This document shows, piece after piece, positions 1 to 64,000 of a stretch of 64,000 nucleotides of DNA. The notes under the pieces were generated by a model, which saw nothing but the letters and a program-made list of their open reading frames with translations, was not told the DNA's origin and did no database searches. The stretch's first letter is position 1, and the number at the start of each line of letters is the position of its first letter. This stretch comes from Geoalkalibacter halelectricus (lineage in GTDB: Bacteria; Desulfobacterota; Desulfuromonadia; Desulfuromonadales; Geoalkalibacteraceae), in the NCBI RefSeq assembly GCF_025263685.1, contig NZ_CP092109.1:2171001-2235000 (forward strand), in the 5' to 3' direction. The translations under genes were made by a program, and so were the position numbers.

Positions 1-914
1 CCTTAAGTTCATAATAATATTGCTCAAGGGCTCGCCACGCATCACTGCAAAATACCGATTTTCCGTGCTTTGCAAGAGAGACTGTCTTTCTCAATGTGAT
101 GTCACTGCCTTTAATGGTCTCCCCGCCAAGGGTTTCAATAGTAAACCCCTCGTCCCCATCTTCAAGCATCTGGTTCGCAAGAGATTCGATGCTCTGACGA
201 CCAAGGACGCACCCCTTCCGTCTGCTGTCATATTTTAGGATTATCTGTGCACTGAGGTTTTCAGCTTGTTCGAGTTGCTCGACATCCTGGTCTTCGAAAA
301 CCAGAGCCTTGATCTCGTCCATCAACTTGCCACCGATTCTTTTCCTGACGGTTGTCCTCTCAATATGATCCAAGGTTGCGTCAAATAATGTCGCATTCAG
401 ATTGATCGACCGGACGCCTTGGCTCTGGATAAGGCGAACCTTGTCAATATCGGCCCTTTTGCATAGGCTGAACTTGGAAGCGTTGGTATCGATTTTTGCT
501 GAATCTATGATGTCGTTCATGTACCGCTCGGCCTTTTTTTCGTGGAGATTAGATGAACATAAAAGGACGTGGTTGCCGGAGACCAGTGCCATAATGTCTC
601 CATCCATGAACTCACACTGATCCGGAGGAGGAATTGTAGTAATCTCAGCTGGATCTGTACCACTTGCAACGGGAACAACTGAGGCGTGCTCGCCCGGCGT
701 GTATGCTGCTATGTGCAGCAGAACACCTAGTGCATCTTGGATTTGGTGTCTCCTGCATTCAAGTACAGGATGCCCCGGAAGCACCACGCGACGCTGGGCG
801 ATTTCAGGCAGCTTGGTGTGGGCTTCAGCAAGATAATGCTCGAGGGTATTTGAAACCGGCACAAAATACTCTGCCTTGCGGTAACTTAGGGTTTTTTTCT
901 TTTCGTCTGACACG
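1..914 (-). CDS. Unrecognised protein, GTG start, C-terminus beyond the left edge
   Basis: Reading the minus strand from a GTG at 912-914 gives an uninterrupted frame of 304 codons that runs off the left edge. A strong Shine-Dalgarno, AAAGGAGG, lies 6 bases upstream of the GTG, which supports this start over any internal ATG. The protein begins MSDEKKKTLSYRKAEYFVPV and is soluble-looking, with mixed alpha/beta character, no signal peptide and no membrane segment. I recognise no catalytic motif and assign no function. It is co-oriented with the restriction-modification genes and starts about 95 bases after res ends, so it may be the last gene of that cassette. Its base composition is more AT-rich than the core genes in this window, consistent with acquired DNA. 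Real as a coding frame, unknown in function. Confidence 0.75.
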
Positions 915-1007
915 ATGCCCCTCCTTTGATGAGTTTACGAAATAACTGCGCCATGAATTACAAAAAACTTTCGTTTCTGCTTCATTTGAATGCGGGCAGT
1001 GCAAAGA

Positions 1008-3497
1008 TCAGGGATCGAACCGCAACCTTGCCACTTCGAACCCTCCGTTCTCGTAGAGTTGCCCATTTTCCTCCCGGAACATGACGAAGGACTTTTTGCC
1101 GGGATTGTAACCAACCATGAAGGCTGTGGCGTATTCCCGATGACGGGCCGATGCTTTGGCGCGGTCGTAATGTTGGATCTGTGGACCCTTGACCTCCACC
1201 AGCGCTAAGCCGTAACCGATTCGCCGGTCCTTCACGGCAACGATAAAGTCCGGGAAAAAGCCGCGCCCGTGGGACCATCCATAAAGCCCGACGGACGTCG
1301 ACTGCTGGCTCGGATTGCGGTGCCACCAGAGAACGTCCTCATCAATGTCCAGCAGTTCGGCAAAGCGGCGCTCGTCCGGGTTCAGGTCAGCGGGAAACAC
1401 CCCGTAGAGGTTACGTTTGGCCGGAGAGAGCCGCAGGTCAGACCGGACTTCCTCGGGCAGGGCCACTTCTTCGACCACAAGCTGAGCGGCCCGGCACTTG
1501 CGCACGGCCTCGACGATCAGCTTCGGGTTGCGCACTAGGATCAGGTCGAGCTGCTGCAACAACTGCTCGTCATCCTCGGGGGGATCGTAGCCGCCGTTCT
1601 CCAGGGCCTTGCGGAAACGGTCACGAAGCAGGCGGGGGAAAGAAAAACGGTCCACGTCGAATTGGAACACCAACTGCTTGGCCTTGGCAGCAATGGCTTC
1701 GGGCGAGAGAGATGCCCATTTCTCTTCATCGACAATGTCGCTGACCGCAAAGATTTCCTGGGTTCGCTGCACCACTTTGGCCCGCACCCGATCCTTGTCT
1801 CCCATCACCGTCATGAAGTCGATTTGTGCCGCAACCTGCTCCTCATAGTCGTCCGGCTGGGGCGGCATCCGCTCGGTCAGCAGGATCGCCGGTCCATCGG
1901 GCCGCCGCCGGTAGGTGTACTCGGTGCGAGCATCGTTGGCCAGAACGGATGTCAACAGGGAGTCCGTGGTCGGCTCGGGGGAAGCAAACGGGTTGTCCAG
2001 CAGCCCCTTGGCCAGGGGTGTCCAACCGGCACTTTCCAAGAACCCCTGCTGAGTCCCTGAAGAGAATGGGGCGAACAGGGAGGCCCCTCCACTACTGGGC
2101 GGATCGGGGAATTCGACCCGGCCATCTGCGAAGAGGCGCAGGGATTCGCCGTTGCGCACAATCTGGACCTCCGGCTCGTCGGCGACAAAGGTCACGACGG
2201 TCTGACTGCCGAGTTCCGCCACGTGGGTCGGCATCTGATTGATCAGATCGCCCGCGCTCAGCAGCCCCTCCTGGGCTTCGCTGTTAGCTAAAAAGACGTA
2301 GCCGTACTCCAGTTCGTCGGGCAGGTTTTTCCGGCCGTGAATCGACCGGTGGCGGCGCATGATCCGGCCGACCACCTGCACACCGAAGGAGGCATCGCGG
2401 GCACCGCGCAGCGCCGCCAGTGTCCATGCCCGGGGCGCGTCGAAACCCAGTGCCACCGCCATCTTGAAGATCAGGACTTCGACCTGGGGATCGTTCGCCA
2501 GCGCCAGCAGATCGGGGTCGGGCTCATTGGCCGTGTGCACCCTGACAGCCTGCTCGGAGAAGCCGAGTTTGCCGGTGAGGTAGTTGCGGGCCATGTCGAT
2601 GTGCTCGCCGCCGTTCGGAACTTGCACCAGCATCAAGGGCGTCAGGGCCACCCCCTCACGGGCCAAGATGTTCTTCATCTGGCGATGCATGGCGGCACAC
2701 TCGCGCAGAGCCGTGCGCTCGAAGTCTACCAGGACGGCGTCGTCAGGGTTGCGGACAATGAAGCGGGCCATCTTGACTCCCCGCTTCAACAGCCCCGCCT
2801 GCACCCCCTCGAACCGAGAAACCGATGCCCACCTTTCCTCATCGCCGACCTCGTAACCGGTCTCCCGGGCGAAGGTCTTGGCGTCGTTGTCCTTCGGGGT
2901 GGCTGTCATCATCAAGGTGTAATCGGGCCGCAGCACTTCGGAGAAGAAGCGCTTGGCCTCAGCCGCCTTCTTGAACCCATGGTGAGCTTCGTCGACCACG
3001 CAGCCAATGCGATACCCTTCTTCGCGGGCTCCGGCGATCAGCTCATCCACAGCCAGCCCGGCGTCGCCGCTGACCCGGGCCTTGCGCCCTTCCTTGTTAC
3101 TGGTGGCCACGCTCTGCCAAGTAGTGACAAATAGAGGCGCTGACCTCAGAGCGTCCAGACGGCGGTCAGTCTCAAGGGCCAACAGGGAGAGAGTCGGAGC
3201 CTGGGCGTGTAGGGTCTGCCGGGTCTGATCAACCACCCCGGCGAAGGGGGCGAACCAGAACCAGAGAATGCGCTCGTGACCGGACAAACTGGCAACAACC
3301 CGGGTGGCAATCAGGGTTTTTCCGGAGCCTGTGGGAGCCTGGAAGAGGATGGCACCGGTACTTTTGCGGATGGTATCGATGGAGGCAGCTTTCGGCGACG
3401 GGCCGAGTTGATCCATCTGGCGCTTGGCTTCAAGGAAGCGGGCCAGCAGACCATCATGGGCCTGCTGCTGGAACCGTAGCAGTTCGAGGACGGCCAT
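1008..3497 (-). CDS. res: Type III restriction-modification, restriction subunit (helicase-nuclease)
   Basis: 829 residues. An SF2 helicase core is visible: Walker A APTGSGKT near residues 54-61, the DEAH box in VVDEAHHGF near 169, MTATP near 198, and motif VI QVVGRIMRRHR near 383. A PD-(D/E)XK-type nuclease appears near the C-terminus, as PDFIV followed by LVEVKG. This is the Res arrangement: ATP-driven translocation or switching on DNA, then cleavage when paired with Mod. It is somewhat shorter than classical Res proteins (often 900 or more residues). The start ATG shares one base with the mod stop (TAATG), so the two are translationally coupled. It could be a type III-like relative rather than a canonical EcoP1I-type enzyme; the recognition site cannot be read from sequence. 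Confidence 0.88.
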   Translation of the reverse strand: MAVLELLRFQQQAHDGLLARFLEAKRQMDQLGPSPKAASIDTIRKSTGAILFQAPTGSGKTLIATRVVASLSGHERILWFWFAPFAGVVDQTRQTLHAQAPTLSLLALETDRRLDALRSAPLFVTTWQSVATSNKEGRKARVSGDAGLAVDELIAGAREEGYRIGCVVDEAHHGFKKAAEAKRFFSEVLRPDYTLMMTATPKDNDAKTFARETGYEVGDEERWASVSRFEGVQAGLLKRGVKMARFIVRNPDDAVLVDFERTALRECAAMHRQMKNILAREGVALTPLMLVQVPNGGEHIDMARNYLTGKLGFSEQAVRVHTANEPDPDLLALANDPQVEVLIFKMAVALGFDAPRAWTLAALRGARDASFGVQVVGRIMRRHRSIHGRKNLPDELEYGYVFLANSEAQEGLLSAGDLINQMPTHVAELGSQTVVTFVADEPEVQIVRNGESLRLFADGRVEFPDPPSSGGASLFAPFSSGTQQGFLESAGWTPLAKGLLDNPFASPEPTTDSLLTSVLANDARTEYTYRRRPDGPAILLTERMPPQPDDYEEQVAAQIDFMTVMGDKDRVRAKVVQRTQEIFAVSDIVDEEKWASLSPEAIAAKAKQLVFQFDVDRFSFPRLLRDRFRKALENGGYDPPEDDEQLLQQLDLILVRNPKLIVEAVRKCRAAQLVVEEVALPEEVRSDLRLSPAKRNLYGVFPADLNPDERRFAELLDIDEDVLWWHRNPSQQSTSVGLYGWSHGRGFFPDFIVAVKDRRIGYGLALVEVKGPQIQHYDRAKASARHREYATAFMVGYNPGKKSFVMFREENGQLYENGGFEVARLRFDP

Positions 3498-5143
3498 TAC
3501 TGCACCTCGTCTTTCCGGGAATGGTTTCTTCCCCTGCCGAATCGTTCGGCCAGCGTTTCGGGGATGGGGCGGGCTTCAACCCCGGGAAGCATGGCAGCCA
3601 ACCGATCCGGAGCCCAACAGTAGATGACAGCTTCGGTTTGCCAGTCGCCAAGCCGCTGCTGGACCCTCTTAACGGTTGTGTTTCTCAGGTCGGCAAGATA
3701 GCCAAGGGCATGGTCCTGCACTTCACTCCATCCCAAAGAACCCTCACTCCATGCCCTCAGGGGATGGTCATGCAGCATTTGCAGGGCGTGCCACACCTGG
3801 TCGTGTTCCAGTTGCACGTCAAGACGGTGGCGGGGCAGCAGACGAGACCGCAGGTAGGCGAAGTCGCCGCCCAGCCCCGCGACCGACTCGCCTTTGCGGT
3901 TGCTGTAGCCCTCAATCACCCGGCGGACCCGCTCGGCGCAGACGTCCCGACAGAGGTTCTTGTCGGGCTGCTCTTCCGTGGCCTCGGCGTTGGAGACGAG
4001 AATGAAACGGCGCTGGCCGCTATCCTCGGCATTAAGCTTCAGGACAGCATGAGCAGTTGTTCCGGACCCGGCGAAGAAGTCGAGAATCAAATCTCCAGGG
4101 CCAGTAGCGATTCTAAGAATGCGCTCAATCAGCCGAACCGGCTTCGGGGTCTGAAAAGCCGTCTGGGTGCCGAAGAAATTCTGAATTTCTTTTCTCGCCT
4201 CGTCCGTGTGGCCGACTTCTTCATGGGGCCACCATGTCCAAGGAACAAAGCCCTCAACTTCGGACAAGTAACGGATCACACTTGGCTGGGAATCACCACT
4301 TTTGCCAAAGTAGATTCGACCTTCCTCAAGAAGCTTCAAATACTGAGATTCAATCATCGACCAACAACGACCTTCTGGCGGTCGGTGAATGACGCCTGTT
4401 GGAGTCGTAATTTCATACATCTGATTAGGGCGATAACCTTGGGCAGTCATAGGTATTGCACGCCACCTGCCCTTCGGGTCCTTGTTCGTATTCTTGTAAA
4501 CCTTTGCCTGATCTTCCGTCGGCGGAACCAAGTTGCGGACGACTTTGAATCTCTCAGAATTAGCAGCATAAACGAGCAGATATTCATGCGCGTCGCCAAT
4601 GGTTTCGCGGTTTTCCCGCGAATAGCGTTTCTGCCAGATGCAGTTCGCGACGAAGTTCTTTTCACCGAAGACACGGTGCATAAGCATTCCCAAGGGGAAC
4701 AGCTCATTGTCGTCGATGGAAACGAAAATCACACCATCGGGGTGGAGCAGATCGCGGGCCAGCATCAGGCGCTGGGACATGAACTCCAGCCAGGTCGAGT
4801 GCCGGAAGCGATTGGTTTTGTCGAAAAAACGGTCGTTGTAGACAAAGTCCCTGTTGCCGGTGTTGTACGGCGGGTCGATGTAGATGCACTTGACCTTGCC
4901 TGAGTGGGTCATGCGCAGGTAGCGCAGAGCATCGAAGTTGTCCCCCTCGATGATCAGATTCCGGTAGGGTGAGGCCCCTTGCGACAGCTCCAGGTCCAGG
5001 TCGAGGGCAACGAAGTCATCGTTGAGGTACCGGTCGGGCTCAATCTCCTCCCGTTCCCAAACGAGTCCGTAGGCGGCTTCCCGCTCGCGGCGTTCAAGCA
5101 GGGCAATCAGTTGCTCTTTAGTCATGTGGTCGAACTTGCTCAT
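3497..5143 (-). CDS. mod: Type III DNA adenine-N6 methyltransferase (Mod)
   Basis: About 548 residues from the ATG at 5143. Motif IV DPPY (YIDPPYNTG, near residue 90) precedes the AdoMet-binding motif FFAGSGTT (near 357). That is the beta-class order typical of Mod subunits. It methylates adenine at the recognition site and supplies specificity to Res. The open frame continues upstream to 5218, but that would overlap the preceding gene. The ATG at 5143, giving MSKFDHMTKEQL, sits 7 bases after that gene's stop and has an AGGGA upstream, so I prefer it. The residues between motifs IV and I (about 100-340) form the likely target-recognition region. It overlaps res by one base. Confidence 0.92.
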   Translation of the reverse strand: MSKFDHMTKEQLIALLERREREAAYGLVWEREEIEPDRYLNDDFVALDLDLELSQGASPYRNLIIEGDNFDALRYLRMTHSGKVKCIYIDPPYNTGNRDFVYNDRFFDKTNRFRHSTWLEFMSQRLMLARDLLHPDGVIFVSIDDNELFPLGMLMHRVFGEKNFVANCIWQKRYSRENRETIGDAHEYLLVYAANSERFKVVRNLVPPTEDQAKVYKNTNKDPKGRWRAIPMTAQGYRPNQMYEITTPTGVIHRPPEGRCWSMIESQYLKLLEEGRIYFGKSGDSQPSVIRYLSEVEGFVPWTWWPHEEVGHTDEARKEIQNFFGTQTAFQTPKPVRLIERILRIATGPGDLILDFFAGSGTTAHAVLKLNAEDSGQRRFILVSNAEATEEQPDKNLCRDVCAERVRRVIEGYSNRKGESVAGLGGDFAYLRSRLLPRHRLDVQLEHDQVWHALQMLHDHPLRAWSEGSLGWSEVQDHALGYLADLRNTTVKRVQQRLGDWQTEAVIYCWAPDRLAAMLPGVEARPIPETLAERFGRGRNHSRKDEVQ

Positions 5144-5150
5144 GCTGTCC

Positions 5151-6062
5151 CTATTCTTCGTTGATGGGAGCCACGGACTGTGCTGCCCTGTCAATCTTCT
5201 GCGCCTGCCACTGGGCATAACTGGTTCGGGTGCCCTCGATCACCCAAGACTCGCGGCCGTTGGTGTTGCGAGCGGCAACAACTGTTCCGGCGGCACTGGG
5301 GCTGGAAAAAGCGACGTCCTCGGTGAACACGTAGAAATCGGGGGCGTCCGAAGGGGCCAGCTTGCCGTCAGCGACGAGCTGGTCACGCAGAGCGCGGTAG
5401 CTGTCCCATGAGGCCGTCCCTTCCCGGCGGGCCGTCGAGCCTTGCAGCACCACGAACTCAGCCCCGGCCTCAATGGCGGTGGCCTTGGCTCCAATGGTGG
5501 ACAGCACGAACCTGGGGGAGGCTTCCGCCTCGGTGCCGGGCTCTTCGCTCGGCTTCGGTTGCAGGACGCCGAATCCAAGCACGGGCAGAATCATCTGCAC
5601 CTGGTCAAGAAAAAACTCCATATCCGCCACGTCCGGCTCAGGCAGGGAGGGCGTGGGCGGCTGAGTGCCGTTGGCAAGGTGAGCGCGTCCGGCGGCGGTG
5701 GCCTTCTCGATCAGGCGACTCTCCAGGTAGCGGCCGTGTGACTTGGTCAGGTTCTCGTCCTTGCTGATGACGACAACGGTGCGCGTCCAAAATTCCTTGC
5801 TGGCGTCCTTGTCGTGGTCGATCAGGCGCTTCAGGACGCTGTCGCCCTCGCCGATGTAGACTCGGTCGCGGCTGGGACGGTCCGGGTCCGGGCCAACGAG
5901 GAGGTAGACTCCCGTGCGGCGCACCTCGTCGCGTTTGGCCAGGTCGGCAAGCTGGCTGCGTGGTGCGACGAAGAGTTTGCCGGTCCAGTTGATGATTTCG
6001 GCGGTGAGAATCCCGGTGGGTGTACCGTCCACCAGGTAAAGGCGAATCGTTCTTCCCTTCAC
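5151..6062 (-). CDS. GIY-YIG nuclease-domain protein with C-terminal DUF4357
   Basis: The N-terminal half contains a GIY-YIG-like signature: TGVYLLVGPD followed by RVYIGEG and a conserved LKRLIDH helix, then a late Glu in GRYLESRLIEKA. The C-terminal third (YRALRDQLVADGKL to the end) matches the DUF4357 pattern known from proteins near restriction-modification loci. I place the start at the GTG at 6062, after AGGGGGG, rather than at the ATG at 6119, because the extra 19 residues look like translated leader. The stop lies 7 bases before mod, so this is probably the first gene of the operon. Whether it cuts DNA, senses damage or assists restriction is not known. Confidence 0.8.
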   Translation of the reverse strand: MKGRTIRLYLVDGTPTGILTAEIINWTGKLFVAPRSQLADLAKRDEVRRTGVYLLVGPDPDRPSRDRVYIGEGDSVLKRLIDHDKDASKEFWTRTVVVISKDENLTKSHGRYLESRLIEKATAAGRAHLANGTQPPTPSLPEPDVADMEFFLDQVQMILPVLGFGVLQPKPSEEPGTEAEASPRFVLSTIGAKATAIEAGAEFVVLQGSTARREGTASWDSYRALRDQLVADGKLAPSDAPDFYVFTEDVAFSSPSAAGTVVAARNTNGRESWVIEGTRTSYAQWQAQKIDRAAQSVAPINEE

Positions 6063-6145
6063 AAGGCCCCCCTGCGCAACGTGGCAATAGAACAGACAAA
6101 AACGGAAAAATCGTAACACTTTTGAACATAAACATGAAGCAGAAA

Positions 6146-6177
6146 AGCCCCGCCTCCCGTGAGGGGGAGGCAGGGCT
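6146..6177 (-). terminator. Hairpin terminator downstream of the DUF927 gene
   Basis: A GC-rich inverted repeat (AGCCCTGCCTCCC against GGGAGGCGGGGCT with a short loop) is followed on the minus strand by TTTT. It lies after the DUF927 gene and before the GIY-YIG/mod/res genes, so it separates those transcripts. Confidence 0.65.
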
Positions 6178-6293
6178 TAGGGTGGAACTACTGGCCTTTC
6201 TCGGTGATCTGGAGGGGCTGTTACTTTCTCCCTTCCTAAAATTTGACTGGGGTTTCTGGTGTTCTGGAGTGGCGCGAGCGGACTTGAGGGTAC

Positions 6294-6326
6294 GGCATCC
6301 CCGGGCACAAAGGAGCCGGGAATGCC
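6294..6326. repeat. Imperfect inverted repeat
   Basis: Eleven-base arms GGCATCCCCGG and CCGGGAATGCC with one mismatch and an 11-base loop, directly after the DUF927 stop. No T-tract follows on either strand. It may stabilise the 3' end of the DUF927 mRNA, upstream of the stronger hairpin at 6146-6177. Confidence 0.5.
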
Positions 6327-6348
6327 TCTGGGCTCAATTGAGTTAGAA

Positions 6349-8127
6349 CTATTCGTCTTGATCTAACGGGCTCTCTGGCGCTTGCGGTGCCTGACCCTCG
6401 ATGCCGCCTCCTTCGGTTTCGTTGTCCCCAATGGTCACGATCTTGCTACGAACAGTGTAAAAACGTACCCAAGTGTCATCCATTGAGGACAGCTTCTGTT
6501 TGATTTTAAGACGCCCCGACTCGTGAGTGACCAGCAAGCCCCTGTCGCGCAGAGCCTTTGCCACAAGCATCGGCTCACATCCGCCCGTGGCCGCTTTGAG
6601 CTGATCGTCGGTGAACAGGTACGTCTTCTGCTCAGAGTTGTAAAAACCCTTACAATTACTGACCCTTGCCTGCTTGTTGCGCGTGTTTGGAAACGACCCG
6701 TGGTGATGCACGATGTACGTCTGCAACGCCATGACGGCACGATCGATGTCTGAGAAGACTTCGTTTGATGCAAGCCAAGCGTCACGGGCGAAGATGACCG
6801 CCTCCAAAATTTCTTCCCCGCTGAATGGGAGAATGCCAAAATCCACCGCAAGCTCTGCGGCCACGCGCACAAGAGCAAAGCGCCGGAGTGCGCGAACTTC
6901 CTCCGGCTGGAGACCCGGCAAGGTCAACTCATCAACGTACTGGTTGAGATAATCCGTGAGAAGCGTTCTCAAACCCTCAAGGCCATACTCTTCCAGGGCT
7001 TCGATAAGGTTTTCCAGGAACGCCGGTCCCGCCGTCCCGTAGTAGGTTGAGCAGGCCCGTTTTAACCCGTCTACAAACTCCGCAGGAGGAAGACCTTTGG
7101 TGTCGTGAAACACGTTGTCGGTGATGCTAACGTCAACAAATCTCGCAAGTTGGCCAGCCATCACCCGGCGCCCTGACGCACCTGCTTTGGAAGCGAAGCT
7201 GATCTCTCCCGAACTGAGAATCGAACACCGCCAGGATCGCTGGGCACGCAATCGGCGGCTCGAGGTCATGGACGTTCTGCCTTGACCGGCGGTCAGGTAG
7301 TAGGCGATTTGATCGATATCGTGACCGGCAAAGACGCCGATTTCGTCCATCACCAAGGTACCGTCGTTGTGGGCGGCCCCCAGTCCCTCGATCGCATTCG
7401 TCGTAAGGTTCCAGTTACGAACGTAGCTGTCTCTGGTGCTGGCAGGATCGCCCCCATTCCCGTGAACGCTCGCTGCGGCCATCAGCAGCGTGGTCTTGCC
7501 GCGAGAACTCGTACCCCAAAAGTGGAAGACCCCTCCGTCAAGCCCCAGCAAGTGCAACAGACTGCCCGTGAAGCTGGCCGAGATGGCAAAAACAAGAAGC
7601 GGATTGCCGAGAGCCTGTGCGGGCACGTTGTTCTTCCATTCTTCCAAGGTGCCCTGGGCACCCATTGATGCGACGGTCGGGCTGTTTTCTTCAGCGGCGA
7701 ACAGAATCCGTTCCCCGCTCAGGTTGCCGATAATCCTGCCCGGCAGAACGAACAAGTTCCGGCCTTCCACCCACCCCGTTGCCTTGACCAGAATGCGGCG
7801 CTCACTGACCTGTGTGCTGCGGATGAAATCAACCACATCCCCTTCGCGCCTCACGCAAATGTCGAGACCAGCGTTGACCAAAAGCTCGATCGCTGCCGTG
7901 CCGCGTCCCATCACATCTCGGGCAGGAATCTGGACCTCCTTTTGAAATCCATCGCGGTCTTTGAATGCCACGATATAAAGCCAGTCGTTGCCCGATGCTG
8001 TTCGGGCCATGGCTTTGGGACAAAGGGGAGCCCTGGTCGCCCTGACCATCTCCCCCTCTTTGTTGGCGACATAAAGCCCATCCTTTTCCAAGATGAAGTT
8101 ACTTGGATATGTTGGTGGTGTTTGCAT
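6349..8127 (-). CDS. DUF927-domain ATPase (helicase/primase-like, mobile-element type)
   Basis: 592 residues. A Walker A-like loop, GTSSRGKTT, lies near residues 205-213. A Walker B-type strand, TLVMDEIGVF, lies near 257-266. The surrounding FHFWGTSS and the SMTSSRRLRAQRSWR segment are typical of DUF927 proteins, which occur in phages, plasmids and integrated elements as replication-associated ATPases. The substrate is not established. The start ATG follows CAGGAGAATACACT, a good ribosome site. The gene stands alone: a long non-coding stretch lies upstream and a terminator downstream. No integrase or replication-initiator gene is visible nearby, so it may be the surviving part of an element that continues left of the window. 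Confidence 0.82.
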   Translation of the reverse strand: MQTPPTYPSNFILEKDGLYVANKEGEMVRATRAPLCPKAMARTASGNDWLYIVAFKDRDGFQKEVQIPARDVMGRGTAAIELLVNAGLDICVRREGDVVDFIRSTQVSERRILVKATGWVEGRNLFVLPGRIIGNLSGERILFAAEENSPTVASMGAQGTLEEWKNNVPAQALGNPLLVFAISASFTGSLLHLLGLDGGVFHFWGTSSRGKTTLLMAAASVHGNGGDPASTRDSYVRNWNLTTNAIEGLGAAHNDGTLVMDEIGVFAGHDIDQIAYYLTAGQGRTSMTSSRRLRAQRSWRCSILSSGEISFASKAGASGRRVMAGQLARFVDVSITDNVFHDTKGLPPAEFVDGLKRACSTYYGTAGPAFLENLIEALEEYGLEGLRTLLTDYLNQYVDELTLPGLQPEEVRALRRFALVRVAAELAVDFGILPFSGEEILEAVIFARDAWLASNEVFSDIDRAVMALQTYIVHHHGSFPNTRNKQARVSNCKGFYNSEQKTYLFTDDQLKAATGGCEPMLVAKALRDRGLLVTHESGRLKIKQKLSSMDDTWVRFYTVRSKIVTIGDNETEGGGIEGQAPQAPESPLDQDE

Positions 8128-8999
8128 AGTGTATTCTCCTGTATTGATGGATTGAAACGTCTGTCATGTCGCGGCCGCGATGACTGACGAGCGTTAACGC
8201 AACAAATTTGCCAAGCCTCGATACACAAATGAAAACTTGGAACCTTGCTGTCCCCCAATGCACTAAAAAAAGTGAAAATAACTGTAAGTGTCTGTTTTTA
8301 AAGAGAAGTTTCTAGGCACGCCAATCGATGCCCAAACGGGCAAGGTCTTTTCGCTATCCATCGGCTTACTCAAAAAGTTCGACTAAAAAAAATTGGGGGG
8401 ACGGTTGTTATTTTTTTTTAATCCCACATATTGACCGATCGATCTCCTGACTTCCCGGGGAGGGCTCGGCCTAACTGTGGCTAAACTGCGCCACTGATTG
8501 CTGCAAACCGGACACACTGGTCAAAGATCCCGAGGGAAATTCTTTGGTCATTCCGACAAGGCTCTGACTACATGTCACCTTGAACTTATGAACGGTGGGT
8601 TAGGTGGGCGCACTGGTGTAATCCCAGCAACCGTAGGGGATTGCTGACTTTTTGCGGGTGAAGTTGAATTGGAGTCGTTGGGGTTGTCTGCTCTGTTCGT
8701 GCGTGCGTGGAGGGCTGTGGACGTCACGGCCCTTTCCGTAAAGGGCCTTGTGGCGACCACAGCAGGGGCTATGCGCCCCGTTTGAGAACCGGGCGCATAG
8801 CCCCTGATCATACAATGGGCTTTCCCAGCCCATTCCCGGTATTTTTTCGATTTTTGCCACGACCCAACAGGTGGAATTTTCGTCGAACGGACGTTTGGGA
8901 CCACTTTCGATTTGTGCGGCTGCTTCCCGGAAGGGGAATTGCGGTTGGAAACGCGATGGGGACAAAAGACCGCGCAGGGACCACACGATCCCTGAACGC
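8128..8999. other. Long non-coding stretch between the accessory genes and tRNA-Arg
   Basis: About 870 bases without a convincing gene on either strand. It holds the leader of the DUF927 gene (roughly 8128-8260), an AT-rich patch with long A and T runs around 8380-8425, and three consecutive hairpins at 8728-8834. Open frames at 8575-8904, 8600-9001 and 8707-9036 lack ribosome sites, run through the hairpins and have low-complexity translations, so I do not call them genes. Confidence 0.6.
8728..8834. repeat. Cluster of three perfect inverted repeats
   Basis: Three hairpins in 107 bases. 8728-8747 has 8-bp arms GGCCCTTT and a 4-base loop. 8763-8806 has 16-bp perfect arms (CAGGGGCTATGCGCCC) and a 12-base loop. 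8814-8834 has 8-bp arms AATGGGCT and a 5-base loop. None is followed by a clear T-tract. Such arrays occur at replication or transfer origins and in structured RNAs; nothing here decides between these. Confidence 0.7.
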
Positions 9000-9034
9000 A
9001 AAAAAGGCCCAGCCGAAATATCAGCTAAGCCTTT
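9000..9034 (-). terminator. Terminator of tRNA-Arg
   Basis: On the minus strand AAAGGCTTAGC pairs with GCTGGGCCTTT (two G-T wobbles) and is followed by six Ts. It starts about 9 bases after the CCA end of the tRNA. Confidence 0.75.
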
Positions 9035-9042
9035 GATTTTGT

Positions 9043-9119
<77 letters not shown>

Positions 9120-9165
9120 GCAAGGAGGTTATTCTTATCGCTCAAAACCGCTCGGATGTCAAGGG

Positions 9166-9708
9166 TTAATTGAGATCACTTTCTTCGCTGGGGAAAAAAT
9201 CGACCAGGTTGAAGACATAGCGGGGGTGCTCATAGGCGTGGGCCTCGGGATAGAGGCTGAACAACCATCCGCAGTAGATCTCTTCGCCCCGGTCGCGGAT
9301 GGCGATCTGGGTGCCTGGGTTTTCGGCGCGGTTGGAGGCCGAGGTCATCACCAGGCCGTTCATGATGAAGTGCGGAATGAAAGTTCGCACCTCAAGGCTC
9401 AGGCCGTTGTCGCCAAAGCTGAATTCCTCGCCGATCTGGGCGGTGTAGACCTCCTCACGCCCCGTATCGCGATCATAGATGGCGATGCTGACCGCCTGCC
9501 ACTGCCCCTCGACCTCGGGCGGGACGATGATCAACGCCCGGGACGGACAGACCCTGAGAGGCTCGCCCAGGGTTTGCTCGGGCGCCGGGGGTTCGGCGTC
9601 CTCCTGTCGCTCGACGCAGCCAAGGAGCAGAGCGAGGCAGAGGATAATGGGTAAAACCAGTTTGATGGGCAATGCGGGATTGATCCTTTGTGCGGCAAAA
9701 AACATCAT
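9166..9708 (-). CDS. DUF2155-domain lipoprotein
   Basis: About 180 residues from the ATG at 9708. The N-terminus has a hydrophobic stretch (IKLVLPIILCLALLLGC) ending in a lipobox LLGC, so the mature protein is probably lipid-anchored in the envelope. The C-terminal half carries the DUF2155 pattern: a glycine-rich FSFGDNGLSLEVRTF strand and a final YCGWLFSLYPEAHAYEHP segment. The function of the family is unknown. The open frame extends further upstream, but that part overlaps a tRNA-Ser 3' copy and lacks a signal sequence, so the start at 9708 is preferred; the ribosome site is weak. It lies between tRNA genes on the same strand. Confidence 0.78.
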   Translation of the reverse strand: MMFFAAQRINPALPIKLVLPIILCLALLLGCVERQEDAEPPAPEQTLGEPLRVCPSRALIIVPPEVEGQWQAVSIAIYDRDTGREEVYTAQIGEEFSFGDNGLSLEVRTFIPHFIMNGLVMTSASNRAENPGTQIAIRDRGEEIYCGWLFSLYPEAHAYEHPRYVFNLVDFFPSEESDLN

Positions 9709-9764
9709 GCCAGACCGGATAACGCTGAAAAAACCGTGGCAGGTCTCTAGGGGGAAATTGAGAA

Positions 9765-9791
9765 TTAAACTGGCGGAGAGGGAGGGATTCG
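9765..9791 (-). repeat. Partial copy of the tRNA-Ser(GCT) 3' end
   Basis: 27 bases identical to 9929-9955. They comprise the last 21 bases of tRNA-Ser(GCT) including CCA, plus 6 bases of downstream flank, in the same orientation and 164 bases further down. The rest of the tRNA is absent, so it cannot make a functional tRNA. A short inverted copy of the T-arm (TTCGAATCCCTC, 9899-9910) lies between the two. Confidence 0.9.
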
Positions 9792-9934
9792 CCCACTCTG
9801 TCGTCGCCCTCACGGCGACTCCGGCGTCGGCTCCCCTGCGCTCGCTGACGCGGCCCATCCGGGGCCGCTTTCCTGCCTTGGGGCAGCGCTCACTCCGCTT
9901 CGAATCCCTCGGCGATCCAGGTTGAAATTTAAAC

Positions 9935-10028
<94 letters not shown>

Positions 10029-10076
10029 GTATATTACTGCATGTCGCTTATATTTTGGTACCCCGGCCGACAAAAT

Positions 10077-10102
10077 AAATTTGGCGGAGGAGATAAAATT
10101 CG
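10077..10102 (-). repeat. Partial, degraded copy of the tRNA-Ser(TGA) 3' end
   Basis: 26 bases matching 10135-10160 at 23 positions, covering the 3' end of tRNA-Ser(TGA) with CCA and 5 bases of flank. It is followed by an inverted T-arm copy TTCGAATCCTACC at 10113-10125. The layout is the same as at the neighbouring tRNA-Ser(GCT). Confidence 0.82.
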
Positions 10103-10139
10103 CTCACTGCGCTTCGAATCCTACCGAAAGTAAAAAATT

Positions 10140-10225
10140 TGGCGGAGGAGGTAGGATTCGAACCCACGGAGCTTTCGCTCAACGGTTTTCAAGACCGCCG
10201 CCTTAAACCACTCGGCCACTCCTCC
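10140..10225 (-). tRNA. tRNA-Ser(TGA)
   Basis: 86 bases including an encoded CCA. Acceptor GGAGGAG pairs with CTCCTCC, the anticodon is TGA (reads UCN codons) and the variable arm is long. It starts 11 bases after serS ends, so the synthetase and its substrate tRNA may share a transcript. Confidence 0.97.
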
Positions 10226-10236
10226 GCAGGACCCGG

Positions 10237-11511
10237 TCAATTCTTGGTGATGCGCTCCAGACCGCCCATGTAGGGCCGCAAAGCCTCGGGGATGACCACC
10301 GAACCGTCGGGCTGCTGGTAGTTTTCCAGAATCGCCACCAGGGTGCGCCCCACCGCCAGCCCGGAACCGTTGAGGGTGTGCACGAATTCGGGCTTGGCAC
10401 CTTCCTCGCGGCGGAAGCGGATGCCGGCGCGCCGGGCCTGGAAGTCGCGGAAGTTGGAGCAGGAGGAAATCTCGCGATAGGCCTCCTGGCCGGGCAGCCA
10501 AACTTCGATGTCAAAGGTGCGGGCGGCGGAGAAACCCAAATCGCCGCTGCACAGATCCACCACGCGATAGGGCAATCCGAGGAGTTGCAGCACTTTTTCG
10601 GCATGACCGAGCAGGGCCTGCAATTCGGCGTCGGAATCCTCGGGGCGGGTGAACTTGACCAGTTCGACCTTGTTGAACTGATGCTGACGGATCAGGCCGC
10701 GCACGTCGCGCCCGTGGGAGCCGGCCTCCTTGCGGAAGCAGGGCGTGTAGGCGGTATAGGAAAGGGGCAACTGCGCGGCGGCCAGGATTTCATCGCGGTG
10801 GATGTTGGTCACCGGCACTTCGGCCGTCGGCACCAGAAAGAAATCGACATCATCGGTATGGAAAAGATCGCTCTCGAACTTGGGGAGCTGTCCGGTCCCC
10901 GTCATGGAGTCTCTGTTTACCATAAAGGGCGGCAATACTTCAACATATTTGTGCTCTTGCGTGTGCAGGTCGAGCATCAGATTGATCAGGGCGCGCTCCA
11001 GGCGCGCACCGGCGCCACGCATGAGGGAAAAGCGCGCTCCGGTGATCTTGCCCGCCCGCTCGAAGTCGATGATGCCGAGCTCCTCGCCCAGATCCCAATG
11101 GGCCTTGGGGGCAAAGGAAAAACTCGGCGGCGTGCCCCAGCGACGCACCTCGACGTTGTCGGCCTCGGAGGCGCCCACGGGAATCTGCTCGTGCGGGATG
11201 TTGGGGATCTGCATGAGCAGCCCCTGCAACTGCTCCTCGGCGGCCTTGAGTTCGGCATCGAGACCCTTGATGCGCTCGGAGACCTCCTTCATGCGCGCGA
11301 TCTCGCCTTGCACCTGGCTTTTGTCCTTGGTGCGGCCGATGAGCGCGGATACCTGGTTGCGCTCGGCCTTGAGGGTTTCGGCTTCCTGCAACAGGGCGCG
11401 GCGGCGCTGATCGAGTTCACGAAAGCCGCCGAGGTTGAGCTCGCCGCCGCGTTGCTGGAGGCGCCGCTCCACTTCGTCGAGGTGGTCGCGCAGATATTTG
11501 AGATCGAGCAT
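10237..11511 (-). CDS. serS: Seryl-tRNA synthetase
   Basis: 424 residues, the usual length. The N-terminal long coiled-coil arm (about residues 25-105, rich in E, Q, R and A) binds the variable arm of tRNA-Ser. The catalytic domain shows class II motif 2 ([18 protein letters not shown]) and motif 3 ([11 protein letters not shown]). It charges tRNA-Ser with serine in the cytoplasm, and the Ser-tRNA also feeds selenocysteine synthesis where present. It is transcribed from a clear promoter at 11546-11574 and is followed by two tRNA-Ser genes on the same strand, an apt pairing of enzyme and substrate. Confidence 0.98.
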
Positions 11512-11545
11512 GGTCGGCCTTCCTTGGTGAAGTGCGAAACAGGTA

Positions 11546-11574
11546 TTATTAGCACCTCATGAGGTGTGCGTCAA
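11546..11574 (-). promoter_or_regulatory. Sigma70-type promoter of serS with a palindrome in its spacer
   Basis: -35 TTGACG (11574-11569), 17-base spacer, -10 TAATAA (11551-11546). The spacer contains the perfect 14-bp palindrome CACCTCATGAGGTG at 11553-11566, placed where a bound repressor or a MerR-like activator would act. Sequence only; no regulator is identified. Confidence 0.7.
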
Positions 11575-11588
11575 CCACGGATAACGCC

Positions 11589-12161
11589 CTACTTGCCGCC
11601 CTTCACCCACCAGTCGCTGCTCTCGTCGAACCACCAGCGGGTGGAATCCGTGGCCCAGATGGTTTCTGCGAGGCGCTTGGCACTCTCGGTGCGCAGGCGG
11701 CGCACGGCGAAGGGATACCACTCGTCGGCGTAGCGGTTGCCGAGGTCCTTGTATTCCTTGAGCGCCAGAATCATCTCCAGCTGATCGGCATCGTGGGCGA
11801 TGCGCGCCTCGGGCGTTTCGGCGGCGGCGAATTCAGCGAGCAGCCCACGGTAATCGTCGCCGAAGGGCAGGGTGCGGGCGAGATCATCCACGGCGCGCTC
11901 CTCATCGACCTGCACGTACTTCTTGTTGACGTAATTGAGATCTCCAGTACGCGCCTCGGGAATGTCGTGAAACAGGCACAGGGCCAGCACCCGCCCGACA
12001 TCCACGCCGCCGTCGAGCCGTGCCAGGGAATAGCCGATCAGGGCGGCGCGGAAGATGTGCTCGGCCACCGATTCGGCGCCGGAGCCGAGAAACTGAAAGC
12101 CGGTGCGCGGGGTGCGCTTGAGCATCCCGGCTTCGAAGAAGAAATTGGCGAGGGATTTCAT
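11589..12161 (-). CDS. HD-domain phosphohydrolase, YfbR/HDDC2-like (nucleotidase type)
   Basis: About 190 residues from the ATG at 12161, preceded by AAAGGA. An upstream ATG at 12182 is less well placed. Metal-binding residues of the HD fold are visible: SVAEHIFR, then LCLFHDIPEARTGD, then HDADQLEMI. The family (5'-deoxynucleotidase YfbR, HDDC2) removes phosphate from deoxynucleoside monophosphates, so a role in nucleotide salvage is likely but the substrate is not proven. It lies upstream of serS, which has its own promoter. Confidence 0.85.
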   Translation of the reverse strand: MKSLANFFFEAGMLKRTPRTGFQFLGSGAESVAEHIFRAALIGYSLARLDGGVDVGRVLALCLFHDIPEARTGDLNYVNKKYVQVDEERAVDDLARTLPFGDDYRGLLAEFAAAETPEARIAHDADQLEMILALKEYKDLGNRYADEWYPFAVRRLRTESAKRLAETIWATDSTRWWFDESSDWWVKGGK

Positions 12162-12177
12162 ATAAAAATCGTCCTTT

Positions 12178-12245
12178 GTCATTGGTCACTTGTCATTGGT
12201 TTGCGACTTGAAAATGCTGAGTGCAAATGACCAATGACAAATGAC
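12178..12245. repeat. Intergenic inverted repeat of GTCATTGGTCA type
   Basis: Arms TTGTCATTGGT (12190-12200) and ACCAATGACAA (12230-12240) pair perfectly. A further half GTCATTGGTCA (12178-12188) also matches TGACCAATGAC at 12228-12238. It fills most of the gap between the EamA and HD genes. Similar GTCATTGGTCA-rich hairpins occur between genes in many unrelated bacteria. Confidence 0.65.
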
Positions 12246-12254
12246 TGCCTTTTT

Positions 12255-13127
12255 TCATCCCAACCGCAGGAGGCAGGCTCCGGCCAGGATCACCAAGGCG
12301 GCGGTAAAGCGGATGCGGCCGCAGCTCTCGCGCAGAAACAGCACGCCGATCAGGACGCCGATGAGCAGGCTCACCTGGCGCATGGGCACGGCGTAACTCA
12401 CCGGAGCCAGTTGCAGACCGAAGCGGAAGGTGAGAAAGGAGCCCATCATCACCGGTCCGGAGATGAGAATCAGATTGCGGCTGCGCCGCCATTCCTGTAC
12501 GATCCGGCCGCGGTAGCGCGGCCGCAGCAGATTGGCGGTCATGAACAGGAGCATGAACATGACCAGCAGATAGGTGAAATGAAAGGGCGGATAGATCATG
12601 ACCCCGGTTTTGTCGATCACCGCCCCCACCGAGTAGATAAAACCGGCCATGAGCGCCGCCATGACCGGGGGCTCGTGGAGACAGCGAAAGGGACGCAGCA
12701 CCTCGTCCAGTGACAGGCGTCGCAGTTGAATGCTGTAGGCCCCGGCGGCGATCAGGGCGATGCCGAGCAGTCCGTACGGGGAGAGCTGCTCGCCGAAGAA
12801 CAGCACGCCCCACACCGGCACGTAGAGCATGGAGGTCTGCGCCAGGGGATAGGTCAGGGACATGTCCGCGTCGCGGTAGGCGCGGCCGTTGAACAGATGG
12901 TAGAGGACGAAACAGACTCCGCCGGCCGCGCCGAGCAACAGAATGCGCAGATCGGGCACCGGAAAGGGCTGAGGCAGAAACACCAGGGTCAGATTGAGCA
13001 GCAGCCCCGAGCTGATGAACATCCACCAGATGAACACCGTCTTGTCGACGCTGCGCTTGACCAGCAGGTTCCACAGGGCGTGCATGAAGGCGCTGAAAAG
13101 GATAAGAAAAAAGGCCAGATCACTCAT
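12255..13127 (-). CDS. EamA/DMT-family membrane transporter
   Basis: 290 residues with about ten predicted membrane segments in two repeats, the drug/metabolite transporter layout. The first begins FFLILFSAFMHALWNLLVKR, a typical EamA opening. The second repeat contains PVSYAVPMRQVSLLIGVLIG and ends in a lysine-free hydrophobic helix. It probably exports or imports a small metabolite; the substrate cannot be inferred. It is transcribed toward the HD gene with only the small hairpin repeat between. The ribosome site before the ATG is weak. Confidence 0.85.
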   Translation of the reverse strand: MSDLAFFLILFSAFMHALWNLLVKRSVDKTVFIWWMFISSGLLLNLTLVFLPQPFPVPDLRILLLGAAGGVCFVLYHLFNGRAYRDADMSLTYPLAQTSMLYVPVWGVLFFGEQLSPYGLLGIALIAAGAYSIQLRRLSLDEVLRPFRCLHEPPVMAALMAGFIYSVGAVIDKTGVMIYPPFHFTYLLVMFMLLFMTANLLRPRYRGRIVQEWRRSRNLILISGPVMMGSFLTFRFGLQLAPVSYAVPMRQVSLLIGVLIGVLFLRESCGRIRFTAALVILAGACLLRLG

Positions 13128-13242
13128 CGGCGCATTCTACTCCAAAATTCGCGGCGCGACCAAGTCTGCATCGCGGCACCTTGAAAATATTGACAAATCG
13201 ACTGCGGGGGGGAAAATTCTAAGGATGCCAACGACGATTTTT

Positions 13243-13340
13243 CACCGCAGAGACGCCGAGGACGCGGAGAAAAACACGAGGAATTTCATGGGGAACATAG
13301 TCTATAGGGTTTCCTCCGCGTCCTCGGCGTCTCTGCGGTG
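13243..13340. repeat. 27-bp perfect inverted repeat upstream of fumC
   Basis: Arms at 13243-13269 (CACCGCAGAGACGCCGAGG...) and 13314-13340 are exact reverse complements of 27 bases, separated by 44 bases. It belongs to the family of mobile-looking intergenic repeats of the type 'CACCGCAGAGACGC...' seen in many bacteria. A degraded relative lies at 20520-20605. It ends 27 bases before fumC, so it will fold in the fumC leader if the promoter is upstream. Confidence 0.85.
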
Positions 13341-13367
13341 AGTCGCAGCTTTTCAAGGAGATAAGGC

Positions 13368-14774
13368 ATGAGCGAATATCGGATTGAAAAAGACTCCATG
13401 GGCGAGATGCGGGTGCCGGTGGAGGCGCTCTACGGCGCGCAGACGGCGCGCGCGGTGGCAAACTTTCCCGTCTCGGGCCTGCGCCTGCCGCGCCCCTTCA
13501 TCCGCGCCCTGGGGCAGATCAAGCAGGGCGCGGCGCGCGCCAATCTGGACCTGGGGCTGCTCGACAAGGAAATTGCCCTGGCCATCATGGAGGCCGCCGA
13601 GGAGGTCGTCAGCGGCGAACTCGACGCCCATTTCGTGGTGGATGTGTTCCAGACCGGCTCGGGCACCAGCACCAACATGAACGCCAACGAGGTCATCGCC
13701 ACCCGCGCCGCGCAACTGCTCGGCGCCGCGCCCGGCGAACATCCCGTGCATCCCAACGATCACGTCAACCTCGGCCAGTCGAGCAACGATGTCTTTCCCA
13801 CCGCCCTGCATCTGGCGGCGGCGGTGGAAGTACGCCGGCGCCTGATTCCCGCCCTGTTCGAACTGCAGGAGGCCCTGGGCGAAAAGGCCGGTGAATTCGA
13901 CGCCATCGTCAAGATCGCCCGCACCCACCTGCAGGATGCCGTGCCCATCCGCCTCGGCCAGGTGTTCTCCGGCTACGCGCGCCAGACGGCCCTGGCCATC
14001 CGGCGGCTGGAGGGCGCCTCCAACGGCCTCAACGAACTGCCCCTGGGCGGCACGGCGGTGGGCACCGGCCTCAACACCCACCCCGAGTTCGCCGCCAAGG
14101 TCATCGCCGGGCTGGCCCAAGCCAGCGGCCTGCCCCTGCGCGAGGCGGCCAACCACTTCGAGGCGCAGGCCAGCCGCGACGCGGCGGTCAACCTGAGCGG
14201 CGCCCTCAAGGCGTGCGCCACGGCGCTGTTCAAGATCGCCAACGACATCCGCTTCTTGGGCAGCGGGCCGCGCTGCGGGTTGGGCGAGCTAGAGCTGCCG
14301 GCGGTGCAGCCGGGCAGCTCCATCATGCCGGGCAAGGTCAATCCGGTCATGGCCGAAAGCCTCATGCAGGTCTGCGCCCAGGTGATCGGCAACGACGCGG
14401 CCCTCAGCCTGGGCGGGCTTTCGGGCAATTTCGAGCTCAACACCATGATGCCGATGATGAGCCACAACCTTTTGCAGAGCATCGAACTGCTCAGCAACGC
14501 GGCGCGGCTGTTCGGCGCGCGCTGCGTGCAGGGCCTCAAGGCCGACCGCGCGCGCTGCGAGGGGCTGGTGGAGCAGAGCCTGGCCATGGTCACGGCCCTG
14601 GCGCCGCAACTGGGCTATGATCAGGCCGCGGCCATCGCCAAGCAGGCCTGGGAGCAAGGAAGGACGGTGCGCGAGTTGGTTCTGGAAGGGGGTCTGCTCA
14701 GTGCGGATGAATTGGAGCGAATTCTCGACCCGCGGCCCATGACGGAACCGGGCATCGCGGGAAAAACCCGCTGA
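13368..14774 (+). CDS. fumC: Class II fumarate hydratase
   Basis: 468 residues, normal length. Converts fumarate to L-malate reversibly in the citric acid cycle; class II enzymes need no iron-sulfur cluster. The signature GSSIMPGKVNPVMAE (near residue 318), the active-site region SSNDVFPTA and the TGSGTSTNMNANE segment are all present. The start ATG follows AAGGAGATAAGGC, a strong ribosome site. It is a single-gene unit on the plus strand, flanked by a large inverted repeat upstream and the convergent DUF2007/rnd operon downstream. Confidence 0.97.
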   Translation: MSEYRIEKDSMGEMRVPVEALYGAQTARAVANFPVSGLRLPRPFIRALGQIKQGAARANLDLGLLDKEIALAIMEAAEEVVSGELDAHFVVDVFQTGSGTSTNMNANEVIATRAAQLLGAAPGEHPVHPNDHVNLGQSSNDVFPTALHLAAAVEVRRRLIPALFELQEALGEKAGEFDAIVKIARTHLQDAVPIRLGQVFSGYARQTALAIRRLEGASNGLNELPLGGTAVGTGLNTHPEFAAKVIAGLAQASGLPLREAANHFEAQASRDAAVNLSGALKACATALFKIANDIRFLGSGPRCGLGELELPAVQPGSSIMPGKVNPVMAESLMQVCAQVIGNDAALSLGGLSGNFELNTMMPMMSHNLLQSIELLSNAARLFGARCVQGLKADRARCEGLVEQSLAMVTALAPQLGYDQAAAIAKQAWEQGRTVRELVLEGGLLSADELERILDPRPMTEPGIAGKTR

Positions 14775-14800
14775 AGCCGGGCCAGGCGGCCGCACACGGC

Positions 14801-15115
14801 TCAGGGCCGCTCGCGGCCGCACTTCCAGCACATATCGAACTGCGGCTCGAGGTCCTCGCCGCAGGCCGGGCAGCGCCAGGGCTCGGCACCCTCATCCTGG
14901 CGCAGCCAGTTGTCCAGCAGCAAGCGCGCGCGCGGCAGCACCTCATCGTCCACCACCCAGAGCTCGGGGCGCAGTTCGAGAAAGGGAATTTCGCCCATGG
15001 CGGCGAACAGTTCCTCGTTGCGCAGCAGGCAGTTGATGCCTTCCTGCTCCAGGCGGCCCTTGAGCAGGGTGGCCAGGGGGCGCTCATGCGGGCTAAAGGC
15101 GCGCAGTTTTTTCAT
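14801..15115 (-). CDS. DUF2007/zinc-ribbon protein
   Basis: About 104 residues. The N-terminal part (MKKLRAFSPHERPLATLLKG) resembles DUF2007, a small alpha/beta domain also seen as a putative signal-transducing or PII-like fold. The C-terminal CPACGEDL...CWKCGRERP is a four-cysteine zinc ribbon. The start ATG overlaps the rnd stop (ATGA), so it is translationally coupled to RNase D; this argues against the longer frame starting at 15139. The role is unknown, but coupling to rnd suggests RNA-related or regulatory work. Confidence 0.8.
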   Translation of the reverse strand: MKKLRAFSPHERPLATLLKGRLEQEGINCLLRNEELFAAMGEIPFLELRPELWVVDDEVLPRARLLLDNWLRQDEGAEPWRCPACGEDLEPQFDMCWKCGRERP

Positions 15116-16239
15116 TGCGGGGCCAGGAGCACGGCGCAAATATCCGCGCCGAGCGCTTCTTTCTGCCAGTTCTTCAGGCCGCTTTGGGCCAGTTCCTGAA
15201 GCGAACCGGGCGGAGTGCGGGAGAGATTTTCCAGGGCGGCGTTGTTGATGAGAATGCCGGCCTCCAGACCGAGTTCAGCCGCCTTGGCGGCGCGCCATTT
15301 CTTGAGTCGCTCCAGGCGCTGTTCGGCCTCGGGATCGCGCACCGGCCGCTCGCCGCGCGGAAACACCGGCAACTGCTCCTCGGGCAGCTCCGCCGCCGCC
15401 GCGATGAGTTTCAGCAGGCGGCTGCCGTAACGCTCCACTAACCGCGTCGGCATGCCCTGGAGTCCGACCATGGCGCGCAGGCTTTGGGGGGCCTGGCGCG
15501 CCAACTCCAGCAGCACGGCATTGCCCAGCACCTTGAAGGGCGGGCAGTCACGGCGTCGTGCCTCCTCGTCGCGAAAGCCCAGCAGCGCATCAAGAATCGC
15601 CAGTTGGCGCGGCGCCAGTTGCCCGGCCCCCTTGAAGCGCAGATACAAGGGGCCTTCGGACTCGCTGTGGCGCACCGCCTCGAGCAGCGCGAACTCCTCG
15701 GCCACCCAACCCAGACGGCCCTTGGCGGCCAACCTTCCTTCGAGCCATTCACCCAAGGAATGCAGATGCCGGGTATCCTCGGCGGCGTAGCGGATCATCT
15801 CGCCGCTGAGCGGGCGCTTGGACCAGTCGGCGCGCTGAAAGCGCTTATCGAGGCTGACATCGAAATATTTCTGCAGGACATCGGCCAGGCCCACCTTCTC
15901 TTCGCCGAGGAACTGGCAGGCCACCATGGTGTCGAAGAGACCGCGGATTTCGATGGCGAAATCGCGATGCAGGCAGCGGATGTCGTAATCGGCGGCGTGG
16001 AAATACTTGCGCACCGCCGGATCGGCCAAAACCGGCCGCAAGGGAGAAAGATCGCGCACCGCCAGGGGATCGACGAGCACCGTGCGGCTCGGCGTCGAGA
16101 TCTGCACCAGGCAGACCTGCTCGCGGTAGTGGTGCATGGAGTCGGCCTCGAGGTCAACGGCGATGGCCGAGTGGCGGGCCAGCTCCGCGGCCAGGGCCTC
16201 AAGCTCGGCGGGGGTGGTGAGAATGGGGGTGTCGGGCAT
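15112..16239 (-). CDS. rnd: Ribonuclease D
   Basis: 375 residues. A DEDDy 3'-5' exonuclease domain: motif I AVDLEAD near residue 28, motif II AADYDIRCLHRD near 83-94, and motif III YAAEDTRHL near 156, with the tyrosine of the y subclass. One or two HRDC-like helical domains follow (PPFKVLGNAVLLELA and RLERLKKWRAAKAAELGLE). It trims the 3' ends of tRNA precursors and other small RNAs. It forms an operon with hisC and mutY upstream and overlaps the downstream DUF2007 gene. Confidence 0.95.
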   Translation of the reverse strand: MPDTPILTTPAELEALAAELARHSAIAVDLEADSMHHYREQVCLVQISTPSRTVLVDPLAVRDLSPLRPVLADPAVRKYFHAADYDIRCLHRDFAIEIRGLFDTMVACQFLGEEKVGLADVLQKYFDVSLDKRFQRADWSKRPLSGEMIRYAAEDTRHLHSLGEWLEGRLAAKGRLGWVAEEFALLEAVRHSESEGPLYLRFKGAGQLAPRQLAILDALLGFRDEEARRRDCPPFKVLGNAVLLELARQAPQSLRAMVGLQGMPTRLVERYGSRLLKLIAAAAELPEEQLPVFPRGERPVRDPEAEQRLERLKKWRAAKAAELGLEAGILINNAALENLSRTPPGSLQELAQSGLKNWQKEALGADICAVLLAPQ

Positions 16240-16290
16240 CGAAATCAGGTCACTCCGTCAGGGGTCAAAAGGGCTCTCATCTTGCCAGAT

Positions 16291-17412
16291 TCAGCCCTTG
16301 CCCGCAACCAGGCGCAGGGCTTTTTTATGCGCGCCGTGCAGGGGCAGTTCATTCAAGGCCGAAGCGGCGACCCAGCGGCTCTGGTCGCTCTCGGCAACCC
16401 GCCCCGGTTCGGCGAGGTCGGCCGCATAGAGGCGCAGATCGAGGCGAAAATGGCTGTAGGCGTGACGCACCCCCCCGATGCTCTGCACACCCGTCGCGCC
16501 CTGCCGCGCGGCCAGTTCGGCGGCCGTTTCATCGGGACTGCCACCGGCGGCCACCTCGGCATCGGGAAACTCCCACAGCCCGCCGAGCAACCCGCGATAG
16601 GGCCGGCGCCACACCAGCACCTCATCGCCGCGCCGAATCACAAGCGCCACCCGCACGACCTCGGGCACCTTGCGTTTCGCCGCCGCCAGGGGAAGCTTCT
16701 CGGCCAGACCCAGCGCCCGCGCGCGGCACAGATCCGCCAGGGGGCAGCGCGGGCAATCCGGGCGGCGCGGCACGCACAGGGTGGCGCCCAGATCCATGAT
16801 CGCCTGGGCGTAGTCGTGGGGATGATCGGCCGGGGTCAGGGCCGCGGCCCAGGCCCAGAGCTGTTTCTCGGCGGCGCCGGCGCGCGGATTTTCCTCCAGG
16901 GCGAAGAGTCGGCACAGCACCCGGCGCACGTTGCCGTCGAGAATCGGGGCGGGCCGGTCGAAGGCGATGGAAAGAATCGCACCGGCGGTGGAGCGCCCGA
17001 TGCCGGGCAGGGCCAGCAGCTCGTCGAGATCGGCCGGGAAAATCCCCCCGTGCTCCGCCACCACCCGGCGCGCCGCGGCATGCAGGTTGCGGGCGCGGGA
17101 ATAATAGCCAAGCCCCGCCCACAGGGCGATAACCTCGTCCAGGGACGCCGCCGCCAAGCGCCGGACATCCGGAAGAGCCTGCAGAAAGCGCTCGTAATAG
17201 GGAACCACGGCCTCTACCGTGGTCTGCTGCAGCATCACCTCGGAGAGCCAGATGCGGTAGGGATCGCGGGTGCGCCGCCAGGGCAGATCGCGCCCGGCCG
17301 CGCCATACCAGGCCAGCAGACGCCGCGCCGGCTGCGTGGGGTCAAAGGGCAGGGACGATGCGGCGGATTTTTTGGAGCCGGCTGCCGCCCGGTCCCCGCC
17401 GCCCTTGCCCAT
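16291..17412 (-). CDS. mutY: A/G-specific adenine DNA glycosylase
   Basis: 373 residues. It removes adenine mispaired with 8-oxoguanine. The helix-hairpin-helix LPGIGRSTAGAILSIAFD (catalytic Asp at its end, ILDGNV following), the catalytic Glu in MLQQTTVEAVVPYY, and the four-cysteine iron-sulfur loop CVPRRPDCPRCPLADLC are all visible. A C-terminal NUDIX-like domain for 8-oxoG recognition runs from about residue 235. The start ATG shares one base with the hisC stop (TGATG), showing translational coupling. An oxidative-damage repair enzyme in an anaerobe suggests oxygen exposure in its habitat. Confidence 0.96.
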   Translation of the reverse strand: MGKGGGDRAAAGSKKSAASSLPFDPTQPARRLLAWYGAAGRDLPWRRTRDPYRIWLSEVMLQQTTVEAVVPYYERFLQALPDVRRLAAASLDEVIALWAGLGYYSRARNLHAAARRVVAEHGGIFPADLDELLALPGIGRSTAGAILSIAFDRPAPILDGNVRRVLCRLFALEENPRAGAAEKQLWAWAAALTPADHPHDYAQAIMDLGATLCVPRRPDCPRCPLADLCRARALGLAEKLPLAAAKRKVPEVVRVALVIRRGDEVLVWRRPYRGLLGGLWEFPDAEVAAGGSPDETAAELAARQGATGVQSIGGVRHAYSHFRLDLRLYAADLAEPGRVAESDQSRWVAASALNELPLHGAHKKALRLVAGKG

Positions 17413-18464
17413 CAGCCGATCTCCCGTAGGGCATTGAGCAGCGCCTCCATCTCCTCACGGGTGCCGATGGAAATGCGCAATCCGTGGCTCAGGGCCGGAT
17501 CACTGAAATAGCGCACCAGAATGCGCCGCGCGAACAACGCCTCGTAGACCCGCTTGCCGTTGCGATCGGGCGGCGCGGCAAAAACGTAATTGCCACTGGA
17601 GGGAATGACGCTGTAATCGATCACGCGCAACTCGGTGCTGAACCAGTCGCGCGTGGCGCGGATCTTCTCGACCGCGGCGCGAAAATACTCCTGGTCGCGC
17701 AGAGCGGCCAGGGCCGCGGCCTGGGCCAGCCGATCGAGATTATAGTGATCGCGGATCTTATCCAGGGCGGCGATCACCTCGGGGCGCGCCACCGCCAGCC
17801 CCAGGCGCATGCCGGCCAGGGCGTAGCTCTTCGACAGGGTGCGAGTGACGACCACGTTCTCGTGCTTTTTTACCAGCGCCAGGGCGTTCTCCTCGGCAAA
17901 ATCGGCGTAGGCCTCGTCCACCACCAGCATGCCGTCCACCCGCCCGGCCAGCTCCTCGATAAACTCCAGCGGATAGCTAAAGCCCAAGGGGGCGTTGGGG
18001 TTGGTGAGAAAAAACAGCTTGCCGGCGTAGCGCTCCGGGAAATCGAGCAACTCCCAGCCTTCACCCAGGGCAAAGGTGCGCACCCGCGCGCCCTGGATTT
18101 CGGCCAGGGTCGCATAGTAGCTGTAGGAGGGATGGACGTAGGCGATTTCCTCGCCGGCGTCGGCAAAAGCGCGAATCAGGTTGTTGAGCACCTCGTCGGA
18201 GCCGTTGGCCAGGATCACCCAGGACGGATCGAAGCCGTAGAGGTGCGCCGCCTCCGCGCGCGCCGCCGCGCTGGGCGGATCGGGATACTGGCGTAGGCAA
18301 GCGCCGTCCTCGCCCAGTTCGGCGAGAATCGCCTCGCGCACCTGGGGGCTGGGCGGGTAGGGATTTTCGTTGGTGTTGAGCTTGATCCAGCGCTGCTCGT
18401 CGCGGGGCTGGAAACCGGGCACGTAGCCGGCCATGTGCTTGATGTTGGGGCGCAGGGGAATCAT
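17412..18464 (-). CDS. hisC: Histidinol-phosphate aminotransferase
   Basis: 350 residues, normal length for HisC. A PLP-dependent class I/II aminotransferase: [13 protein letters not shown] at the N-terminus, substrate-loop [11 protein letters not shown] near residue 198, PLP lysine in [16 protein letters not shown] near 217, and [15 protein letters not shown] near the end. It converts imidazole acetol phosphate and glutamate to histidinol phosphate in histidine synthesis. It is the first gene of the hisC-mutY-rnd-DUF2007 operon, with GGGAGA before its ATG. No other his gene is in the window. Confidence 0.95.
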
Positions 18465-18493
18465 GGGCTCTCCCGAATATCCTCGCTCTAGCG

Positions 18494-18521
18494 TTGACGA
18501 AGCGAATCGATGTGTTATAAA
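18494..18521 (+). promoter_or_regulatory. Sigma70-like promoter on the plus strand
   Basis: -35 TTGACG (18494-18499), 16-base spacer, -10 TATAAA (18516-18521). It points away from hisC and toward the double-hairpin terminator at 18550-18586, with no open frame between. Confidence 0.6.
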
Positions 18522-18527
18522 GTTATC

Positions 18528-18586
18528 TCAATCCAGTAATCTGGAGGTGGATGGCGCAAGCCATCGGGCCCGCAAGGGCCTTTTTT
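18528..18586 (+). ncRNA. Candidate small RNA of about 60 bases
   Basis: Between hisC (minus, starts 18464) and the end of the DUF3800 gene (18592) there is a plus-strand promoter, about 60 bases of sequence, then two adjacent hairpins. GATGGC-GCAA-GCCATC is at 18550-18565 and GGCCC-GCAA-GGGCC is at 18567-18580; the second is followed by six Ts. Both loops are GNRA tetraloops. No plus-strand gene ends here, so the terminator has no other owner. It matches no RNA family I know. The start is predicted from the promoter only. Confidence 0.5.
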
Positions 18587-18591
18587 ATTGC

Positions 18592-19362
18592 CTAAATGAA
18601 TTTCTTCCCGAACACCCGGGTGCCCCTCCGATAATATTTATCCTGCAAGATCGCTACAATTTTCTCACCAAACGGCCGCAGGCCCTCCTCCAGAAAACCC
18701 TTATCCCTGAGCATTTCGTTGCGACTCGGATGGGCCAACAGGTCCGCCAGCTGCAAACCCGCGACGTTGTTGGCCTTCGGCTTGACCTTGAGCTGCTTGC
18801 TGGTCAGGACGGCATGAAATTTTTCCGCGGGTATATATTCGGTGCCGTCCTCCCAAAGTTTGGCAAAGGATGCCTTGAGTCGCAGGTCTTCCTTGCCGCC
18901 TCGGGATTCGGCCATCACGTCGCCCCTTGAGCCGCGTTCGTTCAAGAAAAAGAAATATCGCTCCATCAGGACGGCAAGGCAATAATGGTAGGGATCGTAA
19001 CGCCAAACCTGGTAGACATCCCTGTGGTTGCGTTTATCGATGCAGACCGAAACGACAGCATAATCCCAGGCCCTGAGCAGGGCAAGGAGCTCGGCGTCGA
19101 AAGTTTTTTGCACCGCCGGATCCCTGAGCGACTGAAAGGGTTGCTTGTGATTCACAATCTCCTTGCGGTGAAGAATGACCGGCTCGTCGGGGTGCGAGCT
19201 GAAGAACTTGGTCTTCAACGCTTCCAATTGCGGGAAAACTCGTTGCTCGACATGGCCCAACTCCATGATCACTCCGGTCAAGCTAAGGAAGCGATGATTC
19301 GGGTTGTCGGAACTCTCCAAATCGGAATTACCCACCTCATCGATGTAAATCCGATATTTCAC
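18592..19362 (-). CDS. DUF3800-domain protein
   Basis: 256 residues. DUF3800 features are visible: an N-terminal YRIYIDEVGNSD strand with acidic residues, a central LDAR/CIDKRNH-type segment (VSVCIDKRNH), and VAGLQLADLLAH near residue 205, typical of this RNase H-like family. Members are often found near defence or mobile genes, but their activity is not established. The start ATG is preceded by GGAGGGAG. It stands alone between the hisC operon and the menaquinone genes. Confidence 0.82.
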   Translation of the reverse strand: MKYRIYIDEVGNSDLESSDNPNHRFLSLTGVIMELGHVEQRVFPQLEALKTKFFSSHPDEPVILHRKEIVNHKQPFQSLRDPAVQKTFDAELLALLRAWDYAVVSVCIDKRNHRDVYQVWRYDPYHYCLAVLMERYFFFLNERGSRGDVMAESRGGKEDLRLKASFAKLWEDGTEYIPAEKFHAVLTSKQLKVKPKANNVAGLQLADLLAHPSRNEMLRDKGFLEEGLRPFGEKIVAILQDKYYRRGTRVFGKKFI

Positions 19363-19439
19363 ATCTCCCTCCGCACTTCATGAAATTGCAATAAAAGCAA
19401 AATATTGCGCGATGCCGGCCCCGGTGCTCGGGCTGCTAC

Positions 19440-20504
19440 TCAATAGGTTTGCAGGATTTCGTACAAGGTGTTGCGCTTGGCCGGCGTGAATCCGGCGCCG
19501 CGCGCCAACTCGATGATCTCCTCGATGCTCAGGCGAAAGGAGCAGCCGGCGGCGGCCACCACGTTTTCCTCGAGCATGGTACCGCCCAGGTCGTTGGCGC
19601 CGAAGAACAGCGCCACCTGGGCCAGCATTGCGCCTTGGGTCACCCAGCTCGCCTGGATGTTGGCAATGTTGTCGAGCAGGATGCGTGAGAGGGCCAGCAC
19701 CCTGAGGTACTCGACGCCGCTGGCCGTGTCGCCGCCCAGCTCGGTATTGGACGGCTGATAGGTCCAGGGAATAAAGGCGGTGAAGCCGCCGGTACGCGCC
19801 TGGATATCGCGCACGCGCAGCAGGTGCTCGACGATATCGGCGGGTGCTTCCTTGCTGCCGAACATCAGGGTCGCCGTGGTGCGCATGCCCAGGCGGTGCG
19901 CCTCTTCCATCACCGCCGCCCAGTCGCGCCAGCCGATCTTGTTGGGCGAGATTTCCCGGCGCACCTCATCCACCAGCACCTCCGCGCCGCCGCCCGGCAC
20001 CGAATCAAGCCCGGCGGCCTGCAGGCGGCGCAGGCACTCCGGCATGGAAAGCCCCGACAGCCGCGCGACGTGTATCACCTCGGCGGGCGAGAGGGAGTGC
20101 ACCTGCACCTGAGGAAAACGCGCTTTGACGGCGCGAAACAAATCCTCGAACCAGTCGATTCTCAATTCGGGATGCAGGCCACCCTGCATGAGCAACTGGG
20201 TGCCGCCGTGCGCCACCAGTTCGGCAATCTTGGCGAAGATTGCCTCGGGATCGAGCAGATAGGCATCGGAGGCGTCGACGCTCCGGTAAAACGCGCAGAA
20301 CTTGCACTTGGATTCGCACACGTTGGTGTAATTGACGTTGCGATCGATGACGAAGGTCACCCGCCCATGAGGATGCTTGCGCCGCCGGATGCGATCGGCG
20401 AACTTGCCCAGCGCCAGCAGATCGGCCTCGCTGAGCAGCCACAGGGCCTCGTCGCGGGTGAGGGTTTGACCTTCGGCGATTTTTTCCCGGATGTTTTCAA
20501 GCAT
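19440..20504 (-). CDS. mqnC: Cyclic dehypoxanthinyl futalosine synthase (radical SAM)
   Basis: 354 residues. The radical SAM motif CESKCKFC is near residue 63. MqnC-type segments follow: GGLHPELRIDWFEDL near 108 and the C-terminal TQGAMLAQVALFFGANDLGG. It closes the second ring of the menaquinone precursor by a radical reaction on dehypoxanthinyl futalosine. It lies 100 bases downstream of mqnE, with a degraded repeat between. MqnC and MqnE are homologues. I assign this one as MqnC by its DRNVNYTNVC opening and the ASWVTQGAML region, against AYWVMLG in the neighbour. Confidence 0.93.
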   Translation of the reverse strand: MLENIREKIAEGQTLTRDEALWLLSEADLLALGKFADRIRRRKHPHGRVTFVIDRNVNYTNVCESKCKFCAFYRSVDASDAYLLDPEAIFAKIAELVAHGGTQLLMQGGLHPELRIDWFEDLFRAVKARFPQVQVHSLSPAEVIHVARLSGLSMPECLRRLQAAGLDSVPGGGAEVLVDEVRREISPNKIGWRDWAAVMEEAHRLGMRTTATLMFGSKEAPADIVEHLLRVRDIQARTGGFTAFIPWTYQPSNTELGGDTASGVEYLRVLALSRILLDNIANIQASWVTQGAMLAQVALFFGANDLGGTMLEENVVAAAGCSFRLSIEEIIELARGAGFTPAKRNTLYEILQTY

Positions 20505-20519
20505 GCATTAACACTCTTT

Positions 20520-20605
20520 ACCGCCCTCTCGCTCTGCTCGCTTGAGGGCGCGGAGATCGCGGAGGGGAATCTTATTAACTCGGCGCCCTCGGCGGTGAAA
20601 AACCC
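20520..20605. repeat. Degraded relative of the 13243-13340 inverted repeat
   Basis: The segment GGGCGCGGAGATCGCGGAGG...CTCGGCGCCCTCGGCGGTGAA resembles the arms of the fumC-upstream repeat with several mismatches. It lies between mqnE and mqnC. Confidence 0.5.
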
Positions 20606-21690
20606 TAATATGCCCGCAATTCCCTATACAGCGTATCGCGCTCCACCGGCACCCGCCCGGCCTTTCGGATCAGGGTGCACAGCTGCTCTTTTGACAGCGC
20701 CTGGGGCGAGTCGGCGCCGGCGTCGTGGCCGATCTTTTCCTCGACCACCGTGCCGTCGAGGTCATTGACGCCGAAGGCCAGGGCCACTTGGGCGATCTTG
20801 AGGCCGAGCATCACCCAGTAGGCCTTGATGTGGCGAAAGTTGTCGAGGTAGATGCGGCTGATGGCCAGGGTCTTGAGGGCATCGACGCCACCCACCCCCC
20901 TGGCGCCGGGCACGCGGGTGTTGTCGGGCTGAAAGGCCAGGGGGATGAAGGCCTGGAAGCCGCCGGTGCGGTCCTGCAGGCGGCGCAGACGCGCCAGGTG
21001 ATCGACGCGGTCGGCGTACTCCTCCACATGGCCGAAGAGCATGGTGGCGTTGGTCTTGAGTCCGGCGCGATGGACCTTTTCCGTGACCTCGAGCCAGCGC
21101 TCGCCGGAAATTTTCTCCGGACAGATTTTTTCCCGCACCCGCGCGCCGAGAATTTCCGCGCCGCCGCCGGGCATGGAGCCCAGCCCCGCCTGCTGGAGCT
21201 CCGCGATGACCTGCTCGACGCTCTGCTCGGTGAGGCGCGCGAAGTAGTCGATTTCTACCGCGGTAAAGGCCTTGAGGTGCAAGCGCGGGCAATCGGCGCG
21301 CAGGGCGGCGAGCATCTCCAGGTAGAAATCAAAGGGCAGCTCGGGGTGCAGCCCGCCCACCATGTGCAGTTCGGTGGCTCCCGCGGCGGCGGCCTCCCCG
21401 GCCTTGGCCAAAATATCGTTGAGCGCTAGGGTATAGCAGCCCTCATCCTCCTCGCCTTTGCAGAAGGCGCAGAAGGTGCAGCGGTTGACGCACAAGTTGG
21501 TGTAGTTGATGTGGCGGTTGATGTTGAAATACACCTTGTCGCCGTTGCGTCGCCGGTTGGCCAGGGCGGCCAGCTCGCCGACGGTGAGCAGGTCGTTGCA
21601 TTCGAACAAGGCCAGAGCCTCGGCATCGGAGATGCGCGCGCCGCTTTCGAGCTTGGCGCGGATGGTTTCAAACAAACGGATCATGGGCAC
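20605..21690 (-). CDS. mqnE: Aminofutalosine synthase (radical SAM)
   Basis: About 361 residues. Radical SAM motif CVNRCTFC near residue 68, with NRHINYTNLC before it and GGLHPELPFDFYLEML near 112. AYWVMLGLKIAQVALAFGVNDLDGT lies in the C-terminal part, typical of MqnE. It joins SAM's adenosyl radical to the enolpyruvyl benzoate precursor in the futalosine route. The frame opens with GTG at 21690 (AAAGGTG upstream) or ATG at 21684; the choice changes only two residues. It follows the ubiX-like gene by 27 bases, so the two are probably co-transcribed. Confidence 0.93.
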   Translation of the reverse strand: MPMIRLFETIRAKLESGARISDAEALALFECNDLLTVGELAALANRRRNGDKVYFNINRHINYTNLCVNRCTFCAFCKGEEDEGCYTLALNDILAKAGEAAAAGATELHMVGGLHPELPFDFYLEMLAALRADCPRLHLKAFTAVEIDYFARLTEQSVEQVIAELQQAGLGSMPGGGAEILGARVREKICPEKISGERWLEVTEKVHRAGLKTNATMLFGHVEEYADRVDHLARLRRLQDRTGGFQAFIPLAFQPDNTRVPGARGVGGVDALKTLAISRIYLDNFRHIKAYWVMLGLKIAQVALAFGVNDLDGTVVEEKIGHDAGADSPQALSKEQLCTLIRKAGRVPVERDTLYRELRAY

Positions 21691-21717
21691 AACAGGGCAC
21701 CTTTCAATCTTGCCGGC

Positions 21718-22329
21718 TCAGCCCTCGCCCCAGCGCTCGAACAATTGGTGCTCGATGCGCAGGCTGTCGAGGATCTTGCCGACGACGAAATCGATCAGCT
21801 CTTCCATGGTCCGCGGACGCTGGTAGAAAGCCGGCATGGCCGGCAGAATGTGCGCTCCGGCGCGCGCCAGGCGCAGCAGGTTTTCCAGATGCACCTGGTT
21901 GAAAGGGGTTTCGCGCGGCACCAGGATCAGGTCGCGGCGCTCCTTGAGCATGACATCGGCCGCCCGCTCCACCAGATTGTCGCTGATGCCGGCGGCCATG
22001 CGTGCCGCGCTGCCCATGGAGCAGGGCGCCACCACCATGGCGTCGGGCGCCGAGGAACCGCTGGCGATGGGCGCAAAAAGATCGTCCGCGGAAAAATGTT
22101 GCAGGTTCGGGGAGCCGTCGAAATAGTCCCGCATCAGCGCCTGGCGCTCGCTGGTGGTGCCGCTCCATTTGAGGCCGGTTTCGTAGCGCAGCACATCCAT
22201 GCCGGAACGTGTCACCAGCAGGGTCACGCGGCGCTCGCCGCGCATCAACTCCTCCACCAGGCGCAGACCGTAAATCGAACCCGAGGCGCCGGTAATCGCA
22301 ACCAGAATGTGGTTCATCGCTCTGTCCAT
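21718..22329 (-). CDS. ubiX: UbiX-family flavin prenyltransferase
   Basis: 203 residues. The N-terminal VAITGASGSIYGLRLVEEL phosphate-binding loop, the APCSMGSAARMAAGISDNLVERAADV segment and the late LVPRETPFNQVHLENLLRLARAGA are typical of UbiX. The enzyme makes prenylated FMN, the cofactor of UbiD-type decarboxylases. A UbiD-like gene lies at 26352-27755. In the futalosine route such a pair performs the naphthoate decarboxylation step. The start could be the ATG at 22329 or at 22317. Confidence 0.93.
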   Translation of the reverse strand: MDRAMNHILVAITGASGSIYGLRLVEELMRGERRVTLLVTRSGMDVLRYETGLKWSGTTSERQALMRDYFDGSPNLQHFSADDLFAPIASGSSAPDAMVVAPCSMGSAARMAAGISDNLVERAADVMLKERRDLILVPRETPFNQVHLENLLRLARAGAHILPAMPAFYQRPRTMEELIDFVVGKILDSLRIEHQLFERWGEG

Positions 22330-22441
22330 AAAATCCCCAAAAAAGGACGCGGATTCCAGCTGAGCCTGATCAGCGCTGATCCCGCTTTTTCCGCGCTCAT
22401 CCGCGACCCGGCTTTTGCTTTTTGTATCTATTTACCCGGTG

Positions 22442-22546
22442 TGGGGTCGCAGCCCCCATGACGAGGGTGTCTGGCGCCAGGGATGGCGCCGGTCAAGCGC
22501 CCATGGACGGCGAAAAGCGCCCCTTGTCATGGGGGTTGCGACCCCA
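22442..22546. repeat. Long palindromic intergenic element
   Basis: Arms at 22442-22462 (TGGGGTCGCAGCCCCCATGA...) and 22526-22546 are reverse complements at 20 of 21 positions. The core holds further GGCGCC-rich palindromes (GGCGCCAGGGATGGCGCC, 22473-22490) and CCATGGACGG. It lies between the UbiX- and UbiA-like genes. It resembles a REP/BIME-like element more than a terminator, having no T-tract. Confidence 0.7.
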
Positions 22547-22567
22547 TGCTGAATAGTTACGCCTTTT

Positions 22568-23443
22568 TTAGAGCAAGGCGTCAAGCAGCGTGAACGCGAA
22601 GATCGTCACGCTGATGTAGCCGTTCATGTTGAAAAACGCCGCATCGAGGCGCGAGAAATCTTCCGGCCTGACCAGCAGGTGCTCGTAGACGAGCAGCACC
22701 GCCACCACGCACACGCCGAGAAAATAGATCCAGCCCAGCCCCGTGCCGATGAGCAGCAGCAACAGCAGAAACACCATCATGATGTGAAAGGCGCGCGTCA
22801 ACCACAGGGCACGCTCCACGCCGAAGCGCGAGGGAATGGAGTGCAGGCCATGGGCGCGGTCGAATTCAAGATCCTGCAAAGCGTAGAAGATGTCGAAGCC
22901 CGCCACCCAGAACAGCACCGCCAAACCCAGGGCGATGATCTGCCAGCTCACCTCGCCGCGCAGGGCGATGTAGGCGCCGATGGGCGCCGCGGCCAGGCAG
23001 ATGCCCAGCACCACGTGGGCCAGAGCGGTAAAGCGCTTGCAGAAGGAGTAGAGAAACAAAAAGAACATCGCCACCGGAGCCAGGGTGAAACACAGGGGAT
23101 TGAGCATCCAGGCGGCGAACAGCAGCAGGGCGAAGGAGCCCAGGACAAACAGCCAGGCTTCCCGCGTGGAAACCTTGCCGGCGGGGATGTGGCGATCGGC
23201 GGTGCGGGGATTTTTCGCGTCGATGCGCGCGTCGATGATCCGGTTAAGGCCCATGGCGCCCGAGCGCGCCCCGACCATGGCCAGGCAGATCCAGAACAGT
23301 TGCCCCAGGGTCGGCGGCGCCTGGTTGGCCAAGGACGCCAGAACCACGCCCATCAGGGCAAAGGGAAAGGCAAAGATGGTGTGGGAGAACTTGATCATCT
23401 CCAGCAGGGTGCGGGTTTTTTCCCAGAAGGTGACGGCGGCCAT
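22568..23443 (-). CDS. mqnP: UbiA-family prenyltransferase (MqnP-like)
   Basis: About 291 residues from the ATG at 23443, after AGAAGGA. The open frame runs further upstream to 23539 but without family similarity. Two Asp-rich motifs are present: LNRIIDARIDAKNPRT near residue 71 and YALQDLEFDRAHG near 186. There are seven to nine membrane helices. It attaches the isoprenoid tail to the aromatic ring in the inner membrane. With mqnC, mqnE and ubiX-like genes on the same strand it is best read as the menaquinone prenyltransferase MqnP, not a ubiquinone enzyme; that part is context. Confidence 0.88.
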   Translation of the reverse strand: MAAVTFWEKTRTLLEMIKFSHTIFAFPFALMGVVLASLANQAPPTLGQLFWICLAMVGARSGAMGLNRIIDARIDAKNPRTADRHIPAGKVSTREAWLFVLGSFALLLFAAWMLNPLCFTLAPVAMFFLFLYSFCKRFTALAHVVLGICLAAAPIGAYIALRGEVSWQIIALGLAVLFWVAGFDIFYALQDLEFDRAHGLHSIPSRFGVERALWLTRAFHIMMVFLLLLLLIGTGLGWIYFLGVCVVAVLLVYEHLLVRPEDFSRLDAAFFNMNGYISVTIFAFTLLDALL

Positions 23444-23559
23444 GCATCCTTCTCCATTGCAATGGATTTTCGGCCGCGAACGGCCGTTCAAGGCGCCTAG
23501 TTTATACCTCCCCCGAGGCGGGCACAAGGTCTTTCCCAATCTGTCCGGAGAAGCAGAAA

Positions 23560-23579
23560 GGGGCCGCTTGCGCGGCCCC
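23560..23579 (-). terminator. Hairpin downstream of the SLC13 transporter gene
   Basis: Perfect 8-bp stem GGGGCCGC/GCGGCCCC with a 4-base loop. On the minus strand it is followed by TTT, so termination is plausible but weak. Confidence 0.5.
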
Positions 23580-23609
23580 CGGGACAGAATCTGCAGGGAT
23601 GTTGGATTC

Positions 23610-25355
23610 CTAGGGACTGATGACCCTGGCCCAGGTCGGCAGTTCGCCGATCACCACGTCGAAGGCCGGAATCACCACCAGGTAGGTCAAGACCACCGTC
23701 AGCACGATGCCGATGAGGTTGAGGCCGAATCCGCTGCGGGCCATTTGAGGAATGGTCACGTAGCCCGAGCCGAACACGATGGCGTTGGGCGGTGTGGCCA
23801 CCGGCAGCATGAACGCGCAACTGGCGGCGATGGCCGCGGGCACCACCAGCAGCAGGGGATTTTGCCCGAGGCCGATGGCCACCGCCGAGAGGATCGGCAT
23901 GACCATGGCGGCCGTGGCGGTATTGGAGGTCAATTCGGTGAGAAAAATGATCAGGGCCGCCACGGCGATCACCAGGATGATGATCGGTGCGTGCTCCAGC
24001 AGGCTGACCTGGCCACCGATCCAGTCGGCCAGTTTGGTGTCCTTGAAGCCGTCGGCCAGGGCCAAGCCGCCGCCGAACAGGATCAACACCCCCCAGGGCA
24101 TCTTGCTCGCCCAGTGCCAATCCATGACGAAGAGGTTCTTCTTGAGGTTGATGGGGATGAGAAACAGCACCAGGGCGCCGATCATGGCGATGGTCGCGTC
24201 GGTGATGAATTTGGGCTCGGGGAAGATGACGCTGATCTGCTTCTGGAAAATCCACGCCAGGGCGGTAAGACCGAACACCAGGGCCGTCCAGCGCTCACCG
24301 GTGTTCATGCGGCCCATCTTGCGCAGCTCATCGTTGATGAGGTCGCGGCCCCCCGGAACCTTTTTCAGCTTGAGGGGATTGGCCACGCGGGTCAGCCACA
24401 GCCAGCACAGGGGCAGCATGACCAGGACCAGGGGCACGCCGACGCTCATCCACTTGGCGAAGGTGATCTCGTAGCCGAAGGTCTTGTTCAGGTAACCTGC
24501 CAGCACGGTGTTGGGCGGGGTGCCGATGAGAGTGGCGATGCCGCCGATGGAAGCGGCGTAGGCGATGCCCAGCATCAGATTGAGGCCAAAGGCGAATTTA
24601 TCCGGTGAAAAATCGATCTCCTTGTCCAGACCCTCTTTTTTGCCCTCGGCCACCACATGGGCGATGATCGCCAGGCCGATGGGCATCATCATGACCGTGG
24701 TGGCGGTGTTGGAGACAAAGGCCGAGAGCGCCGCGGTGGCTACCATAAAACCTAGAATCAGGCGGCTGGGAGAAAAACCCATGACCTTGACGATGTTCAT
24801 GGCGATGCGCCGATGCAGGTTCCAGCGCTGCATGGACAAGGCGATGATGAAGCCGCCCATGAACAGAAAAATCAGGTGATTGGCGTATGGGGCGGTGGCG
24901 CGGCCGGTGGCCATGATGCCCAGGGCTGGAAACAGGGCGATGGGCAGCAGGCTGGTGGCGGGGATGGGAATGGATTCACACATCCACCAGGTGGCCATGA
25001 GCAGGGCGATGGCCGCCATCTTCTGGGCATCGGGCTCCATGCCGGCGGGAGTTGGAACCAGCAGCATCAGCAGGAAGAGGACCGGCCCGAGGAACAGGCC
25101 GATCTTCTGTCGACGGCTGTATCCACGCGGCTCGCCCTCCTCGATGCCGCTGGGCTTGGAAGAAAGCCGATTGACGTGCTCGGCGGGCGCTTCCTCCATC
25201 TCGTCGGCCAGGTCTATCTCGCGCTCTTGGCGGCCGTTGCTCAGGTGCAGATATCTGCGTTTCAGTTCGCGTGCGGCCGCCGCCGGGGTAAAGACAAAAA
25301 GTCGTTTGGTTTCATCGTGCATTACCCACATGTGTCGCCATAGCGCAGTCAACAT
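23610..25355 (-). CDS. SLC13/DASS-family sodium:dicarboxylate symporter
   Basis: 581 residues with about twelve membrane segments. The two DASS signatures are visible: AFVSNTATTVMMMP near residue 214 and LTSNTATAAMVMP near 486, which form the two sodium- and substrate-binding hairpin tips. The N-terminal ~85 residues are hydrophilic and not part of the transport core. It probably imports succinate, fumarate or malate with sodium, which suits an organism whose fumC is nearby and which may use C4-dicarboxylates as electron donors. Sulfate is an alternative substrate in the wider family. Confidence 0.88.
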   Translation of the reverse strand: MLTALWRHMWVMHDETKRLFVFTPAAAARELKRRYLHLSNGRQEREIDLADEMEEAPAEHVNRLSSKPSGIEEGEPRGYSRRQKIGLFLGPVLFLLMLLVPTPAGMEPDAQKMAAIALLMATWWMCESIPIPATSLLPIALFPALGIMATGRATAPYANHLIFLFMGGFIIALSMQRWNLHRRIAMNIVKVMGFSPSRLILGFMVATAALSAFVSNTATTVMMMPIGLAIIAHVVAEGKKEGLDKEIDFSPDKFAFGLNLMLGIAYAASIGGIATLIGTPPNTVLAGYLNKTFGYEITFAKWMSVGVPLVLVMLPLCWLWLTRVANPLKLKKVPGGRDLINDELRKMGRMNTGERWTALVFGLTALAWIFQKQISVIFPEPKFITDATIAMIGALVLFLIPINLKKNLFVMDWHWASKMPWGVLILFGGGLALADGFKDTKLADWIGGQVSLLEHAPIIILVIAVAALIIFLTELTSNTATAAMVMPILSAVAIGLGQNPLLLVVPAAIAASCAFMLPVATPPNAIVFGSGYVTIPQMARSGFGLNLIGIVLTVVLTYLVVIPAFDVVIGELPTWARVISP

Positions 25356-25706
25356 ACATTCCTATCTCCCTTTGCTCTGGATTGATCGGGGGATTTGCCC
25401 CGGCGGGGATTGAGACCCTTTTTTATTTTGAGCAACCCCAGTGCCAATCAGGAGATAGAGAGAAAAAAGGATCCTTCCCGGCAAGGAAAGTATCGCGTTT
25501 ACAGCAAGTTAATAAACAGCGATCTAGAGCACGAGTCTTTAATCGATTAAAATCGACTCCGGTTCCAGGCTAAGGCAGAAGTGGAATTGGCCGAAAACAG
25601 CCTTGAAAAAGAGGATTAAAACAGATCTCAGGTATTGAAATTTCGCTCAAATTTGCGAAAAGGTGATTTTTCGCCAAGGGCGGGAATCAGTCAGGGTGCG
25701 ACTCAG
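25356..25706. other. Intergenic stretch upstream of the SLC13 gene
   Basis: About 350 bases, more AT-rich than its surroundings. It must contain the SLC13 promoter (transcribed leftward) and the 3' flank of the Slp-like gene. I see no convincing -35/-10 pair, no gene and no strong hairpin. Confidence 0.5.
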
Positions 25707-26255
25707 CTACCAGCAGGGATAGGGATAAGGATAGCCGAGGGATCCTGGATAGGGGCACCAGGGATCCCGCCAATAGGGATAGTAGGGCCGCTGGCGGCTG
25801 CGCAATTCTTCGCGGGTCAGCCAGGGATGGATTTCGCGCACGGCCAGCAGCACTTCTGGCCCTTCCGGGGACGCTGGTTCGATCACGCCGAGCACTTCCC
25901 CGGCCAGGGTAACCAACCGGCCCGGGGTCAGCAGCTCGTGGATCGCAGCCGTTTCCAGGCGGGCGTGAAAAGCCCTGCCATTGGGTTCGGGTACCACTGG
26001 ACGATCCATGCCGTGAAGCAGATAGGGCATGATGCGCAAATCATGCCCCGTGTCCTCCCTGAACCTGACCGCATGGATTTTTCCCCCCACCAGGACCAAT
26101 CGGCCCACATAGAGCTCTGGGTGCTGCTGAATCTGGGCCAGGGTCAAACCATGGTCGATCTGCTGATAGAGGGGCAGGGAAATTGGTCGCGAAGCCCCCA
26201 ACAGCAGCAAGGCCACCAGAAGGCTTAAAACAGATTTCATGGTCAAAGCCAACAC
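25707..26255 (-). CDS. Slp-family envelope protein lacking the lipobox cysteine
   Basis: 182 residues, from a GTG at 26255 preceded by GAGGAG at good spacing. Slp-family features: SLPLYQQIDHGLTLAQIQQHPELYVGRLVLVGGKI near the start, then VRFREDTG, GRAFHARL and ETLAG-like strands. Slp proteins are outer-membrane lipoproteins. Here the hydrophobic leader ends LLLLGASRP with no cysteine where the lipobox should be, so the protein may be secreted by signal peptidase I or kept as an anchor. The C-terminal 30 residues are rich in Tyr, Pro and Trp (YYPYWRDPWCPYPG). Confidence 0.75.
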   Translation of the reverse strand: MLALTMKSVLSLLVALLLLGASRPISLPLYQQIDHGLTLAQIQQHPELYVGRLVLVGGKIHAVRFREDTGHDLRIMPYLLHGMDRPVVPEPNGRAFHARLETAAIHELLTPGRLVTLAGEVLGVIEPASPEGPEVLLAVREIHPWLTREELRSRQRPYYPYWRDPWCPYPGSLGYPYPYPCW

Positions 26256-26351
26256 GGCAGGTTCTCCTCTTCGCTACGCAGGCGCCTGGTCCAGCCAGAT
26301 TTCGTTGAGGGCCTACTATTCCCTGCCTGCCTTCAAGGCCTGCAAAGACCT

Positions 26352-27755
26352 TCAATCAAGACCGGATTCTCGCCAGCGCCTCTCGATATCTGCCAGAACA
26401 CTCTCATCCGGCAGCACTGGCGCGCGGCTGTGCTTGCGGGTCGCATCCACGGCCAGGCGCCCCTCGTCTTCAAGGAGATCTCGCTCCGGACGAACCTGAT
26501 TGATGACCCGCCACAACAAGTGCGCACCCTCCCCCACCTCATCCTCCGCATCGATTAGCAGCAACAGACGTGAGCGGCGCAAGGGCCCGGATCGCCACAG
26601 TTCCCGCGCCAGTTCGAGGGGTTTACGAACCGCCTCGGCCTGCAACCCCAGAACCGCGCAGCCATGAAAAACGCCCTCGGTCAGAAAGCGCAGGCTGCGG
26701 ATTTGCGGATAATCCGCTTGCAAAAGCGCGAGCAGCAAAGGTTCGCCCGAGCGCACCAGGTAGGCATTTTCCATGGGCGGAGGCCCCACCACCGTCGCCG
26801 GGAAAAGGGTCTCCTCGGCGCGATACAACCCTCTGAGGTGGAAAACCGGCGCGGGCGCAGCAGGTTGGTAAAATCCGGTGTGGTTGCCGAACGGACCTTC
26901 GGAAGCCCACTCACCCGCAACAATTTCTCCATCCAGGATAACTTCGGCGTCCGCCGCGACCGGCAGCCCGCTCCAGGGAGCGGCAGCCAGCCGCAGGGGT
27001 TGGCTGCGCAGAATATCCAAAAAGCGCCCCTCGTCGATGCTGGTCGGCAAGGGTAAGGCCGCCGCGGCCAGCAGGGCCGGATCGCCACCCAGAGTCACAG
27101 CCAGCGGCAGGGGCTTTTGGCGCCGTTGATAATCGGCGACCAGGCGCGCCCCCAGGGAGTGCGGCAGGAAATGAATGGCACAACGCCGCGCATCAAGAAT
27201 CTGCATCCGGTAAATACCGTAGTTGATGGTTCCCAGGGCTTCATCGCGCATGCTCGCAAGTCCCAGAGTCAGGTAGTGGCCGCCATCCCCCGGCCAAGAC
27301 TTAAGGGCCGGCAACCGGCCCAGGTCGAGAGGTGCTTCAGCCAGGCACAGGCGCTCAGGTGGCGTTCGCGCACTTCCCTCGCGATTCAACAGGTGGTGCA
27401 GGCGTGCCTCAGCGTCGAGTCCAGGAGCCTGACTCAGGCCCTGCGCAAGGCGCTCGCCCAGAAGGTGAGGCGCCTCCTCGCCCCAGGCAAGGGCTGCACG
27501 CCCCTTGCTACCGAATGCATTGGTAAGCACCGGCATATCAAAGCCCTGAACCCGCTGAAACAGAAGCGCCTGCCCCCCCTCTGGGCGCTTGCACTCGCGA
27601 TTGGTAAGCGCGGCGATCTCCAGAAACGGACTAACCTCGCCGGCCACGCGGCACAAATCCTTGTCCGCCAGCAGGCGCCGCACAAAATTCGGCAGGGCGC
27701 GTACCGTGGTCAAGGGGGCGGTGGGAGAATTTTTTTGTTCGTTGATCCCTGTCAT
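26352..27755 (-). CDS. UbiD-family decarboxylase
   Basis: 467 residues, slightly shorter than E. coli UbiD (about 497). UbiD features: ECKRPEGGQALLFQRV near residue 53, TINYGIYRMQILD near 176, VTLGGDPALLAAAALPLP near 220, and the EWASEGPFGNHTGFY segment near 284 that supplies the catalytic Glu-Arg-Glu region with prenylated FMN. Together with the UbiX-like gene it is the probable decarboxylase of the futalosine pathway. It lies apart from the mqnP-ubiX-mqnE-mqnC group, separated by the SLC13 and Slp genes. Confidence 0.85.
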   Translation of the reverse strand: MTGINEQKNSPTAPLTTVRALPNFVRRLLADKDLCRVAGEVSPFLEIAALTNRECKRPEGGQALLFQRVQGFDMPVLTNAFGSKGRAALAWGEEAPHLLGERLAQGLSQAPGLDAEARLHHLLNREGSARTPPERLCLAEAPLDLGRLPALKSWPGDGGHYLTLGLASMRDEALGTINYGIYRMQILDARRCAIHFLPHSLGARLVADYQRRQKPLPLAVTLGGDPALLAAAALPLPTSIDEGRFLDILRSQPLRLAAAPWSGLPVAADAEVILDGEIVAGEWASEGPFGNHTGFYQPAAPAPVFHLRGLYRAEETLFPATVVGPPPMENAYLVRSGEPLLLALLQADYPQIRSLRFLTEGVFHGCAVLGLQAEAVRKPLELARELWRSGPLRRSRLLLLIDAEDEVGEGAHLLWRVINQVRPERDLLEDEGRLAVDATRKHSRAPVLPDESVLADIERRWRESGLD

Positions 27756-27792
27756 CCTAGTTTGAGTTTAGCGCAAGTTTATTTCCGCGGAC

Positions 27793-27823
27793 AAAAAAAA
27801 CCCTTCGCCGTAGCGAAGGGTTT
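27793..27823 (-). terminator. Terminator of the nuo operon
   Basis: On the minus strand AAACCCTTCGC pairs with GCGAAGGGTTT around a 4-base loop, followed by eight Ts. It starts 48 bases after the nuoN stop. Confidence 0.9.
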
Positions 27824-27870
27824 GAGGAGCTTAGATAGTTTTTTCCGGGGCGAACAGCCCCTGAGCCTTC

Positions 27871-29331
27871 CTAGAAGATCGCCAGACGCGCCAGATCCAT
27901 GACGGAGCTGGGCAGAATGCCCAATAGAAGAACACCGACTAGGGCGATGACGATAGAAACCATGGCGCCCATGGGCATCTTGACCCAGGCGAAGTCCTCA
28001 ACCGGATCGCGGAAATACATATACACCATGACGCGCAGATAGTAGTAGAGGGAAACGGCCGAAGCCAAAACGCCGATGATCGCCAGCCAGATGTAGCCGG
28101 CCTGAACGGCGCCGGCGAAGATGTAGAATTTCCCAGCGAAACCCGCAGTGGGGGGAAGCCCCATAAGAGAGAAGAGGAAGATTGCCATGGCAACACCGAG
28201 CATGGGGCGCCGATAGCCGAAGCCCGCGAAACCATCCAGGGTCAGGTTGTCCTCGCCCTTCTTCCCGGCAAGAACCAAAATTGCGAAGGCGCCGAGATTC
28301 ATGAAAGTATAGGCAAGCATGTAGAACAAAATCCCGGCGGTGCCTACTTCATTGAAGGCCACCATGCCGACCAGGGCATAGCCGGCGTGCGCCACGGAGG
28401 AATAGGCCAGCATGCGCTTGATGTTGGTTTGAGCGATGGCGATCACGTTACCGATCACCATGGTCAAAACCGCAAGAACCCACAGAAGGCTGGTCCATTG
28501 GTCGGCCATGCCGCCGAGGCCTTCCATGAACACGCGCATGAAGGCGGCAAAGGCGGCGGCCTTGGGTCCGGCGCTCATGAAGGCGGTGACCGGCGTCGGA
28601 GCGCCGTGATAGACATCGGGGGTCCACATGTGGAAGGGAACGGCGGCAATCTTAAACAGAAAGCCCGAGCTCATCAACACCATGCCGGCGACCATGAGGG
28701 GGTTGCCGAGCAGTCCGCCATCGGTTTGCAGTGCGGCAGCGATACCGGCGAGATTGGTGGTGCCGGTGGCGCCGTACACCAGGGCCATGCCGTAGAGCAG
28801 AAAAGCCGTCGAGAAGCTGCCGAGAAGGAAATACTTGAGCCCCGCCTCGTTGGAGCGCAGTTGGCCGCGGAAGAAACCGGCCAGAACATAAAGGCTGATG
28901 GAGAGCACTTCGAGGCCGAGGAAGATGGTGATCAGGTCGGTTCCGGAAGCCATCCACATGGCGCCGGCGATGATGAACAGGATGAGCGGATAGTATTCGC
29001 CGACGGGATAACCCTCGCGCTGGAGGTAGTCCTCCGACATGAGAATCGTCAGAATACCCGCAAGAATAAAGGTCAGATTGAAGAAGGTGGCAAAGTTATC
29101 CAACTGTACAGCGCCGTAAAAGCCGGTTTCGGGGCTCCCCCAGGCGGCCAGGGAAACGAACCCCGTGATCACCAGGGAGGCCAGGCTCAGCCAGGCAATG
29201 GGAGCGGTCTTGCCCTTGGGCAGGAAGACCACCATGAGCAGGATCGCCATGCCGAAGCAGCACAGGACCAGGGACGGCATGACGGCCGCGAGATTGACAT
29301 TCTGGATTGCATCTTGCACCAGGTTTTCCAT
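27871..29331 (-). CDS. nuoN: NADH-quinone oxidoreductase subunit N
   Basis: 486 residues, about fourteen membrane helices. It is one of the three antiporter-like proton channels of complex I. The conserved KYFLLGSFSTAFLLYGMALVYG, the FKIAAVPFHMWTPDVYHGAPTPVTAFMS segment with its central lysine, and VMIGNVIAIAQTNIKRMLAYSS are present. It is the last gene of the operon, about 45 bases after nuoM, and is followed by the strong terminator at 27793-27823. Confidence 0.97.
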   Translation of the reverse strand: MENLVQDAIQNVNLAAVMPSLVLCCFGMAILLMVVFLPKGKTAPIAWLSLASLVITGFVSLAAWGSPETGFYGAVQLDNFATFFNLTFILAGILTILMSEDYLQREGYPVGEYYPLILFIIAGAMWMASGTDLITIFLGLEVLSISLYVLAGFFRGQLRSNEAGLKYFLLGSFSTAFLLYGMALVYGATGTTNLAGIAAALQTDGGLLGNPLMVAGMVLMSSGFLFKIAAVPFHMWTPDVYHGAPTPVTAFMSAGPKAAAFAAFMRVFMEGLGGMADQWTSLLWVLAVLTMVIGNVIAIAQTNIKRMLAYSSVAHAGYALVGMVAFNEVGTAGILFYMLAYTFMNLGAFAILVLAGKKGEDNLTLDGFAGFGYRRPMLGVAMAIFLFSLMGLPPTAGFAGKFYIFAGAVQAGYIWLAIIGVLASAVSLYYYLRVMVYMYFRDPVEDFAWVKMPMGAMVSIVIALVGVLLLGILPSSVMDLARLAIF

Positions 29332-29376
29332 TGAAACGCTCCTCCGGATGCGGTGTTATGCCAAGTCAGTCTTAAA

Positions 29377-30939
29377 TTACTTCAGCAGCGCGTCGGTATG
29401 GGCCGCGGTTTGAACAATCTCAACCTGTGCAACCTGATTGTTCTTGATTTGATCGATCATGTTTTCCAGGGCCGGATTCATCTTCTCGAAGAAGGTGTTG
29501 GGATAGAGCCCGATCCAGAAAACGAACAGCAGCAAGGGCATCATGAGCGCGATTTCGCGAGCATTGAGATCCTTGATATTTTCGTTGGCGGGGTTTTTGA
29601 CCTCTCCGAACATGACCCGTTGGAACATCCACAGCATATAGACCGCGGCAAAGATGACGCCGGTGGTGGCAATCACGGCGAACCAGCGCAGATCACTTTC
29701 AAAGGCACCCAGAAGGATAAGAAATTCGCCGACGAAGCCGTTGGTGCCCGGCAACCCGATAGAGGAGAAGGTCACGATCATAAAGATCGTGGCGAAGATG
29801 GGCATCTGCTTGGCCAGGCCGCCAAAATCGGCGATCAGGCGGGTGTGGCGACGCTCGTAGATGAAGCCGACGATGAGGAACAGCGCGCCGGTGGAAATCC
29901 CATGGTTGATCATCTGGATCATGCCGCCGGACAGGCCCTGGAGATTGAGGGCGAAAAGACCCAGCATGACGAACCCAAGATGCGATACCGAGGAGTAGGC
30001 GACCAGTTTCTTTACATCGTCCTGCATCATCGCGACCAGGGCGCCGTAGATAATCCCGATAACCGCCAGCACCGACAGGAAGGGGATGAACTTAAGGGTC
30101 GCGTCGGGGAACAGCGGCATGGCGAAGCGCAGGTAGCCATAGGTACCCATTTTCAGCAGGATGGCGGCCAGAATAACCGAACCCGCGGTTGGTGCCTCGG
30201 TATGCGCGTCGGGCAACCAGGTATGCACCGGGAACATGGGAACCTTGATGGCAAAGCTGAAGGCGAAGGCCAGGAACAGCCAGATCTGCAGATCAACCGG
30301 GATATCCAGGCGATAGAAGTGCAGGATGCTGAAACCGTTTTCGAAGGCGACTCCCGACTGCAGGGAGAAATAATAAACATAGATGATCGCCACCAGCATC
30401 AGCAGGGAGCCGACGGCGGTGAAGATGAAAAACTTGACGGCTGCATAGATGCGATTCTTCCCACCCCAGATACCGATCATGAAGTACATGGGGATGAGCA
30501 TCAGTTCCCAGAAAATGTAGAACAGGAACAGGTCGAGGGAGATGAACGCGCCGAGCATGGCGGTTTCGAGCAGAAGCATCAGGGCCATGAATCCCTTGAC
30601 GTTCTTATCGACCGCCTTCCAGGTGGACAGCACGGTAATCGGCATGATGAAGGTGGTGAGCAGGACCAGCCACAGGCTGATTCCGTCAACGCCAACGTTG
30701 TAGTTCATCTGAAAGAAGTCACCGACGCTGATCCAGCGGGCGAACTCGGTGTAATGGAAAGCGGCCGAGGTCTTGAAGACATCATCAAAGGCCAACGGCA
30801 GACTGATCAAAAAGGTGATCACTGTCACGACCAGGGTGAAGCTCTTCAGAAGCCCATGATTATCCCTGGGGATGAACAGCAGCAGTACCATCCCGAGAAT
30901 CGGGAAAAACGTCATCAGGCTCAAAAGGTGGTCGGTCAT
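29377..30939 (-). CDS. nuoM: NADH-quinone oxidoreductase subunit M
   Basis: 520 residues with about fourteen membrane helices. It is an antiporter-like proton channel subunit. The [31 protein letters not shown] segment is the hallmark of NuoM/NuoL, and the [15 protein letters not shown] motif follows. The glutamate in the [15 protein letters not shown]-type segment ([12 protein letters not shown]) is conserved. It sits between nuoL and nuoN with short gaps. Confidence 0.97.
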   Translation of the reverse strand: [520 protein letters not shown]

Positions 30940-30982
30940 GGAAATCGCTCCTTATCTCAACAATACAAGGGGTTGGCGCTTT

Positions 30983-32959
30983 TTAGCCGAAGACGTAGTA
31001 AGCAACCATGACAATCACCCCGACCACCATGGCCAACGCATAATTGTGCACCAAGCCGGACTGGGTGAGACGCAATACCCCGGAAAATCCGCGTACAAGA
31101 TAGCCCGTTCCGTTGACGATGCCGTCGACCACCACCACATCGAAGCCTTTCCAGAGGAAGGTGCCGAGTTTCTTGGTGGGCTTGACGAACAGGGCGTCAT
31201 AAATCTCATCGACATACCATTTGTTGAAGATAGCCCGATGCAAACCGCCAACCTTGGCCACCAGTTGCCCGGGAAGTTCCGGACGCTTGAGGTACATGAG
31301 GTAGGCGAGACCGATAGCGATCACCACGATGGCGGTCACAAAGCTCATCAGGCCGTATTCGGCTGCGTGGCTCACATACTGCTTCCCGAGGCCGTAGGTC
31401 TCCTGGGCCGGAGCGAACACAGGGGCCAGGAACTCTCTGAGTCGATAGGTTCCGCCAAGCACCGCCGGCAAGTTCAGATAGCCGCCGAACACCGAGAGGA
31501 CGGCCAATACCACCAGGGGAAGGGTAATCACCCAGGGGGATTCGTGCAGATAGCCCTTGGCCTTGGCGGTAATACGCTCTTCGCCGAAGAAGGTCATGAA
31601 CACCAGGCGGAACATATAGAAGGCGGTCAGGCCGGCGGTAAAGACCGCCACCACCCAGAGCAGGAAGTGTCCTCGATCACCGGCCAGGGTCCAGATCAGG
31701 ATCTCATCCTTGGAGAAGAAGCCCGCGAGTCCCGGCAGACCGGCAATGGCCAGGGTGGCGATCAGGAAGGTAATGAACGTGATGGGCATGTGTTTGCGCA
31801 GACCACCCATGTTGCGCATATCCTGGGGATCGTCGTGAGAGTGAACCTTATGCAACGCATGATGCATGGCGTGGATGACCGAGCCCGAGCCAAGGAACAG
31901 GCAGGCTTTGAAGAAGGCGTGGGTCATCAGATGGAAGATTCCCGCGGTGAATGCGCCGACACCCATGGCCAGAAACATGAAGCCGAGCTGCGAAACCGTG
32001 GAATAAGCGAGTACCCGCTTGATGTCGTTTTGCGCCAGACCAATGGAAGCGGCAAAGATCGCAGTCGCCGCACCGACGATGGCGATCACCATCATGGTGT
32101 CCGGAGCCATAGCGAACAGTCCGTTCATACGGCCGATCATGTAGACGCCGGCGGTGACCATGGTGGCCGCATGGATGAGGGCGGAAACAGGCGTGGGACC
32201 CTCCATGGCGTCAGGAAGCCAGGTATAGAGAGGAATCTGCGCCGACTTGCCGGTGGCTCCGAGGAAAAAGCACAGGGTGATGATGGTCACCACCAGGCTA
32301 CCGGCTCCGAGGAGATGGCCGTGTTCGGCGATTTCCACGAAATTAAGGGTCCAGATGCCGTGATCGCTGCCCAGGGTCCAGAACAGCAGGAAAACGCCCA
32401 GCAAGAAGCCGAAGTCGCCGATTCGGTTGACCACAAAGGCTTTTTTGGCGGCGTCGCCGGCACTCTGCTTATGGAAGTAATAACCGATGAGCAGGTAGGA
32501 GCACAGCCCGACGCCCTCCCAACCGACGAACATGACCATCGCATTGTTGCCCAGCACCAGCATAAGCATGGAGAAGGCAAACAGGTTGAGATAGGAGAAG
32601 TAACGATAGAAGCCCTCTTCCCCATGCATGTAGCCGATTGAATAGAGATGGATCAGGGTGCCGATCCCGGTGACGACGAGCAGCATCACCGCGGAGAGGG
32701 GGTCAAGCAGAAAGCCCCACTCGATCTGGAGGTTTCCGACCGACATCCAGGAGGCTATCACCTGCTGATGGGACTTGACCGTATCGGCTTGAAGCGCGAA
32801 GAAGCACATCACTGATACGATGAAGGATGCAAAGATGGCCAGGGTGCCGATGCCCCCGATCACCTTCTCGTTTTTAATCTTCTTACCAAGCAGGCCGTTG
32901 ATGATGGCGCCCAGCAAGGGAAAAAACGGGATGAGCCATAGCTTGTCGTACATTTCCAT
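30983..32959 (-). CDS. nuoL: NADH-quinone oxidoreductase subunit L
   Basis: 658 residues, the largest antiporter-like subunit, with about sixteen membrane helices and the long lateral helix at the C-terminus. GKSAQIPLYTWLPDAMEGPTPVSALIHAATMVTAGVYMI and DIKRVLAYSTVSQLGFMF are textbook NuoL segments with the central lysine and the catalytic glutamate-lysine pair. It pumps protons as complex I oxidises NADH or reduced ferredoxin with menaquinone. Confidence 0.97.
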   Translation of the reverse strand: MEMYDKLWLIPFFPLLGAIINGLLGKKIKNEKVIGGIGTLAIFASFIVSVMCFFALQADTVKSHQQVIASWMSVGNLQIEWGFLLDPLSAVMLLVVTGIGTLIHLYSIGYMHGEEGFYRYFSYLNLFAFSMLMLVLGNNAMVMFVGWEGVGLCSYLLIGYYFHKQSAGDAAKKAFVVNRIGDFGFLLGVFLLFWTLGSDHGIWTLNFVEIAEHGHLLGAGSLVVTIITLCFFLGATGKSAQIPLYTWLPDAMEGPTPVSALIHAATMVTAGVYMIGRMNGLFAMAPDTMMVIAIVGAATAIFAASIGLAQNDIKRVLAYSTVSQLGFMFLAMGVGAFTAGIFHLMTHAFFKACLFLGSGSVIHAMHHALHKVHSHDDPQDMRNMGGLRKHMPITFITFLIATLAIAGLPGLAGFFSKDEILIWTLAGDRGHFLLWVVAVFTAGLTAFYMFRLVFMTFFGEERITAKAKGYLHESPWVITLPLVVLAVLSVFGGYLNLPAVLGGTYRLREFLAPVFAPAQETYGLGKQYVSHAAEYGLMSFVTAIVVIAIGLAYLMYLKRPELPGQLVAKVGGLHRAIFNKWYVDEIYDALFVKPTKKLGTFLWKGFDVVVVDGIVNGTGYLVRGFSGVLRLTQSGLVHNYALAMVVGVIVMVAYYVFG

Positions 32960-32997
32960 CTCCTCTGTCGATTAGATCGGATCGAATCAGAAATTAA

Positions 32998-33300
32998 TCA
33001 CCATTTGAGCAGGTTGAATTCGTCGACTTCCACGGACTCTTTGTTGCGGAAGAACGCGATCATCAGGGCGAGTCCGACCGCGGCCTCGGCCGCGGCAACC
33101 GACATGATGAAGAGGACGAAGATCTGACCGTCAAGATTGTTCAGAAAGCTCGAAAGAGAGATGAAGGTAAGATTCACGGAATTGAGCATCAGCTCAATGC
33201 ACATGAAAATGACGATCGCATTGCGGCGGGTGAGTACCCCGTACGTCCCCAGAGCAAAGAGAATGCCGCTGAGCACAAGATAATGATAAACGGTAAGCAT
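32998..33300 (-). CDS. nuoK: NADH-quinone oxidoreductase subunit K
   Basis: 100 residues, three membrane helices. [21 protein letters not shown] carries the conserved glutamate of helix 2. [33 protein letters not shown] ends the protein, with the second conserved glutamate. It forms part of the proton path next to NuoJ and NuoA. Confidence 0.97.
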
Positions 33301-33323
33301 GGTCGGCTCCTGTCAATTCCCGT

Positions 33324-33827
33324 CTAAACGTCTTTTTTGGCCAGCACGAGGGCGCCCACGATCGCAATCAGAAGCAAAATCCCGGTTATCTGAAAGGGCA
33401 ACATGAACTCCGTGAACAGCTTCAGGCCCATCAGCTGCATATGCCCTTCTTCCAGCACGCGCTGCCTGGTGATATCACCCTGAACTCCAGCAACCGTGCC
33501 GCGACCGACAAACATCATGACCTGAACCATGACGATTGCCGCGACGATAGCGCCTCCAATCACCCCGTGGCGGAAGCGTTTCAACATCTCCGGCCCCAGG
33601 TTGAGCAGCATGATGACGAAGAGGATGAGGACCATGATCGCCCCGGCGTAGACCAACACCTGTACGGCGGCCATGAAAGGCGCGTACAGCATGACATAGA
33701 ATACGGCCAGGCAGAAAAAGGTCATGACCAGGGAGATGCCGCTGTTGACCGGGTTTTTGCACATGACGACTGAAAAACCGGAAAGGACCGCGACCATCGC
33801 AACCAGATAAAAAAACAGCAATTCCAT
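33324..33827 (-). CDS. nuoJ: NADH-quinone oxidoreductase subunit J
   Basis: 167 residues with five membrane helices. FLVAMVAVLSGFSVVMCKNPVNSGISLV opens the protein. FMAAVQVLVYAGAIMVLILFVIMLLN contains the helix-3 pi-bulge region that couples quinone reduction to proton pumping. It lies between nuoI and nuoK. Confidence 0.95.
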   Translation of the reverse strand: MELLFFYLVAMVAVLSGFSVVMCKNPVNSGISLVMTFFCLAVFYVMLYAPFMAAVQVLVYAGAIMVLILFVIMLLNLGPEMLKRFRHGVIGGAIVAAIVMVQVMMFVGRGTVAGVQGDITRQRVLEEGHMQLMGLKLFTEFMLPFQITGILLLIAIVGALVLAKKDV

Positions 33828-33847
33828 GAGGCTTCGCTCCTTTCCGC

Positions 33848-34243
33848 TTAACGCAGCAGCCGCTCTTTGGTGAATTCGAAATCCGACCGCCGGTAGTTGG
33901 CCAATTCATACTCCCCGGTCATTTCAAGCGCCTCGACAGGACAGGCTTCAACACAGTAGCCGCAGAAAATGCAGCGCAGCATGTCGATCTTGTAGACCCG
34001 GGGGTATTTTTCCCCCTTTTCATTCTCCGCCGATTCAACGGTGATGCACTTGGCCGGACAAACCGTCGGGCACAGGTAGCAGGCCACGCATTTTTCCCGG
34101 TCCTGGGTGGGCACCAGACGGTGCAGCCCCCGATACCGCTCGGACGGCGTCAATTTGACATGGGGATATTGAACCGTCGTGCTGTGCCCCGGCAGCAGAT
34201 GTTTGAAAGTGATGCTCAAACCCTTGGCAAATTCTTTGAACAT
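33848..34243 (-). CDS. nuoI: NADH-quinone oxidoreductase subunit I
   Basis: 131 residues. Two [4Fe-4S] ferredoxin motifs: CVACYLCPTVCPAKC near residue 53 and CIFCGYCVEACPVEAL near 92. These form clusters N6a and N6b, which carry electrons from NuoG toward NuoB. An N-terminal amphipathic helix docks the protein on the membrane arm. Confidence 0.97.
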   Translation of the reverse strand: MFKEFAKGLSITFKHLLPGHSTTVQYPHVKLTPSERYRGLHRLVPTQDREKCVACYLCPTVCPAKCITVESAENEKGEKYPRVYKIDMLRCIFCGYCVEACPVEALEMTGEYELANYRRSDFEFTKERLLR

Positions 34244-34273
34244 GGTGATATCCCTTTTCTTCTCGATCAGGTT

Positions 34274-35317
34274 TTATTGCACCAGAAGAACGACAATGCC
34301 AGTGACGATCAAGTTGGCCAGACCAAGTGGAATGAGCACCTTCCAGCCCATGGTCATCAGTTGGTCGTACCTGACGCGCGGCATGGTGGCGCGCAGCCAG
34401 ATGGCGAAGAACATGAACGCCACGATTTTAAGCAGAAGATTGATCGGACCGAAGAAGGGACCGGACCATCCGCCGAGGAAAAGAGTGGCGGCGATAGCGG
34501 CGATAACCACCATGTTCGCATACTCAGCCATGAAGAACAGGGCGTACTTCATGGATGAGTACTCGGTGCAGAAGCCTGAGACCAGCTCCGATTCCGCCTC
34601 GGGCAAGTCGAAGGGGGTGCGGTTGATTTCAATCAAGGAGGTCAGAATGAACAGACCGAAGGCCAGCGGCTGGGAGAAAATGTACCAGTTGGGCAAAAAG
34701 GTAATGGTGCCCCACAGGGGTTCCATCTGCAACGCGACGATTTCACGCAGGCTCAGGGTTTCCGAGAGCATGAATACCGCAACGATGGATAGACCTGCCG
34801 CCAGTTCGAAGGAGATCATCTGCGCGGTGGAGCGTATTCCGCCCAGCAAGGAATACTTGCTGTTCGAGGCCCACCCGGCCAGCACGATCCCGTAGGCGCC
34901 CAGGCTGGCCATGGCCAGAACATAGAGCACACCGACGTTGAGATCCGTTATTTGCAGGGGCACGATGTAGCCGCCAATTTCAATATCACGCCCGAAAGGT
35001 ACGACCGCGAAAGTGATGAAGGCGGGCACCAGAAGCATCATGGGCGCAAGGACGAAGGTAAATTTGGCTGCCTTGGCCGGAATGATGTCTTCCTTGAAAA
35101 AAAGCTTAAGGCCGTCGGCAATCGGCTGCAAAAGGCCATGCCACCCTGTTTCCATGGGGCCAAGCCGAGTCTGCATGTGGCCGATGACTTTGCGCTCCAG
35201 CCAGGTCGCATAGGCAACGATCAGTATAACGACCACAAAAACGACCAGGATCTTCACGAGCATCGTGGAGACGAACAAGGGCCAGTTGTTGGAGAGACTC
35301 ACAATCTCAGGCGTCAT
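34274..35317 (-). CDS. nuoH: NADH-quinone oxidoreductase subunit H
   Basis: 347 residues, about eight membrane helices. ERKVIGHMQTRLGPMETGWHGLLQPIADGLKL and EINRTPFDLPEAESELVSGFCTEYSSMKYALFFMAEYANM are the two diagnostic segments, carrying the charged residues that line the quinone channel and the E-channel. It is separated from nuoG by a TPR gene, which is not usual for this operon. Confidence 0.97.
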   Translation of the reverse strand: MTPEIVSLSNNWPLFVSTMLVKILVVFVVVILIVAYATWLERKVIGHMQTRLGPMETGWHGLLQPIADGLKLFFKEDIIPAKAAKFTFVLAPMMLLVPAFITFAVVPFGRDIEIGGYIVPLQITDLNVGVLYVLAMASLGAYGIVLAGWASNSKYSLLGGIRSTAQMISFELAAGLSIVAVFMLSETLSLREIVALQMEPLWGTITFLPNWYIFSQPLAFGLFILTSLIEINRTPFDLPEAESELVSGFCTEYSSMKYALFFMAEYANMVVIAAIAATLFLGGWSGPFFGPINLLLKIVAFMFFAIWLRATMPRVRYDQLMTMGWKVLIPLGLANLIVTGIVVLLVQ

Positions 35318-35351
35318 GGCAATCCTCTCTGCATTGTTTTAAATGGTCTCA

Positions 35352-36314
35352 TCAAAATCCAGGCTTGTGGGGCGTGGCCATTTCCCCGAGGTGCTTGCTG
35401 AGATATTGCGCCTCGCGATGATTTGGATTGATCGCGAGCGCCTTTTGGATGGCCTTGCGCGCTTCATCGAGAAAATCGAGTTGCAGGTTGCACTCGGCAA
35501 TTCGCACCAGGGCGTCGGCATCCTTCGCATTGATCTCCAGGACCTTGCTGTAGGCACTGATCGCCTCGGAGAAATCCCCCATGCGCCGATTGGATTCGCC
35601 GAGCATGTACAGCGCCGGCGCAAAGCGCGCATTGGTTTCGGCCGCGCGGTTAAATTCCTGTGCCGCTTCGGGGAGCATCCCCTCCTTGAAATAGGCCATT
35701 GCCAATTCAAAGCGCGCTGCCGTGTAGGTGGGACTCAAATCAACCACCCGCCGGAATTGCTCGATAGCCGAGGCATAGTCGCCTTTTTGCGAATAAACCA
35801 TGCCGAGCATGTAGAGGACCCGCGTGTAATTGGGATTGATGCGGGCGGCCTCCTGAAGTGACTTCTCCGCTTGAGCGAGATCCGTGTTGCGCAGGTAGGA
35901 TAGCCCCAGGCGATAGTGGGTTTCGGCACTATTGGGGTTGAGTTCCCGCGCTTTGAGAAAATTCTCGATGCTCGCATCAAGATCACCAAGTCCGTATTGG
36001 GCCATGCCAAGCTTGAAGTAGACGCGGAACAGATCCTTTTCGCCCTCCAGAGCCTTTTGGAAGCATGCCACCGCCGCCTCCAGGTCGCCCTGGTCGTATA
36101 GGGCAAGCCCTTTGTAGTATTGGGCCTTGGCGGAGCAAGGGTCGATCTTGAGAACCTCCTCCCAACAACCAAGGGCATCCTCAATCATCCCCCGATGGAA
36201 CAGGTCCAGTGCCTTCTTGTGGACGAACTCGGCATCGCTGGCGAGGTTGGCGCCACACTGATCGCAGAACTTCGCCTGGGCCGAAACTGAAGCGCTACAC
36301 TTGGAACATTGCAT
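35352..36314 (-). CDS. Zinc-ribbon and tetratricopeptide-repeat protein inside the nuo operon
   Basis: About 320 residues from the ATG at 36314, preceded by GAGGAG. The frame extends to 36371 but would overlap nuoG. It opens with a zinc ribbon, MQCSKCSASV...FCDQCGANL, then eight or more consecutive TPR units of 34 residues (for instance YYKGLALYDQGDLEAAVACF and YRLGLSYLRNTDLAQAEKSL). TPR arrays bind partner proteins. No signal peptide is seen, so it acts in the cytoplasm. It sits between nuoG and nuoH, 13 bases after nuoG and 34 bases before nuoH, and shares the operon, so a role in complex I assembly or regulation is the natural guess. No such role is established. Confidence 0.88.
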   Translation of the reverse strand: MQCSKCSASVSAQAKFCDQCGANLASDAEFVHKKALDLFHRGMIEDALGCWEEVLKIDPCSAKAQYYKGLALYDQGDLEAAVACFQKALEGEKDLFRVYFKLGMAQYGLGDLDASIENFLKARELNPNSAETHYRLGLSYLRNTDLAQAEKSLQEAARINPNYTRVLYMLGMVYSQKGDYASAIEQFRRVVDLSPTYTAARFELAMAYFKEGMLPEAAQEFNRAAETNARFAPALYMLGESNRRMGDFSEAISAYSKVLEINAKDADALVRIAECNLQLDFLDEARKAIQKALAINPNHREAQYLSKHLGEMATPHKPGF

Positions 36315-36327
36315 GGTTGGCTCCTCG

Positions 36328-38820
36328 CTAGACGCTTGCCTTGCTGATTTCAACCGCCACGGCGGCTTCACCGCGGAACACCTTATTCACACCGGCATCG
36401 GCAAAATGGTAGGGAACGAAAACCATGCCGCGCTGAAGCCTTTTGCCTATCTTGGCCTTGAGCCGCAACTCCTCGCCGTTGCCACGCACTGAGACCAGGT
36501 CGGCATCAGCGATGCCGAGTTCAGCAGCATCCTCGGAGGCAAATTCGACGTAGGATTCGGCCATGGCGGCAAGGGGTCCCTTAGCCCGCACCGAAAGCGT
36601 TCCGCTGTGGTACAGCGCACTTCCAGTGACCATTTGAAACCTTGCAGCCACCGGCTCTCCTCCGGCGACCGCCTTGACCTTGCGCCATTGGGGTGCAAGG
36701 TTTTCGCCGCCCCAGACCACACCCTGCGGCCCAATGGCGTCAAAATTCAGCCCTTGATAACCGGGCACCGATGAGGCCATTTCCGCAAACACGGCCTTAG
36801 GCCCGGTAAAGGACAGGGAACTCCCCATGCGGCCGGCCAACAAGGAAAAAATAGCCAGATCGCTACGTGCCTCGCCGGGGCTCTTGACGCCAGGACGCAG
36901 GCGCTGCACCCGACGCTCGGCGTTGGTGAAGGTACCGTCCTTTTCCGCGAATGAGACGGCCGGCAAAATCACATCGGCTTCTCGAGCGGTCTCGGTGAGA
37001 AAGAGATCCTGAACGACAAGAAAGGGAACTTTCTCCAGGGCCGCCTGGGTCCGAGCACGATCGGGGTAGGACGCCAGGGGATCCTCGCCGATGACATAAA
37101 GAGCGGACAGTTCACCATCGGCGGCGGCCGCGAGCATCTGCTGGGCGCCCATTCCGCCTTGCCGCGGCACAATGGCCTGGTCGATGGCGCCTTGGCTGTT
37201 GGCTTTTTCACCGCAGAGAAACAGGCCGCCTTTTTCACCATCAAGCGCGCCACAAAGAATGGCCAGGTTGGCGGCAGCCACTCCAAGTTCCCGCGAGTAA
37301 GCATTGTAGGGCAGGCCATAGGCCAACAAAATCGCCTTATTCTTGCCCTGAGCCAAGTCACGCGCGGCTTTCTCGATGGCCTCGGCGGAGATACCGGCTT
37401 TCGCGGCCACGACCTTAGGAGCGAAATCGGCCAGGGCCGCGCGCAGGGCTTCCACACCCTCCACCCCGTCGGTCTGAGCGAGATCCTCAACCAGAAGCAC
37501 ATGGGCCAAGGCATTGAGAATGCTGATTTCCGTTCCCGGCTTGGTCAGCAGAGTCTGGGTTCCAGGCAATTTAGTGAATTTACCCTTTTTGTCGCTGACG
37601 ACGACAAACTTGGCATTGTGGCGCTTGACGGCTTGGTTGACTACCATGCCGAAAACCGGATGGGTTTCGTAGAAATCGCTGCGAATCGCAAGAATCGCAT
37701 CGCACTCCTCGACCTGCGGAAAGGTACCGGTTGAGGCTTTCACGCCCAGGGTTTCAGCCAACCCCTCGGTGACCCCCTTGTAACACTCCCCACCACTGTG
37801 ATCGAGATGAGGAGTCCGAAGCACCTTGTCGGCCAAATGGCCAAGGAAAAAGAATTCTTCGTTGGTCAGACGCCCGCCGCTGAGGATGCCGACTCCTTTA
37901 TCCCCGCGAGCTTTCTCGAAACCTGCGGCCACGGCATCCATGGCCTCGCTCCAGGAAGCTGGCTCAAGCCGACCGTGCTTGCGCACCAGGGGCTTTTGCA
38001 GGCGATCCTCGGCATTGATGAAGGAGTAGCCAAAACGCCCGCGGACACAGAGATTGCCGTCGTTTACGCCAATCTTGTCGTTGAAACGGATGGTTTCTAC
38101 CTTGTTATTGAGCACACCGAGGGTCAGGGTGCAGCCATTGCCGCAATATCCGCACACGGAATCAACTTCCTTGAGCTGCCAGGGACGGGCCTTAAACTTA
38201 AACGGCCGCGGCAGGAGAGCGCCGACCGGACACATGGAGACGCACTGGCCGCAGAATTCACAATTGAGTTCGCGATCATAGGCCGTGGCCACCTTGGTAT
38301 CGAAGCCGCGGTTGATAAAGCTGTAGGACCCGTAGGCAACGATTTCATCACAGACCCGCACACACTTGCCGCACAGGACACAGCGATTCATGTTTCTTTC
38401 AATGAAGGGATTGCGCTCATCGGTTTCAAGACTGAACTTGGCGTCCTTGAAGCGGTTGCCGCAGACTTCAAACTCGTAGGTAAGATCCTGCAGGTCGCAT
38501 TCGCCGCCCTTATCGCAGATCGGACAATCAACCACATGATTGACCAGCAGAAATTCCATGACCGTCTTGCGCACCTTGTTGATCTGTTCCGAAGTGGTGG
38601 TCACCACCATGCCCTCGGTCACCGGGGTGGTGCAGGCGGGGATCAGGCGCCCCTTCATCTGCTCAACCTCCACCAGACACACCCGGCAGGCGCCGTAAGG
38701 CAGCAGTTTCTTGGCATGGCACAAGACCGGGATTTTAATGCCCGCATCCTCGGCTGCGTCGAGAATAGTGGCAGCCTTGCTTGCCTGAACCTGTTTTCCG
38801 TCTATCGTCAGAGTAACCAT
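36328..38820 (-). CDS. nuoG: NADH-quinone oxidoreductase subunit G
   Basis: 830 residues. The N-terminal [2Fe-2S] site is CHAKKLLPYGACRVC, followed by the HVVDCPICDKGGECDLQ segment and two [4Fe-4S] motifs, CVLCGKCVRVCDE and CEFCGQCVSMCPVGAL. CGYCGNGCTLTLG at about 225 opens the molybdopterin-oxidoreductase-like domain, which in complex I carries no molybdenum but may hold the extra cluster N7. The C-terminal part (VTGSALYHSGTLS, VRGNGEELRLKAKIG) is the molydopterin-dinucleotide-like domain. It carries electrons from NuoF to NuoI. Confidence 0.96.
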   Translation of the reverse strand: MVTLTIDGKQVQASKAATILDAAEDAGIKIPVLCHAKKLLPYGACRVCLVEVEQMKGRLIPACTTPVTEGMVVTTTSEQINKVRKTVMEFLLVNHVVDCPICDKGGECDLQDLTYEFEVCGNRFKDAKFSLETDERNPFIERNMNRCVLCGKCVRVCDEIVAYGSYSFINRGFDTKVATAYDRELNCEFCGQCVSMCPVGALLPRPFKFKARPWQLKEVDSVCGYCGNGCTLTLGVLNNKVETIRFNDKIGVNDGNLCVRGRFGYSFINAEDRLQKPLVRKHGRLEPASWSEAMDAVAAGFEKARGDKGVGILSGGRLTNEEFFFLGHLADKVLRTPHLDHSGGECYKGVTEGLAETLGVKASTGTFPQVEECDAILAIRSDFYETHPVFGMVVNQAVKRHNAKFVVVSDKKGKFTKLPGTQTLLTKPGTEISILNALAHVLLVEDLAQTDGVEGVEALRAALADFAPKVVAAKAGISAEAIEKAARDLAQGKNKAILLAYGLPYNAYSRELGVAAANLAILCGALDGEKGGLFLCGEKANSQGAIDQAIVPRQGGMGAQQMLAAAADGELSALYVIGEDPLASYPDRARTQAALEKVPFLVVQDLFLTETAREADVILPAVSFAEKDGTFTNAERRVQRLRPGVKSPGEARSDLAIFSLLAGRMGSSLSFTGPKAVFAEMASSVPGYQGLNFDAIGPQGVVWGGENLAPQWRKVKAVAGGEPVAARFQMVTGSALYHSGTLSVRAKGPLAAMAESYVEFASEDAAELGIADADLVSVRGNGEELRLKAKIGKRLQRGMVFVPYHFADAGVNKVFRGEAAVAVEISKASV

Positions 38821-38855
38821 CTTGACCTCGTCCTTGTTCGTCTTAGGGGGTTCGG

Positions 38856-40637
38856 CTATTCGATGGCCATGAAGCGGCAGGCATCATAGCAGGATGTGCA
38901 CTTGGTGCACTTTTCCTTATCGATGACGGCAAGTTGTCCCTTTTCCCAAATAACGGCATCGACGGGACAGATCTTGTAGCACAGGCCACATTTCTTGCAG
39001 GCAGCGTCGACGACTTCAAACTTGAGCAGCGCCTTGCAGGAATTTGACGGACACCTCTGATTGTGGATGTGCGCCTCGTATTCATGGCGAAAGTAGCGGA
39101 TGGTTGAAAGCACCGGGTTCGGCGCCGTTTGGCCAAGACCGCAAAGCGAGGCTTTCTTGATGTCGTAGCACATGTCCTCGAGCAGTTCGATATCGCCTTC
39201 CTGGCCCCTACCCTCGGTAATGCGCTCGAGGATATCGAGCATAAGCTTGAGGCCGATTCGGCAGGGAACGCATTTGCCGCAGGACTCCATGCGGGTGAAG
39301 TTGAGGAAGAAGCGTGCGATGTCGACCATGCAGGTGGTTTCGTCCATGACGACCAGACCACCGGAGCCCATCATCGCTCCCGCCTTGATCAGCGAATCGT
39401 AATCGACCTCGGCGTCGATCGCCTCGCCGGGCAGACAACCGCCCGAGGGCCCCCCGGCCTGAACGGCCTTGAACTTGCGGTTATTGAGAATACCACCGCA
39501 GACGTCGTAGATAACCTCGCGCATGGTGATGCCGGCGGGAACCTCGACAAGGCCGGTATGCTTGACCTTGCCGGTGAGGGCGAAGATCTTGGTGCCTTTG
39601 GTGCCCTCGGTGCCGATGGAGGCGAACCAGTCGCCGCCGCGATAGAAGATGTAGGAAACGTTGGCGAAGGTTTCCACGTTGTTGATGTTGGTGGGCTTGG
39701 TCCACAGGCCGCGCACCGCGGGGAAAGGCGGGCGCGGGCGCGGCATGCCGCGCTCACCCTCGATGGAGGCCATCAGGGCGGTTTCCTCGCCGCAGACGAA
39801 GGCCCCGGCGCCGGCCTTGATGCGCAGGTCGAAGTTGAATCCGAGCCCCAGGCAGTTCTTGCCGAGAAACCCCTTTTCGTAGCAGACGTCAATGGCTTTT
39901 TGCAGGCGCTTGATGGCCAGGGGATACTCGGCACGCACATAGACATAGCCGAATTCGGCGCCGATGGCGTAGGAGGCGATCATCATCCCCTCGATCAACC
40001 CATAGGGATCGCCTTCGAGGATGGAGCGATCCATGAACGCGCCGGGATCGCCTTCGTCGGCGTTGCAGATCAGATACTTTTCCTTGCCGGGCGAGGCGGC
40101 GCAAAAACTCCACTTGACCCCGGTCGGAAAACCACCGCCCCCGCGCCCGCGCAGGCCGGATTTCTTGACCTCTTCGATGACCTCCTGGGGGGTCATGGTG
40201 ACGGCCTTTTTTATCCCCGAAAAACCTTCCATGGCGAGGAAGTCGTCAAGACTCTCGGCATCGATGGTCCCGCAGCGCGAGAACACCACGCGCATCTGCT
40301 TTTCCAGAAACTTCTGATAATAGGGGCCGGCTTTTTTCTTCTCCACCACCTGCCCCTGCAGGATGTGCTCCTCGACGATCTGTGGCACCATCTCCGGCTT
40401 GACAAAGTCGTAGGTCACGGCCGCCTGGCCGGGGATCACGATATCGACCAGCACGTCGTTGGCACACAGCCCGCGGCAGCCGGTTCCGACCAAGGTACAG
40501 CGCTTGCCGACCTTGGCATCGACGCCGTGCTTATCAAACTCGGCCTGAAAGGCCTCCTCGACGGGTTTGGCGCCAGCGGCCAGACCACCCGTTCCCTGGC
40601 AAATGAGTACCCTGATCTGATCTTCGAACGCGGCCAT
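38856..40637 (-). CDS. nuoF: NADH-quinone oxidoreductase subunit F with C-terminal ferredoxin domain
   Basis: 593 residues, longer than the 445 of E. coli. Residues 1 to about 110 are a thioredoxin-like [2Fe-2S] domain. The NuoF core follows: LRGRGGGGFPTGVKWSF (FMN site), CNADEGDPGAFMDRS and the ESCGKCVPCRIG cluster N3 motif. The last 60 residues add two [4Fe-4S] motifs, CKKCGLCYKICPVDAV and CTKCTSCYDAC. This fused form is shared with NAD-reducing hydrogenase and formate dehydrogenase subunits. It oxidises NADH and could in principle also accept electrons from ferredoxin. Confidence 0.95.
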   Translation of the reverse strand: MAAFEDQIRVLICQGTGGLAAGAKPVEEAFQAEFDKHGVDAKVGKRCTLVGTGCRGLCANDVLVDIVIPGQAAVTYDFVKPEMVPQIVEEHILQGQVVEKKKAGPYYQKFLEKQMRVVFSRCGTIDAESLDDFLAMEGFSGIKKAVTMTPQEVIEEVKKSGLRGRGGGGFPTGVKWSFCAASPGKEKYLICNADEGDPGAFMDRSILEGDPYGLIEGMMIASYAIGAEFGYVYVRAEYPLAIKRLQKAIDVCYEKGFLGKNCLGLGFNFDLRIKAGAGAFVCGEETALMASIEGERGMPRPRPPFPAVRGLWTKPTNINNVETFANVSYIFYRGGDWFASIGTEGTKGTKIFALTGKVKHTGLVEVPAGITMREVIYDVCGGILNNRKFKAVQAGGPSGGCLPGEAIDAEVDYDSLIKAGAMMGSGGLVVMDETTCMVDIARFFLNFTRMESCGKCVPCRIGLKLMLDILERITEGRGQEGDIELLEDMCYDIKKASLCGLGQTAPNPVLSTIRYFRHEYEAHIHNQRCPSNSCKALLKFEVVDAACKKCGLCYKICPVDAVIWEKGQLAVIDKEKCTKCTSCYDACRFMAIE

Positions 40638-40690
40638 AAAATCAATTCCCCGACGCTTTGTATGGGTTGGCTGAAATGCTCTCGCTCGCC

Positions 40691-41194
40691 TTAATCCATC
40701 GCCCGGTATTTTTCGACGACTTCTTCCATCTTTTTCACCGAAATACTGCCGTAGGTGGCCTCGTTGACCATGATGACGGGAGCCATCCCGCAGGCGCCGA
40801 TGCAGGCCACGTGCTCAACGGTGAACTTGAGATCCTCGGTGGTTTCCGCATGACCTATGCCCAACATGTCAGAAAGCGTATCGGCAATGCGGCCCGCCCC
40901 CTTGACGTGACACGCGGTCCCCATGCAGACACGCACGATGTATTTCCCGCGTGGCTCGAGGTGGAACTGCGCGTAGAAGGTCAACACCCCATAAATCTGG
41001 CTCAGGTAGACATTGAGCCGCTCAGCAATCAAATGAATGCAGGGCTCGGGAAGATAGCCGTAGGCGTCCTGCACTTCCTGCAGAACCGGCATCAGGGCGC
41101 CCTTGAGGTTGAGATATTTATCAATCACCTGGTTGGCGGGGCCAAGATCGATTTCTTCCTGCTCGGGTGCCACCGGCGCTTCAGCGTTACTCAT
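40691..41194 (-). CDS. nuoE: NADH-quinone oxidoreductase subunit E
   Basis: 167 residues. The thioredoxin-like [2Fe-2S] fold with conserved cysteines VCMGTACHVKGA (near 90) and CIGACGMAPVIMVNEATYG (near 130), cluster N1a. It pairs with NuoF in the NADH-oxidising module. It lies between nuoD and nuoF. Confidence 0.96.
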   Translation of the reverse strand: MSNAEAPVAPEQEEIDLGPANQVIDKYLNLKGALMPVLQEVQDAYGYLPEPCIHLIAERLNVYLSQIYGVLTFYAQFHLEPRGKYIVRVCMGTACHVKGAGRIADTLSDMLGIGHAETTEDLKFTVEHVACIGACGMAPVIMVNEATYGSISVKKMEEVVEKYRAMD

Positions 41195-41223
41195 GGAGAA
41201 ACCCTCTCTGCGGTGAATGACAA

Positions 41224-42405
41224 TTAACGGTCGATATCGCCGAGAACGATATCGAGAGTTCCGATGACCGCGACCACGTCGGCGATCATCCGCCCTTGAA
41301 CCATCTGCGGCAAGGCCTGCAGGTTCAGGAAGGACGGCGGGCGAATCTTCATACGATAAGGCCGCCCGGAACCGTCGGAAACAAGGTAGAAACCAAGTTC
41401 TCCCTTGGGAGCTTCGATACTTTGGTAGATTTCACCAGCCTCAGGCTTGAACCCTTCGGTGACAAGCTTGAAGTGATGAATCAAACCTTCGATGGTTTCA
41501 ACCACATCTTTTTTCGGCGGCAAACAAACCTTGGGCACATCGGCAAGAATCGGGCCCGGCTTGAGTTTGTCGAGGGTCTGAAGCACTATCTTGCAGGACT
41601 CGCGCATTTCCTGCAGGCGCACCTCATAGCGGGCCCAGGTATCGCAGCCGTCACTCACCGGAACCTTGAATTCATATTCCTCGTAACCGCTGTAGGGATG
41701 GTCGCGCCGCAGATCCCAATCCACCCCGGACCCACGCAGACTCGAACCGGTGATCCCGATATCCAGAGCGTTTTCGCCGCTGATGACGCCGACATCCTTA
41801 ATGCGCTTTTGCCAAATTTTGTTGCCGGTCAGCAGCCCCTCATAGGTATCGATGTGCCCGGGCATCGACTCGACGAATTCGCGCACCTGCTTCTCGAAGC
41901 CGTCCGGCAAATCGGCCGAAAGACCGCCGACGCGGAAATAATTGGAGGTCATGCGCGCGCCCGAGATCTTCTCGTACATTTCCATGATGTGTTCGCGCTC
42001 ACGGAAACAGTAAATGAAGACGGTCATGGCGCCGATATCCAGGGCATGACAGGCCAGCCATACCAGGTGACTCTTGATTCGCGTCAACTCGGCGAGCATC
42101 ACCCGGATGACCTTGGCCCGCTCTGGGATGGCATCGGTGATTCCCAGCAGCTTCTCAACCGCGAGGACATAGCCCAGGTTGTTGGCCATGGGCGCCAGAT
42201 AATCGAGACGATCCGTGAGGGGAATCACCTGATGGTAGGTACGATACTCGGAGAGCTTTTCCACCCCGCGATGCAGATAGCCGATATGCGGCGTGGCCTT
42301 GACGACGTTCTCGCCCTCAAGCTCCAGAACGAGCCGCAACACCCCGTGGGTCGAAGGGTGCTGGGGCCCCATATTTACAGTCATGGTTTCGGTTGTCGCT
42401 GCCAT
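41224..42405 (-). CDS. nuoD: NADH-quinone oxidoreductase subunit D
   Basis: 393 residues, separate from NuoC rather than fused to it. TVNMGPQHPSTHGVLRLVLELEGE opens the protein, carrying the conserved histidines at the quinone site. PHIGYLHRGVEKLSEYRTY and the C-terminal IGTLDIVLGDIDR complete the NiFe-hydrogenase-like large-subunit fold, without metal-binding cysteines. It forms the quinone pocket with NuoB and NuoH. Confidence 0.97.
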   Translation of the reverse strand: MAATTETMTVNMGPQHPSTHGVLRLVLELEGENVVKATPHIGYLHRGVEKLSEYRTYHQVIPLTDRLDYLAPMANNLGYVLAVEKLLGITDAIPERAKVIRVMLAELTRIKSHLVWLACHALDIGAMTVFIYCFREREHIMEMYEKISGARMTSNYFRVGGLSADLPDGFEKQVREFVESMPGHIDTYEGLLTGNKIWQKRIKDVGVISGENALDIGITGSSLRGSGVDWDLRRDHPYSGYEEYEFKVPVSDGCDTWARYEVRLQEMRESCKIVLQTLDKLKPGPILADVPKVCLPPKKDVVETIEGLIHHFKLVTEGFKPEAGEIYQSIEAPKGELGFYLVSDGSGRPYRMKIRPPSFLNLQALPQMVQGRMIADVVAVIGTLDIVLGDIDR

Positions 42406-42446
42406 GGCGTGCCTCGTTCCTTTGGAGTTTCTCGATTAGGTTCCCG

Positions 42447-42938
42447 TCAAACTTCCCGACCCTGATAGGGCTCGCGACCAGGACCCTGAACCGGGTAGTC
42501 CTTGCGCAGGGGATGGCCGACCCAATCGTCGGGCATGAGAATGCGGCGCAAATCGGGATGATTATTGAAGGAAATGCCCATGAGATCCCAGCATTCGCGC
42601 TCCAGCCAGTTGGCCGAGCCCCACACTCCGCTGACGGTATCGATGCGCGGATCGCTCTCGGTCACGGGCGCCTTGAGCCGCAACCTTTGCTTGGCCTTCA
42701 TGTTGTAGATGTTGTAGACCACCTGAAAGCGCGGCCCCGACCCGCCCATGGCGAGCAGATCAACCCCACACAGGTCGGCAAGCATGGTGAAGCCCAAGTC
42801 ATTCTTGCAATAGGCACAGATGGACAGGACATCCTCGGCCTTCACCGTAACCGTCACCTCGCCGCGAAACTCCTTGACGTCGAGCACCGCGGAAGGGAAT
42901 TTCGCCTTGAGCTTTTCTACTACAGCCTGATCGGTCAT
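42447..42938 (-). CDS. nuoC: NADH-quinone oxidoreductase subunit C
   Basis: 163 residues. The PDLRRILMPDDWVGHPLRKDYP motif near residue 120 is the family signature, along with ERECWDLMGISFNNHP. A peripheral-arm subunit that contacts NuoD. It is a separate gene from nuoD, as in Geobacter and most bacteria outside the enterics. Confidence 0.96.
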   Translation of the reverse strand: MTDQAVVEKLKAKFPSAVLDVKEFRGEVTVTVKAEDVLSICAYCKNDLGFTMLADLCGVDLLAMGGSGPRFQVVYNIYNMKAKQRLRLKAPVTESDPRIDTVSGVWGSANWLERECWDLMGISFNNHPDLRRILMPDDWVGHPLRKDYPVQGPGREPYQGREV

Positions 42939-42987
42939 CCTTCTATCCTCATCTCAAGGTATACGAACCCAAGAATCAAGCCAGGGA

Positions 42988-43497
42988 TCAAACCTCCCTG
43001 ACGACCTCGCCAAGCCCGATGGCGGCCCCGAAGGTGTTGCGCTCCTTCATGATCTTCTCCTGGAGCTTGAGCAACCCGTACAGCAGCCCCTCGGGGCGCG
43101 GAGGACAACCGGGAATGTAAACATCGACGGGAAGAGCCTCGTCGACACCCTGCACCGTGCTATAGGTATCAAAAACCCCGCCGGAGCAGGCACAGGCGCC
43201 CATGGCGATGACATAGCGCGGTTCGGGCATCTGGTCGTAAACCGTCTGGATCACAGGGAGCATCTTCTTGGTCACCGTTCCGGCAATGACGATCAAATCG
43301 GCCTGCCGCGGCGAAGCGCGAAAGAGAACGCCGAAGCGGTCGAGGTCAAAGCGGGCGGCGCCGGTGGCCATCATCTCGATGGCGCAGCAGGCCAGACCGA
43401 ATGTCATCGGCCAGAGAGAACGGGACCGGGACCAGTTGACGACCTTGTCCAGGCTGGTGGTGACAAAGTTGCTTCCCAGAGGCTGATCTACTCCCAT
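42988..43497 (-). CDS. nuoB: NADH-quinone oxidoreductase subunit B
   Basis: 169 residues. [23 protein letters not shown] near residue 34, [18 protein letters not shown] near 98, and [20 protein letters not shown] near 128 supply the four cysteines of the terminal [4Fe-4S] cluster N2, which hands electrons to quinone. It overlaps nuoA by about 10 bases. Confidence 0.97.
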
Positions 43498-43850
43498 TCC
43501 AGTGCTCCTTTTTTCCAGTCATAGATGAAGCCGACGATGAGGACAAACACAAAAACCCCCATGACCGCGGCGCCATAAAGACCCAACTGCTTGAACACCA
43601 CCGCCCAGGGGTACATGAAGACCACCTCGAGATCGAACACGATAAAGGCGACCGCCACCAGATAAAATTTGATGGAAACGCGCTCGCGCGCGGACCCAAC
43701 GGGCGGCAGACCGCACTCATAGGGGGCAAACTTGACAGGGCTCGGATCGCGCTTCTTCATCCCGATCAAGCCGGAGAAAATCACCGAACCGAGGGCGAAA
43801 GCCAGTGCGATTCCGATGAGGACAAGAACCGGCAGATAAGCGTCAAGCAT
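43488..43850 (-). CDS. nuoA: NADH-quinone oxidoreductase subunit A
   Basis: 120 residues, three membrane helices. [44 protein letters not shown] is the diagnostic loop, with the cysteine exposed in the resting enzyme. First gene of the nuo operon, preceded by GGGAGGTGTC and the promoter at 43927-43955. The run nuoA-B-C-D-E-F-G-(TPR)-H-I-J-K-L-M-N is complete. Confidence 0.96.
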
Positions 43851-43926
43851 AGAGCGACACCTCCCAACGTTGTGTTATTACAGCCCCTTAATTACCCTGA
43901 ATGCCGTTTACGGTTCAGGCCAAGGC

Positions 43927-43955
43927 AAGGTAGGACAAAAGGCGGTCGTTGTCAA
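43927..43955 (-). promoter_or_regulatory. Promoter of the nuo operon
   Basis: -35 TTGACA (43955-43950), 17-base spacer, -10 TACCTT (43932-43927). Transcription would start about 70 bases upstream of nuoA. No stronger pair is seen in the 400 bases between nuoA and moeA. Confidence 0.65.
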
Positions 43956-43962
43956 GGAAAAA

Positions 43963-43978
43963 ATACAGTATACTGTAT
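43963..43978. promoter_or_regulatory. Perfect 16-bp palindrome, candidate operator of nuo
   Basis: ATACAGTATACTGTAT is its own reverse complement. It lies 8 bases upstream of the -35 box of the nuo promoter, where an activator or roadblock-type repressor could act. Palindromes of this ATAC-GTAT type are bound by several GntR-family regulators; none is encoded nearby. Confidence 0.6.
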
Positions 43979-44309
43979 GCACTTCACGGGGCCCATTTAG
44001 CCTTTTAAAACAACGATTTACCTTCGCTTTTCACGGCCTGCAAAACCGGCATTCCGGGGTCGGTCGCACGCCCCGAAGGAACCGTTCGCCAAGGCCTAAG
44101 GGGTTGTTGCACAAGGAGATTTGCCGCTTCGGCAACCGGGGCAAAGACGGGGCCCGAAGCGCGCTATTGCACACTGCGCGCACCGAGCCGGCAGGGGGCG
44201 CTGCGCCCCCAACGGTAAACACTCTTGATCTTTGGTCCGCGCCTCCGGCACAATCGGCACAGCACCTCAACCCAGGCCCGCAGCGGCCGCCTTCAGGAAA
44301 CGATACTCC
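43979..44309. other. Leader and intergenic region upstream of moeA
   Basis: About 330 bases. Small GC-rich hairpins are visible (TTGCCG-CTT-CGGCAA and GGGGGCG-CTG-CGCCCCC), but no gene. I compared it with the molybdenum-cofactor riboswitch layout and found no convincing match. The moeA promoter must lie here. Confidence 0.5.
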
Positions 44310-45530
44310 ATGCTCAGCTTTGAAGATGCCCGCAATCTCGTTCTCGCCCACACACCGACCCTGGGCACGGAGCGCATCGCCCTTTTTGATGCCGGCGGCC
44401 GCGTTCTTGCCGAAGACATCCATGCGCTCTGGGATCTGCCGCCCTGGGACAACTCGGCCATGGACGGCTATGCGGTGCGCGCGGTGGACTGTGCGCCGGG
44501 ACGCGCTTTGCCGGTCAGCGCCTATCTACCCGCCGGCGCGACGCCCGGCGCAACGCTTGCACCCGGGGCCGCGATCAAAATCATGACCGGTGCCCCCCTG
44601 CCCGCCGGGGCCGACACCATCGTGCCCTTCGAAGAGCTCAGGGAGGGCGAAAACGAGATTTGGCTGCGCAGCGCGCCCAAACCGGGGGCGCACGTTCGTT
44701 GCCGCGGGGAGGACCTCGCGCGCGGCGCCCTGGCGATCGCTGCCGGAACCCTGCTGCGCCCCGCGGAGATCGGCCTGCTGGCGACCTTCGGTAAGGTTTT
44801 GATTCCAGTGTTTCGCCGCGCCCGAGTTGCGATTCTGGCAACGGGCGATGAGTTGGTCGAACCCGGCGAACCACTTGCGCACGGGCGCATAATCAACAGC
44901 AACGCCGCGGCCCTGGCCGCCGCCCTGCGCGAGATCGGCGCCGAGCCCCTGCTGCTGGGAATCGCTCGCGACAATGAAGAAAGCCATCGGCGCCTGATCA
45001 CCGAGGGACTGCGGGCGGATGCGCTCATCACCTCGGCGGGGATTTCAACCGGCGACCGCGACCTGGTGCGCGAAACCTTGCTGGAACTCGGAGCCACGGA
45101 AATATTCTGGAAAATCGATATCAAGCCGGGGCGCCCCACGGCGTTTTTCCGCGCCGGCGCCACACCGGTGTTTTGCCTGCCCGGCAACCCGGTCGCAACC
45201 CTGATCACCTTTGAGGAGCTGGCCAAACCCGCGCTGCTGAAAATGATGGGGCTTCACCGGGTGATTGCGCCCTTCATCAAAGGCACCCTGCTCGAGGAGG
45301 TGCGCAAGAAGCCGGGGCGCGGGCAGTTTTTGCGCGTGGCCCTGGAAATCCGCGCGGGACGTATCCTGGTGCGCACCAGCGGCGACCAGAACACCGGCAT
45401 CCTGCGCACCCTGGTCGGTGCGAGCGGCCTGGTGTACCTGCCTGCCGACGCCGCGCACCTCCCGGTCGGTAGCGAGGTGGACGTCCATGTGCTCGGGCAG
45501 CTGCGCGAGAGTCCGCCAGAGGCGCCCTGA
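44310..45530 (+). CDS. moeA: Molybdopterin molybdenumtransferase
   Basis: 406 residues from the ATG at 44310; the open frame starts at 44232 but the extra 26 residues are unlike MoeA. Signatures: PPWDNSAMDGYAVR near residue 49, the central MoCF-binding domain ILATGDELVEPGEPL near 178 and SAGISTGDRDLVRETL near 248, and CLPGNPVATLITFEE near 294. It inserts molybdate (or tungstate) into molybdopterin for enzymes such as formate dehydrogenase and nitrate reductase; none is in this window. Confidence 0.95.
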   Translation: MLSFEDARNLVLAHTPTLGTERIALFDAGGRVLAEDIHALWDLPPWDNSAMDGYAVRAVDCAPGRALPVSAYLPAGATPGATLAPGAAIKIMTGAPLPAGADTIVPFEELREGENEIWLRSAPKPGAHVRCRGEDLARGALAIAAGTLLRPAEIGLLATFGKVLIPVFRRARVAILATGDELVEPGEPLAHGRIINSNAAALAAALREIGAEPLLLGIARDNEESHRRLITEGLRADALITSAGISTGDRDLVRETLLELGATEIFWKIDIKPGRPTAFFRAGATPVFCLPGNPVATLITFEELAKPALLKMMGLHRVIAPFIKGTLLEEVRKKPGRGQFLRVALEIRAGRILVRTSGDQNTGILRTLVGASGLVYLPADAAHLPVGSEVDVHVLGQLRESPPEAP

Positions 45531-45555
45531 GTGGATGGCGCGCCACCTGCAGGAA

Positions 45556-46152
45556 TCAACCGCGTGAGCGCGCGGCCTCCAGGCGGTTCATGCCAGCGAG
45601 CAAAAAGCCCAGGGTGATGAAGGCTCCCGGCGGCAGGATCATTAGGAGAAAGGGCTGAAAGCCGCCGCCGAGCAGGGTCACACCGAGCAGGGTTCCCGCC
45701 CCGAGAAGCTCACGCACGGCGCCGAGGACAAACAAGGCCAGGGTAAACCCCAATCCCATGCCGAGACCGTCGATGATTGCGGCGCGCAGGGGATTTTTTG
45801 AGGCAAACGCCTCGGCGCGCCCCAGGATCAAGCAGTTGGCGACGATCAGGGGAATGAAAATCCCCAGGGCCTTGTGCAGATCGTACATATAGGCTTCCAT
45901 GCCCAATTGCACCAGGGTGACAAAGGAGGCGATGACGACGATGAAGGCGGGAATGCGAACCTTGCCGGGAATGACGTGGCGCAGCAACGACACCACGATG
46001 TTCGAGCACAGCAGCACAAAGGTCGTCGCTAAGCCCATCCCCAGTCCATTCTCGGCGCTGGTGGTCACCGCCAACACGGGACACAGCCCCAGCAGCAGCT
46101 TAAAGACCGGATTCTCCCGCCAGATTCCGCGTGTAAAGACATTTTTCAACAT
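45556..46152 (-). CDS. rnfE: Rnf complex subunit E
   Basis: 198 residues, six membrane helices. [27 protein letters not shown] and the [37 protein letters not shown] segment are typical RnfE, homologous to RnfA and NqrD. RnfA and RnfE form the central channel with a shared iron-sulfur cluster. It is the last gene of the operon. Confidence 0.95.
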
Positions 46153-46766
46153 CAGGCGCCCCCCTCCTGCCGGTCGGCCGGAGCAAGAATCACGTCGCGC
46201 TGGGCGCGAAAAAATTCCACCCCCTGAAGCACCGCTCCCACCACGGCCCGCGCGGAAATGGTCGCGCCGGTCAGCTGATCGAAATCACCGCCATCTTTTT
46301 TCACCGCCCAACGCACGCTGTCGCGGGTCTGGCCGGTGAACTGTCCTCGGAACCAGTCATCCTCAATCTTATCGCCCAGCCCCGGGGTTTCCGCGTGGTG
46401 CAAAATGGCGATGCCGGATACCGCTCCCGCGGGCGTGATCCCGACCATGACCTCGATATTGCCGCTGTAGCCATCGGGCGCGATCATGACAAAAGCGGCG
46501 CCGCTGAATTCGCCTTCGAAACGTCCCCGGTAGACGGTGCGTTCAAGGGGATTGCCGCGTCGGTCGTAGCCGACTTCAAGGGTCAGGCTGTCCTGATCGG
46601 GCTGATTGTCGAACTGGGGCAAAACGGTGCGCAAGGCGCGCAGGGTTTCCTGGCGCCGCTGCTCGGCGATGGGTTCGCGGGTCAACTGCTCGGCCATCGA
46701 CAGCACCAATCCGGCACCGGCGGTGATCAGGGTCAGAACCAGGGCGAGACGGAAAAGTTCTTTCAT
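46152..46766 (-). CDS. rnfG: Rnf complex subunit G
   Basis: 204 residues. One N-terminal membrane helix ([22 protein letters not shown]) and a large periplasmic domain. The covalent FMN attachment motif is present as [12 protein letters not shown], where the second threonine (SGATxS-type site) carries the flavin. It passes electrons from RnfD onward. It lies between rnfD and rnfE with a 1-base overlap to rnfE. Confidence 0.95.
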
Positions 46767-46779
46767 GATGCGATGCCTC

Positions 46780-47775
46780 TTAAGCCTTGGCCTTGGCCGT
46801 CACCGTGCCGAAGACACGCGGCCGGGTATAGCGGTCGATGAGGGGCGTGGCGGCATTCATGAGCAAGATGGCGAAGGACACCCCCTCGGGATAGCCGCCG
46901 AACAGCCGGATCAGCACGGTCAGCAGACCGCAGCCGACCCCGAAGATCACCATGCCGAGGGGGGTCACGGGCGAGGTCACCATGTCGGTGGCCATGAAAA
47001 AGACCCCGAGCATCAGACCGCCGGTCAACAGGTGAAACAGGGGGCTGGGATAGCGGGAGGGGTCGAGGAGCCAGAAAAACCCAGCCAGCACCACCACGCT
47101 GGCGAGAAAACTCACCGGGATGTGCCAGGTAATGACGCGCTTCCAGAACAAGAACCCGGCTCCCAGCAGCAGGGCCAAGGCGGAAACCTCGCCGAGGGAG
47201 CCGCCCATGTTGCCGAGCAGATAGTTGAGGGTGTTTTGCTGCAGCGCGGCGGGCAGTTCGCCGGTGAGCATCACCGCGCTTTGCATCTCGCCCAGGGGAG
47301 TGGCGGTGGTCAGGGTGTGAAAATCCGATCCCCACGGCGAAGGCGCGCTCCAGGTGGTCATCTGCACCGGAAAGGAAATCAGCAGCACCACCCGGGCCAC
47401 CAGAGCCGGGTTGAAAGGATTGTGGCCAAGGCCGCCAAAGATCTGCTTGGCCACCGCGATGGCGACAACCGCGCCGATCAGCACCAACCACCAGGGGCTC
47501 GAAGGCGGCAGGTTGAGGGCGAGTAAAATGCCGGTCAGCGCCGCGCTGCCGTCGCGCCAGGTCAGGGGCCGGCCCATGAGTTTTTGGCAGAGCACCTCGA
47601 TTAAAACGCACGCCAGGGTGCACAAAACCAGCACCCGCAGGGCGGGCAGGCCGAAAAAATACACCGCCACCGCACAAGCCGGCAACAGAGCATAGATAAC
47701 CGCGCGCATGATCTGTTCGGTGCTCTGCTCGGCGCGGATGTGGGGAGGCGAGGAAAGATAGAGCTTCTGGTCCAC
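46780..47775 (-). CDS. rnfD: Rnf complex subunit D
   Basis: 331 residues. I place the start at the GTG at 47775, which gives VDQKLYLSSPPHIRAEQST, the standard RnfD opening, and follows the rnfC stop by a single base. The frame that opens at 48099 is rnfC read out of phase. About ten membrane helices. The covalent FMN motif appears as MLTGELPAALQQ-type and SSGATP-like (SAVMLTGEL and TTATPLGEM), so the flavin threonine is likely in TTATP. It carries electrons across the membrane as the complex couples ferredoxin oxidation to NAD reduction and ion transport. Confidence 0.93.
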   Translation of the reverse strand: MDQKLYLSSPPHIRAEQSTEQIMRAVIYALLPACAVAVYFFGLPALRVLVLCTLACVLIEVLCQKLMGRPLTWRDGSAALTGILLALNLPPSSPWWLVLIGAVVAIAVAKQIFGGLGHNPFNPALVARVVLLISFPVQMTTWSAPSPWGSDFHTLTTATPLGEMQSAVMLTGELPAALQQNTLNYLLGNMGGSLGEVSALALLLGAGFLFWKRVITWHIPVSFLASVVVLAGFFWLLDPSRYPSPLFHLLTGGLMLGVFFMATDMVTSPVTPLGMVIFGVGCGLLTVLIRLFGGYPEGVSFAILLMNAATPLIDRYTRPRVFGTVTAKAKA

Positions 47776-47776
47776 T

Positions 47777-49099
47777 TCAGTGCTTCTTTCTTTGCGCCAG
47801 GATCGACGCCTTGGCATGACGGATGGACTGCACCAAGGGGATGGCCGAGGGGCAGGTGTAGGAGCAGCTGCCGCATTCGATGCAATCCATGGCGTTGTAA
47901 TCCTTGGCCTCGTCCATGCGGCCGAGGCGGGCATAGGCGGCGATGGTGGTGGGACAAAGGCGCGACGGGCAGACCTGCACGCAGCGCCCGCAGCGGATGC
48001 ACGGGCCCTCGGGGCGCAGGACCAGATCTTCCTCGCGCAGCAGCAGCACGCCCGAGGTCGCCGGCACCACGGGGACGTCGAGCCCGAGCTGCGCGGCACC
48101 CATCATCGGTCCTCCGACCAGAACCTTGGCTAGGTTGCCGCGGATCCCGCCACAATAGTCGACAAGATGGGCAAGAGGGGTGCCGATGCGAACCCGCAGG
48201 TTTTTCGCCTCGGCCACCCCGGGTCCGGCCACCGTCACCACTCGCTCGATCAGGGGCATGCCGCTGCTCAGGGCCTCCGCGGTCGCCGCGGCGGTGCCCA
48301 CGTTTTGCACCAGGGCCCCGATGTCCATGGGCAGAGCGCCGCGCGGCACCTCCCGTCCGGTCAGGGCAAAAATCAGCTGCTTTTCCGCCCCCTGGGGATA
48401 TTTGGTGGCAAGCACCACCACTTCCATTCCAGCGGCGGTACAAGCGCGGCGCATGGCCTGTATCGCATCCGGCTTGTTGCTCTCGATCCCCACGCACACC
48501 CGTTTTGCGCCGAGAACGCGGCGAAAGATATCGCTGCCGCGCACGACCTGTTCGGCCTGCTCAACCATCAGGCGATGATCGGCGGTCAGATAGGGTTCAC
48601 ATTCGGCGCCGTTGATGATCAGTACGTCGATGGGTTTTTGCGGCGGCGGAGAAAGCTTGATATGGGCGGGAAAGGTGGCGCCGCCCAGACCGACGATGCC
48701 GGCCTCGCGAATCCGCTCGAGCAACTCCGTAGCGGACCAGTCATGCACCTGGTCCTCGCCGACCCGGTCGCAGGGGGTATCCGCACCGTCGGGGCGAAGC
48801 ACCACCGCCTCGAGAACTTTTCCGGAGGGATGGGGCCGCGGCTCCACCGCGATCACCTCGCCCGAGGTGGAGGCGTGCACCGGCACCGAAACCAGGCCGC
48901 GCGCCCGCCCGATCATCTGCCCTTTAAGCACCTGCTCGCCTGGCGCCACGCACACCTCGGCCGGAACGCCGACATGCAAAGAGAGGGGAATGACCAGCTC
49001 CGCGGGCAGGGGGCAGTCCTCGATGGGCTTGTGCGCCGATCCCGCCTTGTTCTCCGGCGGATGCAAGCCGCCGCGAAAGGTTTTATACTTCTTGGTCAT
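47777..49099 (-). CDS. rnfC: Rnf complex subunit C
   Basis: 440 residues from the ATG at 49099, giving MTKKYKTFRGGLHPPENK; the extra upstream 35 residues overlap rnfB and look like leader. A glycine-rich NADH/FMN site GIVGLGGATFPAHIKLSPP near residue 130, INGAECEPYLTADHRLM near 151, and two [4Fe-4S] motifs CIRCGRCVQVCPSRLCP and CIECGSCSYTCPSAIP near the C-terminus. It is the NADH-interacting subunit of Rnf. Confidence 0.95.
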   Translation of the reverse strand: MTKKYKTFRGGLHPPENKAGSAHKPIEDCPLPAELVIPLSLHVGVPAEVCVAPGEQVLKGQMIGRARGLVSVPVHASTSGEVIAVEPRPHPSGKVLEAVVLRPDGADTPCDRVGEDQVHDWSATELLERIREAGIVGLGGATFPAHIKLSPPPQKPIDVLIINGAECEPYLTADHRLMVEQAEQVVRGSDIFRRVLGAKRVCVGIESNKPDAIQAMRRACTAAGMEVVVLATKYPQGAEKQLIFALTGREVPRGALPMDIGALVQNVGTAAATAEALSSGMPLIERVVTVAGPGVAEAKNLRVRIGTPLAHLVDYCGGIRGNLAKVLVGGPMMGAAQLGLDVPVVPATSGVLLLREEDLVLRPEGPCIRCGRCVQVCPSRLCPTTIAAYARLGRMDEAKDYNAMDCIECGSCSYTCPSAIPLVQSIRHAKASILAQRKKH

Positions 49100-49124
49100 C
49101 TCAAGCGGTTCCTGAACAACGGCC

Positions 49125-49973
49125 TTAGGCCGCAACGTCCGATGGAGCAGCGCAAGCGCCGCCGCCGAAAGTACAGCCCTCGGGATAGCCGCGGGCAAAA
49201 TCACGGATGCACTTGGTCGGGCATTTATCCACCGCCGCCGCGGCCGCGGCGCCCTGTGCGTAGTCGACCCGCGCCAGAAAATCCTCTATAACGTAGGCCT
49301 GTGGAGCGGCCTTGTGGCAGATGTGGCAGGCGATGCAGCCGATCGAGCAGTACTTGCGCACCACGGCGCCCTTGTCGTGGCTGTTGCACAGCACATGCAC
49401 CTCGGCGGCCGCGGGGGTCATGCGAATCACCTCGCGCGGACAGACCGCGACGCACTTGGTGCAGCCGGTGCACAGCTCGCGGCTGATGACCGCCAATCCC
49501 GCCGGGGTTATCTCGATGGCGCCGAAAGGACAAACGCGCCGGCAGCTTCCAAGGCCCAGGCAGCCGCCAGGACATTGCTTGGGTCCTTCGGCAAGCTTCT
49601 GCGCCGCGTTGCAGTCCTCGATGCCCAGATAGCGGTACTTGTCCGCGGCCCGATTGCGATCGCCTTGACACAGCACCACCGCGATGCGCGGCTCGGGGCT
49701 GGTCGCCGCCACGCCCAGAATCCGCGCGATCTCGGCCACGGTTTCCTTGCCTCCCGGAGTGCAATCAGCGGGGTCCGCGCGGCCCTCTGCCAGGGCGCGA
49801 GCAAAGCCCGAACACCCGGGGTAGCCGCAAGCGCCACAGTTGGCTCCCGGCAGCGCATCGAGCAATGCGAGTTCGCGAGGATCCACTTCCACGGCGAACT
49901 TTTTCGCGGCCAGCCCCAGAATGATCGCCGCGATCAGACCGATACCGCCCAAACTCAAGATTGCTGCAAGCAT
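49125..49973 (-). CDS. rnfB: Rnf complex subunit B
   Basis: 282 residues. An N-terminal membrane helix, then the four-cysteine site GANCGACGYPGCSGFA near residue 44, and several [4Fe-4S] motifs (CPGGCLGLGSCRRVCP, CTGCTKCVAVCP, CIACHICHKAAP, CPTKC). It accepts electrons from reduced ferredoxin. It is somewhat longer than the E. coli RsxB (192 residues), as is usual in anaerobes that use Rnf for energy conservation. Confidence 0.95.
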   Translation of the reverse strand: MLAAILSLGGIGLIAAIILGLAAKKFAVEVDPRELALLDALPGANCGACGYPGCSGFARALAEGRADPADCTPGGKETVAEIARILGVAATSPEPRIAVVLCQGDRNRAADKYRYLGIEDCNAAQKLAEGPKQCPGGCLGLGSCRRVCPFGAIEITPAGLAVISRELCTGCTKCVAVCPREVIRMTPAAAEVHVLCNSHDKGAVVRKYCSIGCIACHICHKAAPQAYVIEDFLARVDYAQGAAAAAAVDKCPTKCIRDFARGYPEGCTFGGGACAAPSDVAA

Positions 49974-50012
49974 AAAACTTCGCTTCCCGCGCAGCGGCCC
50001 GGCGGGGCTCCC

Positions 50013-50594
50013 TCACCCCTTTACCAGACCGGCAAATCCCATGAAAGCCAGTGACAGAAGACCGGCGGTGACAAATCCGATGGCCGCCCCACGAAAGGCC
50101 GCGGGCACCGGAGCCAATTCGATACGCTCGCGCAGGCCGGCGAAGAGAACCAGCGCCAGGGTGAAGCCGACGGCCGCGCCCAAAGCGAACACCACGGCTT
50201 CAAGAAATGTGTAGTCATTCTGGATGCTGAGGACCGCCAGCCCGATCACGGCACAATTGGTGGTAATCAAGGGCAGGAAAATACCCAGCGCCTGATACAG
50301 CGTCGGGCTGGTTTTCTGCATCACCGTTTCCACCAACTGCACCAGGGAGGCAATGACCAGGATAAAGGCAATGGTCTGGAGGTATTCGATGTTGAGGGGA
50401 GTGAGGATGAAATATTGAATCAACCAGGTGGCCACCGCGGCCACCGTCATAACGAAGGTCACGGCCATGCCCATGCCCAAGGCCGTTTCCACCTTTTTCG
50501 ACACGCCCATGAAAGGGCAGATGCCAAGAAAGCGCGCCAACACGAAATTGTTGACGAAAACGGCACTGATGAGGATGAGGAAAAGCTCGGTCAC
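50013..50594 (-). CDS. rnfA: Rnf complex subunit A
   Basis: About 193 residues from the GTG at 50594, with GGAG seven bases upstream, the same length as E. coli RsxA; the ATG at 50633 would add 13 residues without a good ribosome site. Six membrane helices. [31 protein letters not shown] and [15 protein letters not shown] carry the cysteines of the membrane cluster shared with RnfE. First gene of rnfABCDGE. Confidence 0.92.
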
Positions 50595-50967
50595 GGACAG
50601 CTCCGCCGATAAAATATCCCAAAAAGCGCGCACAGATCAGAGGGCTCAATGTAATGGAGCCTCGATTCTCTGTCAAACACTTATCCAGGCTAAGGGCGAC
50701 CCCCGCCGCGAGAATCCCGCATCAATGAGCCGCCTCCGGGTGGCATTTTCGCTCCCTCTCCCGCCATGGCCAGGGCCCTACCCATGAGCCCCTCCGAGCC
50801 GGCCCAGGGTGGGAAGAACCGGGTGACGGTGAGGCTTGACATCCCCGGGCGCCCATGCTAAGCAAGCCCACATCCTTGCGCGACCCCAGCCGCCGACCCC
50901 GACTCGGCGGGTCCGACCCCTTCGTCAATGGAGCAGCGCCTCCGCAGCAGCAAAGGATCATCTCACC
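50595..50967. other. Divergent intergenic region between rnfA and hemL
   Basis: About 370 bases. A TTGACA at 50847-50852 followed after 17 bases by TAAGCA could start hemL, although the -10 match is poor. The rnf promoter must lie here too but is not evident. The open frame that runs from 50836 into hemL has no family similarity before 50968. Confidence 0.45.
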
Positions 50968-52251
50968 ATGGAACACAAGCAATCGGCACAGCTCTTCGCC
51001 CAGGCCAAACAGTTTATTCCCGGCGGCGTCAACAGTCCGGTGCGCGCCTTTAAATCCGTTGGCTGCGATCCCGTCTTCATTCGCCGCGCCCAGGGCGCTC
51101 ACGTCTTTGACGTCGACGGCAACGCCTATATCGACTATGTCGGCTCCTGGGGACCGATGATCCTCGGCCACGCCCACCCCAAGGTCATTGAGGCCATCAC
51201 CAAGACCGCCGCCTCGGGTTGCAGCTTCGGCGCCCCCACGCCCCTGGAAACCGAACTTGCGGAAATGGTCTGCGAAGCCTACCCCAACATGGAGAAGGTG
51301 CGCATGGTGTCCTCGGGGACCGAAGCGACCATGAGCGCCATTCGCCTGGCGCGGGGTTTCACCGGGCGCGACAAGATTCTCAAATTCGACGGCTGCTACC
51401 ACGGCCATGCCGACAGCCTGCTGGTCAAGGCCGGCAGCGGTGCCGCCACCTTCGGCGTGCCGACCTCGCCTGGCGTGCCGACCGATTTCGCCAAACACAC
51501 TCTCACCGCCACCTACAACGACCTTGCCGAGGTGCAGGCGCTGGTCGCGGCCAACCCCGGCGCCATCGCCTGCATCATTCTCGAACCGGTGGCCGGCAAC
51601 ATGGGCTGCGTCCTGCCCCAGCCCGGGTTTCTTGAGGGATTGCGCGCGCTGTGCTCGGCCGAGGGCATTGTGCTGATCATCGACGAGGTCATGACCGGCT
51701 TTCGCCTCGCCTACGGCGGCGCCCAGGAGCGCTTTCAGATCCAAGGCGACCTGGTCTGCCTGGGCAAGATCATCGGCGGTGGCATGCCCGTCGGCGCCTT
51801 CGGCGGCAAGGCGGAAATCATGGATTTACTCTCCCCGCAGGGCGGCGTATATCAGGCCGGCACCCTTTCGGGCAACCCCCTGGCCATGAGCGCCGGTATC
51901 GCCACCCTGAAGCTGCTCAAGGAGGAGGGCTTCTACGCACGGATCGAGGAAAAAAGCGCCTACCTGGAGCAGGGGCTGCGCCAGGCCGCCAACCACAGCA
52001 AACTGCCCACTTGCTTTCAGCGTCTGGGCGGGATGTTCTGCACCTATTTCCAGCAAGGGCCGGTGGAGAATTTCGCTCAGGCGGCGGCCAGCGATACCGA
52101 GGCCTTCGGGCGCTTCTTCCGCAACCTTCTCGACCAGGGTGTCTACATCGCGCCCTCGCAGTTCGAAGCCGGCTTTATGAGCCTGGCGCACTCCCGGGAG
52201 GATCTCGACCGCACCATCGAGGCGGCGCAGCGCGCCTTTGCCGCCCTCTGA
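50968..52251 (+). CDS. hemL: Glutamate-1-semialdehyde 2,1-aminomutase
   Basis: 427 residues from the ATG at 50968, after AAAGGATC; the frame is open upstream to 50836 but the family alignment starts at [23 protein letters not shown] lysine in [19 protein letters not shown] near residue 267, [20 protein letters not shown] near 120 and [13 protein letters not shown] near 299. It makes 5-aminolevulinate for haem, which suits a genome so rich in multihaem cytochromes. Confidence 0.97.
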
Positions 52252-52279
52252 GGCAGGGCACCGCTTCCGGAAAAAGCCG

Positions 52280-52308
52280 TTGACATCCCCCACCCCCTAT
52301 GATAATTA
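52280..52308 (+). promoter_or_regulatory. Promoter of the atpZ-atpI-atpB genes
   Basis: -35 TTGACA (52280-52285), then GATAAT at 52301-52306 (15-base spacer) or TAATTA at 52303-52308 (17-base spacer). It lies 28 bases after hemL ends and about 25 bases before the first possible atpZ start, so the leader would be short or absent. Confidence 0.6.
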
Positions 52309-52333
52309 GGACAGGTTTTGCCGCTGTCCCTGT

Positions 52334-52600
52334 ATGCTGTATACAAAAACCATGGCCCAAAAAGACCGCCAACTCATTAAATCGCTGGGCTTTTTATCCG
52401 GCATCGGCATCTCCATGGTGGTCGCGACCCTCATCGGTCTGGCCATGGGCTACTACCTGGACAAATGGCTGGGCACCTCACCCTGGCTGACGCTTCTGTT
52501 TCTGCTGTTCGGCGTGATTGCCGGGTTTCGCAACATCTACATCCTCACCGACCGTGAACTCAAGCGACAGCAGAAAAACGAGGATGACAGCCGGCAGTGA
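52334..52600 (+). CDS. atpZ: AtpZ/AtpI-family small membrane protein
   Basis: 88 residues (or 82 from the second ATG at 52352). Two membrane helices: FLSGIGISMVVATLIGLAMGYYLDKWLG and WLTLLFLLFGVIAGFRNIYIL, the AtpZ pattern with glycines in the first helix. AtpZ proteins assist ATP synthase c-ring or Mg2+ supply. Neither start has a clear ribosome site. It overlaps the next gene by four bases (GTGA), so the two are coupled. Confidence 0.85.
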   Translation: MLYTKTMAQKDRQLIKSLGFLSGIGISMVVATLIGLAMGYYLDKWLGTSPWLTLLFLLFGVIAGFRNIYILTDRELKRQQKNEDDSRQ

Positions 52601-52971
52601 GCGATGCGGATCGAGAATTTTTGGCACGCGTCGCCTGGCGCAACTGGATCATTCTGTTGCTGCTCGTCGGCCTGAGTCTTTTTTGGCGCTCCACGCCCCT
52701 GACCACCGGGGTGCTGGCCGGTGGCCTGCTGGCCCTGGCCGGGTTCTGGTGGCTGCACCGCGGCCTCCAGCAGATATTGGCGCAGCCGTCGCCCCAAGCG
52801 GCGCGGGCCTTTCAGGTGCGCTACTTTTTGCGCCTCGGGGCCCTGGGTATTATCCTGTATTTCCTCATCGCCCGCCTGGGTGTCCATCCCGTCGGATTGG
52901 CATTGGGGCTTTCGGTGGTGGTCATCAACATCTTCTGTACCGCGATTGCTCGAATTATCCGGCACAGGTGA
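52597..52971 (+). CDS. atpI: ATP synthase subunit I (AtpI)
   Basis: 124 residues, GTG start overlapping the atpZ stop. Four membrane helices: IILLLLVGLSLFW, GVLAGGLLALAGFWWL, ALGIILYFLIARL and GLALGLSVVVINIFC. The layout and position before atpB fit AtpI, a chaperone for c-ring assembly. Sequence conservation in AtpI is low, so context carries much of the call. Confidence 0.83.
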   Translation: MSDADREFLARVAWRNWIILLLLVGLSLFWRSTPLTTGVLAGGLLALAGFWWLHRGLQQILAQPSPQAARAFQVRYFLRLGALGIILYFLIARLGVHPVGLALGLSVVVINIFCTAIARIIRHR

Positions 52972-52999
52972 CAAGACTTCGCGAGGAGAGCTTCATCTC

Positions 53000-53674
53000 A
53001 TGATTCACCCGTTTCTATTTCTGGAGTGGCTGGCCGACCTGGTCAACCTGCATGTCGGTGAACACGTCCTGTATGCCTGGCTGGCCATGGCCCTGCTTGT
53101 GGCACTGGCCTTCGCCGCCGGACGCAATCTCAAGACCATTCCCCAGGGGCTACAGAACCTGATGGAGGTGATCATCGGCGCCATTCTCGACCTCATGGAG
53201 CAGATCATGGGGCCCAAGGGGCGCACCTACCTGCCCCTGATCGCTACCCTGGCGCTGTTCATTCTCACCTGCAATCTGCTCGGGCTGGTGCCGAGCTGCT
53301 TCCCCGCCACCGCCAACGTCAACACCAACCTGGCCATGGCCGCCACGGTGGTTGTGCTCTCGCACATCGTCGGCTTCAAGGAGCACGGGCTGCACTACCT
53401 CAAGCATTTCGTCGGACCGGTGTGGTGGCTGGCCCCCATCATGATCCCTATCGAGGTCATCGGCCACATCGCGCGTCTGGTCTCCCTCACCCTGCGTCTT
53501 TTCGGCAACATGTTCGGCAAGGAAGTCGTGCTCATGATTTTCTTGACCCTGGTACCGTTTCTGCTGCCGGTGCCGATGATGATGCTCGGGTTGCTTATCG
53601 CCTTCATCCAGACCTTCGTCTTCACCCTGCTGGCCATGATCTACCTGGCCGGCGCCCTGGAAGAAGCGCACTAA
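53000..53674 (+). CDS. atpB: ATP synthase subunit a
   Basis: 224 residues from the ATG at 53000 (GAGGAG upstream); the longer open frame overlaps atpI. Five or six membrane helices. The essential arginine lies in ARLVSLTLRLFGNMFGKEVVLM near residue 165, and LLIAFIQTFVFTLLAMIYLAGALEEAH ends the protein. It forms the proton half-channels next to the c-ring. Confidence 0.96.
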   Translation: MIHPFLFLEWLADLVNLHVGEHVLYAWLAMALLVALAFAAGRNLKTIPQGLQNLMEVIIGAILDLMEQIMGPKGRTYLPLIATLALFILTCNLLGLVPSCFPATANVNTNLAMAATVVVLSHIVGFKEHGLHYLKHFVGPVWWLAPIMIPIEVIGHIARLVSLTLRLFGNMFGKEVVLMIFLTLVPFLLPVPMMMLGLLIAFIQTFVFTLLAMIYLAGALEEAH

Positions 53675-53763
53675 AAAAGTTTATTGTCACGGCAAGGTGA
53701 TTTTCGTTATGTCCCCAGTCCTATGTCATATAGGAAAAACAAACCGCAAAAAGGAGAAAAAAC

Positions 53764-54033
53764 ATGGATTTCTTTACTTGGTGCATGATCGCTGCAGGTT
53801 TCTCGATGGCTCTCGGTTCGCTGGGTACCGGTCTCGGTATGGGTAACGCCATCCGCAGCGCGGTCGAAGGCGTGGCCCGCAACCCCGGCGCCAGCGGCAA
53901 GGTTCTGACCACACTGATGATCGGTTTGGCCATGATCGAGTCCCTCGCCATCTACGTCTTCGTTGTGGCCATGATCATCCTGTTCGCCAACCCCTTCACC
54001 GAGCAGGTCATCGCCCTCGCCGGCAGCCTGTAA
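53764..54033 (+). CDS. atpE: ATP synthase subunit c
   Basis: 89 residues, a two-helix hairpin. The ion-binding glutamate is in [15 protein letters not shown] (helix 2). The polar loop is ARNPGA. In sodium-type c subunits a glutamine sits in helix 1 (GVGQG-type) and a Ser-Thr follows the glutamate. Here helix 1 has GLGMGNA and the glutamate is followed by Ser-Leu, so a proton-driven ring is more likely. No F1 or b-subunit genes follow; they must be elsewhere, as in Geobacter. Confidence 0.95.
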
Positions 54034-54042
54034 GAAGAATCG

Positions 54043-54078
54043 CAGGGTGTGTTCCCCAGGAACACACCCTGTTTTTTT
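54043..54078 (+). terminator. Terminator after atpE
   Basis: 13-bp stem CAGGGTGTGTTCC/GGAACACACCCTG with a 3-base loop and seven Ts. It separates the F0 genes from the downstream cytochrome gene. Confidence 0.93.
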
Positions 54079-54189
54079 GAACACAAACCCTACCATTTCA
54101 CCTTGTCTTTTATTTTTGTACACTGCCACCGCGTACAATTTTGCATCGCCACTTGGTTTTTTGGGAGTAACCACGCTAGGAGGAGTTCA

Positions 54190-56055
54190 ATGTTGAAGTT
54201 ATTTTCCAGGTTTGCCGTTGCGGTCCTACTGCTGTTGCCGTTGAGCCTGCCTGCCCAGGCCGACGTACATAACGGGCTCGCCATCGACCCCATGACCTGC
54301 CTTGAATGCCACGACAACGTGGTATCCGCGGAGACTTTCGCCGCCTCCGTGCATGGCCGCAACGCCTGCACCAGCTGCCACACCGACATCACCGACCTCG
54401 ATGCCCACATGATGGGCGAGCAGGTGCCCGGCCCCGCCCAGTGCGTGCGCTGCCACAAGCAGGAGACCGCCGAACACTTCGCCTCGGTACACATGCTGGT
54501 CGGTATCGGCTGCGCCGACTGCCACCATGACATCCACAGCCACCAGTACTGGCAGGGCGACAAGAACATCGCCAACGACAAGTGCACCGAGTGCCACTGG
54601 GATTCTTGGGAAGTTTACAACGAATCGATTCACGGCCAGGGAGTCGCCCGAGGCAACATGGATTCGGCTGCCTGCTTCGACTGCCACAACCTGCATCGCA
54701 TCGAGGAAGTGGGTGACCACGAGGATTTCGAGAACCGCCTGTTTCACACCACGGTCTGCCTGGATTGCCATGCCGACCAGGACATGATGGCGCGCAACAA
54801 CGTCAACACGGTCGCCGTCTCCACCTTCATGAGCAGCTACCACGGAAAAACCTGGCGGCTCGGCTACCCCGAACTGGTTGCCGGCTGCGCCGACTGCCAC
54901 AGCTCCCACGGGGTTCTCAATCATACCGATCCGCGCGCCAGCACCCACCAGGACAACCTGGTGGCCACCTGCGGGGCCTGTCATCCCGGCGCCACACCCC
55001 TGTTCGTGCAGTTCTACTCCCATGGCGACATGACCGACCGCGAGAATTATCCGATTCTCTACTGGACCTTCGTCGCCATGACCTCGCTGCTGGTTTCGGT
55101 CTTTGCCGTATTCTGGGTTCACACCCTGCTGTGGATGTTCCGCGGTTTCGTCGAAAATCGTGAGAAGCGCGCCGCCTTGATTCGCGGCGAGGTTCCGCAC
55201 CATATTCCCGAGGCGCACAAGATCTATCGCCGCTTCAACCGCTTGCACATCTTCTTGCACCTGTTGGTCATCATCAGCTTCCTCGGCCTGTCCTTGACCG
55301 GTCTGCCCCTGAAATTCGCCGGGCAACCCTGGGCACGCCTGCTGATGGAATTCTTCGGCGGTGCCCACAATGCCGCCCTCATTCACCGCTGGTGCGCGGT
55401 CATCACCTTCGTCTACTTCGGCGCCTCGCTGGTGATGAGCTGGAACTTCCTGTTCGTGCGCAAGGACATCCCTGGCAACCCCCTGCAGCGCCTCTTCGGC
55501 CCGGATTCCTTGTTCCCCAACCTGCGTGACGTCCGCGATGTTACCGGCATGTTCCGCTGGTTCTTGTTCCTGGGCCCCAAACCGGTCTTCGAGCGCTGGA
55601 CCTATTGGGAGAAATTCGACTTCCTGGCGGTTTTCTGGGGCATGATCGCCATTGGCGGCTCCGGTCTGATGCTGTGGTTCCCCGAATTCTTCGGCGGGTT
55701 CCTCCCCGGTTGGGCCTTCAACGTTGCGACCATCGTACACTCGGACGAGGCGCTGCTCGCCACCGGCTTCATCTTTACCGTGCACTTCTTCAATACCCAC
55801 GGTCGCCCGGAGAAATTCCCCATGGACTTCGTCATTTTCAACGGCGAAATCAACAAGGAGGAATTCATCGAGGAACGCCTGGATCAGTGGAAACGCTACG
55901 AGGAGATGGGCATCACCGAGCAGTATGTCAAGGAGAAACCCTCCGGTGTGCTCTATGACTTCATCCTCAAGACCTTCGGCTTTATCGCCTTGTTCACCGG
56001 TATCGGCCTGGTCTTCCTGATGATCTACGCGTTCATGACCACCGGTTTTCACTAA
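54190..56055 (+). CDS. cbcL: Nine-haem cytochrome c fused to a dihaem cytochrome b (CbcL-like)
   Basis: 621 residues from the ATG at 54190, with AGGAGG upstream. A signal peptide (FAVAVLLLLPLSLPAQA) leads a periplasmic domain with nine CxxCH haem motifs, from CLECH near residue 37 to CGACH near 265. About five membrane helices follow, with the histidines of a HydC/FdnI-type cytochrome b (RLHIFLHLLVII, HRWCAVITFVYF, HSDEALLATGFIFTVHFFNTH). In Geobacter sulfurreducens CbcL, an inner-membrane menaquinol oxidase for low-potential extracellular acceptors, has exactly this nine-plus-two haem plan. The role here is inferred from that match. Confidence 0.85.
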   Translation: MLKLFSRFAVAVLLLLPLSLPAQADVHNGLAIDPMTCLECHDNVVSAETFAASVHGRNACTSCHTDITDLDAHMMGEQVPGPAQCVRCHKQETAEHFASVHMLVGIGCADCHHDIHSHQYWQGDKNIANDKCTECHWDSWEVYNESIHGQGVARGNMDSAACFDCHNLHRIEEVGDHEDFENRLFHTTVCLDCHADQDMMARNNVNTVAVSTFMSSYHGKTWRLGYPELVAGCADCHSSHGVLNHTDPRASTHQDNLVATCGACHPGATPLFVQFYSHGDMTDRENYPILYWTFVAMTSLLVSVFAVFWVHTLLWMFRGFVENREKRAALIRGEVPHHIPEAHKIYRRFNRLHIFLHLLVIISFLGLSLTGLPLKFAGQPWARLLMEFFGGAHNAALIHRWCAVITFVYFGASLVMSWNFLFVRKDIPGNPLQRLFGPDSLFPNLRDVRDVTGMFRWFLFLGPKPVFERWTYWEKFDFLAVFWGMIAIGGSGLMLWFPEFFGGFLPGWAFNVATIVHSDEALLATGFIFTVHFFNTHGRPEKFPMDFVIFNGEINKEEFIEERLDQWKRYEEMGITEQYVKEKPSGVLYDFILKTFGFIALFTGIGLVFLMIYAFMTTGFH

Positions 56056-56077
56056 ATCCTAAACCTGGGTTTCTGAC

Positions 56078-56129
56078 CCACAAAATAAAAAAGGCTGCTC
56101 CGATCGGAGCAGCCTTTTTTATTTTGTGG
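56078..56129. terminator. Bidirectional terminator, 26-bp perfect palindrome
   Basis: CCACAAAATAAAAAAGGCTG and its exact complement form 26 paired bases with no loop needed. The GC-rich core GGCTGCTCCGATCGGAGCAG is flanked by A6 and T6, so it ends transcription from cbcL (plus) and from the membrane-protein gene (minus). Confidence 0.95.
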
Positions 56130-56140
56130 TCGTTAGGGGT

Positions 56141-57982
56141 TTAACGCTGCGTAGCCGGAGAAGCAGACGCTTGCTCTGAAACCTTTTCCTCCCCTGTCCG
56201 CGGAGTGGGTGTTCCGACCCGCAACCAGCGCCCCAGAACCAGCGACTGAATTGCAATGGCCACCCCAAAGGAAAAAACGCTCACAACCAAAGGAAAGCCC
56301 TCGATGCCCTGGCCCGAAAGCCCAAACAGATCGAGGAAAAAGACCTTAACGGCGCCGAACAAAGTGATGAGCACGGCAAGATTGCGCATTTCCCGATCCT
56401 CGCGCGCCAGGGACCAGATCATGACCAGTACCGCGCCAACACTGATCAACACCGACTGCATCCCCATGAAGCCGTGCAGGCCTTCCCCGGCATAATCCGC
56501 AACCATCAAAGCGTAGGCGCCTCGGGCAAAATAAAACCCATGGCCGAGAGCAGTCAGCAGGAGAAACACGCACAAGCGATTGCCGTCATCAAGCTTCGAG
56601 AAAAACCGCGACTCCGCGGGTGGGGGAGTGCGCAGGCACCAGCGATAATGCCAAAAAGCCGCGCCCCCAAGCACTGCAGCCAGGAGCAAAGTCCCAAGAG
56701 AAGGCGCGCGGGCAATATCCGCCAGCAACCAGCGGCCCAGTTCGAAGCAAACATAGAACTGCAGAAGGTAAGACACGAGCCTCAAGGATCCCTGGCGCCA
56801 CTGAGCCGAGATGACGGCGGCCCCAAGAGCCGCTCCAACAAGGATAGCCATGGCAAGCAGAGGGGCATCCGCCACCTTGCCCACCACCAGCGCGCCGAGA
56901 ACCGCGCCACCCAGGAAAAAGCTGGTCGCCGCGACCTTCTCCGGACCCGAGCGCTGTCCGAGCCACAAGGCCAGGGAGAAAAAGGCAATGGCGGCCGAAG
57001 CCCCCAGAAGCACCACACCCCAGAGATTGCCCAACCAGGCATCAGCCACATAGGCGGTCAGCGAAAAAGCCCACACACCCGCCACGACCGGCAGCGCCAA
57101 ATCAAAGCGTGCGATCTTTTTTCCGGCAGGTCGCAAAATGCCGTAGAGAGCAGCCAGCACATAACCCAGGGCAAAGATCACCAGGGAGGGAAAAAACCAG
57201 CCCTTTGCCAAGTCACCAGAAGGCTGGGCTTGGCCGGTGAGGGTCAGGCCGATCTTATACCCCCAGACCTGGATCAGCACAGCGGTCACCAGGAAAATAG
57301 TCCAGCGCAGCCAGGAGCAGCGCCGAACGCGCGACGCGACGAACCCGAGGGCATTGGCCGAAAAGAGCAGCAGAACCAAACCCGGATAAGCGGGATTGGG
57401 ATAGTCGATGGCCACCCCAGCGATGCACATGCCCAGGGTTCCGACCAGTATCGGCAGAGGCGCACGCGAGACATGGCTGATGATGGCCATCAGCACTCCG
57501 GTACCGATCACCAGTAAGTAGGCAAAGGCGCTCGGCAGGAAAGTAAAGCGCGCGTGGGTTTCACTCACCACCAAAAACATCAGCAGCGCACCACAGACGG
57601 CAAACACAGGCGCCAGGGGACTGGGGCGGCGATACAGGTGCCAGCCGAACAGCATCAGCAGGGTGGCGTAAAGCATTCCGGCCGGCGAACCGATGCGGAC
57701 GTCGAGCCAACCGCCATCGGTCAGGGTGCGCAGGATCAGCGCGACCACCATCAGAAAGCAGACCGCTGAGACCCGCTGCAACAGGGCCGAACGCCCCACC
57801 CAAGAAAAAAAGGCATCCGCGGGTTCCGGCTCTGCATGAACGTTCAGATCCTCAGCGACACGCCCAGGCGCAGGCACGCGCTGCGGTGCTTGTCCCCGAA
57901 GTTCCTCGACCTGGGCACTGAGCCTGCGAACCTCGGCGCTGAGCAATTCCACGCGTTCTTCCAAGGATGGATTGCGGTTCAT
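56141..57982 (-). CDS. Large polytopic membrane protein, DUF2339-like
   Basis: About 613 residues from the ATG at 57982, which has GAGGAG seven bases upstream; the ATG at 57988 is too close to it. An N-terminal coiled coil (residues 5-35, ERVELLSAEVRRLSAQVEEL) precedes roughly 17-20 membrane helices. The coiled-coil-plus-many-helices plan and the LDLFGLSGQGIEGFPLVVSVFSFGVAI end resemble DUF2339 membrane proteins, whose function is unknown. It stands alone, convergent with cbcL. No catalytic motif is seen. Confidence 0.72.
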   Translation of the reverse strand: MNRNPSLEERVELLSAEVRRLSAQVEELRGQAPQRVPAPGRVAEDLNVHAEPEPADAFFSWVGRSALLQRVSAVCFLMVVALILRTLTDGGWLDVRIGSPAGMLYATLLMLFGWHLYRRPSPLAPVFAVCGALLMFLVVSETHARFTFLPSAFAYLLVIGTGVLMAIISHVSRAPLPILVGTLGMCIAGVAIDYPNPAYPGLVLLLFSANALGFVASRVRRCSWLRWTIFLVTAVLIQVWGYKIGLTLTGQAQPSGDLAKGWFFPSLVIFALGYVLAALYGILRPAGKKIARFDLALPVVAGVWAFSLTAYVADAWLGNLWGVVLLGASAAIAFFSLALWLGQRSGPEKVAATSFFLGGAVLGALVVGKVADAPLLAMAILVGAALGAAVISAQWRQGSLRLVSYLLQFYVCFELGRWLLADIARAPSLGTLLLAAVLGGAAFWHYRWCLRTPPPAESRFFSKLDDGNRLCVFLLLTALGHGFYFARGAYALMVADYAGEGLHGFMGMQSVLISVGAVLVMIWSLAREDREMRNLAVLITLFGAVKVFFLDLFGLSGQGIEGFPLVVSVFSFGVAIAIQSLVLGRWLRVGTPTPRTGEEKVSEQASASPATQR

Positions 57983-58080
57983 ATCCATACTCCTCGCAAC
58001 GAAAATCGGCGCAAACGAAACGCCGTCCTAAAAACACCAGCCTCCCGGGCGATTTTGAAATGGGCTGCTATAATGCTTTC

Positions 58081-58550
58081 CAAGTAGCCTAACCACCGAC
58101 CTGCCATACCAGGCCATTAGCACATAAACCTTTAAAAATTATTTTTATTTTTTATTTTTTTATTTTTTACCAAAATGGATGTGTTTGTTTTTTGGTTGTT
58201 TTTTTTATATAACATTTTTTTATTTTTTTTTCTACGCCATCTTTTGCTAAACTCTGGCGCCAACAGGTAACGCAATTTTTGCCGCGCCAGGCGGGAGAAC
58301 TCGCTGCCGGCCTTACACCTTTTGCGCTGCCCCCTAACAGCATTTTGCCGGCATGCACAGGGCGGAATGCGTATAAGCGCAGTTTTTTTAGCACGTATTT
58401 TCGTTGTTTTTTGGATCGGACTATGGTTTTTTGTTGCGGATTGGCGCATCACACCATCAAGGGTTGGCACCTAGTCAGTTTTTTTAAAATCCTTTTTTAT
58501 TTTTAACCATTGTCCCTGAGGACACCTAGCCGCTTGGAAGGGAGTAGAAT
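58081..58550. other. T-rich intergenic stretch upstream of the cytochrome module
   Basis: About 470 bases. 58130-58240 is made almost wholly of runs of T on the plus strand with few G or C, in an otherwise GC-rich region. It is followed at 58381-58510 by a second, milder T-rich part. No gene is convincing. It could act as an UP element, a nucleoid-protein site or a bent region for the cbcS promoter. Confidence 0.7.
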
Positions 58551-59024
58551 GTGAACAACCATATCTGGCGCCCGCTTTACGTGGTTCTTGCACTGGTTGC
58601 CGTGATTTTGCTGGTCCGTGCCGTGTATGTTCCCAAGGATTTCGGCGTGCACGGCGGCGAAGGCTACATGTATGGATGGTACCGGGAAGGCAACGTGCAG
58701 GAATGGAAGGAATGGCCTTCCAACTATCGCACCCAGAGCTACTGCGCCGAGTGCCACTTCGACCAGACCGAGGCGCTGGTCGCCGCCGGTCACGCCGCCA
58801 TTCAGTGCGAAAACTGCCACGGTCCCGCCCTGGATCATCCCAACGAGCCCGCCGTGTTGACCATTGACCGCGGCCGCGATCAATGCCTGCGCTGCCACGC
58901 CCGCCTGCCCTATCCGGGCAGCGACCGCAAACACCTGCCAGGCATCGAGCCCGATCAGCACAATCCGGGCATGGCCTGTGTCGATTGCCACAATCCCCAC
59001 AATCCCAGCCTGGAGGACATGTAA
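58551..59024 (+). CDS. cbcS: Membrane-anchored four-haem cytochrome c (CbcS-like)
   Basis: 157 residues. An uncleaved N-terminal helix (LYVVLALVAVILLVRAVYV) anchors a periplasmic domain with four CxxCH motifs: CAECH, CENCH, CLRCH and CVDCH. It is the first of three genes that together match the Cbc4-type (CbcSTU) menaquinol oxidoreductase of Geobacter: cytochrome, ferredoxin, NrfD. The symbol is by module order and is less certain than the domain call. It is spaced two bases from the next start. Confidence 0.75.
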   Translation: MNNHIWRPLYVVLALVAVILLVRAVYVPKDFGVHGGEGYMYGWYREGNVQEWKEWPSNYRTQSYCAECHFDQTEALVAAGHAAIQCENCHGPALDHPNEPAVLTIDRGRDQCLRCHARLPYPGSDRKHLPGIEPDQHNPGMACVDCHNPHNPSLEDM

Positions 59025-59026
59025 TC

Positions 59027-59800
59027 ATGAAGCGTCGCGATTTTCTCAAAGGCACCGCGATTGCGGTGGCCGGGGCGAGCGTGCCCCTGGCGGCCCTGGA
59101 CTGGATCGACGCCCGCGAGGCGTTCGCCGCGCGCGACGATTTGCGCTGGATCTTTCTGGTCGACACGCACAAGTGCGTGGGCTGCGGCTTCTGTGTCAAG
59201 GCCTGCAAATACGAAAACAACATCCCCCAGGAAACCAACGCCACACGCACCTGGGTGGAGCGCTACGTCATGACCCGCGACGGCCAGGTTCACGCCGATT
59301 CGCCGCGTGGCGCCAACGAAGGTTTCATCTCGCGCGCCATCGATCGCGGCACCGCCGGCCCCCTGGAGATCGCCGACGAGGACATCACCCAGGCGTTTTT
59401 CGTGCCCAAGCTGTGCAACCAATGCGACCTGCCTTCCTGCGTGCAGGTCTGTCCGGTCGGCGCGACTTACAAGACCCCCGACGGCGTGGTGCTGGTCGAC
59501 CGCACCTGGTGCATCGGCTGCGGCTACTGCGTCATGGGCTGCCCCTACGGGGTGCGCTTTTTTCATCCCATCGAGCACGTAGCGGAGAAATGCAACTTCT
59601 GCTACCACCGCATCCATCGCGGCGAATCCACCGCCTGCGCCACCGCCTGCCCCTTCGGCGCGCGCAAGATCGGCAACCTGCGCGACCCCGACGACCCGGT
59701 CACCAAAGTCGTTATGACCCAGCGGGTCGGGGTGCTCAAGGATGCCTTTGGTACCAAGCCCCAAGTTTATTATCTTGGCCTGAACATGGAGGTGCGCTGA
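59027..59800 (+). CDS. cbcT: Periplasmic four-cluster ferredoxin subunit with Tat signal (CbcT-like)
   Basis: 257 residues from the ATG at 59027, with GGAGG ten bases upstream; the longer frame from 58883 lies inside cbcS. MKRRDFLKGTAIAVAGASVP is a twin-arginine signal, so the protein is exported folded. Four [4Fe-4S] sites: CVGCGFCVKACKYEN, CNQCDLPSCVQVCP, CIGCGYCVMGCPYG and CNFC...CATACP. This is the NrfC/DmsB/PsrB family. It carries electrons between the NrfD-type quinol site and the cytochrome. Confidence 0.88.
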   Translation: MKRRDFLKGTAIAVAGASVPLAALDWIDAREAFAARDDLRWIFLVDTHKCVGCGFCVKACKYENNIPQETNATRTWVERYVMTRDGQVHADSPRGANEGFISRAIDRGTAGPLEIADEDITQAFFVPKLCNQCDLPSCVQVCPVGATYKTPDGVVLVDRTWCIGCGYCVMGCPYGVRFFHPIEHVAEKCNFCYHRIHRGESTACATACPFGARKIGNLRDPDDPVTKVVMTQRVGVLKDAFGTKPQVYYLGLNMEVR

Positions 59801-59801
59801 T

Positions 59802-61052
59802 ATGTACGTACACGGTGAAATTTGGACGGCCAAGGAAATGTTCGTGCTGCCCAACGAGTTTATCTATTGGTCCATCCAGATCGTCATGTACCCCTTCATG
59901 ACCGGTCTGGTGGCCGGGGCCTTCGTGCTCTCGTCCCTCTACCATGTGTTCGGCTTCACCAAACTCAAGGACATCGCCCGCTTTTCCCTGGTGTTCTCCT
60001 TCGCCCTGCTGCCAGTGGCGATGATGCCGCTGATGCTGCATCTCTCCCAACCTCTACGCGGCATCAACGTGCTGATGACCCCGCACTTCACCTCGGCCAT
60101 CTCCGCCTTCGGCATTGTCTTTCTGACCTACGCCTGCATCGTGGCCTCGGAGCTGTGGTTTGTCTACCGCAAGCATTTCGTCGATACGGCTCAGGCCCTC
60201 AAGGCCAAGTCCACCCGCACCACCGGGGAGAATCTGCGTCTGAAGCTTTTCTCCGTACTCACCCTGGGCGCCTGGGACGTGAGCCCCAAGGCCCTGGAAA
60301 AAGATCACAAGGCGGTCACCGTTCTGGCCGCGATCGGGATTCCCGTCGCCTGCTTCCTGCACGGCTATGCCGGCTTTATCTTTGGTTCCGTCAAGGCCAA
60401 CGCCCTGTGGATGACGCCGCTCATGCCGGTCATCTTCATTTGCTCGGCGGTGGTTTCGGGCATCGCCCTGTGTATTCTGTGCTACATCGCGACCATGGAG
60501 ATCCGAAAATTCCTGGCGCGGCGCAAGGGCACGGCCGGTGGACTCTCCGTCGAACAGCTCAAGGGCGTGGAAGCTTATGAGGTGCGCACCAGCGCGCGCT
60601 ATCTGCTCATCTTCATGATCCTGGCGGTCACCCTGGAGCTGCTCGACATCATTTTCCGCGGCTATACGGCGGTCAAATCCTGGGAAATTTTGCGCTCCGT
60701 CATCTACGAAATCGACTTTTTCCATATCTTCATTCTCCAATTCGGCCTCGGCAACCTGGTGCCCTTCATCCTGCTGCTGATTCCCAGGCTGACGGTGCGC
60801 CGCGCCGCCATCGCCAGCGCCCTGGTTCTGTTCGGCGTGTTCATGATGCGCTGGAACGTCGTTATCGGCGGCCAGGCGTTCTCCCTGACCTTCGCGGGGT
60901 TCATGCACTATCACCTGCCCATCATCCCGACCACCTGGGAAACCTTCCGCGAAGGGTTGGCCGGGGCGCTTTTGGTCATCACCACGCCTTTCGTGCTGTT
61001 CTACTTTCTCAACAAAATCTTTCCCGTGTTTCTGGAGGAAGAAGCGCACTAG
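59802..61052 (+). CDS. cbcU: NrfD/PsrC-family quinol-site membrane subunit (CbcU-like)
   Basis: 416 residues, about ten membrane helices. The NrfD pattern includes YWSIQIVMYPFMTGLVAGAFVLSSL and FGLGNLVPFILLLIP. NrfD proteins hold the quinol site and contain no haem. One base separates it from the ferredoxin gene, and a strong terminator closes the module at 61075-61108. Confidence 0.9.
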   Translation: MYVHGEIWTAKEMFVLPNEFIYWSIQIVMYPFMTGLVAGAFVLSSLYHVFGFTKLKDIARFSLVFSFALLPVAMMPLMLHLSQPLRGINVLMTPHFTSAISAFGIVFLTYACIVASELWFVYRKHFVDTAQALKAKSTRTTGENLRLKLFSVLTLGAWDVSPKALEKDHKAVTVLAAIGIPVACFLHGYAGFIFGSVKANALWMTPLMPVIFICSAVVSGIALCILCYIATMEIRKFLARRKGTAGGLSVEQLKGVEAYEVRTSARYLLIFMILAVTLELLDIIFRGYTAVKSWEILRSVIYEIDFFHIFILQFGLGNLVPFILLLIPRLTVRRAAIASALVLFGVFMMRWNVVIGGQAFSLTFAGFMHYHLPIIPTTWETFREGLAGALLVITTPFVLFYFLNKIFPVFLEEEAH

Positions 61053-61074
61053 CGTTCGCCTTCACTTTCACCTC

Positions 61075-61108
61075 AAAGAGCCGACGCCGCCGCGTCGGCT
61101 CTTTTTTT
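61075..61108 (+). terminator. Terminator of the cbcSTU-like module
   Basis: AAAGAGCCGACGC pairs with GCGTCGGCTCTTT around a 4-base loop and ends in seven Ts, 23 bases after the NrfD-type gene. Confidence 0.93.
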
Positions 61109-61217
61109 CGACCTGTGCATTCGCACAGCACCTCCTTGCCCATGGCCACACTGCCGCTCCGCACATATTCTCCTTGTTTTTTGCGCACTTCCCCATTCGA
61201 AGGGGGCATTTTATACA

Positions 61218-61246
61218 TTGACAAACCGATGTTTTTCCATGTATTT
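61218..61246 (+). promoter_or_regulatory. Promoter of the NapC/NirT-type cytochrome gene
   Basis: -35 TTGACA (61218-61223), 17-base spacer, -10 GTATTT (61241-61246). It gives a leader of about 135 bases before the ATG at 61390. With the upstream terminator, it makes the last cytochrome gene an independent unit. Confidence 0.6.
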
Positions 61247-61389
61247 TTCACGCCTGTCTGAAAATAGGGGCGACTGGTAGGATGCCTTGGTGCTTCATCC
61301 GTCCAGGAAAAGCCGGCGCGCGCCCGCCCCCCATGCAATTCAAACCCACCAACTCCCTCAACCAATCCAACACGAAGGGGCTGCAAGAC

Positions 61390-62853
61390 ATGAAGAGTTT
61401 GACCAGTATCGTCACCCACTTTGCCAAAGGCATCACCCACAGCCGGGTGTCCCTGATCGGCGCCATGATGGTCACCGTGATCTTCCCGTTTCTTCTCGGG
61501 GCCATTTTCTATGACATGATTTGGGGCATTCAGAACACCTACGTCGCTGCCCTGATCTACATGGTCCTCGGACCCGGTTTCATCGCCGGCCTGATCCTGG
61601 TGTTTCTCGGGCTGTTCTTTTTCAAGGGCAAGGAGGAGGTGCGCCTCTTCACCCTGGAATACTTGCGCGACTATTTCACCGATCCGGCTAAGTTCAGCAG
61701 GCTGCGCAAGCTGGTGTTCTTCGCCGTGTTCCTGACCTGTATCAATATCTTCATCATGGGCTTGCTGGCCTATCGCGGCTATCACTACATGGAGTCCAAC
61801 GCCTTCTGCGGCCAGTTCTGCCACACGGTCATGAGCCCCGAGTACACTGCCTATCAGAATTCCCCTCACTCCCGCGTCGCTTGCGTCGAGTGCCACATCG
61901 GCGCCGGCGCCGACTGGTTCGTCAAATCGAAGATCACCGGTGCCTACCAGCTCCTCGCGGTCATGCTCGACACCTTCCCGCGCCCGATTCCCACGCCGCT
62001 GCACGACCTGCGCCCGGCCACGGAAACCTGCGCCGAATGTCACCGTCCGGAGAAATTCCACGGCAACCGTCTGGTGGTCAACGACCACTTCGACGAGGAT
62101 GAGCAGAACACCCACCGCAAGAACGTGCTGCTGATGAAAATCGGCTCGGCGGGCGACCGCACCACCAGCCCCCACGGCATCCACTGGCATGTGTCCGAGG
62201 ACAATCTCATCACCTACAAGGCCTCGCCCGACCGCACGGTGATCCCCGAAGTGACCCTCCATCGCCCCGACGGCACCAAGGTGGTGTACCGCACCCCCGA
62301 TGCCGAAGAGGTGCTGGCGCAGCTCGGCCCCAACGTGGTCGAGCGCACCATGGATTGCATCGATTGCCACAACCGCCCGACCCACATCTACAAGATGCCT
62401 GGGCCCGCCCTGGATCGTAAGATGCTCGAAGGTATCATTCCCCAGGAGCTGCCCTACATCAAGAGAAAGGCCATGGAAGTCATCCAGCGTGACTACGCCA
62501 GCCATGACGAGGCGCGCGGCGCCATCGCCACGGAGCTCAACAATTGGTACCGGCAGAATTATGCCGACTTCATCGCCGCCAACCCCGGCATGCTCGAGCA
62601 GGCCATCGCGGGCGTACAGGCCGCCTATCTGGAGAACGTGTTCCCGGAGATGAGAATCACCTGGGGAACCTATGTGGACCACATCTCCCACACGGATGAT
62701 TTCTCGTTTGAAATCGGCTGCATCCGCTGCCACAACGACATGCACGAGACCGAAACCGGCGAGTACATCTCCATGGACTGCACCATCTGCCACGAGGTAC
62801 TCGCCCAGGACGAAGTTCGTCCGCAAATCCTCAAGAATATGGGCTTTTATTGA
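61390..62853 (+). CDS. Inner-membrane NapC/NirT-type multihaem cytochrome c (ImcH-like)
   Basis: 487 residues from the ATG at 61390, after AAGGGG; the open frame starts at 61282. Three N-terminal membrane helices (residues 21-41, 51-78, 108-128) are followed by a periplasmic domain with five CxxCH motifs (CVECH near 165, CAECH, CIDCH, CIRCH, CTICH). The first motif, FCGQFCHTVM near 140, is spaced CX3CH rather than CX2CH. NapC/NirT proteins oxidise quinol and pass electrons to periplasmic partners. The three-helix layout matches ImcH, needed for high-potential metal reduction in Geobacter, though ImcH is described with seven haems. Confidence 0.8.
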   Translation: MKSLTSIVTHFAKGITHSRVSLIGAMMVTVIFPFLLGAIFYDMIWGIQNTYVAALIYMVLGPGFIAGLILVFLGLFFFKGKEEVRLFTLEYLRDYFTDPAKFSRLRKLVFFAVFLTCINIFIMGLLAYRGYHYMESNAFCGQFCHTVMSPEYTAYQNSPHSRVACVECHIGAGADWFVKSKITGAYQLLAVMLDTFPRPIPTPLHDLRPATETCAECHRPEKFHGNRLVVNDHFDEDEQNTHRKNVLLMKIGSAGDRTTSPHGIHWHVSEDNLITYKASPDRTVIPEVTLHRPDGTKVVYRTPDAEEVLAQLGPNVVERTMDCIDCHNRPTHIYKMPGPALDRKMLEGIIPQELPYIKRKAMEVIQRDYASHDEARGAIATELNNWYRQNYADFIAANPGMLEQAIAGVQAAYLENVFPEMRITWGTYVDHISHTDDFSFEIGCIRCHNDMHETETGEYISMDCTICHEVLAQDEVRPQILKNMGFY

Positions 62854-62888
62854 TCCCTGAAACCTGAAGTACTTGATGCCTCACCACG

Positions 62889-62922
62889 AATCCCCGGCCT
62901 GTCCAGGCCGGGGATTTTTTTT
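62889..62922 (+). terminator. Terminator after the ImcH-like gene
   Basis: AATCCCCGGCCT pairs with AGGCCGGGGATT around a 4-base loop, followed by eight Ts. Confidence 0.93.
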
Positions 62923-62992
62923 GTCCGCGGCACGGCGGCTTGCCTTATGAGTGAATTCTGCTATGAGTAATTAACAAAAAGGGGGATTGAAT

Positions 62993-63340
62993 ATGAGCGA
63001 TCAAAGCCACAAGGCGCTGACAGGTGCTCTTTTGTTGCTGGCGGGAGGCGCGGCGGGCGCGGCCGTGGCGTTGCTGCTCGCGCCCCAGTCGGGGCGGCGC
63101 ACCCGGCGCAAGATCGAGCGCAACTTCAACCAGCTGAGCAGCCGCGCGGCGCGCGGTACGCGCGAGGCGACCAGCCGGCTGAACGCGCTGATCGAGGACA
63201 TCGGCGAGCAGACCGAAGATCTGTTCGAACGCGGCGAGGAGCTCGCCGGGGATGTGCGGGAAAAGCTGCTCCAGCAACTGGAGCGCGGCGAGAAAACCCT
63301 GGCGCGCCGGCGCCGCCAGCTGGCCCGCCTCTCTGAATGA
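62993..63340 (+). CDS. YtxH-like small membrane-anchored protein
   Basis: 115 residues from the ATG at 62993, after AGGGGG. One N-terminal hydrophobic segment rich in Gly and Ala (LLLAGGAAGAAVALLLAPQSGRRTRRKI) is followed by a long charged coiled coil. The hydrophobic segment ending in APQSGRRTR is the YtxH (gas-vesicle-like, stress-related) signature. Function unknown. It is convergent with the MscS gene, 14 bases apart. Confidence 0.82.
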   Translation: MSDQSHKALTGALLLLAGGAAGAAVALLLAPQSGRRTRRKIERNFNQLSSRAARGTREATSRLNALIEDIGEQTEDLFERGEELAGDVREKLLQQLERGEKTLARRRRQLARLSE

Positions 63341-63354
63341 GTTCGCCTCAGGGC

Positions 63355-64000
63355 TCAGTTCGGCGGCCGGGAGGCCTGACTTTGCGGCTCCTCAACCTCC
63401 TGGGGGCGCGCGCGGCGCAGGATCTCACCGTCGACTGAGCGCAGGTGCAGGTCGCGCTGGGGAAAGGGAATCTCCACCCCGGCTTCGCGAAAGCGCCGAT
63501 CGACTTCTCGACCCAGATCGCTGCGCACGCTGAGGCGCTTGGTGACGTCGGCAATATAACCGCGCAACTCAAAATCCAGGGAGCTGTCGCCGAAGCCGAC
63601 GAAAATCGCCGAGGGGCCGGGATCGGCCAGCACTTGAGGATGGCGATCGCCGACCTCCTTGAGGATGTCGAGCACCAACTCCACATCGCTGCCATAGGCC
63701 ACTCCCACGCTCAGCACCACCCGCGCGCGGGTGGTGCTGAGCGTCCAGTTGGTGACCTTTTCGGCGATAAGCTGGGAGTTGGGCACGATCAATTCCGAAT
63801 TGTCGAAGGTCTCGATGATGGTCGAGCGCAGCCCGATTTTGCGCACCGTACCCCAATCCTCATCGACCACGATCATATCCCCCACCTTGACGGGCCGCTC
63901 GAACAACAAAATCAGCCCGCTGACAAAGTTGTTCACGATGTTTTGCAGGCCGAAACCGATGCCGATGCCGAAGGCGCCGGCCAGGACGGCGAAATTGCGC
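63355..64000 (-). CDS. MscS-family mechanosensitive channel, N-terminus beyond the right edge
   Basis: 215 codons are visible and the frame stays open to the window edge. The pore helix LAGAFGIGIGFGLQNIVNNFVSGLILLFERP, with the glycine/alanine pattern of MscS TM3, is partly encoded in the last 64 bases. The beta domain (VGDMIVVDEDWGTVRKIGLRSTII) and the C-terminal cytoplasmic domain follow. The N-terminal membrane helices and start are missing because of the edge, not a truncation of the gene. It releases solutes on osmotic downshock. Confidence 0.92.
   Translation of the reverse strand, partial: RNFAVLAGAFGIGIGFGLQNIVNNFVSGLILLFERPVKVGDMIVVDEDWGTVRKIGLRSTIIETFDNSELIVPNSQLIAEKVTNWTLSTTRARVVLSVGVAYGSDVELVLDILKEVGDRHPQVLADPGPSAIFVGFGDSSLDFELRGYIADVTKRLSVRSDLGREVDRRFREAGVEIPFPQRDLHLRSVDGEILRRARPQEVEEPQSQASRPPN

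Follow-up and report, generated by a model that had tools for sequence, protein, structure and literature searches.

Gene content of the nuo locus

The window, that is, the whole analyzed stretch of 64,000 nucleotides from Geoalkalibacter halelectricus, harbors a complete set of nuo genes (nuoA to nuoN), which form an operon extending on the minus strand from position 43850 down to 27871. As the original prediction had maintained, the 14 nuo genes are otherwise in canonical order, with one additional gene inserted between nuoG and nuoH, which coincides exactly with the predicted open reading frame on the minus strand and encodes a protein of 320 amino acids. All 14 subunits were named by NCBIfam, with those encoded by nuoA and nuoJ giving matches only below the cut-offs. 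The features considered in this study are as follows.

38856..43850, minus strand: nuoA to nuoF (NCBIfam)
36328..38820, minus strand: nuoG (TIGR01973, 471.1 bits, cut-off 470.05)
36321..36326, minus strand: ribosome-site-like GAGGAG of the TPR gene (direct reading)
35352..36314, minus strand: TPR gene, encoding the zinc-ribbon/eight-TPR protein P0001 of 320 amino acids (open reading frame list, Pfam, alignment, AlphaFold model)
36243..36314, minus strand: predicted N-terminal zinc ribbon, residues 1 to 24, with C3, C6, C17, and C20 (Pfam and cysteine invariance)
35418..36233, minus strand: eight TPR units, residues 28 to 299 (AlphaFold model and alignment)
35355..35375, minus strand: C-terminal tail TPHKPGF, residues 314 to 320 (low confidence in the model; alignment)
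34274..35317, minus strand: nuoH (NF004741, 362.1 bits, cut-off 305)
27871..34243, minus strand: nuoI to nuoN (NCBIfam)
26352..27755, minus strand: gene for a UbiD-family decarboxylase, following nuoN (first of two markers of the putative operon scar in the Syntrophotalea family)
25707..26255, minus strand: gene for an Slp-family lipoprotein (second of the two putative scar markers)

The TPR gene is separated by 13 bases from the nuoG stop codon and by 34 bases from the nuoH start, and the GAGGAG stretch located 7 to 12 bases upstream of its ATG agrees with the ribosome site of its own that had been predicted. Within the operon region, the promoter scan returned 3 sigma-70-like sites versus a mean of 7.3 in shuffled sequences, and 26 terminator-like stems were counted versus a mean of 17.2; the Rfam search gave only three tRNAs.

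As regards the surroundings, an rnf cluster (45556 to 49204) lies directly upstream of nuoA, with RnfC recognized at 572.5 bits and the other rnf genes named by eye, and its neighbors are the same in several relatives. The MoeA-like gene located between this cluster and nuoA on the plus strand (44232 to 45530) scored 355.1 bits against NCBIfam MoeA, under the cut-off of 440, and no match to it was listed in the comparison with the flanks of other genomes. NuoF (38856 to 40637) presents a weak N-terminal ferredoxin-like match and a C-terminal 4Fe-4S match; it scored 509.3 against TIGR01959, below the cut-off of 558.65, and exceeded the cut-off of NF010120. In total, PF00146 (NuoH family) was matched four times in the genome of G. 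halelectricus, which implies that several complex I-like enzymes coexist.

Predicted architecture of the TPR protein

The original prediction had described a protein with eight or more TPR units and a zinc ribbon, an architecture that our analysis confirmed. The Pfam family TPR_2 matched seven stretches of the protein (E value 3.7e-54, 176.8 bits against a cut-off of 27), which thus lies above the Pfam cut-off for TPR repeat proteins and displays tandem 34-residue helix-turn-helix units. The AlphaFold model, computed with 26 aligned relatives, has a mean pLDDT of 94.6 and features eight TPR helix pairs, which span residues 28 to 295, followed by a capping helix (300 to 311), while residues 316 to 320 have a pLDDT under 50. 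Scores over the gathering cut-offs were also obtained for other members of the TPR clan (TPR_CcmH_CycH, 58.9 versus 42; TPR_Slam, 56 versus 35.2; ANAPC3, 72 versus 27.2), which we took as probable cross-matching of repeats and did not count as membership.

The N terminus contains two CxxC knuckles, and its first 30 residues, searched alone, are marginally over the Pfam cut-off for Zn_ribbon_3 (27.4 bits versus 27) and also exceed those for DZR (27.5 versus 27.3) and Zn_Ribbon_1 (27 versus 25). The region can therefore be assigned to the zinc ribbon domains, with metal binding being predicted; C3, C6, C17, and C20 are unchanged in 26 out of 26 aligned copies. No signal peptide was recognized by eye.

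The eight canonical TPRs resemble those of the consensus TPR superhelix in PDB entry 8chy (Z score 29.2 and rmsd 1.8 over 272 residues against the model) and those of the OGT-type superhelix in PDB entry 1w3b. Different from OGT-type superhelices, the protein has no glycosyltransferase part and bears an additional zinc ribbon and tail; the common fold does not show a function. By sequence, the PDB search retrieved designed and eukaryotic TPR proteins, with MamA ranking lower, and 10 matches were found in PHROGs, nine of which have unknown function, including one to residues 1 to 33.

Comparison with known bacterial TPR proteins revealed likeness in the repeats and differences elsewhere. MamA (NF040959), which is not known to have a zinc ribbon, is the best NCBIfam match, a TPR match whose 143.4 bits remain under the cut-off of 200, as do the scores of three orthologues (130.4, 117.3, and 106.9 bits). 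LapB/YciM, a cytoplasmic-side adaptor likewise combining TPRs and a zinc module, matched at 67.1 bits at best, below the NCBIfam LapB cut-offs of 363 to 474; LapB is anchored in the membrane by its N terminus and carries a rubredoxin-type domain at its C terminus, whereas the zinc module of the protein examined here is N terminal. Finally, YbgF/CpoB (TIGR02795, cut-off 90.1) was matched at 68.1 bits, and one orthologue from a locus devoid of nuo genes (L021) exceeded the cut-off with 94.3 bits over a TPR-only stretch (residues 202 to 308). YbgF is periplasmic, whereas the protein of the window has no signal peptide discernible by eye and carries a zinc ribbon.

Distribution of the orthologous family

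Full-length or nearly full-length orthologues (50 to 100% identity, E values of at most 1.3e-99) were detected in 30 of the 58 genomes comprising G. halelectricus and its relatives, with a sharp gap before the next match (5.4e-19). Alignment A1 includes 26 of them, without G056, G001, G030, and G023; the first of these was omitted because an earlier stop truncates its C terminus, and it was included in the later comparisons. Extending the search to the order Desulfuromonadales, we retrieved an orthologue in 40 out of 136 genomes (E value up to 1e-60). Only 4 of the 297 genomes of the phylum sample matched at 1e-40: two contain orthologues and both belong to Desulfuromonadales, while the other two matches (6.8e-43 and 4.9e-41) start at residues 41 and 38, past the zinc ribbon. 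Similarly, 47 of the 58 genomes of the sister order matched at E values up to 1e-20 (best, 1.7e-33), with alignments beginning at residue 21 or later among the matches listed.

Judging from these sequence matches, the orthologous family appears to be found only in Desulfuromonadales among the genomes searched. Among the 24 loci with named sources, 23 contain orthologues and the remaining one a distant TPR protein; the carriers are, among others, Geoalkalibacter sp., Geothermobacter hydrogeniphilus, Pelobacter sp., Desulfuromonas sp. CSMB_57, and numerous metagenome-assembled genomes of Desulfuromonadales. We found no description of such a zinc-ribbon/TPR family in the open-licence PMC literature, where it appears to be undescribed. 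The possibility of a chance open reading frame was ruled out by the conservation of the family and by its low dN/dS values (see below).

Association with nuoH in Desulfuromonadales

Outside the Syntrophotalea family, 28 out of 28 orthologues are located immediately upstream of nuoH and in the same direction, according to their coordinates. The nuoG side is visible in 27 of these carriers, with nuoG and nuoH matches 1011 to 1057 bases apart, and the contig of the remaining one (G056) starts at the TPR gene. We read 27 of the 72 junctions of nuoH-bearing noncarriers: a nuoG match was present in 23, at 50 to 108 bases from nuoH, and was missing from 4, three belonging to family f18 and one being G380. 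The TPR gene was also absent from all five nuoG-nuoH junctions read in the sister order. On a NuoH plus NuoG tree of 60 genomes (FastTree), the presence of the gene changes 7 times, compared with 20.2 times on average and never fewer than 15 times when shuffled 500 times. The placement between nuoG and nuoH, shared by all 28 nuo-linked carriers, is a conserved association, going beyond chance.

As a separate observation, the nuoH genes of the three f18 loci (L089, L090, and L091) encode proteins 74 to 78% identical to that of the window, and no nuoG match occurs in the stretches of 3.5 to 4 kb read, which possibly indicates an 11-subunit form.

Starting from the placement of the gene, the original prediction had proposed an assembly or regulatory factor of complex I. 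The strict site and the short spacing to both nuoG and nuoH are in line with a dedicated assembly or stability factor of one clade, which would have been re-used in the Syntrophotalea family after the loss of the operon there. However, canonical nuoH (a match at an E value up to 1e-110) occurs in 100 of the 136 genomes of the order, only 28 of which have the TPR gene; the absence from most related nuo operons, which the original prediction had regarded as contrary to its proposal, was therefore encountered in 72 genomes. Furthermore, if the gene had been gained only once, 8 losses would have to be assumed on the nuo tree, or 6 when G025 is left out. Taken together, these data imply that complex I does without the TPR protein. 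Families f5 and f13 comprise both carriers and noncarriers, and none of the well-filled NuoH columns or of the columns of the NuoG piece splits the two consistently within these families. A dedicated factor would be expected wherever its complex I is present and nowhere else; this pattern is contradicted by the 72 genomes without the gene and by 12 carriers that have no canonical nuoH. Hence, the link of the locus with complex I stands as a conserved junction, whereas the dedicated role is not supported, and we regard it as rather unlikely.

The position at the border between the peripheral-arm and membrane-arm genes could also suggest a supernumerary subunit of the mature enzyme, sitting at the junction of the two arms. 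This appears very improbable, given that the gene is optional in the order and conserved without a canonical nuo operon, and that gene order does not equal position in the complex.

Retention of the gene without the operon in the Syntrophotalea family

The 12 carriers lacking canonical nuoH make up the rest of the orthologues and all belong to family f4, the Syntrophotalea/Pelobacter group, where the TPR gene occurs in 12 of 14 genomes (9 out of 9 among those with a completeness of 90% or more and a contamination of 5% or less) and canonical nuoH in none. One of these carriers (G418) corresponds to Desulfuromonas sp. CSMB_57, as judged by contig position. We read all 12 loci: UbiD, cobO, and Slp genes lie downstream of the TPR gene in every case, with UbiD within 5 kb, a pcnB-like gene precedes it in all 10 loci having that flank, and no nuo gene match was observed within the stretches read. 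In the window, L066, and L073, UbiD and Slp genes follow nuoN, and UbiD was noted in this place in several other nuo-linked genomes. Since UbiD identities to the protein of the window overlap (39 to 44% in nuo-less loci and 35 to 48% in nuo-linked loci), the orthology of UbiD rests mainly on position. The nuo-less locus resembles a scar left by the loss of the operon, the simplest reading being that deletions removed both halves and spared the TPR gene. For P. carbinolicus, such a loss has been published (PMC2923632): one NADH dehydrogenase I complex was "entirely lost", all fourteen of its structural genes included, and another was retained; the terms TPR and tetratricopeptide do not occur in this account.

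The constancy of UbiD downstream of the gene in these loci, and its occurrence after nuoN elsewhere, might point to a partner of the UbiD decarboxylase. We consider this reading far-fetched: a hydantoinase A/B pair (hyuAB) intervenes in 8 of the 12 nuo-less loci, carriers G029, G024, and G016 have no UbiD match in the 11 to 14 kb read after nuoN, and the noncarrier G034 does have one after nuoN. The loci with hyuAB between the TPR gene and UbiD are L021, L022, L023, L075, L076, L077, L079, and L083, and those without it in this place are L024, L025, L081, and L082.

A NuoH of about 50% identity (50 to 52%) is present in four of the five f4 genomes compared, and the client of the TPR protein could there be a second complex I. 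One f4 carrier rated 99% complete (G039) shows no protein match to NuoH (PF00146), NuoD (PF00346), or PF03116, an absence that does not amount to proof because the genome is a draft. PF03116 (Rnf/Nqr) was matched in 5 of the 14 genomes of the family, and 7 of the 12 carriers have no such match, which rules out a dependence of the TPR gene on Rnf.

Nine nuo-less pairs with dS under 1 gave dN/dS values of 0.04 to 0.12; nuo-linked pairs gave 0.05 to 0.11, values that are imprecise because most of these pairs have dS above 1. No dS was obtained for 5 of the 55 codon pairs of nuo-less copies and for 1 of the 8 pairs of nuo-linked copies. The 11 nuo-less rows exclude the contig-edge fragment G422 (= L083), and L065, which occupies the same contig place as G017, was dropped as a duplicate from the dN/dS, groove, and tail comparisons. 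The TPR gene is under purifying selection in a family lacking the operon. It follows that its product probably acts as a shared helper rather than as a dedicated part of complex I.

Conservation of the groove and of the C-terminal tail

Positions 2, 5, 9, 12, and 13 of each repeat, assigned to the concave side, have a mean conservation of 0.83, versus 0.63 at the other noncore TPR positions (40 versus 168 positions; Mann-Whitney p 2.5e-6); the difference from the TPR core (0.80) is not significant (p 0.12). The groove is invariant at 17 of 40 positions in 39 copies, 14 of the 17 being in TPR1 to TPR5; in particular, the invariant residues include H32, H40, Y66, Y73, D74, R97, Y107, E131, Y134, R142, R165, Q176, F202, P233, and E240. 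Such conservation is expected for any ligand. The groove is equally conserved in copies with and without the operon, an observation suggestive of a single ligand other than the operon products. This also weighs against a dedicated complex I factor, since a new ligand acquired after the loss of nuo should have altered the groove.

The C terminus behaves differently. TPHK occurs near the end of 25 of the 28 nuo-linked copies and of 0 of the 11 nuo-less copies, a confinement that speaks for a dedicated factor and likewise for the adaptor proposed below. TPHKPGF is the exact end of 22 copies, while G025 has a final Y, and G048 (TPHKSG) and L070 continue differently; the nuo-linked copies without the tail are G029, G040, and G056. 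All seven tail codons vary synonymously among the 25 copies; the constraint therefore acts on the protein, and it was ruled out that the tail serves nuoH translation as a signal in the DNA or RNA. As the nuo-less copies form one clade, the loss of the tail in the Syntrophotalea family counts as one event.

The same data bear on the reading of the protein as a passenger, i.e., a TPR protein of the cytoplasm whose function is unrelated (e.g., stress, envelope, or menaquinone linked) and which resides in the operon for expression only. Its retention without canonical nuoH in the Syntrophotalea family, including the genome with no NuoH or NuoD match and the seven carriers with no PF03116 match, speaks for it, but the single fixed junction in all 28 nuo-linked carriers, with one copy per genome at E values up to 1e-60, and the association of the tail with nuo speak against it; we judge this explanation possible, yet on the unlikely side.

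A possible shared adaptor in complex I biogenesis

On the whole, we tentatively favor a soluble cytoplasmic adaptor that is encoded with complex I without being dedicated to it, in which the groove would hold a housekeeping partner and the tail would be of use to complex I or to another component that disappeared with the operon. It is possible to hypothesize that the groove of TPR1 to TPR5 would bind an extended peptide of this partner (a chaperone, protease, or membrane-insertion factor), which would exist with or without complex I, that the docking site of the tail would be a nuo product or a different client that vanished along with the operon, and that the protein would thereby link the housekeeping partner with complex I during its formation. 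With this nuo client gone from the Syntrophotalea family, the tail would have decayed there, while the groove would still serve other clients. The protein may have a nonexclusive role in complex I biogenesis, at which the tail hints. Points against the adaptor are that the loss of the tail is a single event, that three nuo-linked copies have no tail either, that a second complex I could be the client in most of the f4 genomes compared, that the groove is not significantly more conserved than the TPR core, and that no well-filled column of NuoH or of the NuoG piece sets carriers apart. A more specific version, in which the protein would be a new bridging cochaperone, with a groove carrying a general biogenesis factor and a tail acting as a detachable complex I address that was lost with the operon while the groove was kept, is speculative and seems improbable; if it were true, complex I biogenesis in Desulfuromonadales would use a two-part adaptor unknown in model bacteria.

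A non-subunit helper has been proposed for Nuo maturation in Escherichia coli, namely, RavA-ViaA, described as a MoxR ATPase and its cofactor (PMC3893208). The TPR protein would likewise be a non-subunit Nuo helper, of a protein type that differs by description.

The locus offers a caution, as operon position alone is no guide to function. Little is known about the proteins that assist complex I biogenesis in bacteria, and the TPR protein represents a conserved candidate. Moreover, the order provides a natural experiment, with relatives that have the protein without the operon and others that have the operon without the protein, which separates the groove from the tail and shows where the partner of each should be sought.
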